A stretch of 64,000 bases of DNA from Elioraea tepidiphila DSM 17972 (GTDB lineage Bacteria; Pseudomonadota; Alphaproteobacteria; Acetobacterales; Acetobacteraceae). The position numbers were made by a program, and so were the translations under genes. Below the pieces are notes generated by a model, which did no database searches, was not told the DNA's origin, and saw nothing but the letters and a program-made list of their open reading frames with translations. Each line of letters opens with the position of its first letter. Position 1 is the stretch's first letter. Positions 1-64,000 of this stretch are shown in pieces. Location: contig NZ_KB899924.1 in assembly GCF_000378465.1 (NCBI RefSeq), positions 1 through 64,000 of the forward strand, given 5' to 3'.

Positions 1-316
1 CGCGATCCAGCATCAGCGCCACGTCGTGGATGGTGCGGAACAGCAGCCGCCGGACGAAGCGGCGGAACCACCAGTAGACCGTCTGCCATGGGCCGAAGTG
101 CACCGGCAGCATCCGCCAGCCACCCGCGCTTCGTGCCATGTAGCGGATCGCGTTCAGCACCTCACGCAGAGCGACTGACGACTTCCGACCGCGCCGCGAC
201 GGCTTCGGCAGCAACGGCTCGATCCGCGCCCATTCCTCGTCCGTCAGGTCAGACGGGTAGCGCTTCGTCTTCCGGCCAAGCTCGGCCATCCGGCCTCGCG
301 TCTCTCGGGTCCACAT
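1..316 (-). mobile_element. IS5-family transposase, N-terminal part, cut by window edge
   Basis: This is the first 105 codons of a DDE transposase of the IS5 family, in the group with a separate N-terminal domain (DUF4096-like). Reading from 316 on the minus strand, the protein begins MWTRETRGRMAELGRK and continues with YPSDLTDEEWARIEPLLPK and then GGWRMLPVHFGPWQTVYWWF. These are typical of the N-terminal helical DNA-binding half. An in-frame second ATG lies at 289; 316 was chosen because family members usually start MWT. The catalytic half lies beyond the window. The upstream side (317-371) probably holds the terminal inverted repeat, but without the other end it cannot be defined. The next gene ends at 372, so the element sits directly at the 3' end of the MAPEG gene and may supply its last codons. 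Confidence 0.85.
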
Positions 317-371
317 CCCGAGCTTGAATCATCCCCCGCCGCGTCGCGCCAAGCCATTCTCAAACGGTCAC

Positions 372-884
372 TCAGACGAGGCCGGCCCAGGCAAGGCCGG
401 CCCAGCCGAGCGCAGCGAGGCTGCACGCGCCCGTCGCCGCCATGCCGGGCGCGCGCGCCAGCGGATGGATCGCGTAGCCGAGCCAGAACGCCAGACGCGC
501 AACGCCGAACACGACCCCCAGCGCGGCGACCCCGCGCATCGGCGCACCCGCGGCGGCGAGGGCGAGCATCGCCGGGGCGAACACCGCCAACTGCTCCACC
601 GTGTTGGTGATCGCGCGCTGCGTGCGGATCAGCGCGCGGCTGTCGCTGCCCGCGATCGGGTCGAAGGCGCCGGTCGCGAAGCGGAGCAGCATCTGCGCGC
701 CGATCATCAGCGCCAGGACCAACGCGCCGGGCAGCAGGGCGAGGGCGGCCAAGCCAAGCCGGTCGGCGGTGCTCGCCGCGGCGATCGGCGGCAGCAGCCA
801 GTCCAGCGCAACGAACAGCGCGGCAGCGATGCCAAGCCCGATCCCGGAACCGCCGACCGAGAGGAGACGGGCGCCGCTCGCCAC
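372..884 (-). CDS. MAPEG family membrane protein
   Basis: A 170-residue hydrophobic protein with about four membrane helices. It matches the MAPEG family (membrane-associated proteins in eicosanoid and glutathione metabolism), whose bacterial members are mostly of unknown substrate. The recognisable core is about residues 88-155: RTQRAITNTVEQLAVFAPA followed by a GVARLAFWLGYAIHPLAR stretch, the conserved helix-loop with the arginine and asparagine that bind glutathione in eukaryotic members. It starts with GTG only 2 bases after the accA stop, so it is co-transcribed with accA. It is somewhat longer than usual bacterial MAPEG proteins (about 130-140 aa), with extra sequence at the N-terminus. 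Its stop lies next to the IS5 element, so the C-terminal tail with its GWAGLAWAGL repeat may be altered. Function beyond membrane association is not known. Confidence 0.8.
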   Translation of the reverse strand: MASGARLLSVGGSGIGLGIAAALFVALDWLLPPIAAASTADRLGLAALALLPGALVLALMIGAQMLLRFATGAFDPIAGSDSRALIRTQRAITNTVEQLAVFAPAMLALAAAGAPMRGVAALGVVFGVARLAFWLGYAIHPLARAPGMAATGACSLAALGWAGLAWAGLV

Positions 885-886
885 GC

Positions 887-1846
887 TCAGGCCGCGAGGC
901 CCTGCCGGCCCATCTCGAGGAACTTCTCCTGGCGGGCGGCGATCAGCCCCGGCCCGTCGAGGCTCGCAAGCCCTGCAAGCGCGGCCGCGACGGCCTCGCC
1001 GATCGCGGTGATGGTCGCCGCCGGGTCGCGATGCGCGCCCCCCAGCGGCTCGCCGATGATGCCGTCGATCAGGCCGAGCTTCTCCAGGTCCGCCGCCGTA
1101 AGCTTCAGCGCCTCGGCCGCGGCCTCGGCCTGGGCGGCGTCGCGCCAGAGGATCGAGGCGCAGCCCTCGGGGCTGATCACGCTGTAGATCGCGTGCTCCA
1201 GCATGAGCACCCGGTCGGCGCTCGCGAGCGCGATCGCGCCGCCCGAGCCGCCCTCGCCTATGATGGTGGCGACGATCGGCACCGGCGCGGCGAGGCAGGC
1301 CTCGATCGAGCGCGCAATCGCCTCGGCCTGGCCGCGCGCCTCGGCATCGATGCCGGGATAGGCACCGGGGGTGTCGACGAAGGTGAGGATGGGCAGGCGG
1401 AACCGCCCGGCGAGCTCGATGATCCGGCGCGCCTTGCGGTAGCCCTCGGGCCGGCTCATGCCGAAATTGTGGGCGACCCGGCTTTCCGTGTCGTCGCCCT
1501 TCTCGGTGCCGAGCACGGCCACCGCGCGGCCGCGGAACCGGCCCAGGCCGGCGAGCACGGCGCGGTCATCGGCGAAGGCGCGATCGCCAGCGAGGGGGAC
1601 GAACTCCTCGATCAGGCCCGCGACCACGGCGCGCGCGTGCGGCCGGGCCGGGTGGCGTGCGACCTGGGTCTTCTGCCAGGGCGTGAGCTTGGCGTAGGTC
1701 GCGGCGAGCAGCTTCTCGACCTTCTCGCCGAGCCGGGCGATCTCGTCGGCGATATCGACCTCTGGGCTGTCGGGGAGGCGGCGGAGCTCCTCGATCTTGC
1801 CCTCGAGCTCGGCGATCGGCTTCTCGAAGTCCAGGAAGTGGCGCAT
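887..1846 (-). CDS. accA: acetyl-CoA carboxylase carboxyltransferase subunit alpha
   Basis: Alpha subunit of the carboxyltransferase half of acetyl-CoA carboxylase. With AccD it moves the carboxyl group from carboxybiotin (on AccB) to acetyl-CoA, giving malonyl-CoA for fatty-acid synthesis in the cytosol. The 319 residues match the usual length. The N-terminus has the family opening FLDFEKPIAELEGKIEELR. The crotonase-like core shows PEGYRKARRIIELAGRF, TFVDTPGAYPG and IGEGGSGGAIALASADRV, which form the CoA-binding and oxyanion-hole region. The ATG at 1846 fits family N-termini. The gene is upstream of and almost joined to the MAPEG gene. accD and accBC are not in the window. Confidence 0.97.
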   Translation of the reverse strand: MRHFLDFEKPIAELEGKIEELRRLPDSPEVDIADEIARLGEKVEKLLAATYAKLTPWQKTQVARHPARPHARAVVAGLIEEFVPLAGDRAFADDRAVLAGLGRFRGRAVAVLGTEKGDDTESRVAHNFGMSRPEGYRKARRIIELAGRFRLPILTFVDTPGAYPGIDAEARGQAEAIARSIEACLAAPVPIVATIIGEGGSGGAIALASADRVLMLEHAIYSVISPEGCASILWRDAAQAEAAAEALKLTAADLEKLGLIDGIIGEPLGGAHRDPAATITAIGEAVAAALAGLASLDGPGLIAARQEKFLEMGRQGLAA

Positions 1847-1937
1847 GGCGGCGAGCGCGTAGCATATCGGGCACGGGCCGGTAAGCGGCGCGGGCAGCCT
1901 TGAACCGCGGCGGGGCGGGGCGGTATGCGTGGACCGG

Positions 1938-2013
1938 GCCGGCTTAGCTCAGCTGGTAGAGCACCTGATTTGTAATCAGGGGGTCGGGGGTTCGAGCCCC
2001 TCAGCCGGCACCA
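1938..2013 (+). tRNA. tRNA-Thr (anticodon UGU)
   Basis: A complete cloverleaf can be drawn. Acceptor arm GCCGGCT (1938-1944) pairs with AGCCGGC (2003-2009). The D arm is 1947-1962. The anticodon stem CCTGA/TCAGG encloses the loop TTTGTAA with anticodon TGT at 1971-1973. The T arm is GGGGG/CCCTC (one G-U pair) around TTCGAGC. The discriminator is A2010 and the CCA is encoded (2011-2013). It reads ACA, and by wobble other ACN codons. A decayed transposase begins immediately after the CCA. Confidence 0.97.
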
Positions 2014-2395
2014 GCCGGGGCAGGTCGTCGGCAGACCGAACAGCGGTGCGCCGCCGGACGCCAGGGTCCGGACGCAATCGGGCCCGTTCGGTGACGTCGG
2101 CGACGGTGCCGCCGTTCGGCAGGATCGCGTGCGCGCGGCCTTGCCCGTCGCAGAGCGCGCGGATCTTGGTGGTGCGACCGCCGCGCGACCGGCCGATCGC
2201 CCGGCGGCAGGCCTCATCTTCGCCCCCTGTTTCGCACCGTTAGCCGGGCCGTGCGCCTTCGCAGCCGCGCTGTCGATCCGCGTCACCTGGGGCGGGTCGG
2301 CGCAGGCGACGAGGGCTGCGAAGATGCGCGGCCAAAGCCCGCACGGGCTTCGGCGGTTGAACACCATGGTGTATGGAGTCGCCCGTGAAGAACGG
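2014..2395 (-). pseudogene. decayed IS5-family transposase fragment
   Basis: Remnant of an IS5-type DDE transposase, minus strand. One frame reads VFNRRSPCGLWPRIFAALVA, then VTRIDSAAAKAHG (around the first catalytic aspartate). A second frame then reads AIGRSRGGRTTKIRALCDG and NGGTVADVTERARL. The switch between frames falls near the GGGGG run around 2222, so at least one base has been lost or gained. The sequence stops at the 3' end of tRNA-Thr without the remaining catalytic residues. The gene is therefore frameshifted and truncated at both ends. It is not a copy of the IS5 N-terminal fragment at 1-316, because the two cover different parts of the transposase. Confidence 0.75.
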
Positions 2396-2975
2396 TGAAG
2401 ACCGCGGAGCTCCTGTGCTTTCTGGCTGGCGGAAGTATTCGTGATTGCAGGGCGCCGCGGCAGGACCGGCCGAAACCTTGCAAACGCGCACCTCTGTTGG
2501 AGGCGCCGCGGCGGCGTGATTCTGTCGGTGCATCGCCGCAACACCCCCAGGTCCATCGCGTACAGGCCCAAGTCGCGGCGTGGGCGTCATCATCGACCAG
2601 AATGTGCATGTGGCCGACAGCACTACGCTCTCGTTTCCGGTCTGTATGCCGAACGACACGGACGACCAGGGAGCCGGAGAAAGGCTCGTTGGCAAACCAC
2701 CGTAATCATCAGCTCGCTGACCCTACCTCTCCCGACCGCGTCGGCCGGGCCCCCGGGGCCCCCGTTCAACCAGCGCGCGTCGGCCTGGTCCGAAATCCCC
2801 CTTCGCTGCGGACATCGTCCGCAACCGGCTTGCGGGTCCCGGACCAAGCCGAGCCCAATAAGGATCATTGCTCCGAAGCCGATAGCGAACGCGGCCTTCG
2901 TCCCCGCCCCCACCTTGACACCCGCGCCCCCGCACGCCCAAAACGCCCGCCCCCGGCCCCAACGGGAGAGGGCCC
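2396..2975. other. gene-poor stretch with possible remnants
   Basis: No convincing gene is visible. Codon use is mixed and several stops interrupt every frame. A minus-strand frame starting with GTG at 2913 opens with a hydrophobic run (AAFAIGFGAMILIGLGLV) that could be one membrane helix, but the rest (to 2623) resembles no family. A short plus-strand frame from GTG 2580 (41 codons) is also unrecognised. The position between a broken transposase and ogt suggests debris from insertion-sequence activity. Confidence 0.4.
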
Positions 2976-3419
2976 ATGCCGCAACTGACCGCGCTGACCC
3001 CGCTCGGCGATCTCACCCTGTCCGAACAGGACGGGGCGATCGTCGCACTCGACTGGGGCCGCGGCCGCGACCAGTCCCCCACCCCGCTCCTCGCGCGCGC
3101 GACCGCGGCGCTGCACGCCTATTTCGATGGCGCGCCCGATCCTTTCGCTGACCTGCCGCTGAACCCCGCCGGCACGGCGTTCCAGCGCCGCGTCTGGGCC
3201 GCCATGCAGGCCATTCCTCGCGGCCAGACCCGCCGCTACGGCGACCTCGCGCGCGACCTCCGCTGCTCGCCGCGCGCCGTCGGCACCGCCTGCGGCGCCA
3301 ACCCCATCCCCATCATCATCCCCTGCCACCGCGTCACCGGCAGCAGCGGCCTCGGCGGCTACTCCGGCGGCGACGGCCCCGCCACCAAGCGCTACCTCCT
3401 CGGCCTCGAACAGGCCTGA
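2976..3419 (+). CDS. ogt: methylated-DNA--protein-cysteine methyltransferase
   Basis: DNA repair suicide enzyme that takes the methyl group from O6-methylguanine (and O4-methylthymine) onto its own cysteine. The 147-residue protein has the DNA-binding helix region AFQRRVWAAMQAIPRGQT at about 68-85. The active site is IPCHRV at about 112-117, followed by GLGGYSGGDGPATKRYLLG, which ends the family core. It is a single-domain Ogt type without the Ada N-terminal domain. The start ATG is preceded by a GGGAGAGGG ribosome-binding site. It is the first gene of a plus-strand run with qor and the FMN reductase (34-base and 26-base gaps), so it may be co-transcribed with two NAD(P)H-dependent enzymes. 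Confidence 0.95.
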   Translation: MPQLTALTPLGDLTLSEQDGAIVALDWGRGRDQSPTPLLARATAALHAYFDGAPDPFADLPLNPAGTAFQRRVWAAMQAIPRGQTRRYGDLARDLRCSPRAVGTACGANPIPIIIPCHRVTGSSGLGGYSGGDGPATKRYLLGLEQA

Positions 3420-3453
3420 CACCCACCGGCACCATCATCGAAGGACGCGCCTG

Positions 3454-4431
3454 ATGAACCACGCGATCCGCATCCACGAGCACGGCGGCCCCGAGGCCAT
3501 GAAGTGGGACGAGATCCCCACCCCCTCCCCCGGCCCGGGCGAGGCCCTCGTCCGCCACGCTGCGATCGGCCTCAACTACATCGACGTCTATTTCCGCACC
3601 GGCCTCTACAAGCCGCCCTCGCTCCCCTGCGTGATCGGCATGGAAGGTGCGGGCACGGTCGAGGCCGTGGGCGAAGGGGTGACCGTGGTCGCGCCGGGCG
3701 ACCGCGTCGCCTACGCCACCGCGCCGATCGGCGCCTACGCCGAGGCGCGCACCATCAAGGCCGACCGCCTTGTGAAGCTGCCCGCCGACATCTCCTTCGA
3801 GCAGGCGGCGGCGATGATGCTCCAGGGCATGACCGCCGAGTACCTACTCCGCCGCACCTTCCCGGTGAAACCCGGGCAAACGATCCTCGTGCACGCCGCC
3901 GCCGGGGGGGTCGGGCTGATCATGTGCCAATGGGCCAAGCATCTGGGCGCCACCGTGATCGGCACCGTCGGCTCGGACGCCAAGGCGGAACTCGCCCGGG
4001 CGCATGGCTGCGACCACCCGATCGTCTACACCAGGGAGGACTTCCAGGCCCGCGTGAAGGAGATCACCGGCGGGAAGATGCTGCCCGTGGTCTACGACAG
4101 CGTCGGCCGCGAGACCTTCATGAAGTCGCTCGACTGCCTCGCCCCGCTCGGCATGATGGTGGTGTTCGGCAACGCCTCCGGTGCCGTGCCGCCCTTCGAT
4201 GTCGGCATCCTCGCCGCCAAGGGCTCGCTGTTCCTCACACGCCCGACGCTGGCCACCTACACCGCAAAACGCGAAGACCTCGTCGCCTCCGCCGAGGCGC
4301 TGTTCGACGTCGTGCGCAAGGGCGCAGTGAAGATCGAGGTGAACCAGCGCTTTCCGCTCAAGGACGCCGCCGACGCGCACCGCGCGCTCGAGGCGCGCCA
4401 GACCACCGGCTCGACGGTGCTGCTGCCGTGA
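3454..4431 (+). CDS. qor: NADPH:quinone oxidoreductase, zinc-free MDR family
   Basis: A 325-residue medium-chain dehydrogenase/reductase of the quinone oxidoreductase type, which reduces quinones with NADPH. The N-terminal GroES-like domain contains IGLNYIDVYFRTGLYK (about 35-50), the zinc-free signature. The Rossmann domain has HAAAGGVGLIMCQWAK (about 147-162), the nucleotide-binding AxxGxxG. The C-terminal region carries LTRPTLATYT. Zinc ligands of alcohol dehydrogenases are absent, supporting QOR rather than ADH. AAGGA precedes the ATG. It follows ogt and precedes the flavin reductase on the same strand. Confidence 0.92.
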   Translation: MNHAIRIHEHGGPEAMKWDEIPTPSPGPGEALVRHAAIGLNYIDVYFRTGLYKPPSLPCVIGMEGAGTVEAVGEGVTVVAPGDRVAYATAPIGAYAEARTIKADRLVKLPADISFEQAAAMMLQGMTAEYLLRRTFPVKPGQTILVHAAAGGVGLIMCQWAKHLGATVIGTVGSDAKAELARAHGCDHPIVYTREDFQARVKEITGGKMLPVVYDSVGRETFMKSLDCLAPLGMMVVFGNASGAVPPFDVGILAAKGSLFLTRPTLATYTAKREDLVASAEALFDVVRKGAVKIEVNQRFPLKDAADAHRALEARQTTGSTVLLP

Positions 4432-4457
4432 CCGCCGGCTGACCGCGGAGAGAGACG

Positions 4458-5030
4458 ATGGCAGGGCCCTACACCGTCGCCGCGATCTGCGGCTCGCTGC
4501 GGCGCGACTCCTGGAACCGCAAGCTGATGAACGCGGCGATCGCCCGCGCGCCCGCCGCGCTGGCGATCGCCGAGGTGCCGATCGGCGACCTGCCGCTGTT
4601 CAACGAGGACCTCGAACGCGACCCGTGGCCAGACGCCGTGCTCGCCGCCGGTGCTGCCTTACGTGCGGCCGATGCCGTGCTTGTTGTTACGCCGGAATAT
4701 AATGCTTCCGTTCCGGGACCGCTCAAGAACGCGCTCGACTGGCTGTCGCGCAAGACCTCGGCCGGTCCCGCTCCGATGAACGGCAAGCCTGTCGCCCTCA
4801 TCGGCGCGACCCCAGGACTGATGGGCACCGCGCGCGCCCAGGCGCAGGTGCGCCAGGCGCTTCAGAACCTCTCGCTGCCCGTGCTGCCGGGACCGAACGT
4901 GTTCGTGACCCAAGCCGCGACACGGTTCGACGACAGCGGCGCGCTCACCGACGAGATGACACTCAAGATGCTCGACACGCTGCTGGAGCGGTTTGTGAAC
5001 TGGATTGAAAGGAACAGGGTGGGGGGATGA
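4458..5030 (+). CDS. NADPH-dependent FMN reductase
   Basis: A 190-residue flavodoxin-like protein of the NADPH-dependent FMN reductase family (ChrR/YieF/ArsH relatives). The phosphate-binding loop GSLRRDSWNRKL is at about 11-22, and PEYNASVPGPLKNALDWLSR at about 79-98 contacts the isoalloxazine ring and forms the dimer. Members reduce FMN, quinones or chromate. The exact substrate cannot be read from sequence, but placement behind a quinone reductase suggests a joint role in two-electron quinone detoxification. It ends at a strong hairpin shared with the convergent acetyltransferase gene. Confidence 0.88.
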   Translation: MAGPYTVAAICGSLRRDSWNRKLMNAAIARAPAALAIAEVPIGDLPLFNEDLERDPWPDAVLAAGAALRAADAVLVVTPEYNASVPGPLKNALDWLSRKTSAGPAPMNGKPVALIGATPGLMGTARAQAQVRQALQNLSLPVLPGPNVFVTQAATRFDDSGALTDEMTLKMLDTLLERFVNWIERNRVGG

Positions 5031-5031
5031 C

Positions 5032-5058
5032 GGTAGGGCCGCTCTTCGCGGCCCTACC
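5032..5058. terminator. bidirectional hairpin between convergent genes
   Basis: GGTAGGGCCGC and GCGGCCCTACC form a perfect 11-bp stem around TCTTC. It starts 2 bases after the FMN reductase stop and lies 18 bases before the end of the convergent GNAT gene. There is no long T run, so efficiency is inferred from the stem and its position. Confidence 0.7.
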
Positions 5059-5075
5059 CCCGACACCCCCCTTGC

Positions 5076-5819
5076 TCAACCGCGCACGCGGTAGACGTAA
5101 CGGTACGACTCGCGGAAACCGAGCCTGCGATACAGCGAGAGCGCGGGATCGTTCTCCGCCTCGACCTGGAGACAGGCGACGCGCGCGCCCTCCGACCGCG
5201 CCCAGCCGAACGCCGCCAGGCACGCACGCCGGGCAAGCCCGCGCCCGCGCATGACCGGCAGCGTCGCCACCCCCGACAGCACGGCCACCGTCCCGTCCGC
5301 CGCCGCATAGGCGACGGAGGCGATCCGCCCCTCCAGCCGCACCGCCACCCACGCCGCCGGCACCAGCAGCAGCGACGGGAACAGCCGGAGCTCCGCCATC
5401 CGCTCCGCCACGCGCGCGGCCCCACCCTCCGATGCATCGAACCAAGCCTCGTCCGGCGCCTCCGCCGTCTCGGCCGGACCGTCGGGCAAGGGCAGCCCGT
5501 CCAGCGCACCCGCCATCACGATCGTCTCGCCCATGCGCGCGTAGCCGCGCGCCATCAGCAGCGGCTCCAAGGCCGGCGGCGACAGCGGCGTCAGCCGGAA
5601 CCGCGGCCGCACCCCCAGCCGCTCGTACCACCCTTCGATCCGCTGCACCCGCGCGGGCAGGTCCACACCATCCGCCGGATCGAGCCATGTCGCACTGTTG
5701 ATCCGCCCCGCTCCGCCGTGCCCGGCGCGCACCACCGCCGCGCCGCACAACGCCTGTCGCGGCGCCGGCACCGCGTTCAACGCCGCTCGCTCCAGCAGCT
5801 CGATCGGGGGCGTGTCCAT
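5076..5819 (-). CDS. GNAT family N-acetyltransferase
   Basis: A 247-residue acetyl-CoA-dependent N-acetyltransferase. The GNAT fold is in the C-terminal half: GVATLPVMRGRGLARRACL at about 185-203 contains the RGxGLAR acetyl-CoA pyrophosphate loop, and LYRRLGFRESYRYVYR at about 229-244 is the final helix-strand motif. The N-terminal half (about 1-130) is weakly conserved and may be a degenerate second GNAT domain, as in other proteins of 240-250 residues. The substrate is unknown. It is transcribed alone, convergent with the reductase genes and divergent from iorA. Confidence 0.85.
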   Translation of the reverse strand: MDTPPIELLERAALNAVPAPRQALCGAAVVRAGHGGAGRINSATWLDPADGVDLPARVQRIEGWYERLGVRPRFRLTPLSPPALEPLLMARGYARMGETIVMAGALDGLPLPDGPAETAEAPDEAWFDASEGGAARVAERMAELRLFPSLLLVPAAWVAVRLEGRIASVAYAAADGTVAVLSGVATLPVMRGRGLARRACLAAFGWARSEGARVACLQVEAENDPALSLYRRLGFRESYRYVYRVRG

Positions 5820-5944
5820 CGCCGCGCCAGCAAACCATGCCGCAGCGCGAAACGGAACAAGGCCACCCCATCAGCGCGTGAATTGACCGACAGGCCCTCA
5901 CGCCATAGCTTGCCGACTGTCAACAAACGAGGGGAGGTATCACC
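5820..5944 (+). promoter_or_regulatory. divergent intergenic region upstream of iorA
   Basis: This 125-base stretch separates the GNAT gene from the molybdenum hydroxylase operon and must hold both promoters. A clear ribosome-binding site (GGGGAGG, 5931-5937) sits before the GTG start at 5945. No convincing -35/-10 pair can be assigned by eye. Confidence 0.4.
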
Positions 5945-6397
5945 GTGATCGCACTCACCGTGAACGGGACCGCGCGCCAACTCGACGCCGATCCCGACAT
6001 GCCCCTGCTCTGGGCGTTGCGCGATCTGCTCGATCTCACCGGCACCAAATACGGCTGCGGCATCGCCGTCTGCGGCGCCTGCACCGTTCATGTCGACGGC
6101 GTGCCGACGCGCGCCTGCGTCACCCCGCTCGCCGCCGTTGCCGGTCGCACGGTCGTCACGATCGAGGGACTCGATCCGAACGGGCAACATCCGGTGCAGC
6201 GCGCCTGGGTGGAAAAACAGGTTCCGCAATGCGGCTACTGCCAGTGCGGCCAGATCATGCAGGCCGCGGCCCTGCTGAAGGACAAGCCCAAGCCCACCGA
6301 CGCCGACATCGACGCGGCGATGGCCAACAACCTGTGCCGCTGCGGCACCTACGAGCGCATCCGTGCGGCGATCCATCGCGCCGCCGAGCTCGCCTGA
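5945..6397 (+). CDS. iorA: (2Fe-2S) subunit of a molybdenum hydroxylase, IorA-like
   Basis: Small electron-transfer subunit (150 aa) of a xanthine-oxidase-family molybdenum hydroxylase of the isoquinoline 1-oxidoreductase type. It passes electrons from the molybdopterin subunit through two [2Fe-2S] clusters. The N-terminal plant-ferredoxin-like domain has [17 protein letters not shown] at about 38-54, with a further Cys in TRAC. The C-terminal four-helix domain has [12 protein letters not shown] at about 98-109 and [15 protein letters not shown] at about 129-143. All eight cluster cysteines are present. It starts with GTG 8 bases after a GGGGAGG site and precedes the large subunit by 11 bases. 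The natural substrate (N-heterocycle or aldehyde) cannot be told from sequence. Confidence 0.93.
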
Positions 6398-6408
6398 GGG
6401 AGGCCGAC

Positions 6409-8544
6409 ATGAACGCCATCACGATGAACCGGCGCGGCCTGTTCCGCGCTTCCGCAGCAGCCGCCGTCGCGCTGAGCATCCCGGTTTCGCTGCCCGCCCG
6501 CGGCCAGGCCGCGCGCAACGGCGACGCGCTCACGGCCTATCTGCGCATCGCGCAGGACGGCTCCATCACCCTGATCACGCCCGTCACCGAGATGGGCCAG
6601 GGCACGCACACCGCGCATGTGATGCTGATCGCCGACGAGCTCGGCGTGCCGATGTCGGCGGTGAGGACCGTGCGCGTCGGCCAGCCCTCCGAGCCGATGC
6701 GCCGACCGCCCGGCGAACAGTCCACCGGCGGATCGACCGGCACGCGCGCCTGGGTGGTGCGGCTGCGCACCGCCGCAGCGCAAGCGCGCGAGGTGCTGAC
6801 CGAGGCCGCCGCGCGCCGCATGAACGTGCCGGTCGCGGAACTGAAGGCCGAGGACGGCGCGATCGTGCACGCCGCCTCGAACCGTTCGGTCCCGATCGGC
6901 TCGCTGGTGCGCGAGGCGGCGGCCCTGCCGCTGCCCGAGAAGCCGACGCTGCGCCCGGCCTCGGAGCTGAAGATCGTCGGCCGGTCGCAGCCGCGCATCG
7001 ACATCCCGGCCAAGGTGACGGGCCGCGCGGTGTTCGGCATGGACTTCAAGGTGCCGGGCATGCTGTACGCCTGCGCGCGTCTTGCGCCGGTGTATCGCGC
7101 CGAGCTCGACAGCTTCGACCGCGCCTCGGTCAACGGCATCAAGGGCATCGTCGATGTGGTGCCGCTGCCGCGCGGCGTCGCCGTCGTGGCGGAGACTGCC
7201 TGGGCCGCGATCAAGGGCGCCGAGACGATCGCGATCCGCTTCAAGTCGACGCCGCACGACACGCTCGACAGTGCCGCGTTCTCCGAGCGCATGATCGCCG
7301 CGCTCGATCAGGAGACGCGCGCGGTCGCGAAGAACGAGGGCGATGTCGATGCCGTGCTGCGCGCCGCGGCGAAGACCGTCGAGGCGGTCTACGAGGTGCC
7401 GTATCTCGCCCATGCCTGCATGGAGACCGACAACGCCACCGCGCAGGTGACGAATGACGGCGTGACGGTCTGGGCCCCGACGCAGCATCAGGACTGGGCG
7501 CTCGCCGAGGCGGCGCGCGCCGCGGGTGTCGATCCCTCGAAGGTGACGATCCACACCACGCTGCTCGGCGGCGGGTTCGGGCGTCGCTACGCCTACGAGG
7601 TGGTCGGCCAGGCGGTGACGGTCGCGCGCGCGGTGAACCGGCCGGTGAAGCTGTTCTGGCGCCGCGAGGACGAGCTGGCGCAGGGCTATTATCGCCCGGC
7701 GCAGGTCGCGCGCATGCGGGCCGCGCTCGACGCCGAGGGAAAGCTGACCGGCTTCTGGTTCCGTGCCGCCGGGCCCTCGACGGTGGCGGAGTTCCGCCCC
7801 GGCGCGATCCAGCAGAATGGTCTCGATCCCCAGCATGTCGCCTCGGTCGCCGACAGCCGTTACAGATTCGGAGCGTTCCGCGCCGACTGGGTGCGCGTCG
7901 ATGGCCCGCCGCGCAACTGGATCTGGCGGTCGGTCGGCGCGAGCCAGAACGGCTTCTTCCTCGAGGGCTTCCTCGACGAGGTAGCGCATGCGGCGGGCAA
8001 GGACCCGTACCGGTTCCGCCGCGAGCTGCTGGCGCATGACGCGCGCGCGCTGAAGGTGCTCGACCTCGTGGCCGAGAAGGCCGGCTGGGGCACGCCGTTG
8101 CCGGAAGGCCATGCGCGTGGCATCGCCTACATGGAGAGCTACGGCTCGCTCTGCGCCGAGGTCGCCGAGGTTTCGGTGGGCCAGGACGGGGTGCGCGTGC
8201 ACCGCGTCGTCGTCGTCCTCGACTGCGGCGACATTGTCAACCCGGACAGCGTCGAGGCCCAGCTGATGGGCAGCGTCGTGCAGGGGCTGTCGGCGACGCT
8301 CGGCGAGGCGATCACGCTGAAGAACGGCGCGGCCGAGCAGCGCAACTTCGATACCTACCCGATCCTGCGGATCGACCGCGCGCCCAAGGTCGAGGCGCAT
8401 GTGATCCGGTCCGGCCAGGGCTGGGGCGGTGTGGGCGAACCCGGCGTGCCGCCGCTCGCGCCGGCGGTGGCGAATGCGATCTTCGCCGCCACGGGCCGGC
8501 GCGTCCGTCGTCTGCCGCTGACGGCGGAAGGTCTCGGCGTGTAG
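6409..8544 (+). CDS. iorB: molybdopterin-binding large subunit, IorB-like
   Basis: Catalytic subunit (711 aa) of the two-subunit molybdenum hydroxylase, carrying the molybdenum-cytosine-dinucleotide centre. ATG 6409 is chosen because it yields a twin-arginine signal: NRRGLFRASAAAAVALSI follows within the first residues and ends near ARGQA. The enzyme is therefore probably exported folded to the periplasm, with IorA carried along. Family motifs seen are EMGQGTHTAHVMLIADEL (about 59-76), GGGFGRRYAYEVVGQAV around 385-400, and GWGGVGEPGVPPLAPAV near the C-terminus, where the GEPG glutamate is the expected base at the Mo site. No FAD subunit or cytochrome partner is adjacent, so the electron acceptor is unknown. 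A tandem hairpin follows the stop. Confidence 0.92.
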   Translation: MNAITMNRRGLFRASAAAAVALSIPVSLPARGQAARNGDALTAYLRIAQDGSITLITPVTEMGQGTHTAHVMLIADELGVPMSAVRTVRVGQPSEPMRRPPGEQSTGGSTGTRAWVVRLRTAAAQAREVLTEAAARRMNVPVAELKAEDGAIVHAASNRSVPIGSLVREAAALPLPEKPTLRPASELKIVGRSQPRIDIPAKVTGRAVFGMDFKVPGMLYACARLAPVYRAELDSFDRASVNGIKGIVDVVPLPRGVAVVAETAWAAIKGAETIAIRFKSTPHDTLDSAAFSERMIAALDQETRAVAKNEGDVDAVLRAAAKTVEAVYEVPYLAHACMETDNATAQVTNDGVTVWAPTQHQDWALAEAARAAGVDPSKVTIHTTLLGGGFGRRYAYEVVGQAVTVARAVNRPVKLFWRREDELAQGYYRPAQVARMRAALDAEGKLTGFWFRAAGPSTVAEFRPGAIQQNGLDPQHVASVADSRYRFGAFRADWVRVDGPPRNWIWRSVGASQNGFFLEGFLDEVAHAAGKDPYRFRRELLAHDARALKVLDLVAEKAGWGTPLPEGHARGIAYMESYGSLCAEVAEVSVGQDGVRVHRVVVVLDCGDIVNPDSVEAQLMGSVVQGLSATLGEAITLKNGAAEQRNFDTYPILRIDRAPKVEAHVIRSGQGWGGVGEPGVPPLAPAVANAIFAATGRRVRRLPLTAEGLGV

Positions 8545-8562
8545 GTCCAGGGATGGGGGTCT

Positions 8563-8590
8563 GGGGGAAGGGCCTTGCGGCCCTTCCCCC
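8563..8590 (+). terminator. hairpin after iorB, first copy
   Basis: GGGGGAAGGGCC and GGCCCTTCCCCC form a perfect 12-bp stem around TTGC, starting 18 bases after the iorB stop. It is likely a terminator, although no T tract follows. Confidence 0.65.
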
Positions 8591-8607
8591 ACGCGTTTCC
8601 TTCTGAT

Positions 8608-8636
8608 GGGGGAAGGGGCCATTGGCCCTTTCCCCC
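8608..8636 (+). terminator. hairpin after iorB, near-duplicate of the first
   Basis: GGGGGAAGGGGCC pairs with GGCCCTTTCCCCC around ATT, with one G-T pair in 13. It is nearly the same sequence as the hairpin 45 bases upstream, so the pair looks like a local duplication of one intergenic palindrome. Confidence 0.6.
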
Positions 8637-8728
8637 AACCCCCTATCCCGTTACTCCCCACGGTAATCCGCGGTTTACGCCTGTCTGCGAGGGTTGAGCG
8701 ACGTCGTTTCGCTCGGAACCCGACCAGG

Positions 8729-9331
8729 ATGGCTCCCGCCTTGCGACCCGTGCTCGACCGTGCCAGCCCCTCGGATGACCTCCGCGCCGCCATCCGCGCG
8801 GAGCTCGCGCCCCTGTTCGGCGATCTCCGCCAGTTCGTCGATCGCCGGATCGCCGAACTCAGCGCCGAACTGCATGCCAGCAGCGAGCTTGCCGACATGA
8901 CCGAGGCGAAGCTGATGCGCGAGGTCGCCGCGGTGCATGAGCAGATCGCCAGGCTGGTCGCGATTCCCGCCGCCTCGACGCGCAACAGCGGCATCGAGCT
9001 CGAAGCTGTGGTCCAGGCGACCGAGGCGGCGGCCAACACCATCATGGAGGCGGCCGAGGCGATCCAGGACTGGATCGACGGCGGCAGTCGCGACCCCGGC
9101 GCGATCGAGTCGCTCGCCACGCGCGTCGGCGCGATCTTCGAGGCGTGCAGCTTCCAGGACATCACCGGCCAGCGCATCCGTCGCGCCATTCGGCATCTCG
9201 AACAGGTCGAGGCGCTGCTGGGCCGCTATCTGCAACCCGGTGCGGAGGTCACGCCGGCGTCCGACAACGACACGGCCGCACCTCCCTCGCCCGACCTCGC
9301 ACAGGCCGAGATCGACCGTTTGCTGGCCTGA
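8729..9331 (+). CDS. CheZ-like protein phosphatase
   Basis: A 200-residue, largely helical protein resembling CheZ, the phosphatase that removes phosphate from CheY~P. The catalytic segment CSFQDITGQRIRR (about 142-154) aligns with the CheZ motif whose Asp and Gln insert into the CheY active site. The C-terminus AQAEIDRLLA resembles the short CheY-binding tail of CheZ. The ATG at 8729 was preferred over an in-frame ATG at 8606, because the extra 41 codons fall in the duplicated hairpin region and look non-coding. No cheA, cheY, receptor or flagellar gene is nearby, so it is an orphan and its response-regulator partner is unknown. Confidence 0.78.
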   Translation: MAPALRPVLDRASPSDDLRAAIRAELAPLFGDLRQFVDRRIAELSAELHASSELADMTEAKLMREVAAVHEQIARLVAIPAASTRNSGIELEAVVQATEAAANTIMEAAEAIQDWIDGGSRDPGAIESLATRVGAIFEACSFQDITGQRIRRAIRHLEQVEALLGRYLQPGAEVTPASDNDTAAPPSPDLAQAEIDRLLA

Positions 9332-9343
9332 GTCGGCCGGCCG

Positions 9344-9435
9344 CCTCATACCCGTCCTTTGGCGCGCAGCCGCCACACCAGCCCTGCGCGCGATACCGGG
9401 ATGCCAACGGTCAAACCTTTGGCAGCCCGGTATCA
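9344..9435. repeat. dispersed palindromic repeat, copy A (two hairpins)
   Basis: It shares about 75 near-identical bases with 20721-20800. Two stem-loops are visible. GCGCGCAG (9362-9369) pairs with CTGCGCGC (9384-9391). GATACCGGGATGCCAA (9392-9407) pairs with TTGGCAGCCCGGTATC (9419-9434), with one mismatch, around an 11-base loop. Compared with copy B it lacks a first hairpin: the text jumps from CATACCCG directly to TCCTTTGGCGCGC. The element touches the tlyA stop codon (9433-9435) and lies at the 3' end of that minus-strand gene. Confidence 0.85.
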
Positions 9436-10170
9436 CTCCACGTGACGCGCGGCGATCAGGAACTCCCGGTTTCCCTCCGGGCCCGTGATCGGGCTCTCCA
9501 CCACGCCGAGCACGCGCCAGCCGGCGAGCCCGGCCCACCAGGCCGAGATTTCGGCGCAGACCGCCCGATGCACGGCCGGGTCGCGCACCACCCCGCCCTT
9601 GCCGACCTTGCCCGGCCCGGCCTCGAACTGCGGCTTGATCAGCGCCACCGCCCAGGCGCCGGGCGCGCACAGCGCGAGCCCCGCCGGCAGCACCGTGCGC
9701 AGCCCGATGAACGAGGCATCGCAGGTCAGCGCGCCGACGGGCTCGGGGACGTGCTCGCGCGTCAGGAAGCGCGCGTTCAGCCGCTCATGCACGACCACGC
9801 GCGGATCGGTGCGCAGCTTCCAGGCGAGCTGCCCGTGCCCGACGTCCACCGCGTGCACCCGCTCGGCGCCGCGCGCCAGCAGCACATCGGTGAACCCGCC
9901 GGTGGAGGCACCGATATCGAGGCACACCAGCCCGAGCGGCGACAGCGCGAAGTGGTTGAGCGCGAAGTCGAGCTTCACGCCGCCGCGGCTGACCCAGGGA
10001 TGGTCCTGGCCGCGCACCTCCAGCGGCAGGTCGGATGCAACCGGCATCCCCGCCTTGTCGAGCCGCCGCTCGCCCGAGAAGACCTTGCCCGCGAGCACCA
10101 GCGCCTGGGCCTTGGCGCGCGTCTCCACCAGGCCCCGCTCCACCAGCAGCGTATCGAGCCGCTGCTTCAT
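9433..10170 (-). CDS. tlyA: TlyA family rRNA (cytidine-2'-O)-methyltransferase
   Basis: A 245-residue protein with an N-terminal S4 RNA-binding domain (about 1-60, LDTLLVERGLVETRAKAQAL) and a C-terminal FtsJ-like SAM methyltransferase domain. The SAM-binding motif is CLDIGASTGGFTDVLLARG at about 83-101, followed by DVGHGQLAWKLR and TCDASFIGL. Mycobacterial TlyA 2'-O-methylates 16S and 23S rRNA; older annotations call the family hemolysin. Its 3' end overlaps the dispersed palindromic repeat. The FAH-family gene lies 14 bases upstream on the same strand, so the two are probably co-transcribed. Confidence 0.9.
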   Translation of the reverse strand: MKQRLDTLLVERGLVETRAKAQALVLAGKVFSGERRLDKAGMPVASDLPLEVRGQDHPWVSRGGVKLDFALNHFALSPLGLVCLDIGASTGGFTDVLLARGAERVHAVDVGHGQLAWKLRTDPRVVVHERLNARFLTREHVPEPVGALTCDASFIGLRTVLPAGLALCAPGAWAVALIKPQFEAGPGKVGKGGVVRDPAVHRAVCAEISAWWAGLAGWRVLGVVESPITGPEGNREFLIAARHVE

Positions 10171-10184
10171 GGGTGCATCCCCGG

Positions 10185-11090
10185 CTAGCGGACCTCGTTC
10201 TCCAGCACGCCGATGCCCTCGATCGCCGCGGCGATGCGGTCACCGGGCTGCAAGAGGCGCGGCGGGGTCATGGCGTAGCCCACGCCCTCGGGCGTGCCGG
10301 TCATGATGACGTCGCCCGGCTCCAGCGTCAGTCCGGCCGAGAGCACGGCGAGGATCGCGGGGATGTCGAAGATCATCCGGCTGGTGCGGCTGTCCTGCCG
10401 CTGCTCGCCGTTCACGGTGAGCGAGATGCGCAGGTCCGGCGGCTCGGGCAGATCGCCGCGCGGCACGATCCACGGCCCCATCGGGCAGGAGCGGTCGAGC
10501 CCCTTGCCCTTGAACCACTGGCCGTGCCGGCGCTGGAGGTCGCGGCCGGTGATGTCGTTGCCGATCGTGTAGCCGAACACGTGCTCGAAGGCGCGCTCGC
10601 GCGGGATGTCGGCGCCGCCCTTGCCGATCACAACCACGAGCTCGACCTCGTAGTCGAGCGCCTTGGTGACGCGGGCGTGGTTCGGAATCCACTCGCCCGG
10701 GCCGATCACCACGTTCGCGGGCTTGGTGAAGAACTGCGCATGCTCGGGGACGGTGGTCTCGCGTCCGGCCGCGCGGTCGCCCTCGGCCACATGGTCGAGG
10801 TAGTTGCGACCGACGCAGAAGACGTTCTTGCGCGGCCGGGGGATCGGCGCCAGCAGCCGCACGCGCTCCTTCGCCACCACCGCGCCGACGGGTGGAGACG
10901 CCGCGGCCTTCACCAGCACCGGCCCGACGCGGTCCCACGCCTCGATGGCCGCGATCATGTCGCCGAGCGGGGCGGGATCGCCGCCGGACGCGCGCAGCGC
11001 CGCCGCGCCGTCGAGCACCGCCCCGTCCTCCAGCACCACGCCCACGCAGGGCGCGCCCCCGGCGCTGTAGGTCGCGAGCCGCATCGTCAT
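10185..11090 (-). CDS. fumarylacetoacetate hydrolase family protein
   Basis: A 301-residue enzyme of the FAH superfamily, which cleaves or decarboxylates 2-keto diacids using Mg2+. The N-terminal part (about 1-75) is the variable domain. The catalytic domain contains NVFCVGRNYLDHVAEG (about 89-104), YEVELVVVIGKGG, FGYTIGNDITGRDLQRR and the late TGTPEGVGYAM. The metal-binding acidic residues of these motifs are present. Possible activities include oxaloacetate decarboxylase, acylpyruvase or 2-hydroxyhepta-diene-dioate isomerase; sequence alone does not decide. The start at 11090 has GGAGG five bases upstream. Confidence 0.88.
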   Translation of the reverse strand: MTMRLATYSAGGAPCVGVVLEDGAVLDGAAALRASGGDPAPLGDMIAAIEAWDRVGPVLVKAAASPPVGAVVAKERVRLLAPIPRPRKNVFCVGRNYLDHVAEGDRAAGRETTVPEHAQFFTKPANVVIGPGEWIPNHARVTKALDYEVELVVVIGKGGADIPRERAFEHVFGYTIGNDITGRDLQRRHGQWFKGKGLDRSCPMGPWIVPRGDLPEPPDLRISLTVNGEQRQDSRTSRMIFDIPAILAVLSAGLTLEPGDVIMTGTPEGVGYAMTPPRLLQPGDRIAAAIEGIGVLENEVR

Positions 11091-11305
11091 CCACCCCTCC
11101 GGTCCGGTTGAGAAGGCCAGTGTGCCTCAACCGCCGGCGGAGTCACGGGGGCGTGCGGAGGCGCCTGCGCAGGCAACCAGGACTATTCCGTTTATGTAGT
11201 ATCTGTCATTCCGCATCGACTTTCGCGCCATGAACATTGTGTTCATCTGAACGAGCCCATTCCAGCCGACGGCGCGGGGGATGCGCCACACAGGGGAGAT
11301 GTGAC
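11091..11305 (+). promoter_or_regulatory. divergent promoter region with a perfect 7-bp inverted repeat
   Basis: This lies between the FAH gene (minus) and the PEP-CTERM gene (plus). It is markedly AT-richer than its surroundings around 11180-11250. ATGAACA-TTG-TGTTCAT (11230-11246) is a perfect inverted repeat, arranged like a dimeric repressor site. It is placed 60 bases before the PEP-CTERM start. The binding protein is unknown. Confidence 0.5.
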
Positions 11306-13414
11306 ATGTCCAGAAGCCGGTCGCTTTGCGCCGCCTCCGTGCTTGCGCTCGCCGCCTCCTTGCCGCCGGCCGCTCAGGCCGCCTGCCCGACCCTGCCCGA
11401 TCCGAACATCACCTTCTCGGGCGATACAGTCTGCGTCCCCGCCACCGGAACCTCGGGCGACCTGCTCAACGCGGGGGCCTCCGCGCCCGCAGCCGCCGGC
11501 TCCGTCTCGATCACCGGCGGCGCCACGGTCACGCTCCAGCCAGGCGCCGGCGCCGCGGCGACGCCGATCGTGCAGATCGGGCGCGAGCCGGGCTCCGTCG
11601 GCGGCCTCACGGTTTCGGGCGCCGGCTCGGCCCTCGAAGTGAACGGCGGCGGCAAGACCGGCAACGCCGCCCAGGTCCGGATCGGCGTCGCGGGCGGTAC
11701 CGGTTCCGCCACCATCGCCTCCGGCGGCGCGCTGCGCGTGCTCGACCCGACCGCGCCGACGGGCTCGGCCGGCCCGGCGGGGGACAGCATCTCTGTCGGC
11801 CTCGTCGGCGGCACGGGCAGCCTGACGGTCAACAGCGGAACGGTGACGGTGGATTCGGGCTCGGGGGCGTTCCTGAGAGTCGGCGACCGCGGTGGCACCG
11901 GCACCCTGACCGTCTCGAACGGATCGACGATCACCGTGCGCGACCGCGACCCGGCCACCACCGGGGATGCGAACGTCTCGATCGGCCGCGATCTCGTCGC
12001 CTCGCCGGCGCCCACGGCGACAACCGGCACCGCAACCATCTCGGGGTCCACCGTCTCCATTCAGTCCGATGGCGGGTTCGCCGGGCTCCTGGTCGGCCGC
12101 GAGGCCAACACCACCGGCACCGCCTCGGTCAGCGGATCGACACTCTCGATCACGGCTGGTCGCGAGGCCGGACTCCAGGTCGGCCGCGACACCGGCGCGA
12201 CAGGCACGTTGACGCTCAGCAACTCGACAGCGTCCGTCCAGTCCAGTCTTGGCGACGCCTATGTGGTGGCGGGGCGCGGCGGCACAGGCGCCATCACCGT
12301 CCAGGGGGCGGCGACATCGCTCCAGATCGGCGCGGCGCAGTTCGCCGACATCATCGTCGGGCGGAACGCCGGCTCAAACGGCACGATGGTGATCCGCGAC
12401 GGCGCCGCGGTCACGGTCACGCACAGCACCGCCTCGGGGTTCGCGACGGGAACGGTCGGCCGGCTGGCCGGCTCGACCGGCACGCTCTCCGTCCGCAGCG
12501 GCGCGACCTTGGACCTGACGGGACCGAACGCGGTGTTGCAGGCTGGACGAGAGGCGGGCTCGTTCGGGTCGATCCTGGTCGACAGCGGGGGCGTGGTCGC
12601 GCTCTCGGGCACGACCGAGTCCACGCTCATGCTCGGTCGCCTTGCCGGCGCGAGCGGAAACCTCGCCGTGGCCTCCGGGGGCCAGGTGACCCTCTCCGGT
12701 CCGCTCGCGCGCGTCCTCGTCGGCGCGCCGATCGAGGCGGGCGGCACGCTCGCGCAGAACCTGGCCGCCGGTGCCGGCACGCTGACGATCAGCGGCGCCG
12801 GCTCGCTCGTTTCGGCCGACCGGGTGATCGTCGGCGCGCCGGTCAGCCTCGCGGGCTCGACCAGTGACGGCGGCACGGTGATCGTCTCCAATGGCGGCAC
12901 GCTGCAAGCCGCAGAGGTCCGCATCGGCACGTCCGGCCTGGTCGGCGGCTCGGGCGGCACGATCATCGGCAGCGTGATCCTGGACGGCGGCACGCTCGCC
13001 CCGGGACTGTCTCCCGGCACCTTGAACATCGTCGGCGACCTGACCGTGCTCGACGGCGTCCTGAAGATCGAGATCGGCGGCACCGGCGCCGGGCAGTACG
13101 ACGTGCTGAACGTCAGCGGCACGACGATGATCGCCGGCGGCACGGTGCTGTTCGAGTTCATCGACGGTTTCGCGCCCACGGCGGGCCAGACCTTCGACTT
13201 CTTCTCGGGCCCCAACGCGCCGATCATCGCCGACGACGTCACCTTCGCGGTCGGCGGGCTCCAGGCCGGGTTCCAGTTCGACCTCGGCCCGTCCTTCACC
13301 TTCGTCGCCCTGAACGACGGCGTCTCGACCACCGCCGTGCCCGAGCCGGCGAGCGCCGCGCTACTGCTGGCCGGGCTGCTGGGCCTCGCCGCGCTGCGCC
13401 GCCGCGCCGCCTGA
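11306..13414 (+). CDS. repeat-rich exported protein with PEP-CTERM anchor
   Basis: A 702-residue secreted protein. ATG 11306 gives a normal signal peptide (basic MSRSRS, hydrophobic core, cleavage after AAQA near residue 27). The body is Gly/Ser/Thr-rich with about 18 loosely repeated strands of the type GGTGTLTVSNGSTITV and VGREAGSFGSILVDSGG. This resembles passenger beta-helices of autotransporters and PEP-CTERM proteins. A later part (about 570-680) includes DGGTLAPGLSPGTLNIVG and YDVLNVSG, the usual autotransporter-associated strand repeat. The C-terminus is a classic PEP-CTERM signal: VPEPAS, a hydrophobic helix, then RRRAA. Such proteins are sorted by an exosortase to the cell surface or exopolysaccharide; no exosortase gene is in the window. 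There is no autotransporter barrel. Confidence 0.88.
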   Translation: MSRSRSLCAASVLALAASLPPAAQAACPTLPDPNITFSGDTVCVPATGTSGDLLNAGASAPAAAGSVSITGGATVTLQPGAGAAATPIVQIGREPGSVGGLTVSGAGSALEVNGGGKTGNAAQVRIGVAGGTGSATIASGGALRVLDPTAPTGSAGPAGDSISVGLVGGTGSLTVNSGTVTVDSGSGAFLRVGDRGGTGTLTVSNGSTITVRDRDPATTGDANVSIGRDLVASPAPTATTGTATISGSTVSIQSDGGFAGLLVGREANTTGTASVSGSTLSITAGREAGLQVGRDTGATGTLTLSNSTASVQSSLGDAYVVAGRGGTGAITVQGAATSLQIGAAQFADIIVGRNAGSNGTMVIRDGAAVTVTHSTASGFATGTVGRLAGSTGTLSVRSGATLDLTGPNAVLQAGREAGSFGSILVDSGGVVALSGTTESTLMLGRLAGASGNLAVASGGQVTLSGPLARVLVGAPIEAGGTLAQNLAAGAGTLTISGAGSLVSADRVIVGAPVSLAGSTSDGGTVIVSNGGTLQAAEVRIGTSGLVGGSGGTIIGSVILDGGTLAPGLSPGTLNIVGDLTVLDGVLKIEIGGTGAGQYDVLNVSGTTMIAGGTVLFEFIDGFAPTAGQTFDFFSGPNAPIIADDVTFAVGGLQAGFQFDLGPSFTFVALNDGVSTTAVPEPASAALLLAGLLGLAALRRRAA

Positions 13415-13436
13415 CGGCGGCTTCCCGCGCGCTTCG

Positions 13437-13470
13437 CATGTGTCACCGGCACCTATGCCGGGGACACATG
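13437..13470 (+). terminator. nested hairpin after the PEP-CTERM gene
   Basis: CATGTGTC pairs perfectly with GACACATG and encloses a second stem CCGGC/GCCGG with a 6-base loop. It begins 22 bases after the stop. No T tract follows. Confidence 0.55.
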
Positions 13471-13636
13471 CCCCGGCGGCCCGGTTCGGACTGCCCCATT
13501 CACGTGGTCTTGCGTATTCTGGGCTAGTGACGCGCCGCGGCGCGGCCTGCCGGCCGCGCCCGGTGCGGTATTGTCCGCGCCCGGTTTCCGACGCGCCCCC
13601 CAGGGACCCGGCCGCCACGGCGGCCGGGAGAAGACG

Positions 13637-16450
13637 ATGGCAAGCCTGAACCTCGACGCCTTCCTCGACGGCATCCCGCCTGGCGATTCGATCTACGTCG
13701 CCGGAAAATACGACCGCTGGGCCTCCGATCCCGGCAGCGTCGAGCCCGGCTGGGCGGCCCTGTTCGGCGCGCTCGCCAATGGCGGCATCGCGAGCGCGAA
13801 CGGCGCAGCGCTCGCCGCGCGCCCGCGCCCGGCGGCGGCGATCCCGTTCGAGGAGCTGCGCAGCTCCACGCTCGATTCGATCCGCGCGCTGATGCTGATC
13901 CGCGCCTATCGCGTGCGCGGCCACCTGGAGGCGCAGCTCGACCCGCTCGGGCTGAAGGTCCCGAGCGCGCATCCCGAGCTCGACCCGGCGACCTACGGCT
14001 TCGGCCCGGGCGACATGGACCGGCCGATCTTCATCGACCACGTGCTCGGCTACGAGAGCGCCACCCTGCGCCAGATCCTCGCCGTGCTGCGCGAGACCTA
14101 TTGCGGCCCGGTCGGCGTCGAGTTCATGCACATCCAGGACCCGGACCAGAAGGCCTGGATCCAGCAGAAGGTCGAGGGTGCCCCCTGGCGCACCGCCTTC
14201 GACGCACACGCCAAGCGCGAGATCCTGGAGCGGCTGACCGAGGCCGAGGGCTTCGAGGTGTTCTGCCAGAAGAAGTTCGTCGGCACGAAGCGCTTCGGCC
14301 TGGAAGGCGGCGAGAGCCTCATTCCCGCGGTGCGCACCGCGATCGAGGCCGCGGCCGAGGCCGGCGTGGTCGAAATCGCGATCGGCATGCCGCATCGCGG
14401 CCGACTGAACACGCTGGTCAACATCATGAAGAAGCCGTTCTCGGCCGTGTTCAGCGAGTTCCAGGGCGCCTCCTCGCACCCCGACGACGTCCAGGGCTCG
14501 GGCGACGTGAAGTACCATCTCGGCACCTCGGTCGATCTGGAGATCGCCGGCCGCCAGGTGCATCTGAGCCTCCAGCCCAACCCCTCGCATCTGGAAGCGG
14601 TCGATCCGGTCGTCGTCGGCAAGATCCGCGCCAAGCAGGACATGATGGGCGACCGCAAGACGCGCCGCCGCGCGATGGCGATCCTGATGCACGGCGATGC
14701 CGCCTTCGCCGGCCAGGGGCTGGTGGCGGAGACGCTGGCGATGAGCCAGCTGATCGGCTACCGCACCGGCGGCACGGTGCATTTCATCGTCAACAACCAG
14801 ATCGGCTTCACGACGGTGCCGGCGCACGCCTATTCGGGGCTCTACTGCACCGACATCGCCAAGTCGATCCAGGCGCCGATCCTGCACGTGAACGGCGACG
14901 ACCCCGAGGCGGTGGTGTTCTGCGCCCGCATGGCGACCGAGTTCCGCATGAAGTTCGGCGTCGATGCGGTGCTCGACATCGTCTGCTATCGCCGCCACGG
15001 CCACAACGAGTCCGACGAGCCGGCCTTCACGCAGCCGCTGATGTACAAGGCGATCCGCGCGCAGAAGACCACGCGCACCAAGTACGCCGAACGGCTGGTC
15101 GCCGAAGGTTCGCTGAGCGCAGAGGAGGCAACCGCGATCCAGGCGCGCTTCACCGCGGCCCTCGACGAGGCGTTCGAGGCATCGCGCACCTACAAGCCCA
15201 ACAAGGCCGACTGGCTGGAGGGCAAGTGGGCGGGGCTCGCGCCGGGCGGGATCGAGGACGAGGCCAAGGATTGCGGCACCGGTGTCGCGCTCGCGACGCT
15301 GCGCGAGGTCGGCGAGGCGCTGTGCCGCGTGCCCGACGGATTCGACGTCAATCCCAAGATCGCGCGCCAGCTTGAGCAGAAGCGCGAGTCGATCACGACG
15401 GGCGAGGGGATCGACTGGGCGACCGGCGAGGCGCTCGCCTTCGGCACGCTGCTGCTGGAGGGCCACAATGTCCGGCTCTCGGGCGAGGACGTGCAGCGCG
15501 GCACCTTCAGCCACCGCCACGCCGTGCTGGTCGACCAGACGACCCAGGCCGAGTACACGCCGCTGAACCACCTGCGTGAGGGCCAAGCGCATTTCGAGGC
15601 CTTCAACTCGCTGCTGTCGGAGGCCGGCGTGCTGGGCTTCGACTACGGCTATTCGCTCGCCGATCCGTCCACGCTGGTGCTGTGGGAGGCGCAGTTCGGC
15701 GACTTCGCCAACGGCGCGCAGGTGATCATCGACCAGTTCATCGCGTCGGGCGAATCGAAATGGCTGCGCATGAGCGGGCTCGTGATGCTGCTGCCGCACG
15801 GCTACGAGGGCCAGGGGCCCGAGCATTCCTCGGCACGGCTCGAGCGCTACCTCCAGCTCTGTGCCGAGCGCAACATGCAGGTCTGCAACTTTACCACGCC
15901 GGCGAACTACTTCCACGCGCTGCGGCGCCAGCTCAAGCGCAATTACCGCAAGCCGCTGATCGTGATGACACCGAAATCGCTGCTGCGCCACAAGCTCGCG
16001 GTCTCGACGCTCGACGAGTTCGGCCCCGACGCATCGTTCCGCCACGTGATTCCGGAGATCGATCCGATCGCCGAGGACGAGGCGGTGAAGCGCGTCGTGT
16101 TCTGCACCGGCAAGGTCTATTACGACCTGCTGGCCGCGCGGCGCGAGGAGAAGATCGACAGCGTCGCGCTGGTGCGGGTCGAGCAGCTCTATCCGTTTCC
16201 GCGCGTCTCGCTGCCGAAGATCATCGCGCGCTATCCGAACGCCGAGATCGTCTGGTGCCAGGAGGAGCCGCAGAACATGGGCGCCTGGACCTGGATCGAC
16301 CGCCGGCTGGAGGAGGCCGCCGCGGCGGCGGATCGGCGCGCGCGGCCGCGCTATGTCGGACGGCGCGAAGCCGCGAGCCCGGCGACCGGATTCTACAAGG
16401 TGCACAACGCCGAGCAGGCGGTGCTGGTCGAGGAGGCGTTGAGCGTCTGA
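13637..16450 (+). CDS. odhA: 2-oxoglutarate dehydrogenase E1 component
   Basis: The thiamine-diphosphate-dependent decarboxylase of the 2-oxoglutarate dehydrogenase complex (TCA cycle), 937 residues, the usual length. ATG 13637 follows a GGGAGAAG site. The N-terminus carries the SIYVAGKYDRWASDPGSVEP-type segment that docks E1 to the rest of the complex. The thiamine domain shows IGMPHRGRLNTLVN (about 253-266), the GSGDVKYHLG loop, VNNQIGFTT and GDDPEAVVF. The C-terminal transketolase-like domain has LLPHGYEGQGPEHSSARLER and WCQEEPQNMGAW. odhB follows after a 164-base gap containing a palindromic repeat. Confidence 0.97.
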   Translation: MASLNLDAFLDGIPPGDSIYVAGKYDRWASDPGSVEPGWAALFGALANGGIASANGAALAARPRPAAAIPFEELRSSTLDSIRALMLIRAYRVRGHLEAQLDPLGLKVPSAHPELDPATYGFGPGDMDRPIFIDHVLGYESATLRQILAVLRETYCGPVGVEFMHIQDPDQKAWIQQKVEGAPWRTAFDAHAKREILERLTEAEGFEVFCQKKFVGTKRFGLEGGESLIPAVRTAIEAAAEAGVVEIAIGMPHRGRLNTLVNIMKKPFSAVFSEFQGASSHPDDVQGSGDVKYHLGTSVDLEIAGRQVHLSLQPNPSHLEAVDPVVVGKIRAKQDMMGDRKTRRRAMAILMHGDAAFAGQGLVAETLAMSQLIGYRTGGTVHFIVNNQIGFTTVPAHAYSGLYCTDIAKSIQAPILHVNGDDPEAVVFCARMATEFRMKFGVDAVLDIVCYRRHGHNESDEPAFTQPLMYKAIRAQKTTRTKYAERLVAEGSLSAEEATAIQARFTAALDEAFEASRTYKPNKADWLEGKWAGLAPGGIEDEAKDCGTGVALATLREVGEALCRVPDGFDVNPKIARQLEQKRESITTGEGIDWATGEALAFGTLLLEGHNVRLSGEDVQRGTFSHRHAVLVDQTTQAEYTPLNHLREGQAHFEAFNSLLSEAGVLGFDYGYSLADPSTLVLWEAQFGDFANGAQVIIDQFIASGESKWLRMSGLVMLLPHGYEGQGPEHSSARLERYLQLCAERNMQVCNFTTPANYFHALRRQLKRNYRKPLIVMTPKSLLRHKLAVSTLDEFGPDASFRHVIPEIDPIAEDEAVKRVVFCTGKVYYDLLAARREEKIDSVALVRVEQLYPFPRVSLPKIIARYPNAEIVWCQEEPQNMGAWTWIDRRLEEAAAAADRRARPRYVGRREAASPATGFYKVHNAEQAVLVEEALSV

Positions 16451-16451
16451 G

Positions 16452-16545
16452 TCCTCACCCTGACCCTTTCCCACGAGGTTGGAGAGGGAACCCACGCCGC
16501 CGCCACGTCTCCTCTCCCGCGTGGGGGAGCGGGGCAGGGTGAGGG
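16452..16545. repeat. intergenic palindrome between odhA and odhB
   Basis: The outer arms CCTCACCCTGACCC and GGGCAGGGTGAGG are inverted repeats. Inside them are CCCTTTCCCACGAGG-type and CCTCTCCCGCGTGGGGGAG segments that pair again, giving a long branched hairpin. Similar CTCACCCTGACCCTCTCCC palindromes are common intergenic repeats in proteobacteria. It may attenuate or process the odhAB transcript. Confidence 0.65.
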
Positions 16546-16614
16546 CCAAGGCGGTTGCCTTCCGCGGCCGTCCGCGCTTCTACTCCCGCGCCTGAAGCCA
16601 ATCGGGGATTGCGC

Positions 16615-17862
16615 ATGTCGGTCGAGATCAAGGTGCCTGCGCTGGGCGAGAGCGTGTCGAGCGCGACCGTCGCGCGCTGGATGAAGCAGGCGGGTGAGGC
16701 AGTCGCGGCCGACGAGCCGTTGGTCGAGCTCGAGACCGACAAGGTGACGGTCGAGGTGCCGGCGCCGGCCGCCGGGGTGCTGGAGGCGATCGTCGCCAAG
16801 GACGGCACCGAGGTCGAGGTCGGCGCGGTGCTCGGCACGATCGCGGAGGGTGCGGCTGCCGCCGCGAAGCCCGCCGCGCCGGCGGCCGAGGCCGCGGCCC
16901 CGGCCGAGGCGGCGCTCGCGCGCGCGGCCGCCCGTCCGCCGCTGCCCGCGGCCGCCAAGCTGATGGCCGATGCCGGGCTGAAGCCCGAGGCCGTGAGCGG
17001 CACCGGCAAGGGCGGGCAGATCACCAAGGGCGACGTGCTGAAGGTGATCGAGGGCGGCGCGGCGCCGGCGGCGAAGCCCGAACCGGCACCCGCGCCCAAG
17101 CCCGCCGCGGCAGCGAAGCACGCGCCGGCGCCCGCCGCCCGGCCGCCCGCCGCGCCAGGCGAGCGCCGTGTCGAGCGGGTGCGGATGACGCGGCTGCGCG
17201 CGACCATCGCACGGCGGCTGAAGGAGGCGCAGAACACCGCCGCCATCCTGACGACCTTCAACGAGATCGACATGTCGGCGGTGATGGCGCTGCGCGCGAC
17301 ATACCGCGACGCGTTCGAGAAGCGCCATGGCGTGCGGCTCGGCTTCATGGGCTTCTTCGTCAAGGCGTGCGTGGCGGCACTGCGCGAGTTCCCGAATGTC
17401 AACGCCTTCATCGAGGGCGAGGAGATCGTCCAGCACCACTACATGGACATCGGCATCGCCGTGTCGGGCCCGACGGGCCTGGTGGTGCCGGTGCTGCGCA
17501 ATGCCGAGACGCTGAGTCTGGCCGCGATCGAGGCGGCGATCGCCGAGTTCGGCCGCAAGGCGCGCGACGGCGCGCTGACGCTGGAGGAGATGTCGGGCGG
17601 AACGTTCTCGATCACCAATGGCGGCGTGTTCGGCAGCCTGCTCTCGACGCCGATCCTGAACCCGCCCCAATCGGCGATCCTGGGGATGCACAAGATCGAG
17701 GAGCGCCCGGTGGCGATCGGCGGCAAGGTGGAGGTGCGGCCGATGATGTATGTCGCCCTCTCCTACGACCATCGCATCATCGATGGCCGCGAGGCGGTGT
17801 CCACGCTGGTGCGCATCAAGGAGGCCGTCGAGGCGCCCGAGCGGCTGCTGCTCGAGGTGTGA
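16615..17862 (+). CDS. odhB: dihydrolipoyllysine succinyltransferase (E2 of 2-oxoglutarate dehydrogenase)
   Basis: Core E2 subunit (415 aa) that accepts the succinyl group on lipoyl-lysine and transfers it to CoA. Domain order: an N-terminal lipoyl domain (about 1-75) with the lipoylated lysine in [12 protein letters not shown]; an Ala/Pro-rich linker; a small E1/E3-binding domain ([27 protein letters not shown], about 116-145); a second Ala/Pro-rich linker; and the acyltransferase domain (about 180-415) ending with the active-site motif [16 protein letters not shown] 16615 is used; an upstream in-frame ATG at 16555 lies inside the end of the palindromic region. The stop TGA overlaps the GTG start of mtgA. 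No lpd gene follows. Confidence 0.96.
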
Positions 17863-18521
17863 GGCGGCGGCTTCTTCGTTTCGCGCTGTGGTGCCTCGCC
17901 GCGGCGCTGCTGCTGCCCCTCGCGCTGGTGCTGCTCTACCGGTTCGTGCCGCCACCGGCGACGCCGCTGATGCTGATCCGCGCGGCCGAAGGGCATGGCT
18001 GGTCGCGCGACTGGGTGCCGCTCGATCGCATCTCGCCGCATCTCGTGCGCGCGGTGCTCGCCTCGGAGGATCAGCGTTTCTGCGCGCATTGGGGGTTCGA
18101 CACGGTCGAGTTGCGCCGCGCGGTCGAGGACTGGCGTGATGGCGGGCGGCTGCGCGGTGCGAGCACGATCACGCAGCAGACGGCGAAGAACCTGTTCCTC
18201 TGGCCGCGGAGCGACGTGCTGCGCAAGGCGCTGGAGGTCTATCCGACGCTGCTGATCGAGGCGCTGTGGCCGAAGCGGCGCGTCGTCGAGGTCTATCTCA
18301 ACATCGTCGAGTTCGGCCCGGGGCTCTACGGCGCCGAGGCGGCGTCAGGGGCGCTGTTCGGCCGCGGTGCGGCGGCGCTGACACCGGTGCAGGCCTCCCT
18401 GCTGGCCGCTGTGCTGCCCAATCCGCTCGGGCGCAATGCGGCGCGGCCCGACGCGTTCCTGACTGCGCGCGCGACCCGCATCCGCGGCGTCATGAGCGGA
18501 GTCGACACGGCCTGCATCTGA
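17859..18521 (+). CDS. mtgA: monofunctional biosynthetic peptidoglycan transglycosylase
   Basis: A 220-residue inner-membrane glycosyltransferase (GT51) that polymerises lipid II into glycan strands. It has a single N-terminal membrane helix (about 8-27) and then the GT51 domain. The catalytic glutamate is in [14 protein letters not shown] (about 66-79), followed by [16 protein letters not shown] and the [20 protein letters not shown] motif. The length is normal for MtgA and there is no penicillin-binding domain. The start is the GTG that overlaps the odhB stop (GTGTGA), which forces translational coupling of a cell-wall enzyme to a TCA-cycle subunit. A long hairpin follows before the convergent asd. 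Confidence 0.93.
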
Positions 18522-18548
18522 CGGGTGCAGGTCCATGGGATGGGGGGT

Positions 18549-18620
18549 GCGGGGGCAAGGGGAGGCGTCTCCGGGCTTCGCTGGCCCGAGGGCCAGCGCC
18601 GCACGCCCCCTGGCCCCCGC
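18549..18620. terminator. long branched hairpin between convergent mtgA and asd
   Basis: GCGGGGGCAAGGGGAGGCGT pairs imperfectly with GCACGCCCCCTGGCCCCCGC. Between them an inner stem (GCTGGCCC/GGGCCAGC) forms a second arm. It lies between the 3' ends of mtgA and asd and probably ends both transcripts. Confidence 0.6.
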
Positions 18621-18627
18621 GTGTTGC

Positions 18628-19659
<1,032 letters not shown>

Positions 19660-19695
19660 GGCACATCCTCCTCGCGGCCAAACGAGGCCGGACTG

Positions 19696-20637
19696 TTACG
19701 GGCGAGGCCCCCGCGGCGCAAGCGAATCCGCGGATGACAGCCGTGCGCCGGACGCGAGCCACACCCCGGCAGTCAGCACCGCCATGCCCAGCGCCTCGGG
19801 CAGGGACGGCACCTCGCCGAGCGCAACCGCGCCCATCACGGCCGTCATCGTGGGCGTGAGCGCGCCGGCCGCGGCGGCCCGCGCGGCACCGAGCCGGGCG
19901 AGGCCGAGGCTGAACACGATGATCGACAGGGTCGCGCCGATGCCGCCATGCAACGCGGCCTGGAGAGCGATCTCCCGCCAGGGTGCTGCGAGGAAGCGTG
20001 GCCCCACCAGCAGCAGATAGGGCGGCAGGTAGATCAGCGCCGAGCCGATCGCGCTGATCGTCACGGCCTCGAGGGCGGCGAGCCGCGCGCCGCGCACGGA
20101 GACGTTGTAGCCGGCCCAGAGCAGACCGGCGGCGGCGAACAGCAGGTGGCCGATCCAGGTCCGGCCGCCCCAGGCGCCGCCGAGGCTCGACACCACGATC
20201 GTCGCCGCCCCCGCCGTCACCAGGGCGAGCCCGAGCGCGCTGCGCCGGCCGAGCCGCTCGCCGATCAGGACATGTGCGAGCACACCGGTGAACACGGCGC
20301 CGAGCGGGCTCGTCATGGCGCCGGAATGGGCAGCCGGGGCGAACGCCAGCCCGCCGGTGTTGCAGAGGCTGAACGCGACCCCGGAGCCGAGCACGATCGC
20401 GGCGAGGGTGGACCAGCGCAGCCGGCGGATGCGCGGCGGCCGCACCGCGGCATAGGGCAGCATCAGGAGTGCGGCGGTGATGAATCGCACCGCGACGATG
20501 TCGGCCGGGTCGAGCGTCGCGCCGGTCAGCAGGAACCTGGTCGCGACCGCCCAGCCGGCCCACATCGCGACCGCGCTGAAGGCGGCGAGCCAGCCCCAGG
20601 CCTCGCGGCTCACGCGGGGGCTCCGATGGGCGGACAC
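19696..20637 (-). CDS. EamA family drug/metabolite transporter
   Basis: A 313-residue membrane protein with ten predicted helices, made of two EamA repeats. The first runs about 10-145 (WLAAFSAVAMWAGWAVATRF, then the SGVAFSLCNTGGLAF stretch). The second runs about 160-295 (WIGHLLFAAAGLLWAGYNVS, then GALTPTMTAVMGAVALGE). Members export amino acids, nucleosides or drugs; the substrate is not readable. It starts with GTG at 20637 without a strong ribosome-binding site. A dispersed palindromic repeat sits just upstream. Confidence 0.87.
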   Translation of the reverse strand: MSAHRSPRVSREAWGWLAAFSAVAMWAGWAVATRFLLTGATLDPADIVAVRFITAALLMLPYAAVRPPRIRRLRWSTLAAIVLGSGVAFSLCNTGGLAFAPAAHSGAMTSPLGAVFTGVLAHVLIGERLGRRSALGLALVTAGAATIVVSSLGGAWGGRTWIGHLLFAAAGLLWAGYNVSVRGARLAALEAVTISAIGSALIYLPPYLLLVGPRFLAAPWREIALQAALHGGIGATLSIIVFSLGLARLGAARAAAAGALTPTMTAVMGAVALGEVPSLPEALGMAVLTAGVWLASGARLSSADSLAPRGPRP

Positions 20638-20670
20638 GAAAAGGCCCGGACCATGTCGGCCCGGGCCCTC

Positions 20671-20800
20671 TCATACCCGGCGCATGAAGGTTTCGCCTTC
20701 ATGCACCGGGTACGAGGTTTCCTTTGGCGCGCAGCCGCCACACCAGCCCTGCGCGCGATCCCGGGCTGCCAACGGTCAAACCTTTGGCAGCCCGGTATCA
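20671..20800. repeat. dispersed palindromic repeat, copy B (three hairpins)
   Basis: Hairpin 1: TACCCGGCGCATGAAGG (20674-20690) with CCTTCATGCACCGGGTA (20696-20712), one mismatch, 5-base loop. Hairpin 2: GCGCGCAG (20727-20734) with CTGCGCGC (20749-20756). Hairpin 3: GATCCCGGGCTGCCAA (20757-20772) with TTGGCAGCCCGGTATC (20784-20799). Hairpins 2 and 3 are nearly identical to copy A at 9362-9434. The base changes between copies (A/C at the 9401 equivalent, A/C near the stem base) change which position is mispaired but leave the stems intact. The element lies between the TAXI protein stop and the EamA start, on the 3' side of a minus-strand gene. Confidence 0.85.
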
Positions 20801-20834
20801 GCGGTGGCGGGCGCCGCGATGGCGGCGCACCCCC

Positions 20835-21827
20835 TCACGCCATGATCAGGTTGTCGGGAATCGCGTGGCCGTTCTCGCGGAACCAGCGCGCGGCACCCGG
20901 ATGGAACGGCAGGAATGAGTTCTTGGTGACGTTTTCGGGCACCGTCTCCTTCGCCGTCGAGATCGCCTGCACCAGCGCGGCATTCTGCGTCATCACGGAC
21001 TTGACGATCTCGTAGACGAGGTCCTCGGGCAGGTCCTTGTGGCCGATCGCGAAGTTGTAGACGCCTACGATGTTGATCGGCTCGCGCAGCGAACGGTAGG
21101 TGCCGGCGGCGATCGTGCCCTTCGACAGTTCCGGATAGGCCTTCACGATCGCGTCCATCTGCGCCTCGGTGAAGCCGAAGATGGTCACCTCGTTGGTGGT
21201 CTCGATCTCGCTGAAGGCCGGGATCGGCGCACCGGCGGCGAAGGCGAAGCAGTCGAGCAGCCCGTCGGACACCTGGCCGATCATGTCCGAACCCGACCCG
21301 TAGCCGATCCGGCTCGGGGTCACGCCGAGGGTACGCAGGATGAGCGGATAGTACGTGCCCGGCGTGCCGCCGCGCGGGCCCACGCCCACGCTCTTGCCGT
21401 TGAGCTGGCTGTGGTCGGTGATGCCCGACCGCCGCAGCGCCACGGCATGGAACGGCGTATCGTACATCGGGAACAGCGCGCGGATGTTGCGGAACTTGTT
21501 GCCGCGGGTCCATTCGCCCTGGCCTTCCCAGGCCTGCAGCGCCACACCCATGGTCACCATGCCGAGCTCGACCTGCTTCTGATCGACCAGCACGATGTTC
21601 TGGTTCGGGCCCTGGGTGGTGCGGTAGCTGATGTTGACACCGGTCGCCTGCGCGGCGAGCTGGCCCCAGGCCGGGCCATAGACGGCATAGGTGCCGCCGG
21701 GAGCCGCCGTGCCCATCGTCAGCGCGCGCGGCCAGGCCGGGTTGCGGGGCTGCGCCCAGACGGCCGGGGCGGCGAGGCCGGCGCCGGCAACGGTGGTCGA
21801 GACGAGCAGGGTACGCCTGCGGATCAT
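20835..21827 (-). CDS. TAXI family TRAP transporter solute-binding protein (orphan)
   Basis: A 330-residue periplasmic binding protein of the TAXI type. The signal peptide is MIRRRTLLVSTTVAGAGL with cleavage near AVWAQ (about residue 26). The family core LTMGTAAPGGTYAVYGPAWG follows directly, then NIVLVDQKQVELGMVTMGVA and GKSVGVGPRGGTPGTYYPL. The C-terminal FLPFHPGAARWFRENG is the usual TAXI ending. Known TAXI proteins bind small carboxylates such as glutamate or 2-oxoglutarate. No membrane component is next to it, so it must use a permease encoded elsewhere, perhaps the fused one at 34657, or be a sensor protein. Confidence 0.9.
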   Translation of the reverse strand: MIRRRTLLVSTTVAGAGLAAPAVWAQPRNPAWPRALTMGTAAPGGTYAVYGPAWGQLAAQATGVNISYRTTQGPNQNIVLVDQKQVELGMVTMGVALQAWEGQGEWTRGNKFRNIRALFPMYDTPFHAVALRRSGITDHSQLNGKSVGVGPRGGTPGTYYPLILRTLGVTPSRIGYGSGSDMIGQVSDGLLDCFAFAAGAPIPAFSEIETTNEVTIFGFTEAQMDAIVKAYPELSKGTIAAGTYRSLREPINIVGVYNFAIGHKDLPEDLVYEIVKSVMTQNAALVQAISTAKETVPENVTKNSFLPFHPGAARWFRENGHAIPDNLIMA

Positions 21828-21932
21828 CGCGTGTCCTCCCAGAATGCAAGCGCAGTCATCCCTCCCGGATGGCCACGCAGGAACACCCCTTACATGGGGG
21901 AAATCGGCGGCGGGGGAAAGGGGGAACGGCGG

Positions 21933-22043
21933 TCAGCGGTGCCGGCGCAGCCGCCGCGCCAGGTGCGCCAGCAGCGAGACCCCGGGCAAGGATGCCCGGC
22001 GCCGGGCGGGCGTAAGCGGCAGCGTGACGAACAGGGCGAACAT
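21933..22043 (-). CDS. Arg-rich microprotein, paralogue 1
   Basis: A 36-residue open frame beginning MFALFVTLPL and ending HLARRLRRHR: a short hydrophobic start, then a strongly basic tail. The ATG at 22043 has a near-ideal AGGAGG site 8 bases upstream. A related frame at 22611-22703 begins MFALFAALPP and ends RLARRLRRG, with the same upstream layout. Conservation of start, length and ends between the copies argues for translation. The proteins could be amphipathic membrane-associated peptides or toxin-like peptides. No family is recognised. Confidence 0.5.
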   Translation of the reverse strand: MFALFVTLPLTPARRRASLPGVSLLAHLARRLRRHR

Positions 22044-22242
22044 GACCGTCACCTCCTGGTTCGGCGGCGCGGCCCGAAGGACGAGCGCCTCCGACCGGCC
22101 CAGTCTGGAGCCGTGGCGGTTACGGAAGGGTATGCGCGACGCCACGGCCACCGCCACCCGCAAGGATGGCGGACGACCGGGACATCGCCGTGTCGGGGCT
22201 GTGACAAGCGTGTGAAACCCGCGCCTCGGCCGAGACCACGCC

Positions 22243-22467
22243 TCAGCGCCCGAGCTCGGGACGATCCGTCGGCAGAGGCCGCTTGAACGGGCTTCTGCCC
22301 TCCATGCCGATGTCGCGCAGCAGATGCGCGTCGAGATGGGCGAGCGCGCGCTCAGTGTGCCAAGCGGCGACAGCCGCCGTGATCGCGCGCGCGATCCGCC
22401 GGGCATGGGCGCCGATGCCAAGGGCGGGGAAGAACGCGGCGCGGGCCGCTCCAGTCACGGTCGTCAT
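22243..22467 (-). CDS. DUF1127 domain protein
   Basis: A 74-residue protein with the DUF1127 (YjiS-like) motif: WHTERALAHLDAHLLRDIGM at about 36-55, a short arginine/leucine-rich helix pair ending in the invariant DIG. Small DUF1127 proteins in alphaproteobacteria have been linked to RNA turnover and to phosphate or carbon metabolism. The N-terminal third is a generic helix. It lies between two paralogous microprotein frames on the same strand, which suggests a small-protein locus. Confidence 0.8.
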   Translation of the reverse strand: MTTVTGAARAAFFPALGIGAHARRIARAITAAVAAWHTERALAHLDAHLLRDIGMEGRSPFKRPLPTDRPELGR

Positions 22468-22610
22468 GGTCGGTGGTCCTTCGATCGGGGGATGCGGCGC
22501 GGCGGAGTCGCCCGGCGCCTGTGATTCCGAGCATCGCCGCGGCGCATGTCAGCCGGATGTGCGCGGAGGCGGTTTCCGGTTTCAGTCGTTGCAGCCGGGC
22601 CGGCAGCGCC

Positions 22611-22703
22611 TCACCCGCGGCGGAGCCGGCGCGCGAGCCGGGCGAGCAGCGAAGCGCGGCGCGGCGATGGCAGCGGCGGCAGGGCGGCGAACAGCGCGAA
22701 CAT
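22611..22703 (-). CDS. Arg-rich microprotein, paralogue 2
   Basis: A 30-residue frame, MFALFAALPP then SPRRASLLARLARRLRRG. A GAGG site lies 8 bases before the ATG, exactly the spacing seen in paralogue 1. The two differ mainly by a short insertion in the middle and by a few substitutions. It stands first in the minus-strand trio, before the DUF1127 gene. Confidence 0.5.
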   Translation of the reverse strand: MFALFAALPPLPSPRRASLLARLARRLRRG

Positions 22704-22880
22704 GGCGATGACCTCGTCGTTGCGGCGGCGCGGCACCGGCCGCTCCGCATCATCCGTCCCGACTCTGCGCCCGCGCTGTTGCAGCGTGATGTGCGGAGGG
22801 TCACAGGATCGTTTCAGACGGGCAGCCATCGGCGCGCCACCCTTGGCGCGGCCGCGGGGCCGGGCGACAGTCGCGCCCGC

Positions 22881-24194
22881 ATGACCCCCGCCCCCGCGCC
22901 GCTCGGCCGGATCCTCACCCTCTCGCTGCCGACGATCGGCGTCGCCTTCGCCCAGGCGGCCTGCCAGACCGCCGAGGTGTGGTTCATCGGCCGGCTCGGA
23001 ACGGCGCCGCTCGCCGGCTACGCGCTGGTGCTGCCGCTCCTGCTGCTGATGCAGATGATGAGCACCGGCGCGATGGGCGGCGGCGTCTCCTCGGCGATCG
23101 CGCGCGCGCTCGGCGCCGGGCGGCGCGACGAGGCCTCGGCGCTGGTGCTGCACGCGGCGATCATCGGCATCGGCTTCGGCCTGCTCTTCACCGTGCTGAT
23201 CGAGGTGTGGGGCCCTGCGCTGTTCCGGCTGATGGGCGGACGCGACGAGGCGCTGGCGAACGCGACGCTCTATGCGCGCACGCTGTTCGCGGGCTCGGCG
23301 CTGGTCTGGCTCGCCAACACGCTGGGCGCGGTGCTGCGCGGCACCGGCAACATGCGCCTGCCCGCCGTGATCATGCTCGGCGTCTGGGCGATCGACGCGC
23401 CGCTCTCGGCCGCACTGGTGCTCGGCACCGATCTCGGCATCGCCGGGGCGGGGATCGCATATGTCGTCTCGTTCGCGCTCGCGACCCTCGCGATGGGGGC
23501 CGCGATCCTGCGCGGCGGCGCGGGGTTCCGGCCGTCGGTGCGCACGCCGCTCGATCTCGCGCTGTTCGGGCGCATCCTCTCCGTCGGCCTGGTGGCCTCT
23601 GTGATGGCGACCATCGCCAATCTCACCACGGTGCTGGTGACCGCGCTGGTCGGGCGGCACGGCACCGCGGCGATCGCCGCCTTCGGCGTCGGCGTGCGCT
23701 TCGAGTTCCTGATGATCCCGCTCGCCTACGGCATCGGCGCGGCGCTGACGGCGCTGGTGGGCATGCGGGTCGGCGCGGGCGACTGGGCGGGGGCGCGGAT
23801 CACCGCCTGGCGCGGCGGGCTGATGGCCGGCGCGATCGCCGGCGCGGTCGGGCTGATGGTGGCGGTGTTCCCGGGCTTCTTCGCGCGGCTGTTCGCGACG
23901 GAGCCCGCGGTGCGCGAGGCGATCCGGCTCTATCTCGTGGTGGTCGGGCCGTCCTTCGGCGCGCTCGGGCTCGGCATGGCGCTCTATTTCGCGAGCCAGG
24001 GGGCAGGGCGGATGCGCGTGCCGTTCGTCGCGGCATTGGTGCGGATCGGCGTCGCCGCCGGCGGCGGCGCGCTGGTCGGCGACCGCTACGGGCTTGCCGG
24101 GCTGTTCGCCTGTGTCGCGCTGGGCCTCGCGGGCTATGGCGTGATCGTCGCGTCCTCGGTGCGGCCGGGCGTCTGGCCCGGCCGCGGCCGCTGA
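22881..24194 (+). CDS. MATE family efflux transporter
   Basis: A 437-residue multidrug and toxic compound extrusion transporter with twelve predicted helices in two homologous halves. The first half opens RILTLSLPTIGVAFAQAACQ and contains GTAPLAGYALVLPLLLLMQM. The loop-helix region GGGVSSAIARALGAGRRDEA (about 72-91) is typical. The second half begins near VASVMATIANLTTVLVTALV. It exchanges cationic drugs for Na+ or H+. The ATG at 22881 is the first that leaves a MATE-like N-terminus. It is divergent from the microprotein/DUF1127 trio. Confidence 0.9.
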   Translation: MTPAPAPLGRILTLSLPTIGVAFAQAACQTAEVWFIGRLGTAPLAGYALVLPLLLLMQMMSTGAMGGGVSSAIARALGAGRRDEASALVLHAAIIGIGFGLLFTVLIEVWGPALFRLMGGRDEALANATLYARTLFAGSALVWLANTLGAVLRGTGNMRLPAVIMLGVWAIDAPLSAALVLGTDLGIAGAGIAYVVSFALATLAMGAAILRGGAGFRPSVRTPLDLALFGRILSVGLVASVMATIANLTTVLVTALVGRHGTAAIAAFGVGVRFEFLMIPLAYGIGAALTALVGMRVGAGDWAGARITAWRGGLMAGAIAGAVGLMVAVFPGFFARLFATEPAVREAIRLYLVVVGPSFGALGLGMALYFASQGAGRMRVPFVAALVRIGVAAGGGALVGDRYGLAGLFACVALGLAGYGVIVASSVRPGVWPGRGR

Positions 24195-24207
24195 TCGGCC
24201 CCGCTGA

Positions 24208-24657
24208 TCAGCCGCCGAGCGCCTCGCGCGCGGCAGTCGCGAGCCGGTCGGCGCGCTCGTTCATCGCATCGCCTGCATGACCGCGCACCCAGCGCCAGTC
24301 CACCTCGTGGCGCTTCGCCGCCTCCAGCAGCCGCTGCCAGAGATCCTGGTTGGCGACCGGCTGCTTCGCCGCGTTGCGCCAGTTGTTGCGGACCCAGCCC
24401 TTCACCCAGCGCGTCACACCGTTGCGGACATACTCGCTGTCGGTGTGGATGATCAGCCGCGCGGGGCGCTTCGGCGCCTCCAGCGCCGCGATCGCGGCGG
24501 TCAGCTCCATCCGGTTGTTGGTCGTTTCCGGCTCCGCACCGGAGAGTTCCTTCTCGTGATCGTTCCAGCGCAGCACCACGCCCCAGCCGCCCGGACCGGG
24601 ATTGGGCCGGCATCCTCCATCCGTCCACGCCTCGATCACGGGACGCTCAGCGGCCAT
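24208..24657 (-). CDS. rnhA: ribonuclease HI
   Basis: A 149-residue endonuclease that cuts RNA in RNA-DNA hybrids. The four catalytic acids are visible: Asp in [18 protein letters not shown] (about 9-26), Glu in [13 protein letters not shown], Asp in [11 protein letters not shown], and Asp in [15 protein letters not shown]. Length and motif order are those of E. coli RnhA, including the basic region [16 protein letters not shown]. The gene start overlaps the thrB end by 11 bases, forming ispH-thrB-rnhA, an arrangement frequent in alphaproteobacteria. Confidence 0.97.
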
Positions 24658-25606
24658 AATCGGCGGCCCCGCGCACCGTGCGGTGGAAGCGCAGCTTGCG
24701 CAGATACTCGAGCGGGTCCTTCGGCGTCACGAAGGCCCCCGGAGGGTGATGCAGCCAGTCGTGCAGCCGCGTCAGCAGGAAGCGGATCGCGGCCCCCGCA
24801 CACAGCGTCGGCAGCGCCTCGGCCTCGGCCGCCGAGAGGGGCCGCTTCGCCTCGTAGGCCGCGATCATCAGCCGGCCCTTGGTGACGTTGAACGACCCGT
24901 CCGCCTCGAAGCACCAGGCGTTCAGGCACACCGCAAGGTCGTAGGCGTAGAGATCGGTGCAGGCGAAGTAGAAATCGATCAGCCCCGAGACCCGCTCGTT
25001 CAGGAAGAACACGTTGTCGGGAAAGAGGTCGGCATGGATGTGGCCCGCGGGCAGGCCCGACGGCCAGAGGGCGAGAATCGCGCCGAGTGCCGCTTCGAGC
25101 TCCGCCGCCAGCCCCTCGCGCACCGTGTCGGCGCGCGGCAGGCACCGGTCGAGCAGCGGCCGCCATCCTGCAGGCCCGAGCGCGTTGGCGCGCCTCAGCG
25201 CGAAGCCCGCACCCGCCTCGTGCAGTTGCGCCAGCGCCGCGCCGACGCCGGCGCAGTGCTCGTTGCGGATGCGCCGCGGCCACACGCCGGGCAGGAAGGT
25301 GACGATCGCCGCCGGCCGGCCGCAGAGCTCGCGCGCGAGCGCGCCGTCGCGGCACGCGACCGGCAGCGGGCAGGTGACGCCGTGCTTGGCGAGGTGCTGC
25401 ATCAGCCCGAGGAAATAGGGCAGGTCGGCCGGGTCGACCCGCTTCTCGTAGAGCGTGAGGATGTAGGGCCCGCGATCGGTCACCAGCAGGAAGTTGGAGT
25501 TCTCCACCCCCTCGGCGATGCCCTTGAACGAGACCAGCGCGCCGATGTCGTAGTGCGCCAGGAACGCGGCCAGTGCCTCGTCCGAGACCTCGGTGTAGAC
25601 GGCCAT
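24647..25606 (-). CDS. thrB: homoserine kinase, choline-kinase-like type
   Basis: A 319-residue ATP:homoserine kinase of the aminoglycoside-phosphotransferase fold (ThrB type II), which makes O-phosphohomoserine for threonine synthesis. The N-terminus [20 protein letters not shown], with [16 protein letters not shown], is the family opening. The catalytic loop is [11 protein letters not shown] (about 193-203) and the Mg-binding Asp is in [11 protein letters not shown]. It lies 9 bases after ispH and overlaps rnhA. Together with asd (18628) the window holds two steps of the aspartate family pathway. Confidence 0.95.
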
Positions 25607-25615
25607 GCGGCGCGA

Positions 25616-26566
25616 TCAGACCGCGAGCGCGGGCGGCAGGCGGAAGATCACCGCCTCCTCGGCGACGCGCACCTCCTCGACATGCACCGAGAAGTGCTCG
25701 CGCAGGAGCTCGATCACCTCCTCGACCAGGCTCTCGGGGGCGGAGGCGCCGGCGGTGAGCGCCACCGTCTCGACGCCGTCGAGCGGCACGGCGGCGAGGT
25801 CGCGCGCGCGCTGCACCAGGATCGCGCGCTTGCAGCCCGCCCGGCGGGCGACCTCCACGAGCCGCTGCGAGTTCGACGAGTTCGGCGCGCCGATCACCAC
25901 GGTGAGGTCGGCGCGCGGCGCGATCTCCTTCACCGCGGCCTGGCGGTTGGTGGTGGCGTAGCAGATGTCCTCGCGCCGCGGCCCCTCGATCTCGGGAAAG
26001 CGCTCGCGCAGCACGTCGATGATCTCGGCGGTGTCGTCCACCGACAGCGTGGTCTGGGTGATGTAGGCGAGCCCGTCGGAGGTGGGGGGGGTCACGGCGC
26101 GCGCCTGCGCCACGTCCTCGACCAGGGTGACGCTGCCCGGCGGCAGCTGGCCGATCGTGCCGATCACCTCCGGGTGGCCGGCATGGCCGATCAGGATCAG
26201 GTGGCGCCGCTTCGCGAAGTGCTTCTCGGCCTCGCGGTGCACCTTGGTCACCAGCGGGCAGGTGGCGTCGAGCTGGAACAGCCCGCGCGCCTCGGCCTCG
26301 GCGGGGACGGATTTCGGCACGCCATGGGCGCTGAACACCACAGGCACGCCCTGCGGCACCTCGTCGAGCTCCTCGACGAACACCGCGCCCTTGGCCTCCA
26401 GGCTCTCGACCACGAAGCGGTTGTGCACGATCTCGTGACGCACATAGACGGGCGGGCCGAAGCGCTTCAGCGCCTCCTCGACGATGCGGATCGCGCGGTC
26501 CACCCCGGCGCAGAAGCCGCGCGGGCCGGCCAGCAGGATCTTCAGTTCGGGCTTGTGGTCGGTCAT
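25616..26566 (-). CDS. ispH: 4-hydroxy-3-methylbut-2-enyl diphosphate reductase
   Basis: Last enzyme of the non-mevalonate isoprenoid pathway (316 aa), an iron-sulfur protein that makes IPP and DMAPP. The three cluster cysteines are in [13 protein letters not shown] (about residue 19), [11 protein letters not shown] and [12 protein letters not shown]. The substrate-binding [10 protein letters not shown] and [11 protein letters not shown] are also present. ATG 26566 was chosen over an in-frame ATG at 26641, because the extra residues are arginine-rich and unlike the family. First gene of the ispH-thrB-rnhA operon, divergent from the CDGSH gene. Confidence 0.97.
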
Positions 26567-26660
26567 CGTGCTCGCGCTGGTTGCGGCCCTGCGGGCGCAT
26601 CCGCATAGTGCCCGGCGCGCGCGCCGGTTCAAAGGGTGCATGGCGCGGAGGAGAGCGCAA

Positions 26661-26933
26661 ATGACGGAACCTGTGCGCGAGGGCTTGCCGAAGGTGGCGC
26701 AGGCCGCGCCTTATGCGATCGAGGTGAAGGCCGGCGAAAAGTACTGGTGGTGCGCCTGCGGGCTGTCGGCCAAGCAGCCGTTCTGCGACGGCTCGCACAA
26801 GGGCACCGGGATCAAGCCGGTGACGTGGAAGGCCGAGAAGGATGAGACAATGTGGTTCTGCGGCTGCAAGCGCACGGGGGCGCAGCCGTTCTGTGACGGG
26901 ACGCATCATGGGCTTGCCACCGGTGAGGCGTGA
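26661..26933 (+). CDS. CDGSH iron-sulfur domain protein (two domains)
   Basis: A 90-residue protein with two CDGSH-type [2Fe-2S] motifs: [18 protein letters not shown] (about 36-53) and [18 protein letters not shown] (about 70-87). Each has the three cysteines and one histidine that bind the cluster. Bacterial tandem CDGSH proteins resemble the mitochondrial Miner2 type; roles in redox sensing or cluster transfer are proposed. ATG 26661 follows a GGAGGAGA site. It is divergent from ispH, itself an Fe-S enzyme, and one base before the lipoprotein gene. Confidence 0.92.
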
Positions 26934-26934
26934 A

Positions 26935-27495
26935 ATGCGGGGCGCCGCGGCACTGGCGCTCGCTCTGGCGCTGACCGCCTGCGGCGAGGGTGGGCTGCGC
27001 GGCGGGGGCCGCGGCGAGGCGCCTGTCCAGCAGACCCTGCGGCCGGACTGTCCGACCACGGCCGTGCTCGCGGAGGCGGCCGATCTCCGCCGCTATCGCA
27101 CGCCCGACAGCCAGGATCTGAGCGATCTGGTGCTCAATGCGCGGATCACGGGCCTCTCCGGCGAGTGCGCCTTTGCCGACCGGCGCCGCTCGGTGCGCGT
27201 GACGCTCAACCTCTCGATGGATGCGACGCGCGGCCCCGCGGCCGGCGATCGCAGCATCGCGATCCCGTATTTCGTTGCCGTGACGGACGCGCAGGACCGC
27301 ATCCTCGACAAGGCGGTCTACACGGTCGCCGCCTCCTTCCCGGCCAATCGCAGCCGTGTGCGCATGACCGGCGAGGAGGTCACGCTGACATTGCCGGTCA
27401 GTGCCGAGCGGCCGCCCGCGTCCTACACGGTGGTCGTCGGCTTCCAGCTCACCGAAACCGAGCTCGCGCTGAACCGGCGCCTCGGCGTGCGCTGA
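26935..27495 (+). CDS. putative lipoprotein of unknown function
   Basis: A 186-residue exported protein. From ATG 26935 the N-terminus is MRGAAALALALALTACGEGG, with lipobox LTAC and the lipidated cysteine at residue 16. An in-frame ATG at 26908 would extend the basic region. The mature part has TAVLAEAADLRRYR, then alternating strands (VRVTLNLSMDATRGP, IPYFVAVTDAQDRILDKAVY), and ends with FQLTETELALNRRLG. This pattern occurs in many alphaproteobacterial lipoproteins of unknown function. The gene starts one base after the CDGSH stop, so the two are one transcript. Confidence 0.8.
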   Translation: MRGAAALALALALTACGEGGLRGGGRGEAPVQQTLRPDCPTTAVLAEAADLRRYRTPDSQDLSDLVLNARITGLSGECAFADRRRSVRVTLNLSMDATRGPAAGDRSIAIPYFVAVTDAQDRILDKAVYTVAASFPANRSRVRMTGEEVTLTLPVSAERPPASYTVVVGFQLTETELALNRRLGVR

Positions 27496-27823
27496 AGCGC
27501 GGTCAAGGCCGCGCCGGATCGCCCCCGGCCCAGGCCTTCGGGGCCGGAACGCCGTCGATGGGCGCGCCGCGGCGGCCCGTTCGATCCTGCCTGGCAAGGC
27601 CCGCCTGAGGCCCCGGCGACGCCACCCCATCGGGCGACCAACACATACGGCACAGCGCATCCATCGCCGCCACGCCTGGCGGCGTTCGGCGCGGGCCGGG
27701 GGGTTCGCGAGAATCCTGGTCGGGCTCCTCCCCCGCATCCTATTGCGCATTGTTGAACGAAGTTGCACTCTTTTGCTCGCAAGCCGCCGGCACCGCACCG
27801 GGGCGCCAAGCCCGGGAGGACAC
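27496..27823 (+). promoter_or_regulatory. leader of the acid-sugar operon
   Basis: 328 bases without a gene. The first part is GC-rich and featureless. Near the end the composition turns AT-richer. A direct repeat GTTGAAC (27752-27758) / GTTGCAC (27762-27768) with a 10-base period, one helical turn, lies 56 bases before the operon start. This layout fits tandem half-sites for a DeoR-type regulator such as the one in the operon. GGGAGGA (27814-27820) is the ribosome-binding site for the first gene. Confidence 0.4.
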
Positions 27824-28735
27824 GTGAGCGAGCAGACGCGGGTGGGCTATATCGGCGTCGGCCTGATGGGCCACGGCGCGGCCAAGCACATCCTGCTCAA
27901 GGGCCACCCCCTCACCATCCTCGGTCACCGCAACCGCGCGCCGGTGGATGACCTCCTGGCGCGGGGGGCGACGGAGGCGCGCTCGCCGGCCGAACTCGCG
28001 CGGGCCAGCGACGTGGTGTTTCTTTGCCTGCCCTCCTCGGTGGAGGTCGAGGCGACCGTGCTCGGCGAGAACGGCGTGCTTGAGGGTTTCCGGCCCGGCG
28101 CCATCCTGGTCGACAGCACCTCGGCCGATCCGACCTCGACGCGCCGGCTCGGCCGTATCCTCGCCGAGCGCGGCATCGGCATGGTCGACGCCCCGGTCGG
28201 GCGCACCCCGCGCGAGGCCGAACTCGGCAAGCTCTCGACCTTCCTCGGCGGCGACCCGGCACATGTCGCGCGTGTCCGCCCGATCGTCGCATGCTACGCC
28301 GACACGATCATCGAGGCGGGCGAGCTTGGCGCCGGGCACACGCTGAAGCTCGTCAACAACTTCATCTCGATCGGCACCTCGGCCGTGATCGCCGAGGCGG
28401 TCGCGACCGCGAGCAAGCTCGGCGTCGATCTGCGCAAGCTCTACGAGGTCGTGTCCGCCGGCGGGGCGAACAGCGCGATGTTCCAGATGATGATGCCCTG
28501 GGCGCTGGAGGGCGATGACAGCCGGCTGAAGGGGCCGATCCGCATCGCGGCAAAGGACATGCGCACCTATTGCCGCATGGCCGAGGCCGCCCCCGCTCCC
28601 GCCTTCGTCGCCCAGGCGTGCAGCCAGGTCTGGCAGATGGCGCTCGCGCAGGGCCACGGCGAGCGGTTCATGCCGGTGCTGCCCGAGATCGTCGCGCGGC
28701 TCTCGCGCGGGCACGTGCGCGACCTGCCGGACTGA
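27824..28735 (+). CDS. NAD(P)-dependent beta-hydroxyacid dehydrogenase (LtnD/3-HIBDH family)
   Basis: A 303-residue member of the 3-hydroxyisobutyrate dehydrogenase family. The N-terminal Rossmann motif is VGYIGVGLMGHGAAKHILLK. Substrate-binding residues are in FLCLPSSVEVEATVLGE and in DAPVGRTPREAELGKLS (about 124-140). The catalytic lysine lies in GHTLKLVNNFISIG (about 171-184). Close relatives include L-threonate 2-dehydrogenase (LtnD), D-erythronate dehydrogenase-like enzymes and sulfolactaldehyde reductase. The neighbouring DUF1537 kinase favours a four-carbon acid. The GTG start follows a strong GGGAGGA site. First gene of the catabolic operon. Confidence 0.88.
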   Translation: MSEQTRVGYIGVGLMGHGAAKHILLKGHPLTILGHRNRAPVDDLLARGATEARSPAELARASDVVFLCLPSSVEVEATVLGENGVLEGFRPGAILVDSTSADPTSTRRLGRILAERGIGMVDAPVGRTPREAELGKLSTFLGGDPAHVARVRPIVACYADTIIEAGELGAGHTLKLVNNFISIGTSAVIAEAVATASKLGVDLRKLYEVVSAGGANSAMFQMMMPWALEGDDSRLKGPIRIAAKDMRTYCRMAEAAPAPAFVAQACSQVWQMALAQGHGERFMPVLPEIVARLSRGHVRDLPD

Positions 28736-28743
28736 GCGCCCCG

Positions 28744-29562
28744 GTGCCGCGCGCGCACCCCTCTGTCCCCGACGATCCGCCGCTCATTCCGGCGGCGCGG
28801 CAGGCGCGCATTCTCGACCATCTGAGCAGCCGCGGCGTGGTGGCGATCGCCGAGCTCGCCCGCGCGGTCGGCGTCTCGGCCTCGACCGTGCGACGCGACC
28901 TCGACGATCTCGCCGCCAGCGGCCAGCTCCGGCGCACCCATGGCGGTGCGGTCGCCCTCGGGACCGCGCGCACCACCTTCGAGCCCGCGCCCTCGATCGC
29001 GCAGCACGCCCATTCGGTCGCGAAACGGGCAATCGGCGAAGCGGCCGCCGCGCTGGTCGAAGCCGGCCAGAGCGTGGTCTTCGACAGCTCCTCGACCGTG
29101 CTGGAGGCCGCGCGCGGGGTGGTCGCGCGCGGGCTGGCGATCACGGCCGTGACCAATGACCTGCGCATCGCCGCGGTGCTCGCCGAGGCGCCGCGCATCC
29201 GCGTGATCGTGCCGGGCGGCACGCTGCGGCCGGGTTCCCACACGCTCATCGGCGAGCCGGGGGCGAGCTTCGCGCGCGGTCTCGCGGCCGACCTCGCCTT
29301 CCTCGGCGCGCATGCGATCGCCGAAGGCACGATCAGCGAGACCTCGATCGAGGTGGCGGGGATCAAGCAGGCGATGGCCGCGGGCGCGCGCCGTCTCGCC
29401 GTGCTGGCGGATGCAAGCAAGTTCGGCGCGGTCGCGTTCTGCAAGGTGCTGGCGCTGTCGGCGGGCGACCTGGTCATCACCGATGACGGGATCGACCACG
29501 CGGCGAGGACCAGCCTCAGCGCGCGCGGGGTCGTGCTGCAGACCGTGGCGGTGGCAGCATGA
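28744..29562 (+). CDS. DeoR family transcriptional regulator
   Basis: A 272-residue DeoR-type regulator. The N-terminal winged helix-turn-helix is ILDHLSSRGVVAIAELARAV followed by GVSASTVRRDLDDLAASGQL (about 20-58). The C-terminal sugar-phosphate-sensing domain contains VVFDSSSTVLEAARG and the late LAVLADASKFG motif. DeoR proteins usually repress their own catabolic operon until a phosphorylated intermediate binds. Here a kinase product such as 4-phosphothreonate is the natural candidate. The GTG start is 8 bases after the dehydrogenase gene. Its end overlaps the kinase start (ATGA). Confidence 0.9.
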   Translation: MPRAHPSVPDDPPLIPAARQARILDHLSSRGVVAIAELARAVGVSASTVRRDLDDLAASGQLRRTHGGAVALGTARTTFEPAPSIAQHAHSVAKRAIGEAAAALVEAGQSVVFDSSSTVLEAARGVVARGLAITAVTNDLRIAAVLAEAPRIRVIVPGGTLRPGSHTLIGEPGASFARGLAADLAFLGAHAIAEGTISETSIEVAGIKQAMAAGARRLAVLADASKFGAVAFCKVLALSAGDLVITDDGIDHAARTSLSARGVVLQTVAVAA

Positions 29563-30620
29563 GCGGGCTTCGCCTGCTCGCCGACGATCTCACCGGCGCG
29601 CTCGACGCGGCCGCGCCGTTCGCCGCAGCGCGCGCAGCGATCGCCGTGCGCTGGCGCACGGAGGACGACGCGGCTGGCGAGCTCGACTGGCCGGACGGCG
29701 ACGCGGCGCTCTCCACCTCGTCGCGCGCGCTGCCCGAGCCGGAGGCGGTTGGCCGCGTGCACCGCCTCGCACCGGGACTGGCGGCTGGTCGGCCGGCCTT
29801 CAAGAAGATCGACAGCCTGCTGCGCGGCAACACCGCCGCCGAGATCGTGGCCGCGCACCGCGCCGGCGGCTTCGCGACCACGCTGGTCGCGCCCGCCTTC
29901 CCCGCCCAGGGCCGTTTGGTGCGCGCCGGCCGGCTCCGTATCGTCGCCGGCGGTGGCGCGCAGGACGGCATCGATCTGACGGCGCTGCTCGCCGCGGCCG
30001 GAGGAGGGCGCGGCATCACCGTCTGCGACACCGCCGATGACGGCGATCTCGCCCACCTCGTCGCCTCATATCGCCACGATCCAGCCGTGCTCTGGGCGGG
30101 CTCCTCGGGCCTCGCGCGCGCCTTCACCGCGGCGGAGCCAACCTCTGCTGTGCCGCAGGCCACGCGCGTCCTGATGGTGACGGGCAGCGCCCATCCGGTT
30201 ACGCGTCGGCAGATCGCCGCCCTCGCGGCGGCGCAACCGGCGCGCGTGGTCGGCGATGATGGCCGGCAAACGGCGAGCGACATCGCGGGCAGCGTTGCGC
30301 AGCGCCTCGCAGCCGGCCCGTCGGCCGTGCTCGACGCGTCGGTCGACAGTTGCCGGATGCGCGCGCTGTTCGCCGCACTCGCCGGGATCCCCCGCCCTGG
30401 GCTCCTGATCGTCGCAGGAGGCGATACGCTGCTCCGCCTGCTCGGCGCGCTCGGCTGCCGCAGCATCGCCGTGCATGGCGAGGTCGCGGCCGGGATGCCG
30501 CTCTCCACGCTCACCGACGGCGCCTGGGCGGGTGTGCCGCTGATCAGCAAGTCCGGCGCCTTCGCGGATGGTGGGCTGATCGCGCGCCTGCTGGCAGCCG
30601 CGGCCGGAGTGCGGCCATGA
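29559..30620 (+). CDS. four-carbon acid sugar kinase (DUF1537)
   Basis: A 353-residue kinase of the DUF1537 family, whose members phosphorylate D-threonate, D-erythronate or 3-oxotetronate at C4. The N-terminal substrate domain opens LRLLADDLTGALDAAAPF and contains RPAFKKIDSLLRGNTAAEI (about 79-97). The C-terminal nucleotide domain shows VTGSAHPVTRRQIAAL and the glycine-rich LIVAGGDTLLRLLGAL. It is somewhat shorter than the usual 400-430 residues, mainly in the middle region. It overlaps deoR by 4 bases and pdxA2 by 4 bases, so the three are translationally coupled. The direct coupling to a PdxA2 homologue favours D-threonate or D-erythronate as the substrate. Confidence 0.88.
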   Translation: MSGLRLLADDLTGALDAAAPFAAARAAIAVRWRTEDDAAGELDWPDGDAALSTSSRALPEPEAVGRVHRLAPGLAAGRPAFKKIDSLLRGNTAAEIVAAHRAGGFATTLVAPAFPAQGRLVRAGRLRIVAGGGAQDGIDLTALLAAAGGGRGITVCDTADDGDLAHLVASYRHDPAVLWAGSSGLARAFTAAEPTSAVPQATRVLMVTGSAHPVTRRQIAALAAAQPARVVGDDGRQTASDIAGSVAQRLAAGPSAVLDASVDSCRMRALFAALAGIPRPGLLIVAGGDTLLRLLGALGCRSIAVHGEVAAGMPLSTLTDGAWAGVPLISKSGAFADGGLIARLLAAAAGVRP

Positions 30621-31642
30621 CCGCGCCGCTGATCGCCGTCACCATGGGCGACCCGGCCGGGATCGGGCCGGAGATCGCGCTGAAGGCCGCGCGCGCGCTC
30701 GCGCCGCGCATCAGCGTGGGCGCAATCCGTCTCGCGATCGTCGGTTCGGTGGCCGAATTGGCGCGCACCGACGCCGCACTCGGCCTCGGCGCGCGGTTGC
30801 GCCCAGGGCTCGCGCCGGCGGTCTGGCCCGAGATCGCGGTGATCGAGACGGCGCCCGCGCGCATGCCGATCGCGTTCGGTGCGGTCTCGGGCGAGGCGGG
30901 GCATCTCGCCTACGAGGCGGTCGCGACCGCGGTGCGCCACGCGCTCGCCGGCGACGTCGCCGCGATCGCCACCGCGCCGCTGAACAAGGAGGCGCTCAAT
31001 CTCGGCGGGCATCGCTACGCCGGCCACACCGACATGCTCGCCGACCTCACGGGCGTGAAGGACAGCTGCATGATGCTGGCGCACGGTGCGCTGCGGGTCA
31101 CGCATGTCACCACCCATGTGGCACTCGCGCGCGTGCCGGCGCTGCTGACGCCCGAGCGGCTCGACCGGACCCTGCGCCTGACCTTCGAGGCGCTCGGGCG
31201 GCTCGGCATCGCTGCGCCGCGCGTCGCGGTCGCGGCCCTCAATCCGCACGCGGGCGAGGGCGGGCTGTTCGGCACCGAGGACGACACGGTCACCGTGCCG
31301 GTGCTGCGCGACTGGCGCGCGCGCGGCTTCAAGGTGCACGGCCCCGTTCCGGGCGACACTGTGTTCGTCAAGGCGGCCGCGGGACAGTTCGATGCCGTCG
31401 TGGCGATGTATCACGACCAGGGCCACATCCCGGTAAAGCTGCTCGGGTTCCGGATCGATCCGGCCTCGGGCGCGATGGCGGAGCTCGGCGGCGTGAACGT
31501 CACGCTCGGCCTGCCGATCATCCGCACCTCGGTCGATCACGGCACCGCGTTCGACATCGCCGGCAGGGGGATCGCCAATCCGTCCAGCATGGTCGAGGCG
31601 ATCGAGTTCGCCGCGCGGCTCGCGCAAGGTGGGGGGGGATGA
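30617..31642 (+). CDS. pdxA2: PdxA2-type 4-phosphothreonate dehydrogenase
   Basis: A 341-residue homologue of 4-hydroxythreonine-4-phosphate dehydrogenase. PdxA2 members next to DUF1537 kinases oxidise 4-phospho-D-threonate or -erythronate with NAD, followed by decarboxylation to dihydroxyacetone phosphate. Motifs: VTMGDPAGIGPEIALKAARA at the N-terminus, the metal-binding His in YAGHTDMLADLTG (about 134-146), AMYHDQGHIPVKLLGF (about 262-277) and DHGTAFDIAGRGIA at the C-terminus. The start overlaps the kinase stop (ATGA) and the stop overlaps the next gene. A role in vitamin B6 synthesis is less likely in this setting. Confidence 0.9.
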   Translation: MTAPLIAVTMGDPAGIGPEIALKAARALAPRISVGAIRLAIVGSVAELARTDAALGLGARLRPGLAPAVWPEIAVIETAPARMPIAFGAVSGEAGHLAYEAVATAVRHALAGDVAAIATAPLNKEALNLGGHRYAGHTDMLADLTGVKDSCMMLAHGALRVTHVTTHVALARVPALLTPERLDRTLRLTFEALGRLGIAAPRVAVAALNPHAGEGGLFGTEDDTVTVPVLRDWRARGFKVHGPVPGDTVFVKAAAGQFDAVVAMYHDQGHIPVKLLGFRIDPASGAMAELGGVNVTLGLPIIRTSVDHGTAFDIAGRGIANPSSMVEAIEFAARLAQGGGG

Positions 31643-32703
31643 TGCGCATCGCCGCCGCCGCGCTGCACGACCTGCTCGTCGGGCTGTTCCGCGCCGGCGG
31701 GTCGGAGGCGGCGGAGGCGGAGGCGGTCGCCGCGCATCTGGTCGAGGCGAATCTGGTCGGTCACGACAGCCACAGCGCGATCCGCGCGCCCAAGTATCTC
31801 GCCTGGGTCGCCGCGGGCGAGTTGCTGCCGAACCGCCATGCCACGATCGCGATCGATGCCGGACCGCTGCTCGTGCTCGATGGCGGCTTCGGCTATGGCC
31901 AGGTGATCGGCGCGGAGGCGATGGCGCGCGCGATCGAACGCGTGCGCGCGCACGGCCTCGCATTGATCGGCATCCGCAACAGCGGCCATCTGGGGCGGAT
32001 CGGCGCCTGGGCCGAGACGCTTGCCGAGGCGGGGCTCGTCTCAGTGCACTTCGTTAACACCTCGGGCTACGGCATCCTGGTCGCGCCGCACGGCGCGACG
32101 GAACGCCGCCTCTCCGCCAACCCGATCGCCGCCGGCGCGCCCGGACCTGACGGGCCGATCGTGCTCGACATCGCCACCTCGGCGACGGCGGAGGGCAAGA
32201 TCCAGGTCGCGCGCAACAAGGGCGAGGCGCTGCCGCCCGGCCTCGTGCTCGACGGCGCAGGCCGGCCGATCACCGATCCGGAGGCGTTCTATCGCGACCC
32301 GCCCGGCGCGCTCCTGCCCTTCGGCGGCCACAGGGGCTCGGGCCTGTCGGTGTTCTGCGAGATCCTCGCCGGCAGCCTGACCGGCGGCGAATCGAGCCAT
32401 GCCGCAAGCCCGACCGCGTGGCGCCTGGTCAACAACATGCTCACGCTTGCGGTCGATCCGGCACGGCTCGGTGACGGCCACGCCTTCGCCGCCGATGTCG
32501 CGCGGCTGACCGACTGGGTGCGGAGTGCGCGTCCCGCCACGCCGGGCCAGCGGCCGCTGCTGCCCGGCGAGATCGAGCGGCGCACGCGCGCCGAGCGCCT
32601 GCGCGACGGCATCCCGCTCGATCCCGCAACGGTACGGCAGCTCGCCGAGGCGGCGGCGGCCCACGGCGTCGCGCTGCCGGGCGAACTCGCGGAGACCGTG
32701 TGA
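31639..32703 (+). CDS. Ldh2-family NAD(P)-dependent dehydrogenase
   Basis: A 354-residue member of the malate/L-lactate/ureidoglycolate dehydrogenase family, which is unrelated to classical LDH. The family His motif is GHDSHSAIRAPKYLAWV (about 41-57). NSGHLGRIGAWAETLAEAGL (about 114-133) gives the catalytic region and GHRGSGLSVFCEILAG (about 230-245) the late glycine-rich motif. Substrates in the family include 2-hydroxyacids such as malate, sulfolactate, 2,3-diketogulonate and ureidoglycolate. It overlaps the pdxA2 stop by 4 bases. A second 2-hydroxyacid dehydrogenase in this operon is not needed by the described DUF1537 pathways. Confidence 0.88.
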   Translation: MMRIAAAALHDLLVGLFRAGGSEAAEAEAVAAHLVEANLVGHDSHSAIRAPKYLAWVAAGELLPNRHATIAIDAGPLLVLDGGFGYGQVIGAEAMARAIERVRAHGLALIGIRNSGHLGRIGAWAETLAEAGLVSVHFVNTSGYGILVAPHGATERRLSANPIAAGAPGPDGPIVLDIATSATAEGKIQVARNKGEALPPGLVLDGAGRPITDPEAFYRDPPGALLPFGGHRGSGLSVFCEILAGSLTGGESSHAASPTAWRLVNNMLTLAVDPARLGDGHAFAADVARLTDWVRSARPATPGQRPLLPGEIERRTRAERLRDGIPLDPATVRQLAEAAAAHGVALPGELAETV

Positions 32704-32704
32704 G

Positions 32705-33502
32705 ATGAGCGCGCCGATCCGCCCCAATCCCGTGCGCGAGACACTGCTCGCCGGTGGCACGGCCTGGGGGGTGATGGCATTCGAGTTCTTCACCCCCGGC
32801 CTGCCCTTCGTGCTCGCCGCCGCGGGCGCTGAGTTCGTGCTGCTCGACATGGAGCACTCGGGCATCGGCATCGAGACGATCAAGCGGCAGATCGCCTTCG
32901 CCAAAGCGGCCGGAATCGTGCCGATGGTGCGTGTGCCCGGGCATGGCTACCACCTCGTCTCGCCCGTGCTCGATGCGGGGGCGCAGGGGATCATGCTGCC
33001 GATGACCGAGACCCGTGCGCAGGCCGAGGCGCTGGTGTCCTGGTGCCGCTATCGGCCCGAGGGGAAGCGCGGTCTCGGCTTCGGCGTCGGCCACGACGAC
33101 TGGCGCGGCGCCGATCCGCGCACGGCGATGCGCGCGGCGAACGAGGCCGTGCTGACGATCGCCCTGATCGAGAGCGCGACCGGTGTGGAGAACGCGCACG
33201 AGATCCTCTCCGTGCCGGGGATCGATCTCGCCTGGCTCGGCCACTACGACCTCTCCGACAGCCTCGGCGTCGCCGGCGACTTCGATCACCCGCGCTACCG
33301 CGCGGCGGAGGCGCAGCTGATCGAGTCGGCGCGCGCAACCGGCACGCCGCTCGGCTGGGTCGCCAGCGATGCGGACGCCGCCCGCCATGCGCGTGCGCGC
33401 GGCTTCCGCTGCCTCTGCATCGGCCACGAGGTCGCGGTGCTGCGCAGCGCGCTCGCCGCGGCCTTCGCCGAGGCGCGAGAGACGGGAGGGCGGGAGCCGT
33501 GA
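32705..33502 (+). CDS. HpcH/HpaI family aldolase
   Basis: A 265-residue class II aldolase that splits 2-keto-3-deoxy or 4-hydroxy-2-oxo acids into pyruvate and an aldehyde, or the reverse. Family motifs: FVLLDMEHSGIGIETIKRQI (about 47-66), GAQGIMLPMTETRAQAEALV (about 94-113), and IALIESATGVENAHEIL (about 155-171), which carries the metal-binding Glu. The nearby Asp ligand is in GHYDLSDSLG. The ATG starts 1 base after the upstream stop. It is last in the tight enzyme block. Aldol cleavage of a keto acid made by the Ldh2-type enzyme is a plausible step. Confidence 0.88.
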   Translation: MSAPIRPNPVRETLLAGGTAWGVMAFEFFTPGLPFVLAAAGAEFVLLDMEHSGIGIETIKRQIAFAKAAGIVPMVRVPGHGYHLVSPVLDAGAQGIMLPMTETRAQAEALVSWCRYRPEGKRGLGFGVGHDDWRGADPRTAMRAANEAVLTIALIESATGVENAHEILSVPGIDLAWLGHYDLSDSLGVAGDFDHPRYRAAEAQLIESARATGTPLGWVASDADAARHARARGFRCLCIGHEVAVLRSALAAAFAEARETGGREP

Positions 33503-33637
33503 CGCCCTGTCCCCGTGCGAGCCAGCCGGCGACAGCGGCGCGCATAACGTCCGGACGGACGACACACAGCGGACGTTGCATCACCTTTCCAACGCCGTAT
33601 GTTGGCGTTCATCATCAACCAAGAACGGGAGGAAACC
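33503..33637 (+). promoter_or_regulatory. region with two inverted repeats before the TRAP genes
   Basis: AACGTCCG (33546-33553) and CGGACGTT (33570-33577) are perfect arms 16 bases apart. AACGCC-GTATGTT-GGCGTT (33591-33609) is a second perfect inverted repeat 28 bases before the transporter start. Either could be an operator or a processing hairpin. Their presence suggests that the importer genes have their own regulation. Confidence 0.45.
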
Positions 33638-34600
33638 ATGCGTAGACGGGACTTCGCCGGACTGGTGGCGCTCGCGCCGACCATGCTGATCGGCACGCGC
33701 CAAGCGCGCGCGCAGACGCGGTTCGTGCGCGTCGCGACGGCCGGCTCGGGCGGCAACTTCTATCGCCTCGGCAGCGGGCTGGCGGCGATCTGGAACGATA
33801 CCGTGCCCGGTGTCCGGGCTTCGATCCAGGCGACCGGCGGTTCGGTGCAGAACGTCGATCTGCTGGCTGAGCGAGAGGTCGAGATTTCGTACCTCGCAGG
33901 GAATGTCGCTGAACTTGCGTTCAAGAACGAAGGCCAGTTCGCGCAGCGCCCGAAGGGCCGCTATGCCGGACTTCGCGCGATCGCGACCCTCTACCCGAAC
34001 CCGCAATGGTTCCTGGCGATGTCCTGGGCGCCCGAGATCCGGTCCGTGCGCGACCTCAGGGGCAAGCGCGTCTCGGTCGGCATGCAGGGCAGCCAGGGCG
34101 AGGCGGTGTGGCGCATGATCATGGGCCATCTGGGCTGGACCTATCGTGACATTCGCGCCGAGTACACCGTGCACCAGGCCGCGATCGACCAGGTGCGCAA
34201 CCGCCAGATCGATGCGGTGATCTGGCCCGACGCGCCCGGATCGGCGAGCGTGCAGCAGATGATCGACACGGGCTTCGCGCGCCTGATCGACATCGACGAG
34301 GACATCATCGCCTTCATGGACAGCGAGGGGCTCGACTACCCCTACACGGTGCCGGCGGAGCACGTGCCGGGCGGCAAACCGTTCCGCACCTTCGCCTCGC
34401 CGGCGCTGCTCGCCACGCATGACCAGGTGCCGGCGGATCTCGTGCATCAGCTCACCAAGGCGATGTTCGACAACAAGGCGCGCCTCGAGCAGGTGCACCC
34501 GCTCGCGAAGTTCATGACACTCGAGGACGCCTTGAGCGGATTGCCGTTCCCGCTGCATCCCGGTGCCGAGCGGTTCTTCAAGGAGATCGGCAGGGCCTGA
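33638..34600 (+). CDS. TAXI family TRAP transporter solute-binding protein
   Basis: A 320-residue periplasmic binding protein. ATG 33638 (after GGGAGGAA) gives MRRRDFAGLVALAPTMLIG, a Tat-like or Sec signal, with cleavage near ARAQ. The mature start FVRVATAGSGGNFYRLGSGL is the TAXI opening. Further motifs are GKRVSVGMQGSQGEAVWRMI and the ending PFPLHPGAERFFKEIGRA. It sits 56 bases before the fused permease, so the pair forms a complete TAXI-TRAP system. Coupling to the four-carbon acid operon suggests that the ligand is a sugar acid, which would be unusual for TAXI proteins. Confidence 0.92.
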   Translation: MRRRDFAGLVALAPTMLIGTRQARAQTRFVRVATAGSGGNFYRLGSGLAAIWNDTVPGVRASIQATGGSVQNVDLLAEREVEISYLAGNVAELAFKNEGQFAQRPKGRYAGLRAIATLYPNPQWFLAMSWAPEIRSVRDLRGKRVSVGMQGSQGEAVWRMIMGHLGWTYRDIRAEYTVHQAAIDQVRNRQIDAVIWPDAPGSASVQQMIDTGFARLIDIDEDIIAFMDSEGLDYPYTVPAEHVPGGKPFRTFASPALLATHDQVPADLVHQLTKAMFDNKARLEQVHPLAKFMTLEDALSGLPFPLHPGAERFFKEIGRA

Positions 34601-34656
34601 GGACGGGCACCCCGCGCCGGACATACGTTCCGGCGTGGGGTGATCGAGGCTGACAC

Positions 34657-36660
34657 GTGGCGAACGACCAAGCACCCCGGGGCACGGCCCGGCCACAGCG
34701 CAGGAGCGCGGAGTGGAGTCGACCCGATCTCGCCGGCGAAGGCGAGATCGACGTCAACGCGATCAGCGCCAAGGCGGAGATCCGCGGCGAGACCCGAAAT
34801 CCCGCTGGGACCTGGGTACCGATCATCCGCGTGGTCGGCATCGCCTCGTCGCTGTTCCACTTCTACACCGCGGGCTATCGGCCGCTGCCCGCGCTGGAGC
34901 AGAGGCCGATCCACCTCGCGGTGATGCTGTTCCTCTGCTTCCTGCTCTATCCCGCGACCTCGTGCGGCAAGGACCGCCAGCCGAGCGCACTGGATGTCGT
35001 GCTCGCGGTGGTCGGCGCCGCGACCTCGGTCTATCTCGCGGTGATCTACGAGGACTTCGTGCTGCGCGGCGGCATGCCGACCCAGACCGACATCATCGTC
35101 GGCACGCTGTTCTGCATCATCGTGGCGGAAGCGGCGCGCCGCACCATGGGAATGTTCCTGCTGGTGCTGGCGGCGATCTTCATCGGCTACCTGTTCGTCG
35201 GACCCTGGCTGCCCGACATCCTCGCCCATGGCGGCTTCGGCTTTCGCCGCGTGATCCGCCACATGTACATGTCCACCGAGGGCGTCTACGGCATCGCGCT
35301 CGGCGTCTCGGCGACCTATGTCTACCTCTTCATCCTTTTCGGCGCGTTCCTGCAACAATCCGGCACGACCAGCTTCTTCACCAACATCGCCTTCGCCGCC
35401 GCCGGACATTCGCCGGGCGGGCCGGCCAAGGTCGGTGTGATCGCCAGCGCGCTGATGGGCACGATCCAGGGTTCGTCGGCGGCGAACGTGGCCTCGACGG
35501 GCGTGTTCACCATTCCGCTGATGATGCGGCTGGGTTTCCGAGGCTACTACGCGGCGGCGGTCGAGGCGGTGGCCTCGTGCGGCGGGCAGTTCCTGCCTCC
35601 GGTGATGGGCGCCTCGGCCTTCATCATGGCCGAGTATCTCCAGATGCCCTACGCGCAGGTTGCGGCAGGGGCCATGCTGCCCGCGATCCTCTATTACGCC
35701 GCCGTCTATCTGCAGGTGCATCTGCGCGCGGTGAAGGTGGGGATGGAGGGGCTGCCGCGGAACCGCCTGCCGAAGGTGAAGCGCGTGCTGCTCCGCCAGG
35801 GCCATCTCGTGATCCCGATCTTCGTGCTGATCGGGATGCTGATCATGGGCTTCACCGCCCTGTTCGCGGCCTTCTTCTCGATCCTGACCGTGATCGCGGT
35901 CAGCGCGTTCAGGCGCGAGACGCGCATGAACCTCGGCAAGATCTTGGCCGCGCTCGAGGCCGGTGCGCGCAACACCGTCTCGACCGCGATCGCCTGCGCG
36001 GGTGTCGGCTTCATCGTCGGCAGTGTCGGGCTTTCCGGGATCGGGCTGCTGTTCACCCAGTCGATCATCGGGCTCGCGCAGGGCGAGCTGCTGCCGGCGA
36101 TCCTGCTCGCGGCAGGGTGCTCGCTGTTCCTCAGCTTCGGTCTGCCGACCACCTCGGTCTACATCATCACCGCGACCCTGGTCGCGCCGAGCCTCGCGCA
36201 GCTGGGCGTGCCGCCGCTCGTCGCCCACCTGTTCTGCTACTACTGGGGTGGGGTGTCGGCGATCACGCCGCCGGTGGCGCTCGCCGCCTATGTCGGCGCC
36301 GGCATCGCGGGCGCGCCTGTGATGAAGACGGGCTTCACGGCGATGCGGCTCGGCATGGCCGCCTATCTCGTGCCGTTCATCTATGTCTACTGGCCCGCGC
36401 TGGTGATGTGGCACGAGGCGCCGCTCCATCGCGTCGTCCTCGCGTTGATCGGGGGTGCGGTGGGTGTGTTCTGCATGGGCGCGATCGGCGAGCGCTACAT
36501 CACGCGCGAGCTGCCCTGGACGCAGATGGCCCTGCTGGCGATCGCGATCGTGGCGGTGATGCATCCCGCGGCGATCGCCAACGTGCTCGCGGTGGCGATC
36601 GCGCTCGGGGTCGGTGCCTGGGAATGGCGCGCGCGGCCATCACCTGTGAAGGCGAGCTGA
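34657..36660 (+). CDS. TRAP transporter fused permease (DctQM type)
   Basis: A 667-residue membrane protein combining the small (4 TM) and large (12 TM) TRAP subunits, the form normally paired with TAXI binding proteins. The N-terminal about 55 residues are soluble. The small-subunit part spans about 60-180 (LAVMLFLCFLLYPATSC, LDVVLAVVGAATSVYLAVI). The large-subunit part has the conserved GHSPGGPAKVGVIASALMGT and SSAANVASTGVFTIPLM (about 250-290), ASCGGQFLPPVMGASAFIMA, LSFGLPTTSVYIITATLVAP and YYWGGVSAITPPVALAAYVG. It uses a Na+ or H+ gradient. It starts with GTG; no close Shine-Dalgarno is obvious. Confidence 0.93.
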   Translation: MANDQAPRGTARPQRRSAEWSRPDLAGEGEIDVNAISAKAEIRGETRNPAGTWVPIIRVVGIASSLFHFYTAGYRPLPALEQRPIHLAVMLFLCFLLYPATSCGKDRQPSALDVVLAVVGAATSVYLAVIYEDFVLRGGMPTQTDIIVGTLFCIIVAEAARRTMGMFLLVLAAIFIGYLFVGPWLPDILAHGGFGFRRVIRHMYMSTEGVYGIALGVSATYVYLFILFGAFLQQSGTTSFFTNIAFAAAGHSPGGPAKVGVIASALMGTIQGSSAANVASTGVFTIPLMMRLGFRGYYAAAVEAVASCGGQFLPPVMGASAFIMAEYLQMPYAQVAAGAMLPAILYYAAVYLQVHLRAVKVGMEGLPRNRLPKVKRVLLRQGHLVIPIFVLIGMLIMGFTALFAAFFSILTVIAVSAFRRETRMNLGKILAALEAGARNTVSTAIACAGVGFIVGSVGLSGIGLLFTQSIIGLAQGELLPAILLAAGCSLFLSFGLPTTSVYIITATLVAPSLAQLGVPPLVAHLFCYYWGGVSAITPPVALAAYVGAGIAGAPVMKTGFTAMRLGMAAYLVPFIYVYWPALVMWHEAPLHRVVLALIGGAVGVFCMGAIGERYITRELPWTQMALLAIAIVAVMHPAAIANVLAVAIALGVGAWEWRARPSPVKAS

Positions 36661-36693
36661 CGAGCCCACCGACGCGATCGACGCCTCTTCCGT

Positions 36694-36963
36694 TCATGCT
36701 CTCGCGCCGGCGCGGTGGCCCTCGCGAGTGGCGGAGAGCTTTGGGCGCGGTGCCAGCTCATCGCCGGCGGCGCGATCGGCCACGATCTCAATGCCACGAG
36801 ACACCAAGCGCCGTTCGATTCCCTGGGTGGCGATCCCCGGGCTGTCGCGTGCGATCACTTCCCGCGGCATGGCGAGCACCACGCGCTGGGAACGTTCGAC
36901 GACGAACTCCGCCGCGGCAGAGGTGGCGGGAGCCAGGTGCATGTCGCGGAGCACGGCTGCCAC
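36694..36963 (-). CDS. uncharacterised small ORF
   Basis: An 89-codon frame starting with GTG (an internal ATG lies 7 codons on). Third positions are strongly G/C, as in real genes here. The sequence begins VAAVLRDMHLAPATSAAAEF and contains VLAMPREVIARDSPGIATQG. It resembles no family I recognise. It is the only candidate in the 438 bases between the TRAP permease and the propeller/AbfB gene. The opposite strand also has an open frame, so this could be chance in GC-rich DNA. Confidence 0.3.
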   Translation of the reverse strand: MAAVLRDMHLAPATSAAAEFVVERSQRVVLAMPREVIARDSPGIATQGIERRLVSRGIEIVADRAAGDELAPRPKLSATREGHRAGARA

Positions 36964-37098
36964 GCACCGCAGCCGCGCCGGGTAGCCTGAACCCGCGCAT
37001 CCGCCTGCCAGTGACGGGCGCGTGGACGGAAGGGACCGGGCTCGATGGGCGCCGCGCCGCGTCAGACGGCTCGGGCCCTGGGCCGGCGGCCGTGCCCA

Positions 37099-39575
37099 TC
37101 ACGGTGCGGCCCAGCGCGGCGGCTGGAGGCGGAAGGTCGCATCGCGCGCAAACGCGGCGTCCTCGCCACGCTCGAGATAGAGAAGGCCGCTGCGGTGGCG
37201 CAGGAAGTGGCCAGGATAGTTCTCGGACTCGAACGAGACCAGCGACAGATCGGCGAGTCCGCGCCTCCGGCGGAACGTCGCATCGGCGCGGAGCGTCGCG
37301 TCGCTGCCGCGCGCCGCCAGAACCACCTCGAAATTGCGGTGGCGCAAGAAGTAGCCGGGAACGTTGACCGCCTCGAAGCTGATCGCCGTTCCCGAGGCGA
37401 GGCCGGGCATCAGGCGGAAGGTGGCGTCCTTCCGATCGAGCTCCGACGCGACGGGGGTTACCTTGGCCCGGAAGTCCTGATGCCGGACAAAACGGCCGGG
37501 TGCCGTCAGCGGTTCAAGCGAACCGCGCTCGACCGCGGGCGCGAGATCGGATGAGGCGAGCACCAGCGCCTCGGCGTCACTCCACATCTCTCCGATCCTT
37601 GTCCGCCGGTGGGTCCAGACATCACCCGCACGCAGCATCACACGCCCGCGCCCCGTGCTGGCCTTGCTCTCGAAGGCGATGCTGGCCGTCGTGCGATGCT
37701 CCGCCGTGACATCCAACCAGTACCAGACCTGATAATCGCCAAATCCGAGCGTTTGCACCGCTGCCAAGCCCAGGTACGCGGTGTCGCCGAAGCGCGCGCC
37801 GGCGCGCCATTGCCCATCCTGCCAGTCGCGCCAGTAGTGCTGGAGCTGGGTCCCTTCGATGACGAAGACTTCGTAGTTGTGCAGGGCGGCAGGTGCGTGG
37901 TTCTGGAACACGGCTGGCGGGAAGCGGACGTTCGTCCCGAAGGTCGCGCCCTTGCGCCATGTGCCCTCATGCGGGCTGCACCAGTAGTGCTGTACCCGGC
38001 CGTTCTCGACGACGAACACCTCATAGTTACCGTTGCAGCGGTTCTGGAACGCCGCTGGCGCCGATCGAACATCGGTGCCGAAGCGACCGCCCTTGCGCCA
38101 CGTTCCGCCCTTCCAGATCCGCGAGTAGTGCTGAACGGCGCCATCCTCCACCACGAACACCTCGTAGTTGAACCTGAAATCCCAATGCCCTAGGGAGTTC
38201 TGGAAGGCTGCCGCGCCAAGGGTGACGTTCCTGCCGATCCGCGCAGCCCGGCGCCACGTGCCGTCGTTCCAGCTTCGCCAGTAATGGGCGAGGGTTCCCT
38301 CCTCGACCACGAACACCTCGTAGTTGAACTCACTCGGCGCGGCCCGGTTCTGGAACGCCGCGGGCGCGGAGCGGACCTGGAAACCGAGGCGGTCACCAAG
38401 CCGCCACGCCTGATCGCGCGCCCCGCGCCAGTAGTGCCGCACCTGATCGTCGACCCAGGCGAACAGCTCGACGTTGAACAGGCTTGCCGGCGCGCGGTTG
38501 AGGAAGACAGCGGGGGCGGAGCCGACGACCCCGACCGCCGCAGGCCCGACGCGACGCCAGGCGCCATCGTGCCAGCGTCGCACATGGTGTGTCACACTGC
38601 CGCCTTGCCCCACCACGAACACCTGATAGTCGTATTCCCCGGCGCCGGCGTCGGACGGCAGCAGGCGCACCCGGCTCTCCGGGTCGACGTCGGTGTTGCC
38701 GGTCTCGCAGTCCGTCAGGCACAGGCTCGACGCGTTCACGACCCGCACGCTGCAGTGGCTGACGTGGTCCAGCCGCCAGAGCGCGGAGCGGTCCGGCGGA
38801 CGATCGGTCACGCCGCGCACCGCGCCCGTCTCGGCCTCGCCGACGAGATGCGCGGCACCGAACGCGGAACGAACCGTAAACCACCCGATCGGATAATCAG
38901 CGAGCAGGAACTCGCGGAGATACTCGTTCGCGCGCCAGACCGTCTCGATGACCGACCGGTCCGCTGCGTTGGCCGCGAGCTTGCCCTGGCTGTAGCGCCA
39001 GAGCGGCAGGCGCGGCTCACCGGAGAACACGGGCGGCCCGAGCAGCATCTGATTGTGGGCAGCGGCGCGTTCGAACAGGCTGCGGTTCTCCTGGAGCACG
39101 CTCGCCCAGTTCGGCTTCTCGGGTCGGTAGAGCTGGCCAACCTGCGCATCCTGCAGAGTCGCTGTCGCGAGCAGCGGAACGCCAAGATTGTAGGCCACAG
39201 CGACCAGGGCCGCGGAGCGCGCATCCGGCCCTTCGATGCGGCGCTCCATCTTCGCCAGACATCGCTCCAGGCCGCTGATGAGATCGTCGAGCAGATCCGG
39301 ATCCTTCAGGCCGATATACCGCGCGTAGGTTCGCGCGAATCCGTCCATATCTGCCGCCAGATCCTGCGCCTGCGCGTCGTAGAAGGCGCGAATGATCTGC
39401 TGTACTGCCTGCTGGATCAGCTCTGCCGTACTCGGGTCTGGAAAAACACCTTCTTCAGCGCGTCATACGCCTTGCTCAGAAACGATGCAGCTTCGAACGC
39501 CAGGCTGATGGCCTTGTATTCCGTCGACTTCTTGACCTCGTCGATCCAGTCGCTGAGCGAGGTTGGCTCGGGCAT
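37099..39575 (-). pseudogene. helical domain + propeller-like repeats + AbfB beta-trefoil protein, frameshifted
   Basis: Two frames make one protein of about 825 residues. The first starts at ATG 39575 (MPEPTSLSDW...LKKVFF) and stops at 39417. After the T5 run at 39442-39446 the other frame continues naturally as PDPSTAELIQQAVQQIIRAF and runs to 37099. A single missing T would restore one frame. The downstream part alone could start at ATG 39348 (749 aa). From that ATG: a helical region, about 1-180; six repeats of 45-50 residues, about 239-535, with consensus NYEVFVVEDG..QHYWR.W..GTWR and SAPAAFQNR; then three beta-trefoil units, about 605-743, with GYFLRHRNF and GHFLRHRSG, typical of AbfB/CBM42 arabinose-binding modules. 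There is no signal peptide. Sugar binding is inferred from the fold family. It may be a genuine mutation, an assembly error or a slippage site. Confidence 0.7.
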
Positions 39576-39711
39576 GAATGGGCTCCCGCGTCTGCCGTCC
39601 TGCCGCCGGCAGGAGCCGCGCTACCGCCGGGACGGACCGCAACGGCAAGGATAGCCAGCCGTTTCGTCGCGCTCAATCAATGATCGGAGATCGCCTGAAG
39701 CCCGCAACGAC

Positions 39712-40188
39712 CTAACGCGCCGCCCCGAAGATCGGGTGCTCGACACGGTCCCCCACCCGGATGCCGAGCCGCTCGGCCGTACCGGCCGCAAGCTCCAGCG
39801 TCGCGCGCACGGGACCGCGGCTGTCGATCGGCGCGAGGCTGTAGGGCACGGTGCGCTCGGCGATCCGGTGCACCCGCCCCTCCTGGGTGATGAACAGCAT
39901 GTCGAGCGAGGCGATGGTGTTGCGCATCCACATGCTCGACTCGCGCGGCGCACCCCAGTCGAACAGCATCCCGCCATCCGCCGGCACCGAAGGGCGGAAC
40001 ATCAGCCCGACGGTCTGCTGCTGGGCCGTGCGCGCGACCTCGACGCGGAAGCGGTGCCGCGTGCCGTCACGCGTGACGATGACGAGATCCTCGAGCGGCT
40101 CGATCACCGGCTGCGGCCCGGTCTGCGCGCGCGCCCCCGCGAGGGGCAGCGAAGCGGCGAACAGGGCGACGAGGCGGCGGCGGCGCAT
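39712..40188 (-). CDS. DUF192 family exported protein
   Basis: A 158-residue protein with signal peptide MRRRRLVALFAASLPLAGARA and a DUF192 domain. Motifs are RTAQQQTVGLMFRPSVPADG, GMLFDWGAPRESSMWMRNT and LDMLFITQEGRVHRI, ending with ERLGIRVGDRVEHPIFG. The MFR..MWMRNT..LDMLF pattern is the family core. The function is unknown; many members are secreted or periplasmic. ATG 40188 gives a compact signal; an upstream in-frame start at 40203 also exists. It is downstream of dabA on the same strand, separated by 39 bases. Confidence 0.88.
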   Translation of the reverse strand: MRRRRLVALFAASLPLAGARAQTGPQPVIEPLEDLVIVTRDGTRHRFRVEVARTAQQQTVGLMFRPSVPADGGMLFDWGAPRESSMWMRNTIASLDMLFITQEGRVHRIAERTVPYSLAPIDSRGPVRATLELAAGTAERLGIRVGDRVEHPIFGAAR

Positions 40189-40227
40189 GCCCTCCGTTAG
40201 CACGCGCTGCCCCGCGGCGCGAAGCGC

Positions 40228-42663
40228 TTACCCGAAGGGCCGCGCCTCCCACGCGAGCCCGCCCCGATAGCGCGCCGCCACGCCGCCCGCATCGTCGAGC
40301 GCGAACAGGTGCAGCCAGCCATGGTCGGCGAGCGCGCGCAGCCCGTCGTGTTTCGCGAGCACGCCGTCGATCGCCTCGACCGGCGCGGCAACGAACACGG
40401 AGAGCCGGAGCGGTTCGTGCACCAGCCGCCGGCCGTCGTGCACCGACTGGAACGGCAGGCCAGGCCGAAGGTCTCCGCCATTGCCGAGGGCGACGCCGAC
40501 CCGCGCGGTCACGTTGTGCAGGACCTTGTCGCCGCTGCCGAGGGCGGCGTTGTCCACCGACGACCCGTAGTACTGAAGGTTGATCCAGGAGGCGACGATC
40601 ACCGGCGCGGTGAGGATCAACTCCAACACCGACCGGTCGCGGTCCGCGCGATGGTCGTAGCTGTGCAGGAACACCCTGCCGTCGAGCACGGCCTGCCGCG
40701 TCAGGGCGCGCGGGGCGGCGATGAAGGCGGCATTGCCGGCGAGGCCCCATTCCGGCCGCACCTCGGCCCAGTCGCGGCCGCGCCGGCGCACCGCGCGGTC
40801 GATCCCTTGGCCCGGGGCGAGGCCGAGCGCGCCCGCCCGTTCCGCCCGCGCACGGCTGCCGGCGGCGGCGAGCGCCGCGCGCAGGCGTTGCAGGGCTTCA
40901 AGGTGCGGTACCGACAGCGGCCGCTCCTCGAACACCACGACATCATCCGTGGTGGTGTCGTGCAGCCCGGCGAGGAACACGGTGTCCTCGGGGATGGCGA
41001 TGCCGCGGCCGGCGAGGCCGACCCGCACGGCCGGATCGTTCAGCACCGCGGCAGCGACCTGCGCATTGGCCTCGCCGGTATGACCGCCGCAGGCGCCGCA
41101 ATCGAGCGATGCGGCGTGCGGGTTGTTGGTCGTGCCCGCACCGTGGCCGACCAGCAGCACCAGCGGGGCGAACCCCTCGGTCAGCGACATCGCGCGCAGA
41201 ACCGCCTCGGCCGCGTCGATCCGGGCCGCGGTCGCGAGACCGCTCCGGCCGGCCGGGCCGTGACCCGGCGCGATCGTCGGCGCGAAGGCCGAGGTCAGCG
41301 GCGGCGCGGGTGGCGCGAACCCCGCGCGCAGCAGCCTGGCGGCATAGGTGACGCCCAGGCTTTCCACGAAGGGGAACGCGGAGACCATGCCCGAGCGGAA
41401 CGCCGCCCAGGCGGCGGCGAGACGCTGGCGCAGGCCGAGGCGGGCGCGGGCGGCGGACTCGTCGGCACCCGGCGCCACCGTCTCGCAAATCCGCACCGCC
41501 GGCGCGAGCAGGACCGGGCACTGCGCCCGCGCCCGACCGCCGCCGAACGGCGTCACCTCGATGGCGAAGCCGAAGAACCCGGCGAAGCCGAGCGTCTCGA
41601 CCCCTGGCGCAACGGCTTCCAGCGCACGACGGAACACCTCGGAGCGGACGTCGATGCAGAACACCGCCTGCGCCTCCGCGCGCCCGCGCGCCGGGCCGGC
41701 ATGGCCGAGGCCCCGCGCGAGACGCCGCTGGAAGGCGACCTCCGCCGCCTCGAGCAGGACGAGATCGACGCTGCGGTCCGCGTCCGCCACCGCCTCGCCG
41801 TAGCGCCGCAGCGCCGTCCTCCAGGCACGCGCGGCCGGGGGCGGCGCGCAGTCGAGCGCCGCCGCCTCCGCTGCGAGACGCACCGCAAGCAGTTCCTTCA
41901 GTTCGGCCGAAGGCTCCCCGCGCAGCCGCGCGGTCCAGTCCCGCTGCCGGAGGTAGCCCGCCCAGCCTGCGAGATCGGCGAGCGCGCGGTGCATCAGGTT
42001 GGTCGTTGCGGACCCGGTCACGCCCAGGCGATCGCAGGCGGCGGCGATCGCCGCGAGAGGTTCCGCGGGCAGTGCCGCCAGGGCCGCGCGGAAGCCCGCC
42101 AGCCCGGCGCGCTCCGGCGCCCGGTCGTGCATCGCCGCGGCACGCCAGGCCGCGTAGAGCGGCCGGTCCCGCCACGGCATGCGCCACCCCGCCTGCCCGG
42201 CATCGCAGTAGGCGGCGCACCAGTGCGCGATCCGATCGGCGAGCAGCCGTGGCGGCAGCCCGGCGTGCTCGGCGAGCAGGTCGGAAACGAGCGGCAGGGG
42301 CTCCGGCAGCGGTGGCGCCTCCGCCGATGCCGCGGCGATGATCCCGTCCGGCTCCGCTGCCATGCCGAGGCGCGCGAGCGCCGTCGCGATGTCCTCGCGC
42401 GTGATGGCACCCGCCGCGATCCGTCCCTGCCAGTAGCGGCGCGGCATGAGCATCCGCGCGCCCGCCGTCACCGCCATCGCCGGGACCGCCGCCGGGAAGG
42501 GCAGATCGGCGACGCCGAGGAACGGGTTGACGGCGACGAAGCTGTCGAGCGGCCAGAGGGGCGCGATGCGCGAACAGGCGGTCTCGACCGCCCGGTCGAG
42601 GGCGAGGGCGGTCTCCTCCTCGGACTCAGCCGAGAGGGTCGGCGCGAAGGTCACGGCGTCCAT
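40228..42663 (-). CDS. dabA: inorganic carbon transporter subunit DabA (DUF2309)
   Basis: An 811-residue protein of the UPF0753/DUF2309 family. DabA is a distant relative of beta-carbonic anhydrases. With the membrane partner DabB it forms an energy-coupled system that converts CO2 to bicarbonate in the cytosol. The zinc site is intact: Cys336 and Asp338 in AVFCIDVRSE, and His507 and Cys522 in VGHGAGTTNNPHAASLDCGA. The spacing of the last two (15 residues) matches the characterised Halothiobacillus protein. The N-terminal PLWPLDSFVAVNPFLG is the family opening. ATG 42663 lies inside the dabB end (13-base overlap). A much longer open frame upstream is antisense or shadow sequence over dabB. 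Confidence 0.93.
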   Translation of the reverse strand: MDAVTFAPTLSAESEEETALALDRAVETACSRIAPLWPLDSFVAVNPFLGVADLPFPAAVPAMAVTAGARMLMPRRYWQGRIAAGAITREDIATALARLGMAAEPDGIIAAASAEAPPLPEPLPLVSDLLAEHAGLPPRLLADRIAHWCAAYCDAGQAGWRMPWRDRPLYAAWRAAAMHDRAPERAGLAGFRAALAALPAEPLAAIAAACDRLGVTGSATTNLMHRALADLAGWAGYLRQRDWTARLRGEPSAELKELLAVRLAAEAAALDCAPPPAARAWRTALRRYGEAVADADRSVDLVLLEAAEVAFQRRLARGLGHAGPARGRAEAQAVFCIDVRSEVFRRALEAVAPGVETLGFAGFFGFAIEVTPFGGGRARAQCPVLLAPAVRICETVAPGADESAARARLGLRQRLAAAWAAFRSGMVSAFPFVESLGVTYAARLLRAGFAPPAPPLTSAFAPTIAPGHGPAGRSGLATAARIDAAEAVLRAMSLTEGFAPLVLLVGHGAGTTNNPHAASLDCGACGGHTGEANAQVAAAVLNDPAVRVGLAGRGIAIPEDTVFLAGLHDTTTDDVVVFEERPLSVPHLEALQRLRAALAAAGSRARAERAGALGLAPGQGIDRAVRRRGRDWAEVRPEWGLAGNAAFIAAPRALTRQAVLDGRVFLHSYDHRADRDRSVLELILTAPVIVASWINLQYYGSSVDNAALGSGDKVLHNVTARVGVALGNGGDLRPGLPFQSVHDGRRLVHEPLRLSVFVAAPVEAIDGVLAKHDGLRALADHGWLHLFALDDAGGVAARYRGGLAWEARPFG

Positions 42664-44222
42664 GCGGCAGGCTCCTTGGCGGCGGGAAGCAGCAGGCGGC
42701 GGGCGAGGCGGTTCGCCAGCACGTCGAGATAGAGGCCCGAGGCGAGATGCACGTAGGCGGCCTGCCAGCGCGGGTCGGCGGCGCGATGGGGCAGCTCGGC
42801 CTGGCCGAGCACGAGCAATGCGGCGGCGAGGCCGAGGGCGGCCGCGACGACCGCCGCGACCGGGCCGCCGGGGCCGACAGGCACCACCTCGGCGAGCAGC
42901 AGGGCGGCGGCGGTCTGGGCAACGACGAAACCGAGCGCGACCGCGGCGGCGATCGCGACGCCGCGCGCCAGGGCCGCCCGATCCGACCCGCCCGCCGAGG
43001 CGTGCCAGACCAGATGCACGAGGCCGAAGGCCAGGACGAGACCGAACAGCACCGGCCCGGGCGCGGCGATCGGATCGACGCCGAGCACGGCGGCGCCGCC
43101 GAGCACCGCGAGCGCCGCGACACCGAGCCACAGCGCGAGCCGGGCCGGCCGGCGCGGCGCCTCGGTCCATGCGGCCGGCTCGCGCACCACCGACCCGGCG
43201 GCGAGGAAGGCGTAGGCCTTGTAGAGCCCGTGCGCGACGATGTGCAGGAAGGCGGCGTGGAACGCCCCGAGGCCGCATTGCAGGGTCATGAACCCCATCT
43301 GAGCGATGGTGGACCAGGCGAGCGCGACCTTGACCCCGGTTTGCGCCTGCATCACGGCCGCGCCGAACAGCGCGGTCGCGGCGCCGAACGCGGCGAGCAG
43401 CAGCAGCACCGGGTCGCTGAGCAGCACGACATCGGCAAGGCGGATGACCAGGTAGCCACCGGCGTTGACGATGCCCGCATGCAGCAGGGCCGAAACCGGC
43501 GTCGGCGTCTCCATGACCTCCGGCACCCAGACGTGGAACGGCGCCTGGGCCGACTTGATCACGGCGGCGAGGGCGATCTGCACCGCGGCGACGGCGAGCC
43601 CATCCGGCACGACGCCGCTGGCCCCGGCCTGCCGCGCCGCAGCCAGCACAGCCTCGAGCGAGGTCGCGCCGATGCTGCTCGCCAGGATCGCGATGGCGAC
43701 GATCAGGCAGAGATCGCCCAGTCGGCTGAGCACGAACTTCTTGCGCGCGGCGAGCTGCGCCTGCGTTCGTTCCGGGAAGAAGACCAGCAGCCGATGCAGG
43801 GCGAGACTCGTGGCGATCCAGGCGGCCGCGAGCAGCACCAGGTCGCCGGCGACGACAAGAACCTGCACCGCGCCGACGGTCAGCGCGAGATCCGCGAGGA
43901 AGGCGTCGCGCCGCGGGTGTCCGTCCAGATAGGTGCGGCTGTAGCGCAGCACGACGAGGCCGAGCCCCGCGACCAGCAGCAGCATGGTCGCCGACAGCGC
44001 ATCGAGCCGCGCGAGCCGCGCCGCCGCGCCCTGCGTGCCGTCCGCGCCGGCCAGCAGTGCCACGGCGGCCGCGAGCGCGCCGGCGAGGGCGACCCACCCT
44101 GCGGCCGGCGCCAGCACGCCGAGGAGCGGTCGGCCGCCGGCGGCGCGACGCGGCAGGAGGGCCACGGCGACGCAGACGAGCGGGCCGATCAGAGCGAGCA
44201 GGCTGGGCAAGGCATCGGGCAT
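42651..44222 (-). CDS. dabB: inorganic carbon transporter membrane subunit DabB
   Basis: A 523-residue proton-conducting membrane protein of the NuoL/MrpA family, with about 14 helices. Core motifs are FVLSRLGDLCLIVAIAILAS, AVIKSAQAPFHVWVPEVMET, TPVSALLHAGIVNAGGYLVI (about 250-269, with the conserved lysine and histidine) and MGFMTLQCGLGAFHAAFLHI. In Dab systems this subunit is thought to couple a cation gradient to CO2 hydration by DabA. It is the first gene of the operon, divergent from the LysR gene. The C-terminal tail is shorter than in NuoL, lacking the long lateral helix, as expected for DabB. Confidence 0.92.
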   Translation of the reverse strand: MPDALPSLLALIGPLVCVAVALLPRRAAGGRPLLGVLAPAAGWVALAGALAAAVALLAGADGTQGAAARLARLDALSATMLLLVAGLGLVVLRYSRTYLDGHPRRDAFLADLALTVGAVQVLVVAGDLVLLAAAWIATSLALHRLLVFFPERTQAQLAARKKFVLSRLGDLCLIVAIAILASSIGATSLEAVLAAARQAGASGVVPDGLAVAAVQIALAAVIKSAQAPFHVWVPEVMETPTPVSALLHAGIVNAGGYLVIRLADVVLLSDPVLLLLAAFGAATALFGAAVMQAQTGVKVALAWSTIAQMGFMTLQCGLGAFHAAFLHIVAHGLYKAYAFLAAGSVVREPAAWTEAPRRPARLALWLGVAALAVLGGAAVLGVDPIAAPGPVLFGLVLAFGLVHLVWHASAGGSDRAALARGVAIAAAVALGFVVAQTAAALLLAEVVPVGPGGPVAAVVAAALGLAAALLVLGQAELPHRAADPRWQAAYVHLASGLYLDVLANRLARRLLLPAAKEPAAWTP

Positions 44223-44327
44223 GGCGGGGAATCCGGACCGGGGCTGACGCCACGCCCCGTACACCGACCAGTGCTTCAGGAAAAATTCAATGTATGATCC
44301 GATGCGTTCTACAGAAGCGAACGATCC
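44223..44327. promoter_or_regulatory. divergent promoter region between dabB and the LysR gene
   Basis: 105 bases with an AT-rich centre (44276-44300). TTCTACAGAA (44310-44319) is a perfect palindrome (TTCT-AC-AGAA) 9 bases before the LysR start. LysR proteins normally bind such divergent regions and control both sides, so this is the likely binding site for the adjacent regulator. Confidence 0.5.
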
Positions 44328-45215
44328 ATGCCCGCCCTGAACTACCGCCACCTGCGCTACTTCCGCGCGATCGCCCGCGAGGGCAGCCTGACCGGCGCGG
44401 CGCGGCGGCTGAACGTCGCCCCGTCCGCGCTGTCGATCCAACTGCGCGCCCTCGAGGATGCGCTCGGCCATCCGCTGTTCGAACGCACCGGCCGCACGCT
44501 GAAGCTCACGGAAGCAGGGCGCATCGCGCTCGACCATGCCGAGACGATCTTCCGCACCGGCGACGACCTCGTCGCCCGGCTCAAGGGCCAGGCGGCGGCG
44601 CAACAGGTGCTGCGCATCGGCGCCGTCGCGACGCTCTCGCGGAACTTCCAGCTCGGGCTGCTCGGTCCGCTGATCGGTCGGGAGGACGTGGAACTGGTCG
44701 TGCGCTCAGGCGGCCTCGCCGAGCTGCTGGCGCAGCTGGCGGCGCATCAGCTCGACCTCGTGCTGTCGAATGCGCCGATGCCCCGGGACGCCGAGACGCC
44801 GTGGCAGAGCCTGCTGCTCGACCAGCAGCCGGTCAGCCTCGTCGGCCGGGCGCGGCGGCGGCGGTTCCGGTTTCCCGCCGACCTCGACGGGGCGCCGATG
44901 GTGCTGCCCTCGCCGGCATCGGCGCTGCGCACGGCCTTCGACCTGCTGGTCGAACAGGCGGGCGTGCGGCCGCGCATCCTGGCCGAGATCGACGACATGG
45001 CGATGCTGCGGCTGTTCGCGCGCGAGAGCCCTGCCCTCGCGCTCGTGCCCCCGGTCGTGGTGCGCGACGAACTGGCGAGCGGGCGGCTGCGCGAACTCTG
45101 CGTGGTCCCCGGTCTGACCGAGACCTTCTACGGGATCACCTTGAGCCGGCGCTTCCCGAACCCGCTCCTGCGCGCGGTCCTGCGCGCGGGGAGCGCTACA
45201 GAACCTCGACGCTGA
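44328..45215 (+). CDS. LysR family regulator, likely for dabBA
   Basis: A 295-residue LysR-type transcription factor. The N-terminal HTH is YFRAIAREGSLTGAARRLNV followed by APSALSIQLRALEDALG (about 11-48), and the rest is the periplasmic-binding-like effector domain. NhaR/CbbR-like features include LNYRHLRYFRAIAREGS and the RIGAVATLSRNFQ strand. It is divergent from dabBA by 105 bases, the classic arrangement for a regulator of its neighbour. Low inorganic carbon is the expected cue, by analogy with CbbR/CcmR; that is an inference. Confidence 0.9.
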   Translation: MPALNYRHLRYFRAIAREGSLTGAARRLNVAPSALSIQLRALEDALGHPLFERTGRTLKLTEAGRIALDHAETIFRTGDDLVARLKGQAAAQQVLRIGAVATLSRNFQLGLLGPLIGREDVELVVRSGGLAELLAQLAAHQLDLVLSNAPMPRDAETPWQSLLLDQQPVSLVGRARRRRFRFPADLDGAPMVLPSPASALRTAFDLLVEQAGVRPRILAEIDDMAMLRLFARESPALALVPPVVVRDELASGRLRELCVVPGLTETFYGITLSRRFPNPLLRAVLRAGSATEPRR

Positions 45216-45909
45216 GCGCCTGGCGACCCTTCGGCCCCGTCACCACGGTCGCCTTGACGCGACGGCCGGGCGTCAGGCTCTCCGGCGTGATCGCGCCGAG
45301 CGCGCGCAGCGGCACGAACACATCCGTGCCGTTCTCCGGCACGATGAAGCCGAAGCCCTTGCGCACGTCGAAGAACTTCACCGTGCCGGCAACGATCTCG
45401 GACGGACCGTCGGGAGTGAAGGGGCGTGCGCCGAACTCGCGCCGCGGCGGACGATCGCCCATGCCGCCGCCGAACCCGCCGCCGCCGAAGTCGCGCCGCG
45501 GCGGACGGTCGCCGAACTCGCGCCGCGGCGGACGGTCGCCGAAGCCACCGCCACCGAACCCGCCGCCACCACCGAAGTCGCGGCGCGGCGGGCGATCGCC
45601 GAAGTCGCGCCGCGGCGGACGGTCGCCGAACTCGCGGCGCGGCGGACGATCGCCGCCTTCGGGGATCGGCGCGGCCCCGTGCTTGACCTCGAGGATGCGC
45701 GTGACCTGCCGGCCGCGCGGCACCTCGCCGACCTCGCAGACCAGCACGTCGCCCTGGTCCACTGCGGTCAGCCCGAGCGGGGTCAGCGAACTGACGTGGA
45801 AGAACACGTCCTGCCCGTCGGGCAGGGTCACGAAGCCGAAGCCCTTCGCACGATTGAAGAACTTCACGGGCGCTTCCAGCGAAGCGCCTTCGGGGATGTC
45901 GTCGTCCAA
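45196..45909 (-). CDS. double cold-shock-domain protein with GDRPPRR repeat linker
   Basis: A 237-residue RNA/DNA-binding protein. Cold-shock domain 1 is about 14-75, with RNP motifs KGFGFVTL and DVFFHVSSL. Domain 2 is about 164-237, with KGFGFIVP and DVFVPLRAL. Between them (about 85-160) lie six copies of GDRPPRR(E/D)FG separated by glycine-rich runs, an RGG-like disordered linker that could drive RNA binding or condensation. The underlying DNA is a tandem repeat (about 45420-45655). The proposed start is TTG at 45909; no in-frame ATG gives a full first domain. The 3' end overlaps the LysR gene end by 20 bases (convergent). Confidence 0.85.
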   Translation of the reverse strand: MDDDIPEGASLEAPVKFFNRAKGFGFVTLPDGQDVFFHVSSLTPLGLTAVDQGDVLVCEVGEVPRGRQVTRILEVKHGAAPIPEGGDRPPRREFGDRPPRRDFGDRPPRRDFGGGGGFGGGGFGDRPPRREFGDRPPRRDFGGGGFGGGMGDRPPRREFGARPFTPDGPSEIVAGTVKFFDVRKGFGFIVPENGTDVFVPLRALGAITPESLTPGRRVKATVVTGPKGRQALSVEVL

Positions 45910-46028
45910 GGGGTGAGCCTGCCTGCGCGGGTGTTATCCGGTTCGTCTCCAGTCGGCACCATAACCGACTCGTGCGGGATGCTACAGCCCCTCTTTGTGC
46001 GTCGCACGGGGGCGGCCGCGACCGGGTC

Positions 46029-46817
46029 CTATTCGGCGGCCAGCGCCACGCTCCGCTGCCCGGCCCGGGCCTCTGCCCGCGCGCGGGCGGCCGCGCCGAA
46101 CGCCTCGAAGATGGCGCGGCTGGCCGCATCCGTCTCGAAATCGTACTCCGGATGCCACTGCACGCCGAGCGCGAAGCCGGGCGCGCCCGGCAGCATCACC
46201 GCCTCGATCGTGCCGTCCGGCGCCGTCGCCTCGACGCGCAGCCCGGGGGCGAGGACGGCGATCCCCTGATTGTGAAGACTGTTCACCGCAAGGTGCTGTC
46301 CGCCGACGATGGCGGCCAGCGGCGAACCCGTCCGGATCGCGACACGATGCGCCTTGCCGGTGCGCACCGCCGGCAGCGCCTGCTCCGACGGTGTCGAATG
46401 GTCCATCCGACCCGGCAGGTCCTGGATGCGCTGGTCGAGCGTGCCGCCGAGCGCGACGTTCAGTTCCTGCATCCCGCGGCAGATCGCGAGCAGCGGCACG
46501 CCCTCGGCGACCGCCGCACGGATCAGCGGCAGGGTGACGGCATCGCGCGCCGGATCCTCGGGCGTGCCGTCAGGGTGCGGCGGGCCGCCATAGCGGGCCG
46601 GCTCGACGTTGCTGCGGCTGCCGGTGAGCACCAGCCCGTCCAGGATGCCCAGCCAGGCATGCACGTCCGCCCGCTCGCCCATCGCCGGGATCAGGCAGGG
46701 CAGCCCGCCGACGATCAGGTCGACGGCGCGGATATAGGTGTCGGACGCCGCGTGGTTCGGTGTCGCGAAGATGCCGAACGGCTTGACGCAGCAGGAGATC
46801 CCGATGACGGGCTTCAT
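46029..46817 (-). CDS. gamma-glutamyl-GABA hydrolase family protein (PuuD-like)
   Basis: A 262-residue class I glutamine-amidotransferase-fold hydrolase. PuuD cleaves gamma-glutamyl-GABA in the putrescine pathway. The nucleophile cysteine is in LLAICRGMQELNVALGG (about 112-128) and the catalytic His and Glu are in FALGVQWHPEYDF near the C-terminus. The N-terminus MKPVIGISCCVKPFG and YIRAVDLIVGGLPCLIP are family-typical. ATG 46817 is used in preference to an in-frame start at 46925. No other puu gene is adjacent, but a PuuB-like oxidase is at 59981. Other gamma-glutamyl amides remain possible substrates. Confidence 0.88.
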   Translation of the reverse strand: MKPVIGISCCVKPFGIFATPNHAASDTYIRAVDLIVGGLPCLIPAMGERADVHAWLGILDGLVLTGSRSNVEPARYGGPPHPDGTPEDPARDAVTLPLIRAAVAEGVPLLAICRGMQELNVALGGTLDQRIQDLPGRMDHSTPSEQALPAVRTGKAHRVAIRTGSPLAAIVGGQHLAVNSLHNQGIAVLAPGLRVEATAPDGTIEAVMLPGAPGFALGVQWHPEYDFETDAASRAIFEAFGAAARARAEARAGQRSVALAAE

Positions 46818-46937
46818 GGGTGGCAGGTCGTGCTCACGGTCGCCGACACGATACGACAGTATCCGCGACCGATTGCGGCACGGTAAAGACCGGATCGCCG
46901 CCGCACCGTCATCACCAGCGCGCATGGGTGGGCGCGA

Positions 46938-47558
46938 TCAGTCCGTGAGCACCCCGTGCTGGCGCAGGAAGCCCAGCAGCGGCAGGAGCGGCAGGCCCAG
47001 GATCGCCCCGTGCTCGCCCTCGATCGCCGAGAACAGACGGATGCCGAGCCCTTCCACCTGGTAGGCGCCGACACTCCGCGTCACCGCCTCGCCCACGGCA
47101 TCAAGGTAGGCGTCGATGGCGACATCGCTCAGGGCGCGCATCACGAGACGGGGCGTGGCGACATGCTGCCAGACGCGCACCCCGCCGCGCAGGCACAGGA
47201 TCGCCGTGACCAGCGTGTGGCGCTGGCCGGCGAGCGCGCGCAACTGCTCGCGCGCGCCCGCACGGTCCGTCGGCTTGTCGAACCAGCGCTCGCCGCAGAC
47301 CAGGATCTGATCGGCGCCGATCACGAGCGCGCCCGGCTGGCGCTCGCTGATGCGCCGCGCCTTCAGCTCGGCGAGCAGCAGGGCGCACTCCGCCGGATCG
47401 AGCCCGTCGGCGCGCGCGCTCTCCTTGATCGCCGCCTCGTCCACACCGGGCGCCGCGGTCTCGAAGGCGAGCCCGGCGGCGCGCAGCAGCGCCGCACGGG
47501 TGGCCGAACCGGACGCGAGCACCAGCGGCGGGGCCTCCGCCTGCAGCAGGCCGTTCAC
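46938..47558 (-). CDS. maf: Maf family nucleotide pyrophosphatase
   Basis: A 206-residue house-cleaning nucleoside triphosphate pyrophosphatase acting on modified or non-canonical nucleotides. The N-terminal motif is [19 protein letters not shown]. The metal-binding [19 protein letters not shown] and the [10 protein letters not shown] strand are present, and the C-terminal [20 protein letters not shown] is typical. It overlaps the PpsR gene by 4 bases (its start within the upstream stop), so the two are translationally coupled; this pair is common in alphaproteobacteria. Confidence 0.93.
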
Positions 47559-48418
47559 GGCGAGGGGCCGGTCGGCCGTGCGCCCTCGGCCCGGCGCCGC
47601 TCCCAGGTCTCCATGAGCTGGATGACGGTGGTGGCGGTCTCCTCGATAGACCGCCGGGTGACGTCGATCACCGGCCAGCCGCGCGCCGCGCAGAGCCGCT
47701 TGGCGGCGACCAACTCGCGCTTGACCTCCTCCGGATCGATGTACGCGCTCTCAGCCACATGGGTGCGGGGCGCGCCGATCATGCTCAGCCGGTGGCGGCG
47801 GATCTCGATCAGCGCCTCCACCGCGATGGTGAGGCCGATGATCGGCCGCTCGGCGCGGTCCAGCACCGCCGGCGGAGGCACGCCCGGGATGAGCGGAATA
47901 TTGGCCGCCTTGATGCCACGGTTGGCCAGATAGAAGCTGGTCGGGGTCTTCGAGCTGCGCGACACGCCGACCAGGATCACATCGGCCTCCAGGATTCCTT
48001 CCTCGCCCTGGCCGTCGTCATGCGCGAGCACGTAATGCATCGCGTCGATCCGGCGGAAATAGTCGGCATCCAGCACGTATTGCCGCCCAGGCTTGCCCGC
48101 ACTCGCGGTGCCCACATACGCGGTCAGCATGTCGAGCGTCGGATCGAGCACCGACACCGCCGGCAGGCCGAGCCGCTGGCAGAAGCTCTCCAGTTCGGCG
48201 CGCAGGCTGCGATCGGTGAGCGTGTAGAGCACGGGCCCGGGCTCGTGCTCGATGCCGTCCAGAACCCGGTCGAGCTGGAACCGGCTGCGGATCAACGGCC
48301 AGCGATGCTGCACCGCTGCGATGCCCTCGTACTGGCTCAGACAGGCACGGGCGAGGCTGTTCAAGGTCTCGCCGGTGGCGTCGGAGATCAGATGCAGGTC
48401 GATCCGTCTGCTGGACAT
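47555..48418 (-). CDS. ppsR: PEP synthase/PPDK regulatory protein (DUF299)
   Basis: A 287-residue bifunctional serine/threonine kinase and pyrophosphorylase that switches phosphoenolpyruvate synthase or pyruvate phosphate dikinase on and off. The N-terminus [20 protein letters not shown] is the family opening. The P-loop-like [20 protein letters not shown] is at about 150-169. The C-terminal end has [20 protein letters not shown] 48418 is preferred over the in-frame GTG at 48499. The name here is unrelated to the photosynthesis repressor PpsR. It is divergent from hemE. Confidence 0.92.
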
Positions 48419-48736
48419 GATGCGAAGCTGGCCCGCCTGTGGATCGCTGTTGGACCTGGGGACAACGTCCACCCGGGGCCGCACCGGCCGATCGGTCACG
48501 CCGAGAAGGTGCAGCCTGCGGCATCCGGACGGTACAGGGGACGATGCCGACAGGAGACGCGGGGATCAAGGGCATGGCACGCCGGAACCGGCGCCCGGAG
48601 CCCGCCCGAAGCCACCATCGCCCTGTGGACCGCTCTGTGGATGGCCTCGGGCCGACCGTGGTTCCCCATGATCCACAACATCTACCACTGTCACCACACT
48701 TCTCTTTTTAGGATCGAACAGTCAGGGTGTCTGTGC
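48419..48736 (+). promoter_or_regulatory. divergent region between ppsR and hemE
   Basis: 318 bases without a gene. An AT-rich segment (48665-48720, including CTTCTCTTTTTAGG) lies just before hemE and is the likely promoter zone. No riboswitch or clear operator was recognised. The GGCACGCCGGAACCGGCGCC segment at 48583-48602 could form a hairpin. Confidence 0.35.
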
Positions 48737-49783
48737 ATGGAGACGACGACGATCACCCGTAAGCCGTTCCTCGCCGCGCTCTCGGGCGAGGTCGTGCGGC
48801 CAGCGCCGATCTGGCTGATGCGCCAGGCCGGCCGCTACCTGCCGGAGTACCGGGCCGTGCGGGCGCGCGCGCCCGACTTCCTCCGGTTCTGCCTGACGCC
48901 GAAGCTCGCGACCGAGGTCACGCTGCAACCGATCCGGCGCTTCGGCTTCGATGCGGCGATCCTGTTCAGCGACATCCTGGTGCCGCCTTACGCGCTCGGC
49001 CATGGCGTACGCTTCGAGACCGGCGAGGGGCCGGTGCTCGACCGCGTGACTGGTGCCGCGCAGGTCGAGGCGCTCGATCTCGCTCGGGCGCGCGAGGTCT
49101 GGGCGCCGGTGATGGAGACGGTCCGGCGCCTGCGCGGTGCCTTGCCGCCGGCGACCGCGCTGATCGGTTTTGCCGGCGCGCCGTTCACCGTGGCGGCCTA
49201 CATGGTCGAGGGTGGCGGGTCGCGCGACTTCGCCGAGACGAGGCGGATGGCCTTCGCCGAGCCCGCCCTGTTCGGCGCGCTGGTGGCGCGACTGGAGGAG
49301 GCGACGATCGACTACCTGTCCGCCCAGGCCGAGGCCGGTGCCGAGGCGCTGATGCTGTTCGATTCCTGGGCCGGTGTGCTCTCGCCCGGGCAGTTCCGGC
49401 GCTGGGTAGTCGCCCCGACCGCGCGCATCGCGGCCGCGCTACGGGCGCGTTTCCCCACCGTGGGGCTGATCGGGTTCCCGCGCGGCGCCGGGCCGATGCT
49501 CCGCGCCTATGCCGAGGCGGCCGGCGTACAGGCGGTCGGCATCGACACGGCGATGCCCGCATCCTGGGCGGCGCGGGAGCTGCCGGCAGGGATGCCAGGC
49601 CAGGGCAACATCGATCCGATGGCGCTGGTCGCTGGTGGTGATGCCCTCGCCGAGGAGGTGCGCTCGCTGATGCAGGCGGTCGCGGGCCGGCCCTGGATCG
49701 TCAATCTCGGGCATGGGATCGTGCCGCAGACGCCGCCCGAGCATGTGGCCGCGCTGGTCGAGATGGTCAGGTCTGCGGCGTGA
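48737..49783 (+). CDS. hemE: uroporphyrinogen decarboxylase
   Basis: A 348-residue cytosolic enzyme that removes four carboxyl groups from uroporphyrinogen III to give coproporphyrinogen III. The signature PIWLMRQAGRYLPEYRAVRA (about 27-46) carries the substrate-binding Arg. DAAILFSDILVPPYALG supplies the conserved Asp. GFAGAPFTVAAYMVEGGGS and the C-terminal VNLGHGIVPQTPPEHV are typical. ATG 48737 fits. It is followed after 59 bases by hemH, giving a two-gene late-heme unit; hemN lies 5 kb further on. Confidence 0.96.
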   Translation: METTTITRKPFLAALSGEVVRPAPIWLMRQAGRYLPEYRAVRARAPDFLRFCLTPKLATEVTLQPIRRFGFDAAILFSDILVPPYALGHGVRFETGEGPVLDRVTGAAQVEALDLARAREVWAPVMETVRRLRGALPPATALIGFAGAPFTVAAYMVEGGGSRDFAETRRMAFAEPALFGALVARLEEATIDYLSAQAEAGAEALMLFDSWAGVLSPGQFRRWVVAPTARIAAALRARFPTVGLIGFPRGAGPMLRAYAEAAGVQAVGIDTAMPASWAARELPAGMPGQGNIDPMALVAGGDALAEEVRSLMQAVAGRPWIVNLGHGIVPQTPPEHVAALVEMVRSAA

Positions 49784-49842
49784 CGGGCTGGACGCACGGG
49801 CAGCTGATCCCACTTCCGGCGAACGAGTAAGAGGTGGCGCCT

Positions 49843-50970
49843 ATGGAGACTGCGACGACGCTCGAGCTGATGGACCGGCCGAAGCCGGCGCGGGCCAGCC
49901 CGCGCGTGGCGATCGTGCTGTTCAACCTCGGCGGACCGGACCGGATCGAGTCCGTGCGCCCGTTCCTCTACAACCTGTTCTCCGACCGCGCGATCATCCG
50001 CGCGCCGGCGCCGATCCGGCAGGTGCTGGCCTGGCTGATCACCCGCAAGCGGCTGGCGCCGGCGACCGAGAACTACGAGATCCTGGGCGGGAAGTCGCCG
50101 CTGCTCGAACTGACCGAGGAGCAGGGGCGCGCGCTGGAAGCGGCACTCGCGCCCGAGATGACCGCCAAGTGCTTCATCGCCATGCGCTACTGGCATCCGA
50201 TGAGCGACGAGGCGGCGCGCGCGGTCAAAGCGTGGGGACCGGACGAGGTGATCCTGCTGCCGCTTTATCCGCAGTTCTCGACCACCACTACCGGATCGTC
50301 GCTGGATGCCTGGCGTGAGGCGGCCGCCCGCGCGGGGCTGGTCGCGCCAACCCGGGTGGTCTGCTGCTACCACTCCGATCCCGCCTTCGTCGGCGCGACC
50401 GCGGCGATCGCGCGCCGGGCCTACGATGACGCGCGGGCGGCGCTCGACCCCGCGGTCCCGCTGCGCGTGCTGTTCAGCGCGCACGGCCTGCCGGAGAGCA
50501 TCGTCAAGGCGGGCGATCCCTATCAGTGGCAGGTGGAGCAGACGGTCGCCGCGGTGGCCGCGGCCATGGACGTGCCCGAACTCGACCACGTGGTCTGCTA
50601 CCAGTCGCGCGTGACGCCGCAGGTTTGGATCGGCCCTTCGACCGAGGACGAGCTCAGGCGGGCGGGCGCGGACAAGGTGGCCGTCCTCGTGGTCCCGATC
50701 GCCTTCGTTTCCGAGCACAGCGAGACCCTGGTGGAACTCGACGTCGAGTACCGCGAGGAGGCCGAGCAGTTCGGCGTGCCGGGGTATTTCCGCGCGCCCG
50801 CGCAGAACAGCGACGCCGGGTTCGTCGCCTCGCTCGCAGCACTGGTACGGCGCGCGCGGGGGAGCGATCGGAGCCTGTGCAGTTTCCGCGGCGCGCGCAC
50901 GTGTCCGAAGGTTCATGGCGATTGTCCGCATGCCACGCGGGGGTTTGTGACCGCCAAGGCAACCGTGTAG
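49843..50970 (+). CDS. hemH: ferrochelatase
   Basis: Inserts Fe2+ into protoporphyrin IX (375 aa). Motifs: VLFNLGGPDRIESVRPFLYN near the N-terminus, FIAMRYWHPMSDEA, and the catalytic His in LFSAHGLPESIVKAGDPY (about 205-222). VPIAFVSEHSETLVELDVEY is the late motif with the second conserved His and Glu. ATG 49843 (AGAGG 8 bases upstream) was chosen over the GTG three codons earlier. The C-terminal tail has three cysteines (LCSFRGARTC, then HGDC), spaced C-x7-C-x6-C. Some ferrochelatases bind a [2Fe-2S] cluster through such tails. Confidence 0.94.
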   Translation: METATTLELMDRPKPARASPRVAIVLFNLGGPDRIESVRPFLYNLFSDRAIIRAPAPIRQVLAWLITRKRLAPATENYEILGGKSPLLELTEEQGRALEAALAPEMTAKCFIAMRYWHPMSDEAARAVKAWGPDEVILLPLYPQFSTTTTGSSLDAWREAAARAGLVAPTRVVCCYHSDPAFVGATAAIARRAYDDARAALDPAVPLRVLFSAHGLPESIVKAGDPYQWQVEQTVAAVAAAMDVPELDHVVCYQSRVTPQVWIGPSTEDELRRAGADKVAVLVVPIAFVSEHSETLVELDVEYREEAEQFGVPGYFRAPAQNSDAGFVASLAALVRRARGSDRSLCSFRGARTCPKVHGDCPHATRGFVTAKATV

Positions 50971-50974
50971 AGGC

Positions 50975-51012
50975 GGGGGGCCGCAAGGCCCCCCGCCCCC
51001 CCCCCCCCCCCC
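50975..51012. repeat. hairpin plus 17-base poly-C tract after hemH
   Basis: GGGGGGCC-GCAA-GGCCCCCC (50975-50994) is a perfect 8-bp stem 4 bases after the hemH stop. It is followed by G and then 17 consecutive C (50996-51012). Long homopolymers of this kind are prone to slippage and sequencing error, so the exact count is uncertain. Confidence 0.7.
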
Positions 51013-51061
51013 ACCCCCAGGCCAACGAGGCGCGCAGCGCACTTCGGTAGCGGAGGGGGGT

Positions 51062-51087
51062 CTGGGGGGACCACCGTGGTCCCCCAG
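51062..51087 (+). terminator. rho-independent-like terminator between hemH and lutB
   Basis: CTGGGGGGACCAC pairs with GTGGTCCCCCAG around one base, with a bulged G. It is followed directly by TGTTTTCTTC, the only hairpin in this region with a T-rich tail. It likely ends the hemE-hemH transcript. Confidence 0.6.
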
Positions 51088-51211
51088 TGTTTTCTTCACG
51101 CCCTTGCCGGCTGCGCCGCAAGGCCCCCCGCGCCCCCCCTGGAGGGCGCCCCTCCCGGTGGTCGGGGCGCGGGCCGCGACCAACGGAAGCGCCCCCCGGA
51201 TGCAGGGGGGT

Positions 51212-51234
51212 GTGGGGGACCAGCGTGGTCCCCC
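51212..51234. terminator. hairpin just before lutB
   Basis: GTGGGGGACCA pairs with TGGTCCCCCGC around GCG. It is a close copy of the hairpin at 51062 and ends 24 bases before the lutB start, so it could act on the lutB leader. The region 51012-51240 also repeats CGCAAGGCCCCCCGC (51117-51131, as at 50983-50996). Confidence 0.5.
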
Positions 51235-51257
51235 GCACGTTGCTTCAAGGATTGCTC

Positions 51258-52685
51258 ATGCTGACCACCTCGCCCGCCTTCAAGCAGAACGCCGCCCGGG
51301 CTCTCAACGATCCGGGGCTCCAGAAGGCGCTCGCCAACGTCAAGCCGCGCTTCATCGAGAAGCGCGCCAAGGGTGTGGCCACACTCCCCGAGTTCGAACG
51401 CTTCCGCGAGATCGGCCGCGACCTGAAGAACCACACGATCGCGCATCTCGACTTCTACCTCGACGCCTACGCGCGCGCGGTCGAAGCCCAGGGCGGTCAC
51501 GTGCACTGGGCCGAAACGGCGGAGGACGCTCGGCGCATCGTGCTCGAGATCTGCCGCTCGGTCGGGGCGAAGACCGTCACCAAGGGCAAGTCGATGATCT
51601 CCGAGGAGATCGCGCTGAACGAGCACCTCGAGGCGGCCGGGATCCAGCCGGTGGAGACCGATCTCGGCGAGTACATCCTCCAGCTCCGCAAGGAGCCGCC
51701 GAGCCACATCATCGGCCCGGCCTTCCACCTGAACCGCGAGGACTGGATCGAAGCCTTCAAGAAGAGCCACACGAAGCTCCCGGCGGACCGTGTGTTCAGC
51801 GAGCGGCGCGACCTGATGGCGGAGGCACGCGAGGTGCTGCGCGACCGCTTCCTCGCCGCTGATGTCGGCATCACGGGTGCCAACATGCTGATCGCCGAGA
51901 CCGGCAGTTCCGTGATCGTGACGAACGAGGGCAACGGCGATCTCACCCAGACCCTGCCCAAGGTGCACATCGCGCTCGCGAGTATCGAGAAGGTCGTGCC
52001 GACGCTCGAGGATGCCTGTGTGATCCTGCGCATGCTCGCGCGCAGCGCCGTCGGCCAGGACTTTTCGACCTACGTCACCTTCTCCACCGGCCCGCGCCGC
52101 CCCGAGGACCGCGACGGGCCGGAGCAGTACCATGTCGTGCTGCTCGACAACGGCCGTTCCAACATGGTCGGCACCGAGTTCCAGGACATGCTGCGCTGCA
52201 TCCGCTGCGCGGCCTGCATGAACCACTGCCCCGTCTACGGCTCCGTCGGCGGGCACAGCTATGGCTGGGTGTATCCCGGTCCGATGGGCTCGGTGCTGAC
52301 GCCCTCGCTGATCGGCGTGGACAAGGCGGGGCATCTGCCCAATGCGTCCACCTTCTGCGGCCGCTGCGAAAGCGTCTGCCCGATGAAGATCCCGCTGCCG
52401 AAGATGATGCGGCACTGGCGCGAGCGCGAGTTCGAGCGGCATCTGACGCCGGGTGCCGCGCGCATGGGCCTCGGACTCTGGGCCTGGTTCGCCAAGCGGC
52501 CCGGCGTCTATCGCCTGAGCACGCGGCTCGCGATGCGCGCGCTCGGCCTGCTCGGCCGGCGCCGCGGTCGGTTCTCGTGGCTGCCGCTCGCCAAGGGCTG
52601 GACGGCGGGACGCGACATGCCCGCGCCGGAAGGCGAAACATTCCACGCTCGCTACGCACGGTTGAAGCGCCAGGGTCTCGTCTGA
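51258..52685 (+). CDS. lutB: LutB/LldF-type iron-sulfur protein for L-lactate oxidation
   Basis: A 475-residue protein of the LutB/YkgF family, part of the LutABC complex that oxidises L-lactate to pyruvate in the cytosol or at the membrane. The N-terminal LUD domain contains TVTKGKSMISEEIALNEHL and NEGNGDLTQTLPKVHIAL. The ferredoxin-like region has Cys314, 317, 320 and 324 (CIRCAACMNHCPVYG) and Cys367, 370 and 374 (CGRCESVCPMKIP), enough for two [4Fe-4S] clusters with one ligand elsewhere. It starts 24 bases after a GC hairpin. lutC follows with a TGATG overlap. The usual partner lutA is not next to it. Confidence 0.92.
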   Translation: MLTTSPAFKQNAARALNDPGLQKALANVKPRFIEKRAKGVATLPEFERFREIGRDLKNHTIAHLDFYLDAYARAVEAQGGHVHWAETAEDARRIVLEICRSVGAKTVTKGKSMISEEIALNEHLEAAGIQPVETDLGEYILQLRKEPPSHIIGPAFHLNREDWIEAFKKSHTKLPADRVFSERRDLMAEAREVLRDRFLAADVGITGANMLIAETGSSVIVTNEGNGDLTQTLPKVHIALASIEKVVPTLEDACVILRMLARSAVGQDFSTYVTFSTGPRRPEDRDGPEQYHVVLLDNGRSNMVGTEFQDMLRCIRCAACMNHCPVYGSVGGHSYGWVYPGPMGSVLTPSLIGVDKAGHLPNASTFCGRCESVCPMKIPLPKMMRHWREREFERHLTPGAARMGLGLWAWFAKRPGVYRLSTRLAMRALGLLGRRRGRFSWLPLAKGWTAGRDMPAPEGETFHARYARLKRQGLV

Positions 52686-53404
52686 TGGAGCAGGGAGCCG
52701 ACGCACGCGCGCGTATCCTCGGCCGCATCCGGCGGGGGCTCAGGCGCGACGCGCTGCCCGACAGCATCGCCGCGGGCCTGCTTGACCGCCTGAAGGCGCA
52801 TCCGCGCAACCTCGTGCCCGAGCGCGGGCGCACGCCGCGCGAACGGCGGATCGAGACCTTCGTCGCCGAGCTCGAGAAGGAGTACGGCACGGTCGCGCGC
52901 GCGGCCTCGGAGGCCGAGATTCCCTGCCTGATCGCCGAGTATCTCGCGCAGCGCAACCTGCCGGCCGAGCTTCGCGTTGCGCCCGATCCCCTGTTGGAAC
53001 GACTGCCGTGGTCGGACCGGCCGATGCTGCGCGTCGCCTTCGGCCGCGCCGAACCCACCGATCCGGTCTCGGTGACACCCTGCTTCGCTGCGGTCGCGGA
53101 GACCGGGACGATGCTGATGCTCTCCGGCCCGGATCACCCGACCACGCTGAACATCCTGCCCGACACGCACATCGTCGTGCTGCGCGCGAGCCGCATCGTC
53201 GGCGGCTACGAGGACGCGTTCGACCTGATCCGCGCCGATCGCGGCGCCGCGGGCAGCACGCCAATTGGCACGACGTTCATGCCGCGCAACGTCATGATGA
53301 TCACCGGCCCGTCGCGCTCGGCCGATATCGAGCAGACGCTCGAACTCGGCGCGCACGGCCCGCGCCAGCTGCACGTGATCCTGCTGGAGGACGAGGTCCC
53401 CTGA
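52685..53404 (+). CDS. lutC: LutC/LldG-type LUD domain protein
   Basis: A 239-residue LUD-domain protein, the third component of the LutABC lactate oxidation system. Family motifs: RIETFVAELEKEYGTVARAA, CFAAVAETGTMLMLSGPDHP (about 138-157, the conserved ETG) and PDTHIVVLRASRIVGGYEDA, ending GPRQLHVILLEDE. The start overlaps the lutB stop and its own stop overlaps the Smr gene start (TGATG), so three genes are translationally linked. Its N-terminal arginine-rich helix resembles the start of other LutC proteins. Confidence 0.9.
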   Translation: MEQGADARARILGRIRRGLRRDALPDSIAAGLLDRLKAHPRNLVPERGRTPRERRIETFVAELEKEYGTVARAASEAEIPCLIAEYLAQRNLPAELRVAPDPLLERLPWSDRPMLRVAFGRAEPTDPVSVTPCFAAVAETGTMLMLSGPDHPTTLNILPDTHIVVLRASRIVGGYEDAFDLIRADRGAAGSTPIGTTFMPRNVMMITGPSRSADIEQTLELGAHGPRQLHVILLEDEVP

Positions 53405-53988
53405 TGCGCCCGCCGCGCGGCCGCATCCCGCCCGCGCGACGCCGCCGGACGGTGACCGAGGAGGAGGCGTCGCTCTGGCGCCGCTTCGTCGCCGCCGCGG
53501 GCATCACGCCGCTGCGGCCGGAGATCCCTCCCCCCGACGGACCCCCGCAGCGGCCGGAGACGGCACCCGAAGACGCCACGGCGCTCGCCATCCCGCGCGC
53601 GGCGGAGCGGAGCATGGTGAGGTCAGCGCCGCAACCGCCCCCCGACCTCGCCATCGGCGTCGCCCCCGGCGGGCTCGACCGCAAGCGCTGGGACGATCTC
53701 CGCCGCGGCCGCACGCGGCCGGAACGCACGCTCGATCTGCACGGGCGCCGCGCGGATGACGCCCACGACGCCGTGCGCCGCTTCGTGCTCGGCGCGCAGG
53801 CCGAGGGGCTGCGCTGTGTCGCCATCGTGACCGGCAAGGGCACGGGCGAGACCGGTGGCGTGCTCCGGCGGGAGCTGCCGCACTGGCTGAACGCGCCGCC
53901 CCTGCGCGAGATCATCCTCGCGCTCGCGCATCCGCATCGCGCCAATACGGGCGCGGTGCACCTGCTGTTGCGACGGAAGAAAACCTGA
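53404..53988 (+). CDS. Smr domain protein
   Basis: A 194-residue protein whose C-terminal half (about 110-190) is an Smr domain, the small MutS-related nuclease fold. Motifs are LDLHGRRADDAHDAVRRFVL, IVTGKGTGETGGVLRRELPH with the GKG loop, and ALAHPHRANTGAVHLLLRR. The N-terminal half is Pro/Arg-rich and disordered. Stand-alone Smr proteins nick DNA or cleave RNA. In this genome it is the last gene of lutB-lutC-smr and its start overlaps the lutC stop. A functional link with lactate use is not obvious and may reflect operon packing. Confidence 0.9.
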   Translation: MRPPRGRIPPARRRRTVTEEEASLWRRFVAAAGITPLRPEIPPPDGPPQRPETAPEDATALAIPRAAERSMVRSAPQPPPDLAIGVAPGGLDRKRWDDLRRGRTRPERTLDLHGRRADDAHDAVRRFVLGAQAEGLRCVAIVTGKGTGETGGVLRRELPHWLNAPPLREIILALAHPHRANTGAVHLLLRRKKT

Positions 53989-54042
53989 GCCCGGGGGGCC
54001 TTGCCTCCCCCGGACCCCCTCATGGACCCGCGACCCGTCGGG

Positions 54043-55011
54043 CTACTCCGCCTTGGCCCCGACCGCGCGCGCGATGGTGCGCCACTTGGCGATCTCGGCG
54101 GCCTGGAACCGTCGCAGCTCCTCGGGCGTCGAGGCGATCGGCTCGGCGCCCAGGCCCAGCAGACGCTCGCGGATCTCGGGCTCGCGCAGCACCGCCACCA
54201 GCGCGGCGTTCAGCGCAGCGACCGTCTCGGGCGGCGTGCGCGCCGGGGCGAACACGCCATGCCATGCCGTCCCCGAGACCCCCGGATAGGTCTCGGCGAC
54301 CGTCGGCAGCTCGGGCAACAGGGCCGACCGCTCCGCTCCGGCGATCGCGAGCGCACGCACCGCACCCGCGCGCACATGCGGCAGCAGCGATGGCACATCC
54401 GCGAACACCGCGTTGATGGTTCCGGCGACCAGGTCGATCAGCATCGGCCCGCCGCCGCGGAACGGCACATGCTCGAGCCGCGCCCCGGTCTCGCTCTTCA
54501 GCATCTCCGTCAAGAGATGCGGCAGGCTCCCCGAGCCGGCCGAGCCATAGGTCAGATGCTGCCCGGGCTGCTTCGACAGCTCCACCAGCTCGCGCACGTT
54601 CCGCGCCGGCACCGACGGATGCACGACCAGCATGAAGGAAATGGCGCAGGCGAGCGTCACGGGGGCGAAATCCGCCACCGGATCATAGGCCATCCGTTCG
54701 TAGATCGAGACATTGATCCCGTGCGTGGCGATGTTGCCCCAGACGATCGTCGACCCGTCGGGCGCGGCCTGCGCCACCGCCGCCGAGCCGATCATTCCCG
54801 ACGCGCCCGTGCGGTTCTCGATCACCACCGCACGGCCGAGGCGTTCGGCCAGGCGCGGCTGTACGATCCGGCTCACCAGATCGACCGAGCCGCCCGGCGG
54901 GAACGGGACGACGATGCGCAAGGGGCGCGTCTCCTGCGCGCGCGAGGGCACGGCGATCGCAACCGCGGGCGCCGCGAGCAGCGCCCGCCGGCCCAATCTC
55001 ATCGGGCTCAT
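54043..55011 (-). CDS. Bug/TctC family tripartite tricarboxylate transporter binding protein
   Basis: A 322-residue periplasmic binding protein. The signal peptide runs from MSPMRLGRRALLAAPAVAIA to cleavage near SRAQ. The Bug signature LRIVVPFPPGGSVDLVSRIV (about 29-48) is followed by IENRTGASGMIGSAAVAQA and TYGSAGSGSLPHLLTEMLK. These proteins bind carboxylates or aromatic acids, and most are orphans that use a distant TctAB. No TctA or TctB lies nearby. It is transcribed alone on the minus strand. Confidence 0.92.
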   Translation of the reverse strand: MSPMRLGRRALLAAPAVAIAVPSRAQETRPLRIVVPFPPGGSVDLVSRIVQPRLAERLGRAVVIENRTGASGMIGSAAVAQAAPDGSTIVWGNIATHGINVSIYERMAYDPVADFAPVTLACAISFMLVVHPSVPARNVRELVELSKQPGQHLTYGSAGSGSLPHLLTEMLKSETGARLEHVPFRGGGPMLIDLVAGTINAVFADVPSLLPHVRAGAVRALAIAGAERSALLPELPTVAETYPGVSGTAWHGVFAPARTPPETVAALNAALVAVLREPEIRERLLGLGAEPIASTPEELRRFQAAEIAKWRTIARAVGAKAE

Positions 55012-55099
55012 CCTCGTTCCCTCCGCAGGCTGCGGCGCCGTCCCGGGCGCCGTCAGGTCTGCGTCAGGCTAGGAGGGCAAGCGCGCGCGGGCAAGGTGC

Positions 55100-56455
55100 T
55101 CATACGGCGCGCGCGTGCCGCACCGCTCCGGGATCGAGATGACGGTCGAACACCGCGGCGATCGCGCGCAGGAACGGCCGGCCGCGAGACGTGACGGTGA
55201 TGCGCCAGCCTTCGCGTTCCAGCAGCCCGTCCTCCGCCATCGCATCGAAGCGCGCCAGCGCGTCGGCGAACCGGCCGGGGGTCTCGCCATGCGCGCGGCA
55301 GATCGCGCCGATGTCGAGGCTCATGTCGCACATCAGCCGCTCGATCAGCGCCGCGCGCAGTCGGTCCTCGGCGTCGGGCTCGATGCCGCGCACGATCGGC
55401 AGCCGCCCGGCGCGCACCGCCTCGCGCCACTGCGGCACCGCCGGCGCGCTCTGCGCGTGGCCCTGCGGCAGCGACGAGATCGCCGACGCGCCGAGGCCGA
55501 TCAGCACCGGCGCCCTGTCGTCGGTGTAGCCTTGGAACGTGCGCCGGAGCCGCCCCTCCTGCGCGGCCACCGCCAGCGGATCGTCCTGTCGCGCCGCATG
55601 GTCGAGCCCGATCGCCACGTGCCCCGCCGCGGTGAACACGGCGAGGGCGGCGCGGAACTGCGCCAGCCGGTCGGCGCCGCCAGGCAACGCGGCCTCGTCG
55701 ATCAGCCGCTGGTGGCGCTTCATCCACGGCACATGCGCATAGCCGAACAGCGCCACCCGGTCGGGATTCAGTGCCAGCGCCTGGCGGGCGGTGCGCGCGA
55801 CCGACAGCTCGGTCTGGTGCGGCAGGCCATACATGAGGTCGAGATTGATCCGGTCGATCCGCGCCCCGCGCAGACGCGCGACCACATCGGTCACCATCTC
55901 CAGCGGCTGGATGCGGTTCACGGCCTTCTGCACGACCGGGTCGAAATCCTGCACGCCGAGCGAGACCCGCGTCACGCCGGTCTCGGCGAGCGCGCGCACC
56001 ATGCCGGGCGCGAGCGTGCGCGGATCGAGCTCGACCGCGATCTCCGCATCGGGTTCGATCGCGAAGGCGCTGCGCAGCGCGGCATCGACGCGCCGCCACT
56101 GCACCGCGCCGAGCACGGTCGGCGTGCCGCCGCCCCAGTGGATGTGCGCGACGCGGTGCCGCGCCCCGATCGCGGCGCGCCAGAGCGCGATCTCCTCGAT
56201 CAGGTCGTCGACATACGCCTCGACCGGCGCGGCGCGGTTCACCACCACGGTGTTGCAGCCGCAGTACCAGCACATGCGGCGGCAGAACGGCACGTGCAGG
56301 TAGAGCGACAGCGTCGCGTCCTCCGGCAGCGCGGCGAGCCACGCGCGCACGGTCGCCTCCGTCACGCCGGGGTGGAACTGCACCGCCGTCGGATAGGAGG
56401 TGTAGCGCGGCAGGCGCCCGTCCCAGCGCGCGATCAAGGTCGCGTCGTCGACCAT
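55100..56455 (-). CDS. hemN: oxygen-independent coproporphyrinogen III oxidase
   Basis: A radical-SAM enzyme (451 aa) that decarboxylates coproporphyrinogen III to protoporphyrinogen IX without oxygen. The N-terminus LPRYTSYPTAVQFHPGV is specific for true HemN rather than HemW. The [4Fe-4S] cysteines are C58, C62 and C65 in VPFCRRMCWYCGCNT, with the usual extra Cys67. Other motifs are IHWGGGTPTVL and RVSLGVQDFDPVVQKAVNRI (about 175-194). The C-terminal HemN domain has LIGLGASAISSLPQGHAQ. With hemE and hemH upstream, the window covers three of the last four heme steps. The LysR gene upstream is on the same strand. Confidence 0.95.
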   Translation of the reverse strand: MVDDATLIARWDGRLPRYTSYPTAVQFHPGVTEATVRAWLAALPEDATLSLYLHVPFCRRMCWYCGCNTVVVNRAAPVEAYVDDLIEEIALWRAAIGARHRVAHIHWGGGTPTVLGAVQWRRVDAALRSAFAIEPDAEIAVELDPRTLAPGMVRALAETGVTRVSLGVQDFDPVVQKAVNRIQPLEMVTDVVARLRGARIDRINLDLMYGLPHQTELSVARTARQALALNPDRVALFGYAHVPWMKRHQRLIDEAALPGGADRLAQFRAALAVFTAAGHVAIGLDHAARQDDPLAVAAQEGRLRRTFQGYTDDRAPVLIGLGASAISSLPQGHAQSAPAVPQWREAVRAGRLPIVRGIEPDAEDRLRAALIERLMCDMSLDIGAICRAHGETPGRFADALARFDAMAEDGLLEREGWRITVTSRGRPFLRAIAAVFDRHLDPGAVRHARAV

Positions 56456-56499
56456 CGCGGCACGGTCGCGCCGCGCCGGCAGGGTCGCATTGAGCGAGG

Positions 56500-57399
56500 T
56501 CAAGCGGCGGGTGCGACGATCCCCTCGCTCACGGCTTCGGCATGGAACGAGGCGCTGATGTGCCGGCCGAGCGCATCCGCGATCGGCTGGCGCGCACCGG
56601 GCGCGATCGCGAGTGCGATCGCGAAGCCCGGCAGGGGCGGCAGGCCCTCGGCGCGGCCCAGCATGCGCAGTCCCGCGGGCAGCGTGCAGGGCGTGCAGAC
56701 CGTCAGCGCCAACCCCGCGAGCACCGCCGCGAGCTGGCCGGTCTGGCTGTTGCTGCGATAGGCGACACGGTAGGCGCGGCCCGCCTCCTCGAGCGCGCGC
56801 TCCGCGCTGCGCCGCCACGAGCAGTTGACATGGCTCAGCGCCAGCGGCAGCGGATCGCGCCGGTGAACGTCCGGGTGATCCTGCGAGCCGACCCAGAGCA
56901 GCGGCCCCTGCCAGACGATCTCGGCCTTCTCCGGCGCGCAGCCGACCGTCAGCAGGGAAAGGTCGATGGTGCTGCGGTCGAGCCGCTCGCGCAGATCCTC
57001 GGACGGCTCGCAGAGCACCTCCACCTCGACATCGGGATGGGTGGCGGCGAAACGGGCGAGGATGTCCGGCAGATAGCGTGTGGCGTAATCGTCCGGTGCG
57101 CCGATGCGCACCGTGCCCGAGAGGCGCGGTGCGCGGAAGGCGCCGACGATCTCGTCGGCAAGGTTCACCACCCCGCGCGCGCGGGCGAGCAGGAACTGGC
57201 CGTGCTCGGTGAGTTCGGTGCGGCGGCCGTTGCGGTGGAACAGCGGCTTGCCGAGCAGCTCCTCGAGCCGGCGCATCTGCATCGACACGGCCGACTGGGT
57301 GCGGCCGACCACGGCCGCCGCGTGCGTGAAACTGCGCCCATCGGCGATCAGCACGAAGGTGCGCAGCAGATCGGTATCCAGGCCGGTCGGAGCGTTCAT
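56500..57399 (-). CDS. LysR family transcriptional regulator
   Basis: A 299-residue LysR-type regulator. The HTH is FVLIADGRSFTHAAAVVGRT followed by QSAVSMQMRRLEELLGK (about 15-52). The effector domain is of the broad LysR type, with VRIGAPDDYATRYLPDILAR. The target is unknown; hemN lies 44 bases downstream on the same strand and may be co-transcribed, while the DUF1127 gene is divergent. Control of hemN by oxygen is more often through Fnr-like factors, so a link is only suggested by position. Confidence 0.88.
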   Translation of the reverse strand: MNAPTGLDTDLLRTFVLIADGRSFTHAAAVVGRTQSAVSMQMRRLEELLGKPLFHRNGRRTELTEHGQFLLARARGVVNLADEIVGAFRAPRLSGTVRIGAPDDYATRYLPDILARFAATHPDVEVEVLCEPSEDLRERLDRSTIDLSLLTVGCAPEKAEIVWQGPLLWVGSQDHPDVHRRDPLPLALSHVNCSWRRSAERALEEAGRAYRVAYRSNSQTGQLAAVLAGLALTVCTPCTLPAGLRMLGRAEGLPPLPGFAIALAIAPGARQPIADALGRHISASFHAEAVSEGIVAPAA

Positions 57400-57605
57400 G
57401 GGTGCCTCATCGAGCCATGAGTATCCCTGATCGGCTGGATCACTTCAATGCGTTTCCCTGATGTATTAGCCGGCGCCATTCTTCGTCCGTGGCCGCATCG
57501 CCGGCAGCCGGTTCGGACCCAGGATGCTTCGGGCGCAATCCGCGAGACGCCCTGCCGCGCCGGCTTCGCGACGATGCGGCCACGCCAACCCGAAGGAGTG
57601 ACCCG

Positions 57606-57842
57606 ATGTCCGCCCGCACCGTCTGCCGCCCCCGCGTCGCCAGCCCGGCCGTGCCGTCGCTGGCCGGCCTCTGGGACGGTCTGCGCCGCGCCTGGGTCGC
57701 GCATCGCACGCGTCGCCAACTGCGCGAACTGGACGACCATCTGCTGCGCGATCTCGGCCTGTCGCGGGCGGATGTCGCGCGCGAGGTGAGCCGTGCACCC
57801 TGGGATCTCGATCCCGTGCAGCGGGGCCGCGGCACGGCGTGA
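57606..57842 (+). CDS. DUF1127 domain protein
   Basis: A 78-residue protein with a C-terminal DUF1127 motif, RRQLRELDDHLLRDLGLSRA at about 38-57. The Arg-rich start and helix pair match the second member of this family at 22243. The ATG at 57606 follows AAGGAG. Small DUF1127 proteins act in RNA turnover and stress responses in some alphaproteobacteria. It is divergent from the LysR gene and 66 bases before the VOC gene on the same strand. Confidence 0.85.
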   Translation: MSARTVCRPRVASPAVPSLAGLWDGLRRAWVAHRTRRQLRELDDHLLRDLGLSRADVAREVSRAPWDLDPVQRGRGTA

Positions 57843-57908
57843 GCGCCGCTGGCGGGCGCCCTGCCGCGCACGGCAGGATGCGCCCGCCAGAGGATCGAGG
57901 AGCGCAGG

Positions 57909-58358
57909 ATGGGAACCGCGATGCCGACCGTGATGCCGTATCTCACCGTCGCCGACGGCGAGGCCGCCCTCGCCTTCTACAGTGAGGCGTTCGGCGCGCG
58001 GCCCGGGCTTCGCCTCGATGACCCGTCGGGCAAAGTCGCGCACGCCGAGTTCCGTATCGGCGCGGCGCTGGTGATGCTGTCCGAGCCCTGGCCCGACATG
58101 GGCATCCGCGACCCACGTGCGATCGGCGGTTCGCCGGTGACGATCGCGGTGACGGTGGACGACGTCGACGCAACGGTCGCGCGTGCCGAAGCGGCCGGGG
58201 CACGCGTGCTGCGTCCGCCCTCGGATGAGTTCTACGGCCACCGCGCGGCGCGGATCGAGGATCCGTTCGGTCATGTCTGGTACGTATCGAGCGTGCGCGA
58301 GGTGCTGGACGACGCCGAAATCCTGCGCCGCTGGCAGGCGATGGTCGCGGCGGCGTGA
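57909..58358 (+). CDS. VOC superfamily protein, PhnB/glyoxalase-like
   Basis: A 149-residue vicinal-oxygen-chelate fold protein. The first half has YLTVADGEAALAFYSEAFGA, and the second half has VTIAVTVDDVDATVARAEAA with a DPFGHVWYVSS end, the usual betaalphabetabetabeta repeat. PhnB-like members lack a firm enzyme assignment; related proteins include glyoxalases and resistance proteins. The final residues (AEILRRWQAM) match other members of the PhnB group. It follows the DUF1127 gene. Confidence 0.85.
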   Translation: MGTAMPTVMPYLTVADGEAALAFYSEAFGARPGLRLDDPSGKVAHAEFRIGAALVMLSEPWPDMGIRDPRAIGGSPVTIAVTVDDVDATVARAEAAGARVLRPPSDEFYGHRAARIEDPFGHVWYVSSVREVLDDAEILRRWQAMVAAA

Positions 58359-58361
58359 GGC

Positions 58362-59984
58362 TCAGGCGGCGAAGCGCAGTTCGCCGCCGACCAGGGTCAT
58401 CGCGGTCCGAACATCCTTGAGCCCGCGCGGCTCGATCGCGAACGGATCGCGGTCGAGCACCGTGACATCCGCAAGCTTGCCGATCTCGAGAGATCCTTTC
58501 GACGCCTCCTCGCGCCCCGACCAGGCGCCGAGCAGCGTGTAGGCGCGGATCGCCTCGCTGACGGTGACGGCCTCGCTCCTGTCGAGATCGCCGCCCGTGT
58601 CAGTCTCGCGGTTCACCATGGCGTGGATGGCGGTCCAGGGGTTCATGGTGCAGACCGCGAAGTCGGAGTGCGCGGGGGCGGGCACGCCGGCGTCGATCAG
58701 CGTGCGGTGGGGCCACATGTGGCGCATCGCCGCCTGTCCGCGATTGGCGATGTAGGCGTCGCCCAGCTCCCACATGAAGCCCGTGGCCGAGGAATCGACC
58801 ACGCCGAGCGACCGGAGCCGCGACAGGATCGGTGGCGTGACGTAGCAGCAATGCTCGACGCGCATGCGATGATCCGCCATCGGGTGCGCGGCGAGGGCGG
58901 CCTCGATCGCATCGAGCGCGAAGTCGATGCCGCGGTCGCCGACCCCCTCGATCATAACGAGCAGCCCTGCCCTGTGCGCTGCGGTTGCGCGCGCGGCGAG
59001 ATCGGCCGCGTCGTAGAGCAGCATGCCCGTGTTCGGCACCGGCTCGCCCGGGATCGGCGTGCCCACATAGGGCTCCCAATAGGCGGCGGTGCGTCCGGAA
59101 GTGGAGCAGTCCGGGCACCACTCGACGCCGATCACGCGCAGATCGTCATCGCCGAAGCCGGTGCGGATGCCGGACGCGATGAAGGCCTCGACCAGCCCGT
59201 CCTCGCGCCCCGAGACGATGATGCCAGTGCGCACCGCGAGCGTGCCGTCGCCCTTCATGCGCTGATAAGCGCGGATCGCCTTGGACGGCGTGAGGCTGTT
59301 GTAGACGCTGGTGATGCCATGGCGCAGGCAGTGCGCGTGCACCTCGCGCATCCCGCTCGCGATATCGGCCTCGCGGTCCTGGTCGTGGATCGCGTTCAGG
59401 AAGACGTGCGCGGCGGTCTCCCGCACGAGGCCGGTGAAGCGGCCGGTCTGTGGATGGCGATCGAACCGTCCGAACGGCGGATCGGCCGCGTCGGCGGGAA
59501 TCCCGCAGGCGGCAAAGGCGGCGGAGTTCGCGAGCCCCAGATGCCCGTCGGTGCGCAGGATGAACAGCGGACGCCCGCCCGAGGCCGCATCGAGCTCGTC
59601 CAGCGTCGGATAGCCGCCGGACTTGTTCTCGTTCAGCCGATAGCCGGCGAACCAACGCCCCGGCGGCAGCGTGGCGCAGCCGCGCGCGATCACCTCGAGC
59701 AGGGTCGCGCGGTCGGGGATGACCGAGGGTTCGAGCAGGCGCCAGCGCGCGAGCCGGATCGCGTAGGCGTCGGGATGGGCATGGCTGTCGACGATGCCGG
59801 GAATCGCGCGCCGCCCCTCCAGGTCGAGCACGCGCGTCCCCGCCCCGGCGAGGTCGCGCATCGCTGCCGTGCTGCCGCGCGCGACGATGCGGCCGGCGTG
59901 CACGGCGAGCGCCTCCACCTCCGTGCCGGCCGCGTCCATGGTGGCGATGCGGCCGTTCAGCACGACCAGGTCGGGCGCGATCAT
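58362..59984 (-). CDS. amidohydrolase family protein (YtcJ-like)
   Basis: A 540-residue metal-dependent hydrolase of the amidohydrolase 3 type. The N-terminal metal motif is IVDSHAHPDAYAIRLARW (about 65-82). The middle has TDGHLGLANSAAFAACG, the cap region WFAGYRLNENKSGGYPTL, and MRVEHCCYVTPPILSRL (about 371-387). The end is SLEIGKLADVTVLDRDPFAI. Members hydrolyse amides or formyl groups of varied compounds; the substrate is unknown. The start overlaps the FAD oxidoreductase stop by 4 bases, so the two act together or are at least coupled. Confidence 0.9.
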   Translation of the reverse strand: MIAPDLVVLNGRIATMDAAGTEVEALAVHAGRIVARGSTAAMRDLAGAGTRVLDLEGRRAIPGIVDSHAHPDAYAIRLARWRLLEPSVIPDRATLLEVIARGCATLPPGRWFAGYRLNENKSGGYPTLDELDAASGGRPLFILRTDGHLGLANSAAFAACGIPADAADPPFGRFDRHPQTGRFTGLVRETAAHVFLNAIHDQDREADIASGMREVHAHCLRHGITSVYNSLTPSKAIRAYQRMKGDGTLAVRTGIIVSGREDGLVEAFIASGIRTGFGDDDLRVIGVEWCPDCSTSGRTAAYWEPYVGTPIPGEPVPNTGMLLYDAADLAARATAAHRAGLLVMIEGVGDRGIDFALDAIEAALAAHPMADHRMRVEHCCYVTPPILSRLRSLGVVDSSATGFMWELGDAYIANRGQAAMRHMWPHRTLIDAGVPAPAHSDFAVCTMNPWTAIHAMVNRETDTGGDLDRSEAVTVSEAIRAYTLLGAWSGREEASKGSLEIGKLADVTVLDRDPFAIEPRGLKDVRTAMTLVGGELRFAA

Positions 59985-61288
59985 GCCGCCAGCCGATCGA
60001 ACCGGTCGCGCGCGCGGTAGTAGGCGCCGACGATCGGCAGGAACCAGGGCCTCCCGGCATAGAGCGGCAGGGTCGGGAACGGCATGTCGTCGAACGCGGT
60101 CTCGCTGTTCGCCGCCCCCGCGATCTTCAGCGCGACCCGATGGCCGAGCCAGGTCTGCATCGCCACCCCGGAACCCTGGCAGCCGACCGCGTAGTGTATC
60201 CCCTCATGCACGCCGAGATGCGGCAGGAAGTCGAAGGTGAAGGCGACATTGCCGGTCCAGGAATGCGTGATGCGCACGTCGCGCAGTTCGGGAAACACCT
60301 CGGTCATGAAGCCGTGCAGCACGGGCGCCGCCTGCTCGGGCGAGGTCGGGCCGAAGCTCGCGCGACCGCCCCAGAGCACCCGCGTGAAGGTCGGATCGGG
60401 GCGGAAGTAGTTCAGCACGCGACGGGAGTCGCTGATCATGCGCCGCGTCGGGAACAGCCGCGCCATGGTCTCGGCCGGCAACTCCTCGGTCGCGATGATG
60501 TAGGAGCCGACCGGGATCAGCCGGCGCGCGAGCCAAGGCGTCGCCTCGCCGGTATAGCCGTTGGTCGCGGCGAGCAGCGCGCGGGCGGCGAGCGTGCCGC
60601 GCTCGGTCGTGAGCCGGAACGTCTCGCCCTGCCGCGCGATCGCCGTGACGCGCGTGCGGTCGATCAGGACCGCGCCGGCGCGCGCGGCGGCGCGCGCGAG
60701 GCCCTGCACATAGAGCGCGGGATGCAGCGACCCGGCGGCCTCCACCACCATGCCGCCGCGGTAGTGCCCGGTGCCGAGCTCCTCGCGCGTCCGCTCGGGC
60801 GGCACCATGCGCACTTCGCCGCCGGTGATCTCTGCGAGCCAGTCGGCACGTGCGGCCATCGCGTCCCAGTGCTTGCGCGTCCAGGCGGCGACGAAGCGGC
60901 CCGAACGACGGTAGTGGCAGTCGATCTCCTCGCGCGCGATCGTCTCTTCCAGGAAGCCGAACGAACCGGCCGCCTCGCGCACCAGGCGGTCGGCACGCTC
61001 GCGCCCGAGCCTCGCCGCGAGATCGTCGGAGGCGATCTTCAGCGCACCGGACACCATGCCGCCGTTGCGCGAGGAGGCGCCGAAGCCGATCGGCTCCATG
61101 TCCAGCACGACCGGCTGGTGGCCGAGCCGCGCGAGCGTCAGGGCCGCCGACAGGCCCGTGTAGCCGCCGCCGATGATCGCCACCTCCGCCTCGCCCGGCA
61201 GGTCCACGGGCGGTGCGGCGACCGGTTCCGCCGCCTCCCACCACCAGGGCCTCGCCTTGAACCCAGGCGCGAACAGCCGAGCGTTCAA
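59981..61288 (-). CDS. FAD-dependent oxidoreductase, PuuB/DadA-like
   Basis: A 435-residue flavoprotein of the amino-acid oxidase/glycine oxidase family, similar to gamma-glutamylputrescine oxidase. The FAD motif is EVAIIGGGYTGLSAALTLAR (about 31-50), followed by SSRNGGMVSGALKIASDDLA. The C-terminal region has VGCQGSGVAMQTWLGHRVAL. It likely oxidises a secondary or primary amine with transfer of electrons to oxygen or a quinone. The start is TTG at 61288 with AAGGAG 6 bases upstream; no ATG or GTG fits a family N-terminus. It is divergent from the PotD-like binding protein, which fits a polyamine or amine uptake-oxidation locus. Confidence 0.88.
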   Translation of the reverse strand: MNARLFAPGFKARPWWWEAAEPVAAPPVDLPGEAEVAIIGGGYTGLSAALTLARLGHQPVVLDMEPIGFGASSRNGGMVSGALKIASDDLAARLGRERADRLVREAAGSFGFLEETIAREEIDCHYRRSGRFVAAWTRKHWDAMAARADWLAEITGGEVRMVPPERTREELGTGHYRGGMVVEAAGSLHPALYVQGLARAAARAGAVLIDRTRVTAIARQGETFRLTTERGTLAARALLAATNGYTGEATPWLARRLIPVGSYIIATEELPAETMARLFPTRRMISDSRRVLNYFRPDPTFTRVLWGGRASFGPTSPEQAAPVLHGFMTEVFPELRDVRITHSWTGNVAFTFDFLPHLGVHEGIHYAVGCQGSGVAMQTWLGHRVALKIAGAANSETAFDDMPFPTLPLYAGRPWFLPIVGAYYRARDRFDRLAA

Positions 61289-61365
61289 GACCCTCTCCTT
61301 TCCATCATGAACCGGCGGTATGATCCTGTCGGGGAATGCCGTCACGCAAGAGGGAGAGCGGTACC

Positions 61366-62484
61366 ATGAGCGGCGAAGCGCAGAGCTTCCACCAGGATTG
61401 CATCGTGCTGGCGAACGAGCTGTGGCGGCGCGGCCGGGTCGATCGCCGGACGTTCCTCGCGGGGATGGCGGCACTCGGTGTGGTGCCGGTCGCGGCGCGT
61501 GACGCACGCGGCCAGGCCGCGCGCGAGATCACCATGGTGAACTGGGGCGGCATCGCCAACCAGGCCTTCGGACGCTTCTACGGCGAGCCCTTCATGGCCG
61601 AGAACCCGGGCTGGCGCGTGGTGCAGGACAGCTCCGGCCCGTCGCTCGGGCGCATCCGCAGCCAGGTCGAATCCGGCCGCGTGACCTGGGATCTGTGCGA
61701 CAGTTCCGGCAGCTCCTCGATCCAGCTCGGCGGGCTCAACCTCGTCAACCGGATCGACTACTCGATCGTACCGCGTGATGTGGTGATCGATCCGGCCTTC
61801 ACGCTCGAGTTCGGCGCCGCACCGTACTCGTTCAGCTCGGTGCTGGTGTACGACAAGTCGAAATTCGCCGAGGCGCCGAAGGGCTGGGCCGATTTCTGGG
61901 ATCTGCGCAAGTTCCCAGGGCGGCGCCTGCTGCGCCGCGACGCGCTGACCAGCCTCGATGCGGCGCTGATGTCGATGGGCCGCACCAAGGAGAACCTCTA
62001 CCCGATCGATGTGCGCGCGGCGCTGGCGCGCATCCGCGAGATCCGCCGCGAGCTGCTGTTCTGGACCTCGGGATCGGAGAGCGAGAACATCATGCGCACC
62101 GGCGAGGCGGTCATGGGGCTGCTCTGGCACACCCGCGCCAAGGTGCTGCACGAGGAGACGCAGGGGCGCATCACCTGGACCTGGGACCAGGGCATCCTGC
62201 AGCAGGGCATCTTCGTCATCCCCCGCGGCAATCCGGCCGGCGAGATGGCGCAGCGCTGTCTCGCCTCGATGCTCTCCAAGCCCGATCCGCAGGTGGGCCT
62301 GCTCCAGTTCCTCGGCAACGGCCCGACGCACAAGGAGGCGGCGGCGCGCGTGCCGGAGAACTACCGCATCTTCAATCCGACCGATCCGGCCAACGCCGCG
62401 AGGCAGGTCGTGATCGGCACGTCGTGGTGGGGCGAGAACTACATCCGCACCAACCAGGACTATCTCGACGAGATCAGCACCTGA
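61366..62484 (+). CDS. ABC transporter substrate-binding protein, spermidine/putrescine type
   Basis: A 372-residue periplasmic binding protein of the PotD family. After a longer N-terminal region the Tat-like signal is DRRTFLAGMAALGVVPVAAR, and the mature part begins near REITMVNWGGIANQAFGRFY. PotD features are FMAENPGWRVVQDSSGP, WDLCDSSGSSSIQLGGLNLV and KGWADFWDLRKFPGRRLL, with TWTWDQGILQQGIFVIPRGN toward the C-terminus. It lies divergent from the FAD oxidoreductase and is followed by a strong palindrome. No PotABC-type permease is adjacent; the neighbouring ABC genes belong to another class. Confidence 0.9.
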   Translation: MSGEAQSFHQDCIVLANELWRRGRVDRRTFLAGMAALGVVPVAARDARGQAAREITMVNWGGIANQAFGRFYGEPFMAENPGWRVVQDSSGPSLGRIRSQVESGRVTWDLCDSSGSSSIQLGGLNLVNRIDYSIVPRDVVIDPAFTLEFGAAPYSFSSVLVYDKSKFAEAPKGWADFWDLRKFPGRRLLRRDALTSLDAALMSMGRTKENLYPIDVRAALARIREIRRELLFWTSGSESENIMRTGEAVMGLLWHTRAKVLHEETQGRITWTWDQGILQQGIFVIPRGNPAGEMAQRCLASMLSKPDPQVGLLQFLGNGPTHKEAAARVPENYRIFNPTDPANAARQVVIGTSWWGENYIRTNQDYLDEIST

Positions 62485-62511
62485 ACGTCCGGATCGGCCG
62501 GGCCTTCACCT

Positions 62512-62539
62512 GTTCCCTCTCCCGCGCGGGAGAGGGAAC
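62512..62539. terminator. perfect 28-base palindrome between convergent genes
   Basis: GTTCCCTCTCCCGC is followed without gap by its reverse complement GCGGGAGAGGGAAC. It lies between the PotD-like gene and the convergent ATP-binding protein gene. As a cruciform or bidirectional terminator it can serve both genes. The arm resembles the CCTCTCCCGC segment of the odhA-odhB palindrome. Confidence 0.7.
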
Positions 62540-62556
62540 CTGCGGCGCGAGTCCGG

Positions 62557-63330
62557 TCAGCCGAGGCCGAGCAGCGCGTAGATCCGCCGCGCGTACTCGC
62601 CGAATTCCGGCGTGGTCTTGAGCGCGAGCGTGCGCGGCTGCGGCAGGCTGACCGCGATGTCGTCGGCCATGCGTGCAGGCCCGGCGGTCAGGACGACCAC
62701 GCGGTCGCCGAGGAAGACGGCCTCGGCGATGCCGTGCGTGACGAACAGGATCGTCGCGCCGGTCTCGGCGCGGATGCGCAGCAGTTCGAGGTTCATCCGC
62801 TCGCGCGTCAGCGCGTCGAGCGCGCCGAACGGCTCGTCCATCAGCAGCAGCCTCGGCCCGTGAATCAGCGCGCGCGCGATCGCCGCGCGCTGCTGCATGC
62901 CGCCCGAGAGCTCGGACGGATATTTCTCCTCCGTTCCGGCGAGGCCGACCAGCCGGAGCAGGTCGCGCGCCCGCTCGCGCGCCGCGCGCGCCGGCAGGCC
63001 GAGAATCTCCGCCGGCAGCAGCACATTGCCGAGCACCGTGCGCCACTTCAGCAGCAGCGCCTGCTGGAACACCATGCCGATGTCGCGCGCCGGATCGAAC
63101 GGAACCCCGGGCGCGCCCACCGTCACCTCGCCGCCGTCATGGCCGTGCAGCCCGGCGACGATCTTCAGCAGGGTGGTCTTGCCGCAGCCCGACGGACCGA
63201 CGAGCGACACAAGCTCCCCGGCGCGCACGTCGAACGTGGCCTCCGACACGGCCAGATGCTCCACGCCGCCCACGCGATAGATCTTGCGCACGTCGCGCAG
63301 CCGGATCAGCGGCGGCCCGGTCTCCTCCAT
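62557..63330 (-). CDS. ABC transporter ATP-binding protein, NitT/TauT type
   Basis: A 257-residue ABC ATPase. Walker A is LVGPSGCGKTTLLKIVAG (about 42-59), the Q loop is in IGMVFQQALLLKWRTVLGN, the signature is YPSELSGGMQQRAAIARALI (about 138-157), Walker B is RLLLMDEPFGALDALTRE, and the switch His is in TILFVTHGIAEA. The overall sequence is of the nitrate/sulfonate/taurine import group. ATG 63330 is the first that leaves the usual start. It is divergent from the permease, which starts 103 bases away. Confidence 0.93.
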   Translation of the reverse strand: MEETGPPLIRLRDVRKIYRVGGVEHLAVSEATFDVRAGELVSLVGPSGCGKTTLLKIVAGLHGHDGGEVTVGAPGVPFDPARDIGMVFQQALLLKWRTVLGNVLLPAEILGLPARAARERARDLLRLVGLAGTEEKYPSELSGGMQQRAAIARALIHGPRLLLMDEPFGALDALTRERMNLELLRIRAETGATILFVTHGIAEAVFLGDRVVVLTAGPARMADDIAVSLPQPRTLALKTTPEFGEYARRIYALLGLG

Positions 63331-63432
63331 GGCAACAGTCTTGCGGGACGGTGCGGCGCCCGCAAGACGCATTGCCGGGCGCCCGGACGCGCGGTAGCGT
63401 GACGCTGGCGCAACAGGGGGAGCGGGCCCATC

Positions 63433-64000
63433 GTGATCGCCCGGGCGTGGCGGATCGTGTCGTGGTATCTGCCGAGCGCGCTGGCGCTGACCGCACTGTT
63501 TCTCGCCTGGCATTTCGGCGTCGTGCTCTCGGGGGTGAAGGCATTCATCCTGCCGGGGCCGCTCGATGCGCTCGCCGCTCTCGCCGATGCGCGCTACCAG
63601 TGGGGCACGAACCTGGAGGCGACGCTGCTCGCGGTCGCGGGCTCGTTCGTCGCCTCGGCGATCCTCGGCATCCTGCTCGCGGTGGTCGTGGTCTGGCATC
63701 CGGTGCTGGAGCGCACCGTGCTGCCGCTGCTGGTGCTGTTCAACACCCTGCCGAAAATCGCACTCGCGCCGGTGTTCCTGCTCTGGCTCGGCTACGGGAT
63801 CGTGCCGAACATCGTGATCGGCGTCACGGTCGCGTTCTTTCCGGTGGTGATCAACACGGCCGTCGGGCTCAAGGCGGTGGAGCCGGATCTGCTCGACCTC
63901 GTGCGCGTGATGCGCGCCGGCAAGCTTACGGTGCTGCGGCGCATCCGCTTTCCCTCGGCGCTGCCCTACATCTTCGCCGGCCTGAAGATGAACGCCTCGA
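63433..64000 (+). CDS. ABC transporter permease, NitT/TauT type, cut by window edge
   Basis: The first 189 codons of a permease of the SsuC/TauC kind. Membrane helices occur at about 13-30 (LPSALALTALFLAWHFGVV), 65-88, 95-115 and 120-145. The conserved region near the right edge (AVEPDLLDLVRVMRAGKLTV, RIRFPSALPYIFAGLKMN) contains the EAA-like loop that contacts the ATPase. It starts with GTG at 63433 after a weak site. The protein continues past 64000. It pairs with the ATPase encoded divergently; the binding protein may follow it outside the window. Confidence 0.92.
   Translation, partial: MIARAWRIVSWYLPSALALTALFLAWHFGVVLSGVKAFILPGPLDALAALADARYQWGTNLEATLLAVAGSFVASAILGILLAVVVVWHPVLERTVLPLLVLFNTLPKIALAPVFLLWLGYGIVPNIVIGVTVAFFPVVINTAVGLKAVEPDLLDLVRVMRAGKLTVLRRIRFPSALPYIFAGLKMNAS

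Follow-up and report, generated by a model that had tools for sequence, protein, structure and literature searches.

Within the window, i.e., the whole 64,000-nucleotide stretch that was analyzed, open reading frame, Pfam, and NCBIfam analyses place eight genes in one orientation on the + strand at positions 27,824–36,660. The operon proposed here by the first-pass annotation is therefore real. It consists of the following genes:

27824..28735, + strand: beta-hydroxyacid dehydrogenase (LtnD-like), closest to acid-semialdehyde reductases of the GarR/YihU type by NCBIfam and PDB scores
28747..29562 (start codon uncertain), + strand: DeoR-family transcriptional regulator, DeoRC and HTH_DeoR over cut-off
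29559..30620, + strand: short DUF1537 acid-sugar kinase of 353 aa, SBD_N and NBD_C over cut-off
30617..31642, + strand: PdxA-family dehydrogenase, a PdxA2-like paralogue by NCBIfam and structure comparison
31639..32703, + strand: Ldh2 family 2-hydroxyacid/2-oxoacid dehydrogenase, PF02615, with NF007504 over cut-off
32705..33502, + strand: HpcH/HpaI-family metal-dependent aldolase with a GH(Y/F)DL motif, PF03328 and motifs
33599..34600 (alternative start 33638), + strand: TAXI-type TRAP solute-binding protein, TIGR02122
34657..36660, + strand: fused TRAP permease, TIGR02123

From the regulator to the aldolase, every gene overlaps the next one or sits 1 base away from it. The kinase and pdxA genes, previously taken to be fused, do adjoin each other, but they occupy separate reading frames with a 4-base ATGA overlap (30617–30620), which rules out a fusion and points to translational coupling instead. 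The earlier gene list was also incomplete: it leaves out the DeoR-family gene (approximately 28747–29562) that separates the first dehydrogenase from the kinase. As had been noted, neither the isomerase (OtnI) nor the decarboxylase (OtnC) is seen among the operon genes. A scan found neither promoter-like nor terminator-like sites where chance alone would give 0.6 and 2.2, respectively, numbers too small to be informative. No clear DeoR operator motif is common to the upstream regions of the window and of Elioraea rosea (L006).

The kinase belongs to the DUF1537 family (SBD_N, 87 bits, cut-off 25; NBD_C, 49 bits, cut-off 28), and the motifs DDLTGALD, KxDSxLRG, GGxT, and SGxF are invariant across eight aligned short kinases. 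It scores 117 bits against the D-threonate kinase model (DtnK, NF047819; cut-off 450) and 39 bits against the 3-oxo-tetronate kinase model (OtnK, NF043035; cut-off 350); judged by these scores, it is closer to D-threonate kinase, although far below both curated cut-offs. A structure predicted from three sequences has a mean pLDDT of 51, with residues 1–168 below 50. The PdxA-family protein, one of three in the genome, exceeds the cut-off of TIGR00557 (351 versus 290 bits) but not that of the D-threonate 4-phosphate dehydrogenase model PdxA2 (NF002891; 302 versus 583 bits). Among the models and structures compared, both proteins are nearest to the D-threonate pair. One of the two further PdxA genes adjoins a gene that is SurA-like by eye, and a position next to SurA is the usual vitamin B6 gene context of PdxA.

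The first dehydrogenase is a member of the family to which its LtnD-like label refers, but the label itself is weak: its scores for tartronate-semialdehyde reductase (173 bits; GarR model NF008592, cut-off 397) and sulfolactaldehyde reductase (168 bits) exceed that for L-threonate dehydrogenase (LtnD, NF043037; 149 bits, cut-off 350), and all three lie below cut-off. These likenesses make it a proposed candidate for a C4-semialdehyde reductase; a search of the open-licence literature for its binding residue found no paper. The Ldh2 and HpaI-type assignments are confirmed. Ldh2 passes the malate/lactate/ureidoglycolate dehydrogenase model NF007504 (358 bits, cut-off 336), and its closest PDB entry is 2g8y. 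The aldolase is placed in its superfamily by a PF03328 score over the gathering threshold (134 bits) and by the His, Arg, Glu, and Asp positions, which we take to be catalytic; its motifs are DMEH (DxEH), VRVP, ALIES, and GHYDL. It passes none of the specific models, with 123 bits for HpaI, 108/104 for GarL, and 104 for 2-keto-3-deoxy-L-rhamnonate aldolase against cut-offs of 369 to 441. The importer is of the TAXI class, as stated before, since both the binding protein (TIGR02122; 224 bits, cut-off 84) and the fused permease (TIGR02123; 668 bits, cut-off 321) exceed their thresholds. A sulfonate route, considered because of a sulfolactaldehyde-reductase-like GRT motif and a resemblance of Ldh2 to L-sulfolactate dehydrogenase, was rejected, the latter model giving 188 bits against a cut-off of 500.

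The six genes deoR, kinase, pdxA, ldh2, hpaI, and ltnD are adjacent in E. rosea as well, and the same six accompany an ABC importer in three of four genomes of another alphaproteobacterial family (L025, L166, and L167); in all of these, the DeoR gene adjoins the kinase. This recurrence as a set indicates that the arrangement is beyond chance. Shorter versions comprise kinase-pdxA-ldh2-hpaI (L014) and kinase-pdxA-hpaI (L024 and L168). The LtnD-like orthologue is present in seven of nine cassette genomes and missing in two; cassette-type Ldh2 is likewise missing in two of nine, and both gaps count against a single pathway. Identity to the window proteins, for the genomes aligned, is 66–87% for LtnD-like orthologues (four other genomes), 53–76% for Ldh2, and 48–77% for the aldolases. 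Since the aldolase, Ldh2, and LtnD-like genes recur with the short kinase and pdxA in two families, they are partners rather than clutter, and the emphasis laid on these extra enzymes was well placed. Other relatives lack this setting. Around five close Falsiroseomonas/Roseomonas aldolases (61–66% identical over the best segment), no other operon protein was matched within 10 kb flanks, which counts against a single pathway. The family members that follow in the LtnD ranking (345–393 bits; eight of nine loci, L099–L107) likewise have no other operon gene labelled near them, the LtnD gene itself being labelled in six of the loci compared.

We infer the substrates, the sequence of reactions, and the mode of regulation from gene content, linkage, families, and motifs, and propose, with a probability of roughly 0.4, a single operon that degrades an acidic compound of more than four carbons, taken up from outside and cleaved by the aldolase first. 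Uptake would be through the TAXI-TRAP system. From a 2-keto acid, the HpaI-type aldolase would release two products: a 2-oxo-acid, which would be pyruvate or perhaps hydroxypyruvate, and the semialdehyde of a four-carbon acid. Reduction of this semialdehyde by the LtnD-like enzyme would yield an acid of the D-threonate type; the short kinase would phosphorylate this acid at C4, and the PdxA paralogue would oxidize and decarboxylate the product to DHAP and CO2. The DeoR protein may repress the gene set until an intermediate binds. Ldh2 might either oxidize a 2-hydroxy acid to the 2-keto acid or reduce the 2-oxo-acid product; the scheme thus assigns it no single step, which counts against one pathway.

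Both a longer acid and a pair of substrates had been offered at the outset, and the former fits best. In the latter, the kinase and PdxA would serve a C4 acid such as D-threonate, and the LtnD-like enzyme, Ldh2, and the aldolase another 2-hydroxy or 2-keto acid, with the importer and regulator shared. This is possible, if somewhat unlikely, because LIN-2 (L019) and a palsa MAG (L011) each carry an ltnD-(ldh2)-hpaI block that is not linked to kinase-pdxA. Yet both genomes retain a short kinase elsewhere with a PdxA gene near, the short-kinase locus of one being split across two contig ends; all six genomes compared have a short kinase. In addition, there is little or no space between kinase, pdxA, ldh2, and hpaI in the window.

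A survey of short-kinase loci bears on the same question. A sample of 397 genomes of the family contained 77 with a short kinase, and gene contexts were collected for 40 of these, mostly from the upper part of the score range. Labels for the neighbours come from tblastn against a set of 21 reference proteins, a procedure that misses unlabelled families, and the sialidase-like and similar labels rest on likeness to one protein of L027. One kinase (L131) is at the end of a contig, and the pdxA belonging to it is probably on another contig (L132). The kinase and aldolase surveys were taken to cover the same 397 genomes, given their equal size and shared handles. Where the aldolase scores at least 410 bits, 11 of 12 genomes have a short kinase, compared with 66 of 385 others (Fisher p = 8e-8, ignoring relatedness; five of the 12 belong to one genus); at 385 bits or above, 15 of 30 have it, and the half that lack it count against the scheme. 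Among 58 short-kinase loci, pdxA lies within 9 kb in 56, an aldolase-family gene is present in 33 (23 DHDPS-type and 10 HpaI-type, one of the latter distant), and an Fe-ADH or LtnD-like gene in 31, with both an aldolase and a reductase candidate in 26. When the five loci reached via the aldolase are excluded, the counts for the aldolase family, for Fe-ADH or LtnD-like, and for both together are 30, 29, and 24 of 53. The association thus recurs with unrelated aldolase and reductase families, which argues against a second substrate. On the other side, no aldolase was detected within 9 kb in 25 of the 58 loci (a few at contig ends), and so the kinase-pdxA pair seems to work in other settings too, e.g., with an aldehyde dehydrogenase (L029 and L096). 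Likewise, L112 and L115 combine a DtnK-like kinase with HpaI, Ldh2, and what by eye resembles a fuconate dehydratase, so neighbours may serve parallel sugar-acid routes.

It is quite unlikely that the aldolase releases hydroxypyruvate in place of pyruvate. In that case Ldh2, presumably active on hydroxypyruvate in the manner of E. coli YbiC, would convert it to glycerate, and the remaining half would pass through the LtnD-like enzyme and kinase-PdxA. In one short-kinase cluster (L194), the aldolase does stand with two genes that would take glycerate on to PEP, one for a D-2-hydroxyacid dehydrogenase and one for an enolase scoring above its cut-off, and the palsa genome without a cassette-type Ldh2 has an enolase-kinase locus that looks similar by eye (L130). 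An excerpt of PMC7610986 states that some HpcH/HpaI enzymes take hydroxypyruvate as nucleophile, but such a route has no obvious natural substrate. Plain D-threonate or D-erythronate catabolism with idle extra enzymes is less probable still: the kinase and PdxA are indeed nearest to the D-threonate pair, but the extra genes persist at the identities given above and in the same neighbourhoods. A vitamin B6 role, in which the kinase supplies PdxA by phosphorylating 4-hydroxythreonine, as DUF1537 proteins can according to an excerpt of PMC7954711, is scarcely credible and was dropped, since the genome has its two other PdxA genes and the importer and aldolase point toward catabolism.

Three known systems and one further cassette resemble parts of the proposed cleavage-first operon. 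The D-threonate route (DtnK and PdxA2), reportedly described by Zhang et al. in 2016, starts at free D-threonate and shares the DUF1537 kinase beside a PdxA paralogue, the nearest NCBIfam models, and a nearby DeoR-type gene (also in L126). However, the model has 422 positions, of which the kinase here falls short by about 70 aa, and the operon adds an aldolase, Ldh2, a semialdehyde-reductase-like enzyme, and TAXI-TRAP. The L-threonate/D-erythronate route, listed in an excerpt of PMC10580937 as LtnD, DenD, OtnI, OtnK, OtnC, and a DeoR regulator, has a DUF1537 kinase, an LtnD-family enzyme, and that regulator in common with the window, but the kinase is not OtnK-like, and neither OtnI nor OtnC is seen among the operon genes. 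The galactarate/glucarate route (GarL, GarR) likewise pairs an HpaI-type aldolase with a GarR-family semialdehyde reductase; the window proteins fall below both models (104 bits for GarL, cut-off 407), no dehydratase is seen in the operon, and kinase-PdxA replaces glycerate kinase. The cassette (L027, L126, and others) joins kinase-PdxA to an aldolase-family gene and a candidate aldehyde reductase, but these are of unrelated families (DHDPS-type and Fe-ADH), and sialidase-like and SDR genes stand in place of Ldh2. The genomes L126 and L127 belong to a single genus and have all four of these genes alongside the kinase; their kinases score 613 and 607 bits against a D-threonate kinase cut-off of 450, and the PdxA of L126 reaches 681 bits where the D-threonate-4-phosphate dehydrogenase model requires 583. 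The L027 Fe-ADH scores best with ErcA (233 bits), followed by sulfoacetaldehyde reductase (223) and 4-hydroxybutyrate dehydrogenase (203), all below cut-off, and none of the DHDPS-type proteins tested reaches an equivalog threshold.

Because DUF1537-PdxA pairs are linked to two unrelated aldolase-family classes, one of them with kinases above the D-threonate kinase cut-off, an upstream cleavage step can be put to a direct test. With a C7 heptulosaric acid as substrate, cleavage and reduction would give exactly D-threonate, and the scheme would offer a candidate route for the plant cell-wall sugar acid Dha. No account of Dha catabolism turned up among the open-licence papers searched, and the excerpt of PMC6353982 names Dha only as a pectin component. 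Such a reading, although unlikely, would account for the source of D-threonate, for the presence of lyase-type, reductase, and sialidase-like genes around the D-threonate kinase of some bacteria, and for the HpaI aldolase and LtnD-like reductase in this operon. Elsewhere in the genome, at C1:249986, a full-length DUF1537 kinase (open frame of 426 aa) is followed by a class II aldolase-like gene, a pair named OtnK/OtnC by eye.

The features read in the window were as follows.

27,824-36,660, eight co-directional genes, in order: beta-hydroxyacid dehydrogenase (LtnD-like; ltnD), DeoR-family regulator, DUF1537 kinase, PdxA-family dehydrogenase, Ldh2-family dehydrogenase, HpaI-family aldolase, TAXI binding protein, fused TRAP permease
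30617-30620, ATGA in which the kinase gene ends and the PdxA gene begins
20835-21827 (-), another binding protein of the TAXI type, sharing 25% identity with that of the operon
37099-39348 (-), protein of 749 aa, repeat-containing by eye and with an AbfB (arabinofuranosidase B) domain at its C-terminus, on the opposite strand just downstream of the operon
2-316 (-), fragment of an IS4/5-type transposase (DUF4096), at the edge of the window

From the regulator through the aldolase, every gene junction is an overlap or a one-base gap. Since the kinase and PdxA share the ATGA, they are coupled, whereas the first-pass annotation had called them fused; the genes it listed are all present, but the DeoR-family regulator was missing from its list. 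No second match to the TRAP permease of the operon was found within the window. Judged from gene content and conservation, this is a real, conserved operon with a predicted role in acid-sugar use, and the best reading makes it a novel form of DUF1537-PdxA catabolism in which a putative cleavage step is built in.

The same set recurs elsewhere. Elioraea rosea has ltnD-deoR-kinase-pdxA-ldh2-hpaI in an order identical to that of the window, followed by a polar-amino-acid-type ABC importer (by eye) where the window has TAXI-TRAP. In a second alphaproteobacterial family, all four genomes examined contain the short kinase (the 353-aa form and its relatives); in three, deoR-kinase-pdxA-ldh2-hpaI precedes ABC importer genes, beyond which lies ltnD, an order read directly in L025 and L167 and from reference-protein matches in L166, and the fourth has kinase-pdxA-hpaI. 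The binding protein of the L025 importer is SBP_bac_3 (Pfam). Another MAG (L014) carries kinase-pdxA-ldh2-hpaI, and two genomes have ltnD-ldh2-hpaI or ltnD-hpaI with no kinase nearby and the short kinase on another contig, split across two contig ends in one of them. The short kinase is present in 6/6 genomes searched, a close ltnD orthologue in 7/9 cassette genomes, and an Ldh2 of the cassette type (>= 597 bits) likewise in 7/9. The earlier emphasis on surplus redox and aldolase genes is supported by their recurrence with the short kinase and pdxA in E. rosea and the second family, and the aldolase, Ldh2, and ltnD genes, by this comparative reading, belong to the operon.

In a sample of 397 genomes from the window's family, 77 have the short kinase and 78 have an aldolase of the operon type at E <= 1e-60. 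The short kinase occurs in 11 of the 12 genomes with the best-scoring aldolases versus 66/385 of the remainder, although five of the 12 belong to one genus and relatedness was not corrected for; at a looser aldolase cut, it occurs in 15/30.

The window kinase, 353 aa long, retains both Pfam domains (SBD_N and NBD_C) and the motifs invariant in an alignment of eight short kinases. It scores 117 bits against the D-threonate kinase model (cut-off 450) and 39 bits against the 3-oxo-tetronate kinase model (cut-off 350), i.e., it is nearer to the former and far below both cut-offs. The best PDB scores of the operon PdxA are to '4-hydroxythreonine-4-phosphate dehydrogenase 2' and 'D-threonate 4-phosphate dehydrogenase'. 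Two more PdxA genes are present in the genome, one adjoining a SurA-like gene (by eye), which makes the operon copy a paralogue. On another contig (C1; L026:7978-9887) the genome has one more DUF1537 kinase, this one full-length, with a class II aldolase-like gene after it, and by eye the two look like the OtnK/OtnC pair.

The first dehydrogenase, earlier called LtnD-like, has a lower score with the L-threonate dehydrogenase model than with the tartronate-semialdehyde and sulfolactaldehyde reductase models, as would suit a reductase of semialdehydes. The aldolase is a PF03328 member and exceeds the cut-off of no named aldolase. It shares a GH(Y/F)DL motif with nine other linked aldolases checked, and six others have GPADL (three), GTNDL, GTSDL, or GASDL instead. 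Since GHFDL is also found in a Falsiroseomonas aldolase (L007) without operon linkage, the motif marks an aldolase subfamily, not the operon. Ldh2 exceeds the cut-off of the malate/lactate/ureidoglycolate model, which is broad.

The simplest scheme using the recurring steps would be cleavage by the aldolase to a 2-oxo-acid and a C4 semialdehyde, reduction of the latter to a C4 acid, and conversion of this acid by the kinase and PdxA to DHAP. HpaI and the LtnD-like enzyme would act as aldolase and reductase in the window; a DHDPS-type lyase and an Fe-ADH would replace them in the other common version. Ldh2 is the weak point of the scheme: it might form the 2-keto acid or, should the aldolase yield hydroxypyruvate, reduce that product. 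Some HpcH/HpaI enzymes are able to use hydroxypyruvate (PMC7610986), and a D-2-hydroxyacid dehydrogenase and an enolase lie near the L194 aldolase. The known DUF1537 routes are taken from two citing papers (PMC10580937 and PMC7954711).

Around 58 short-kinase loci, pdxA lies within 9 kb in 56. An aldolase-family gene is present at 33/58 (23 DHDPS-type and 10 HpaI-type, one of these distant), an Fe-ADH or LtnD-like gene at 31/58, and both at 26/58; subtracting five loci reached via the aldolase gives 30/53, 29/53, and 24/53, respectively. No aldolase was detected at 25/58. Longer or more distant kinases have an aldolase-family gene at 11/22 loci. A relative of the sialidase-like protein of L027, a locus of the DHDPS-type version, occurs at 22/58; the L027 protein is BNR_2 (Pfam), annotated exo-alpha-sialidase. 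Two loci, L126 and L127, each in a different genome of the same genus, are the most telling; their kinases (613 and 607 bits) exceed the D-threonate kinase cut-off of 450. The L126 kinase is nearly identical to PDB 4xfm (833 bits, 430 residues), labeled 'uncharacterized protein'; we take 4xfm/4xgj to be the D-threonate kinase described by Zhang et al. The L126 PdxA exceeds the D-threonate-4-phosphate dehydrogenase cut-off. Next to both kinases (in L126, within 5609-15405) are Fe-ADH, DHDPS-type, sialidase-like, and SDR genes, with a symporter also in L126 (by eye). The Fe-ADH and DHDPS-type proteins are ~32-34% and ~27% identical to their L027 counterparts, and those of L126 exceed no equivalog cut-off.

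One possible substrate is a C7 heptulosaric acid (Dha), a plant cell-wall sugar acid. By Fischer bookkeeping, C3/C4 cleavage and reduction of the aldehyde give D-threonate, from only D-lyxo and D-xylo among eight configurations. We hypothesize that the sialidase-like protein, and a lyase family including N-acetylneuraminate lyase, both beside D-threonate genes, would fit this substrate. The DHDPS-type proteins tested score highest with dapA, below its cut-off, and no sialidase-like gene was noticed near the window operon. In the accessible parts of the open-licence literature, neither a pathway with a PdxA, lyase, and sialidase cluster nor one for heptulosaric acid catabolism turned up. A plant-sugar link of the AbfB-domain protein is only a guess.

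Other neighborhoods vary further. An FAD-linked oxidase adjoins the kinase and PdxA in 3/4 loci (L093-L095) of one Bradyrhizobium-like genus (genus by eye; oxidase supported by Pfam for L095). L112 and L115 combine a DtnK-like kinase, PdxA, HpaI, Ldh2, and an FAD dehydrogenase, and inspection by eye adds a TRAP importer plus a gene resembling fuconate dehydratase. The short-kinase cluster at L194:2-9836 includes a D-serine-dehydratase-type PLP enzyme, an MlrC-like M81 protein, the enolase, and the D-2-hydroxyacid dehydrogenase, and its HpaI aldolase shares 60% identity with that of the window; L185:7113-16999 resembles this cluster by eye, and its partial aldolase is 70% identical to the window's.
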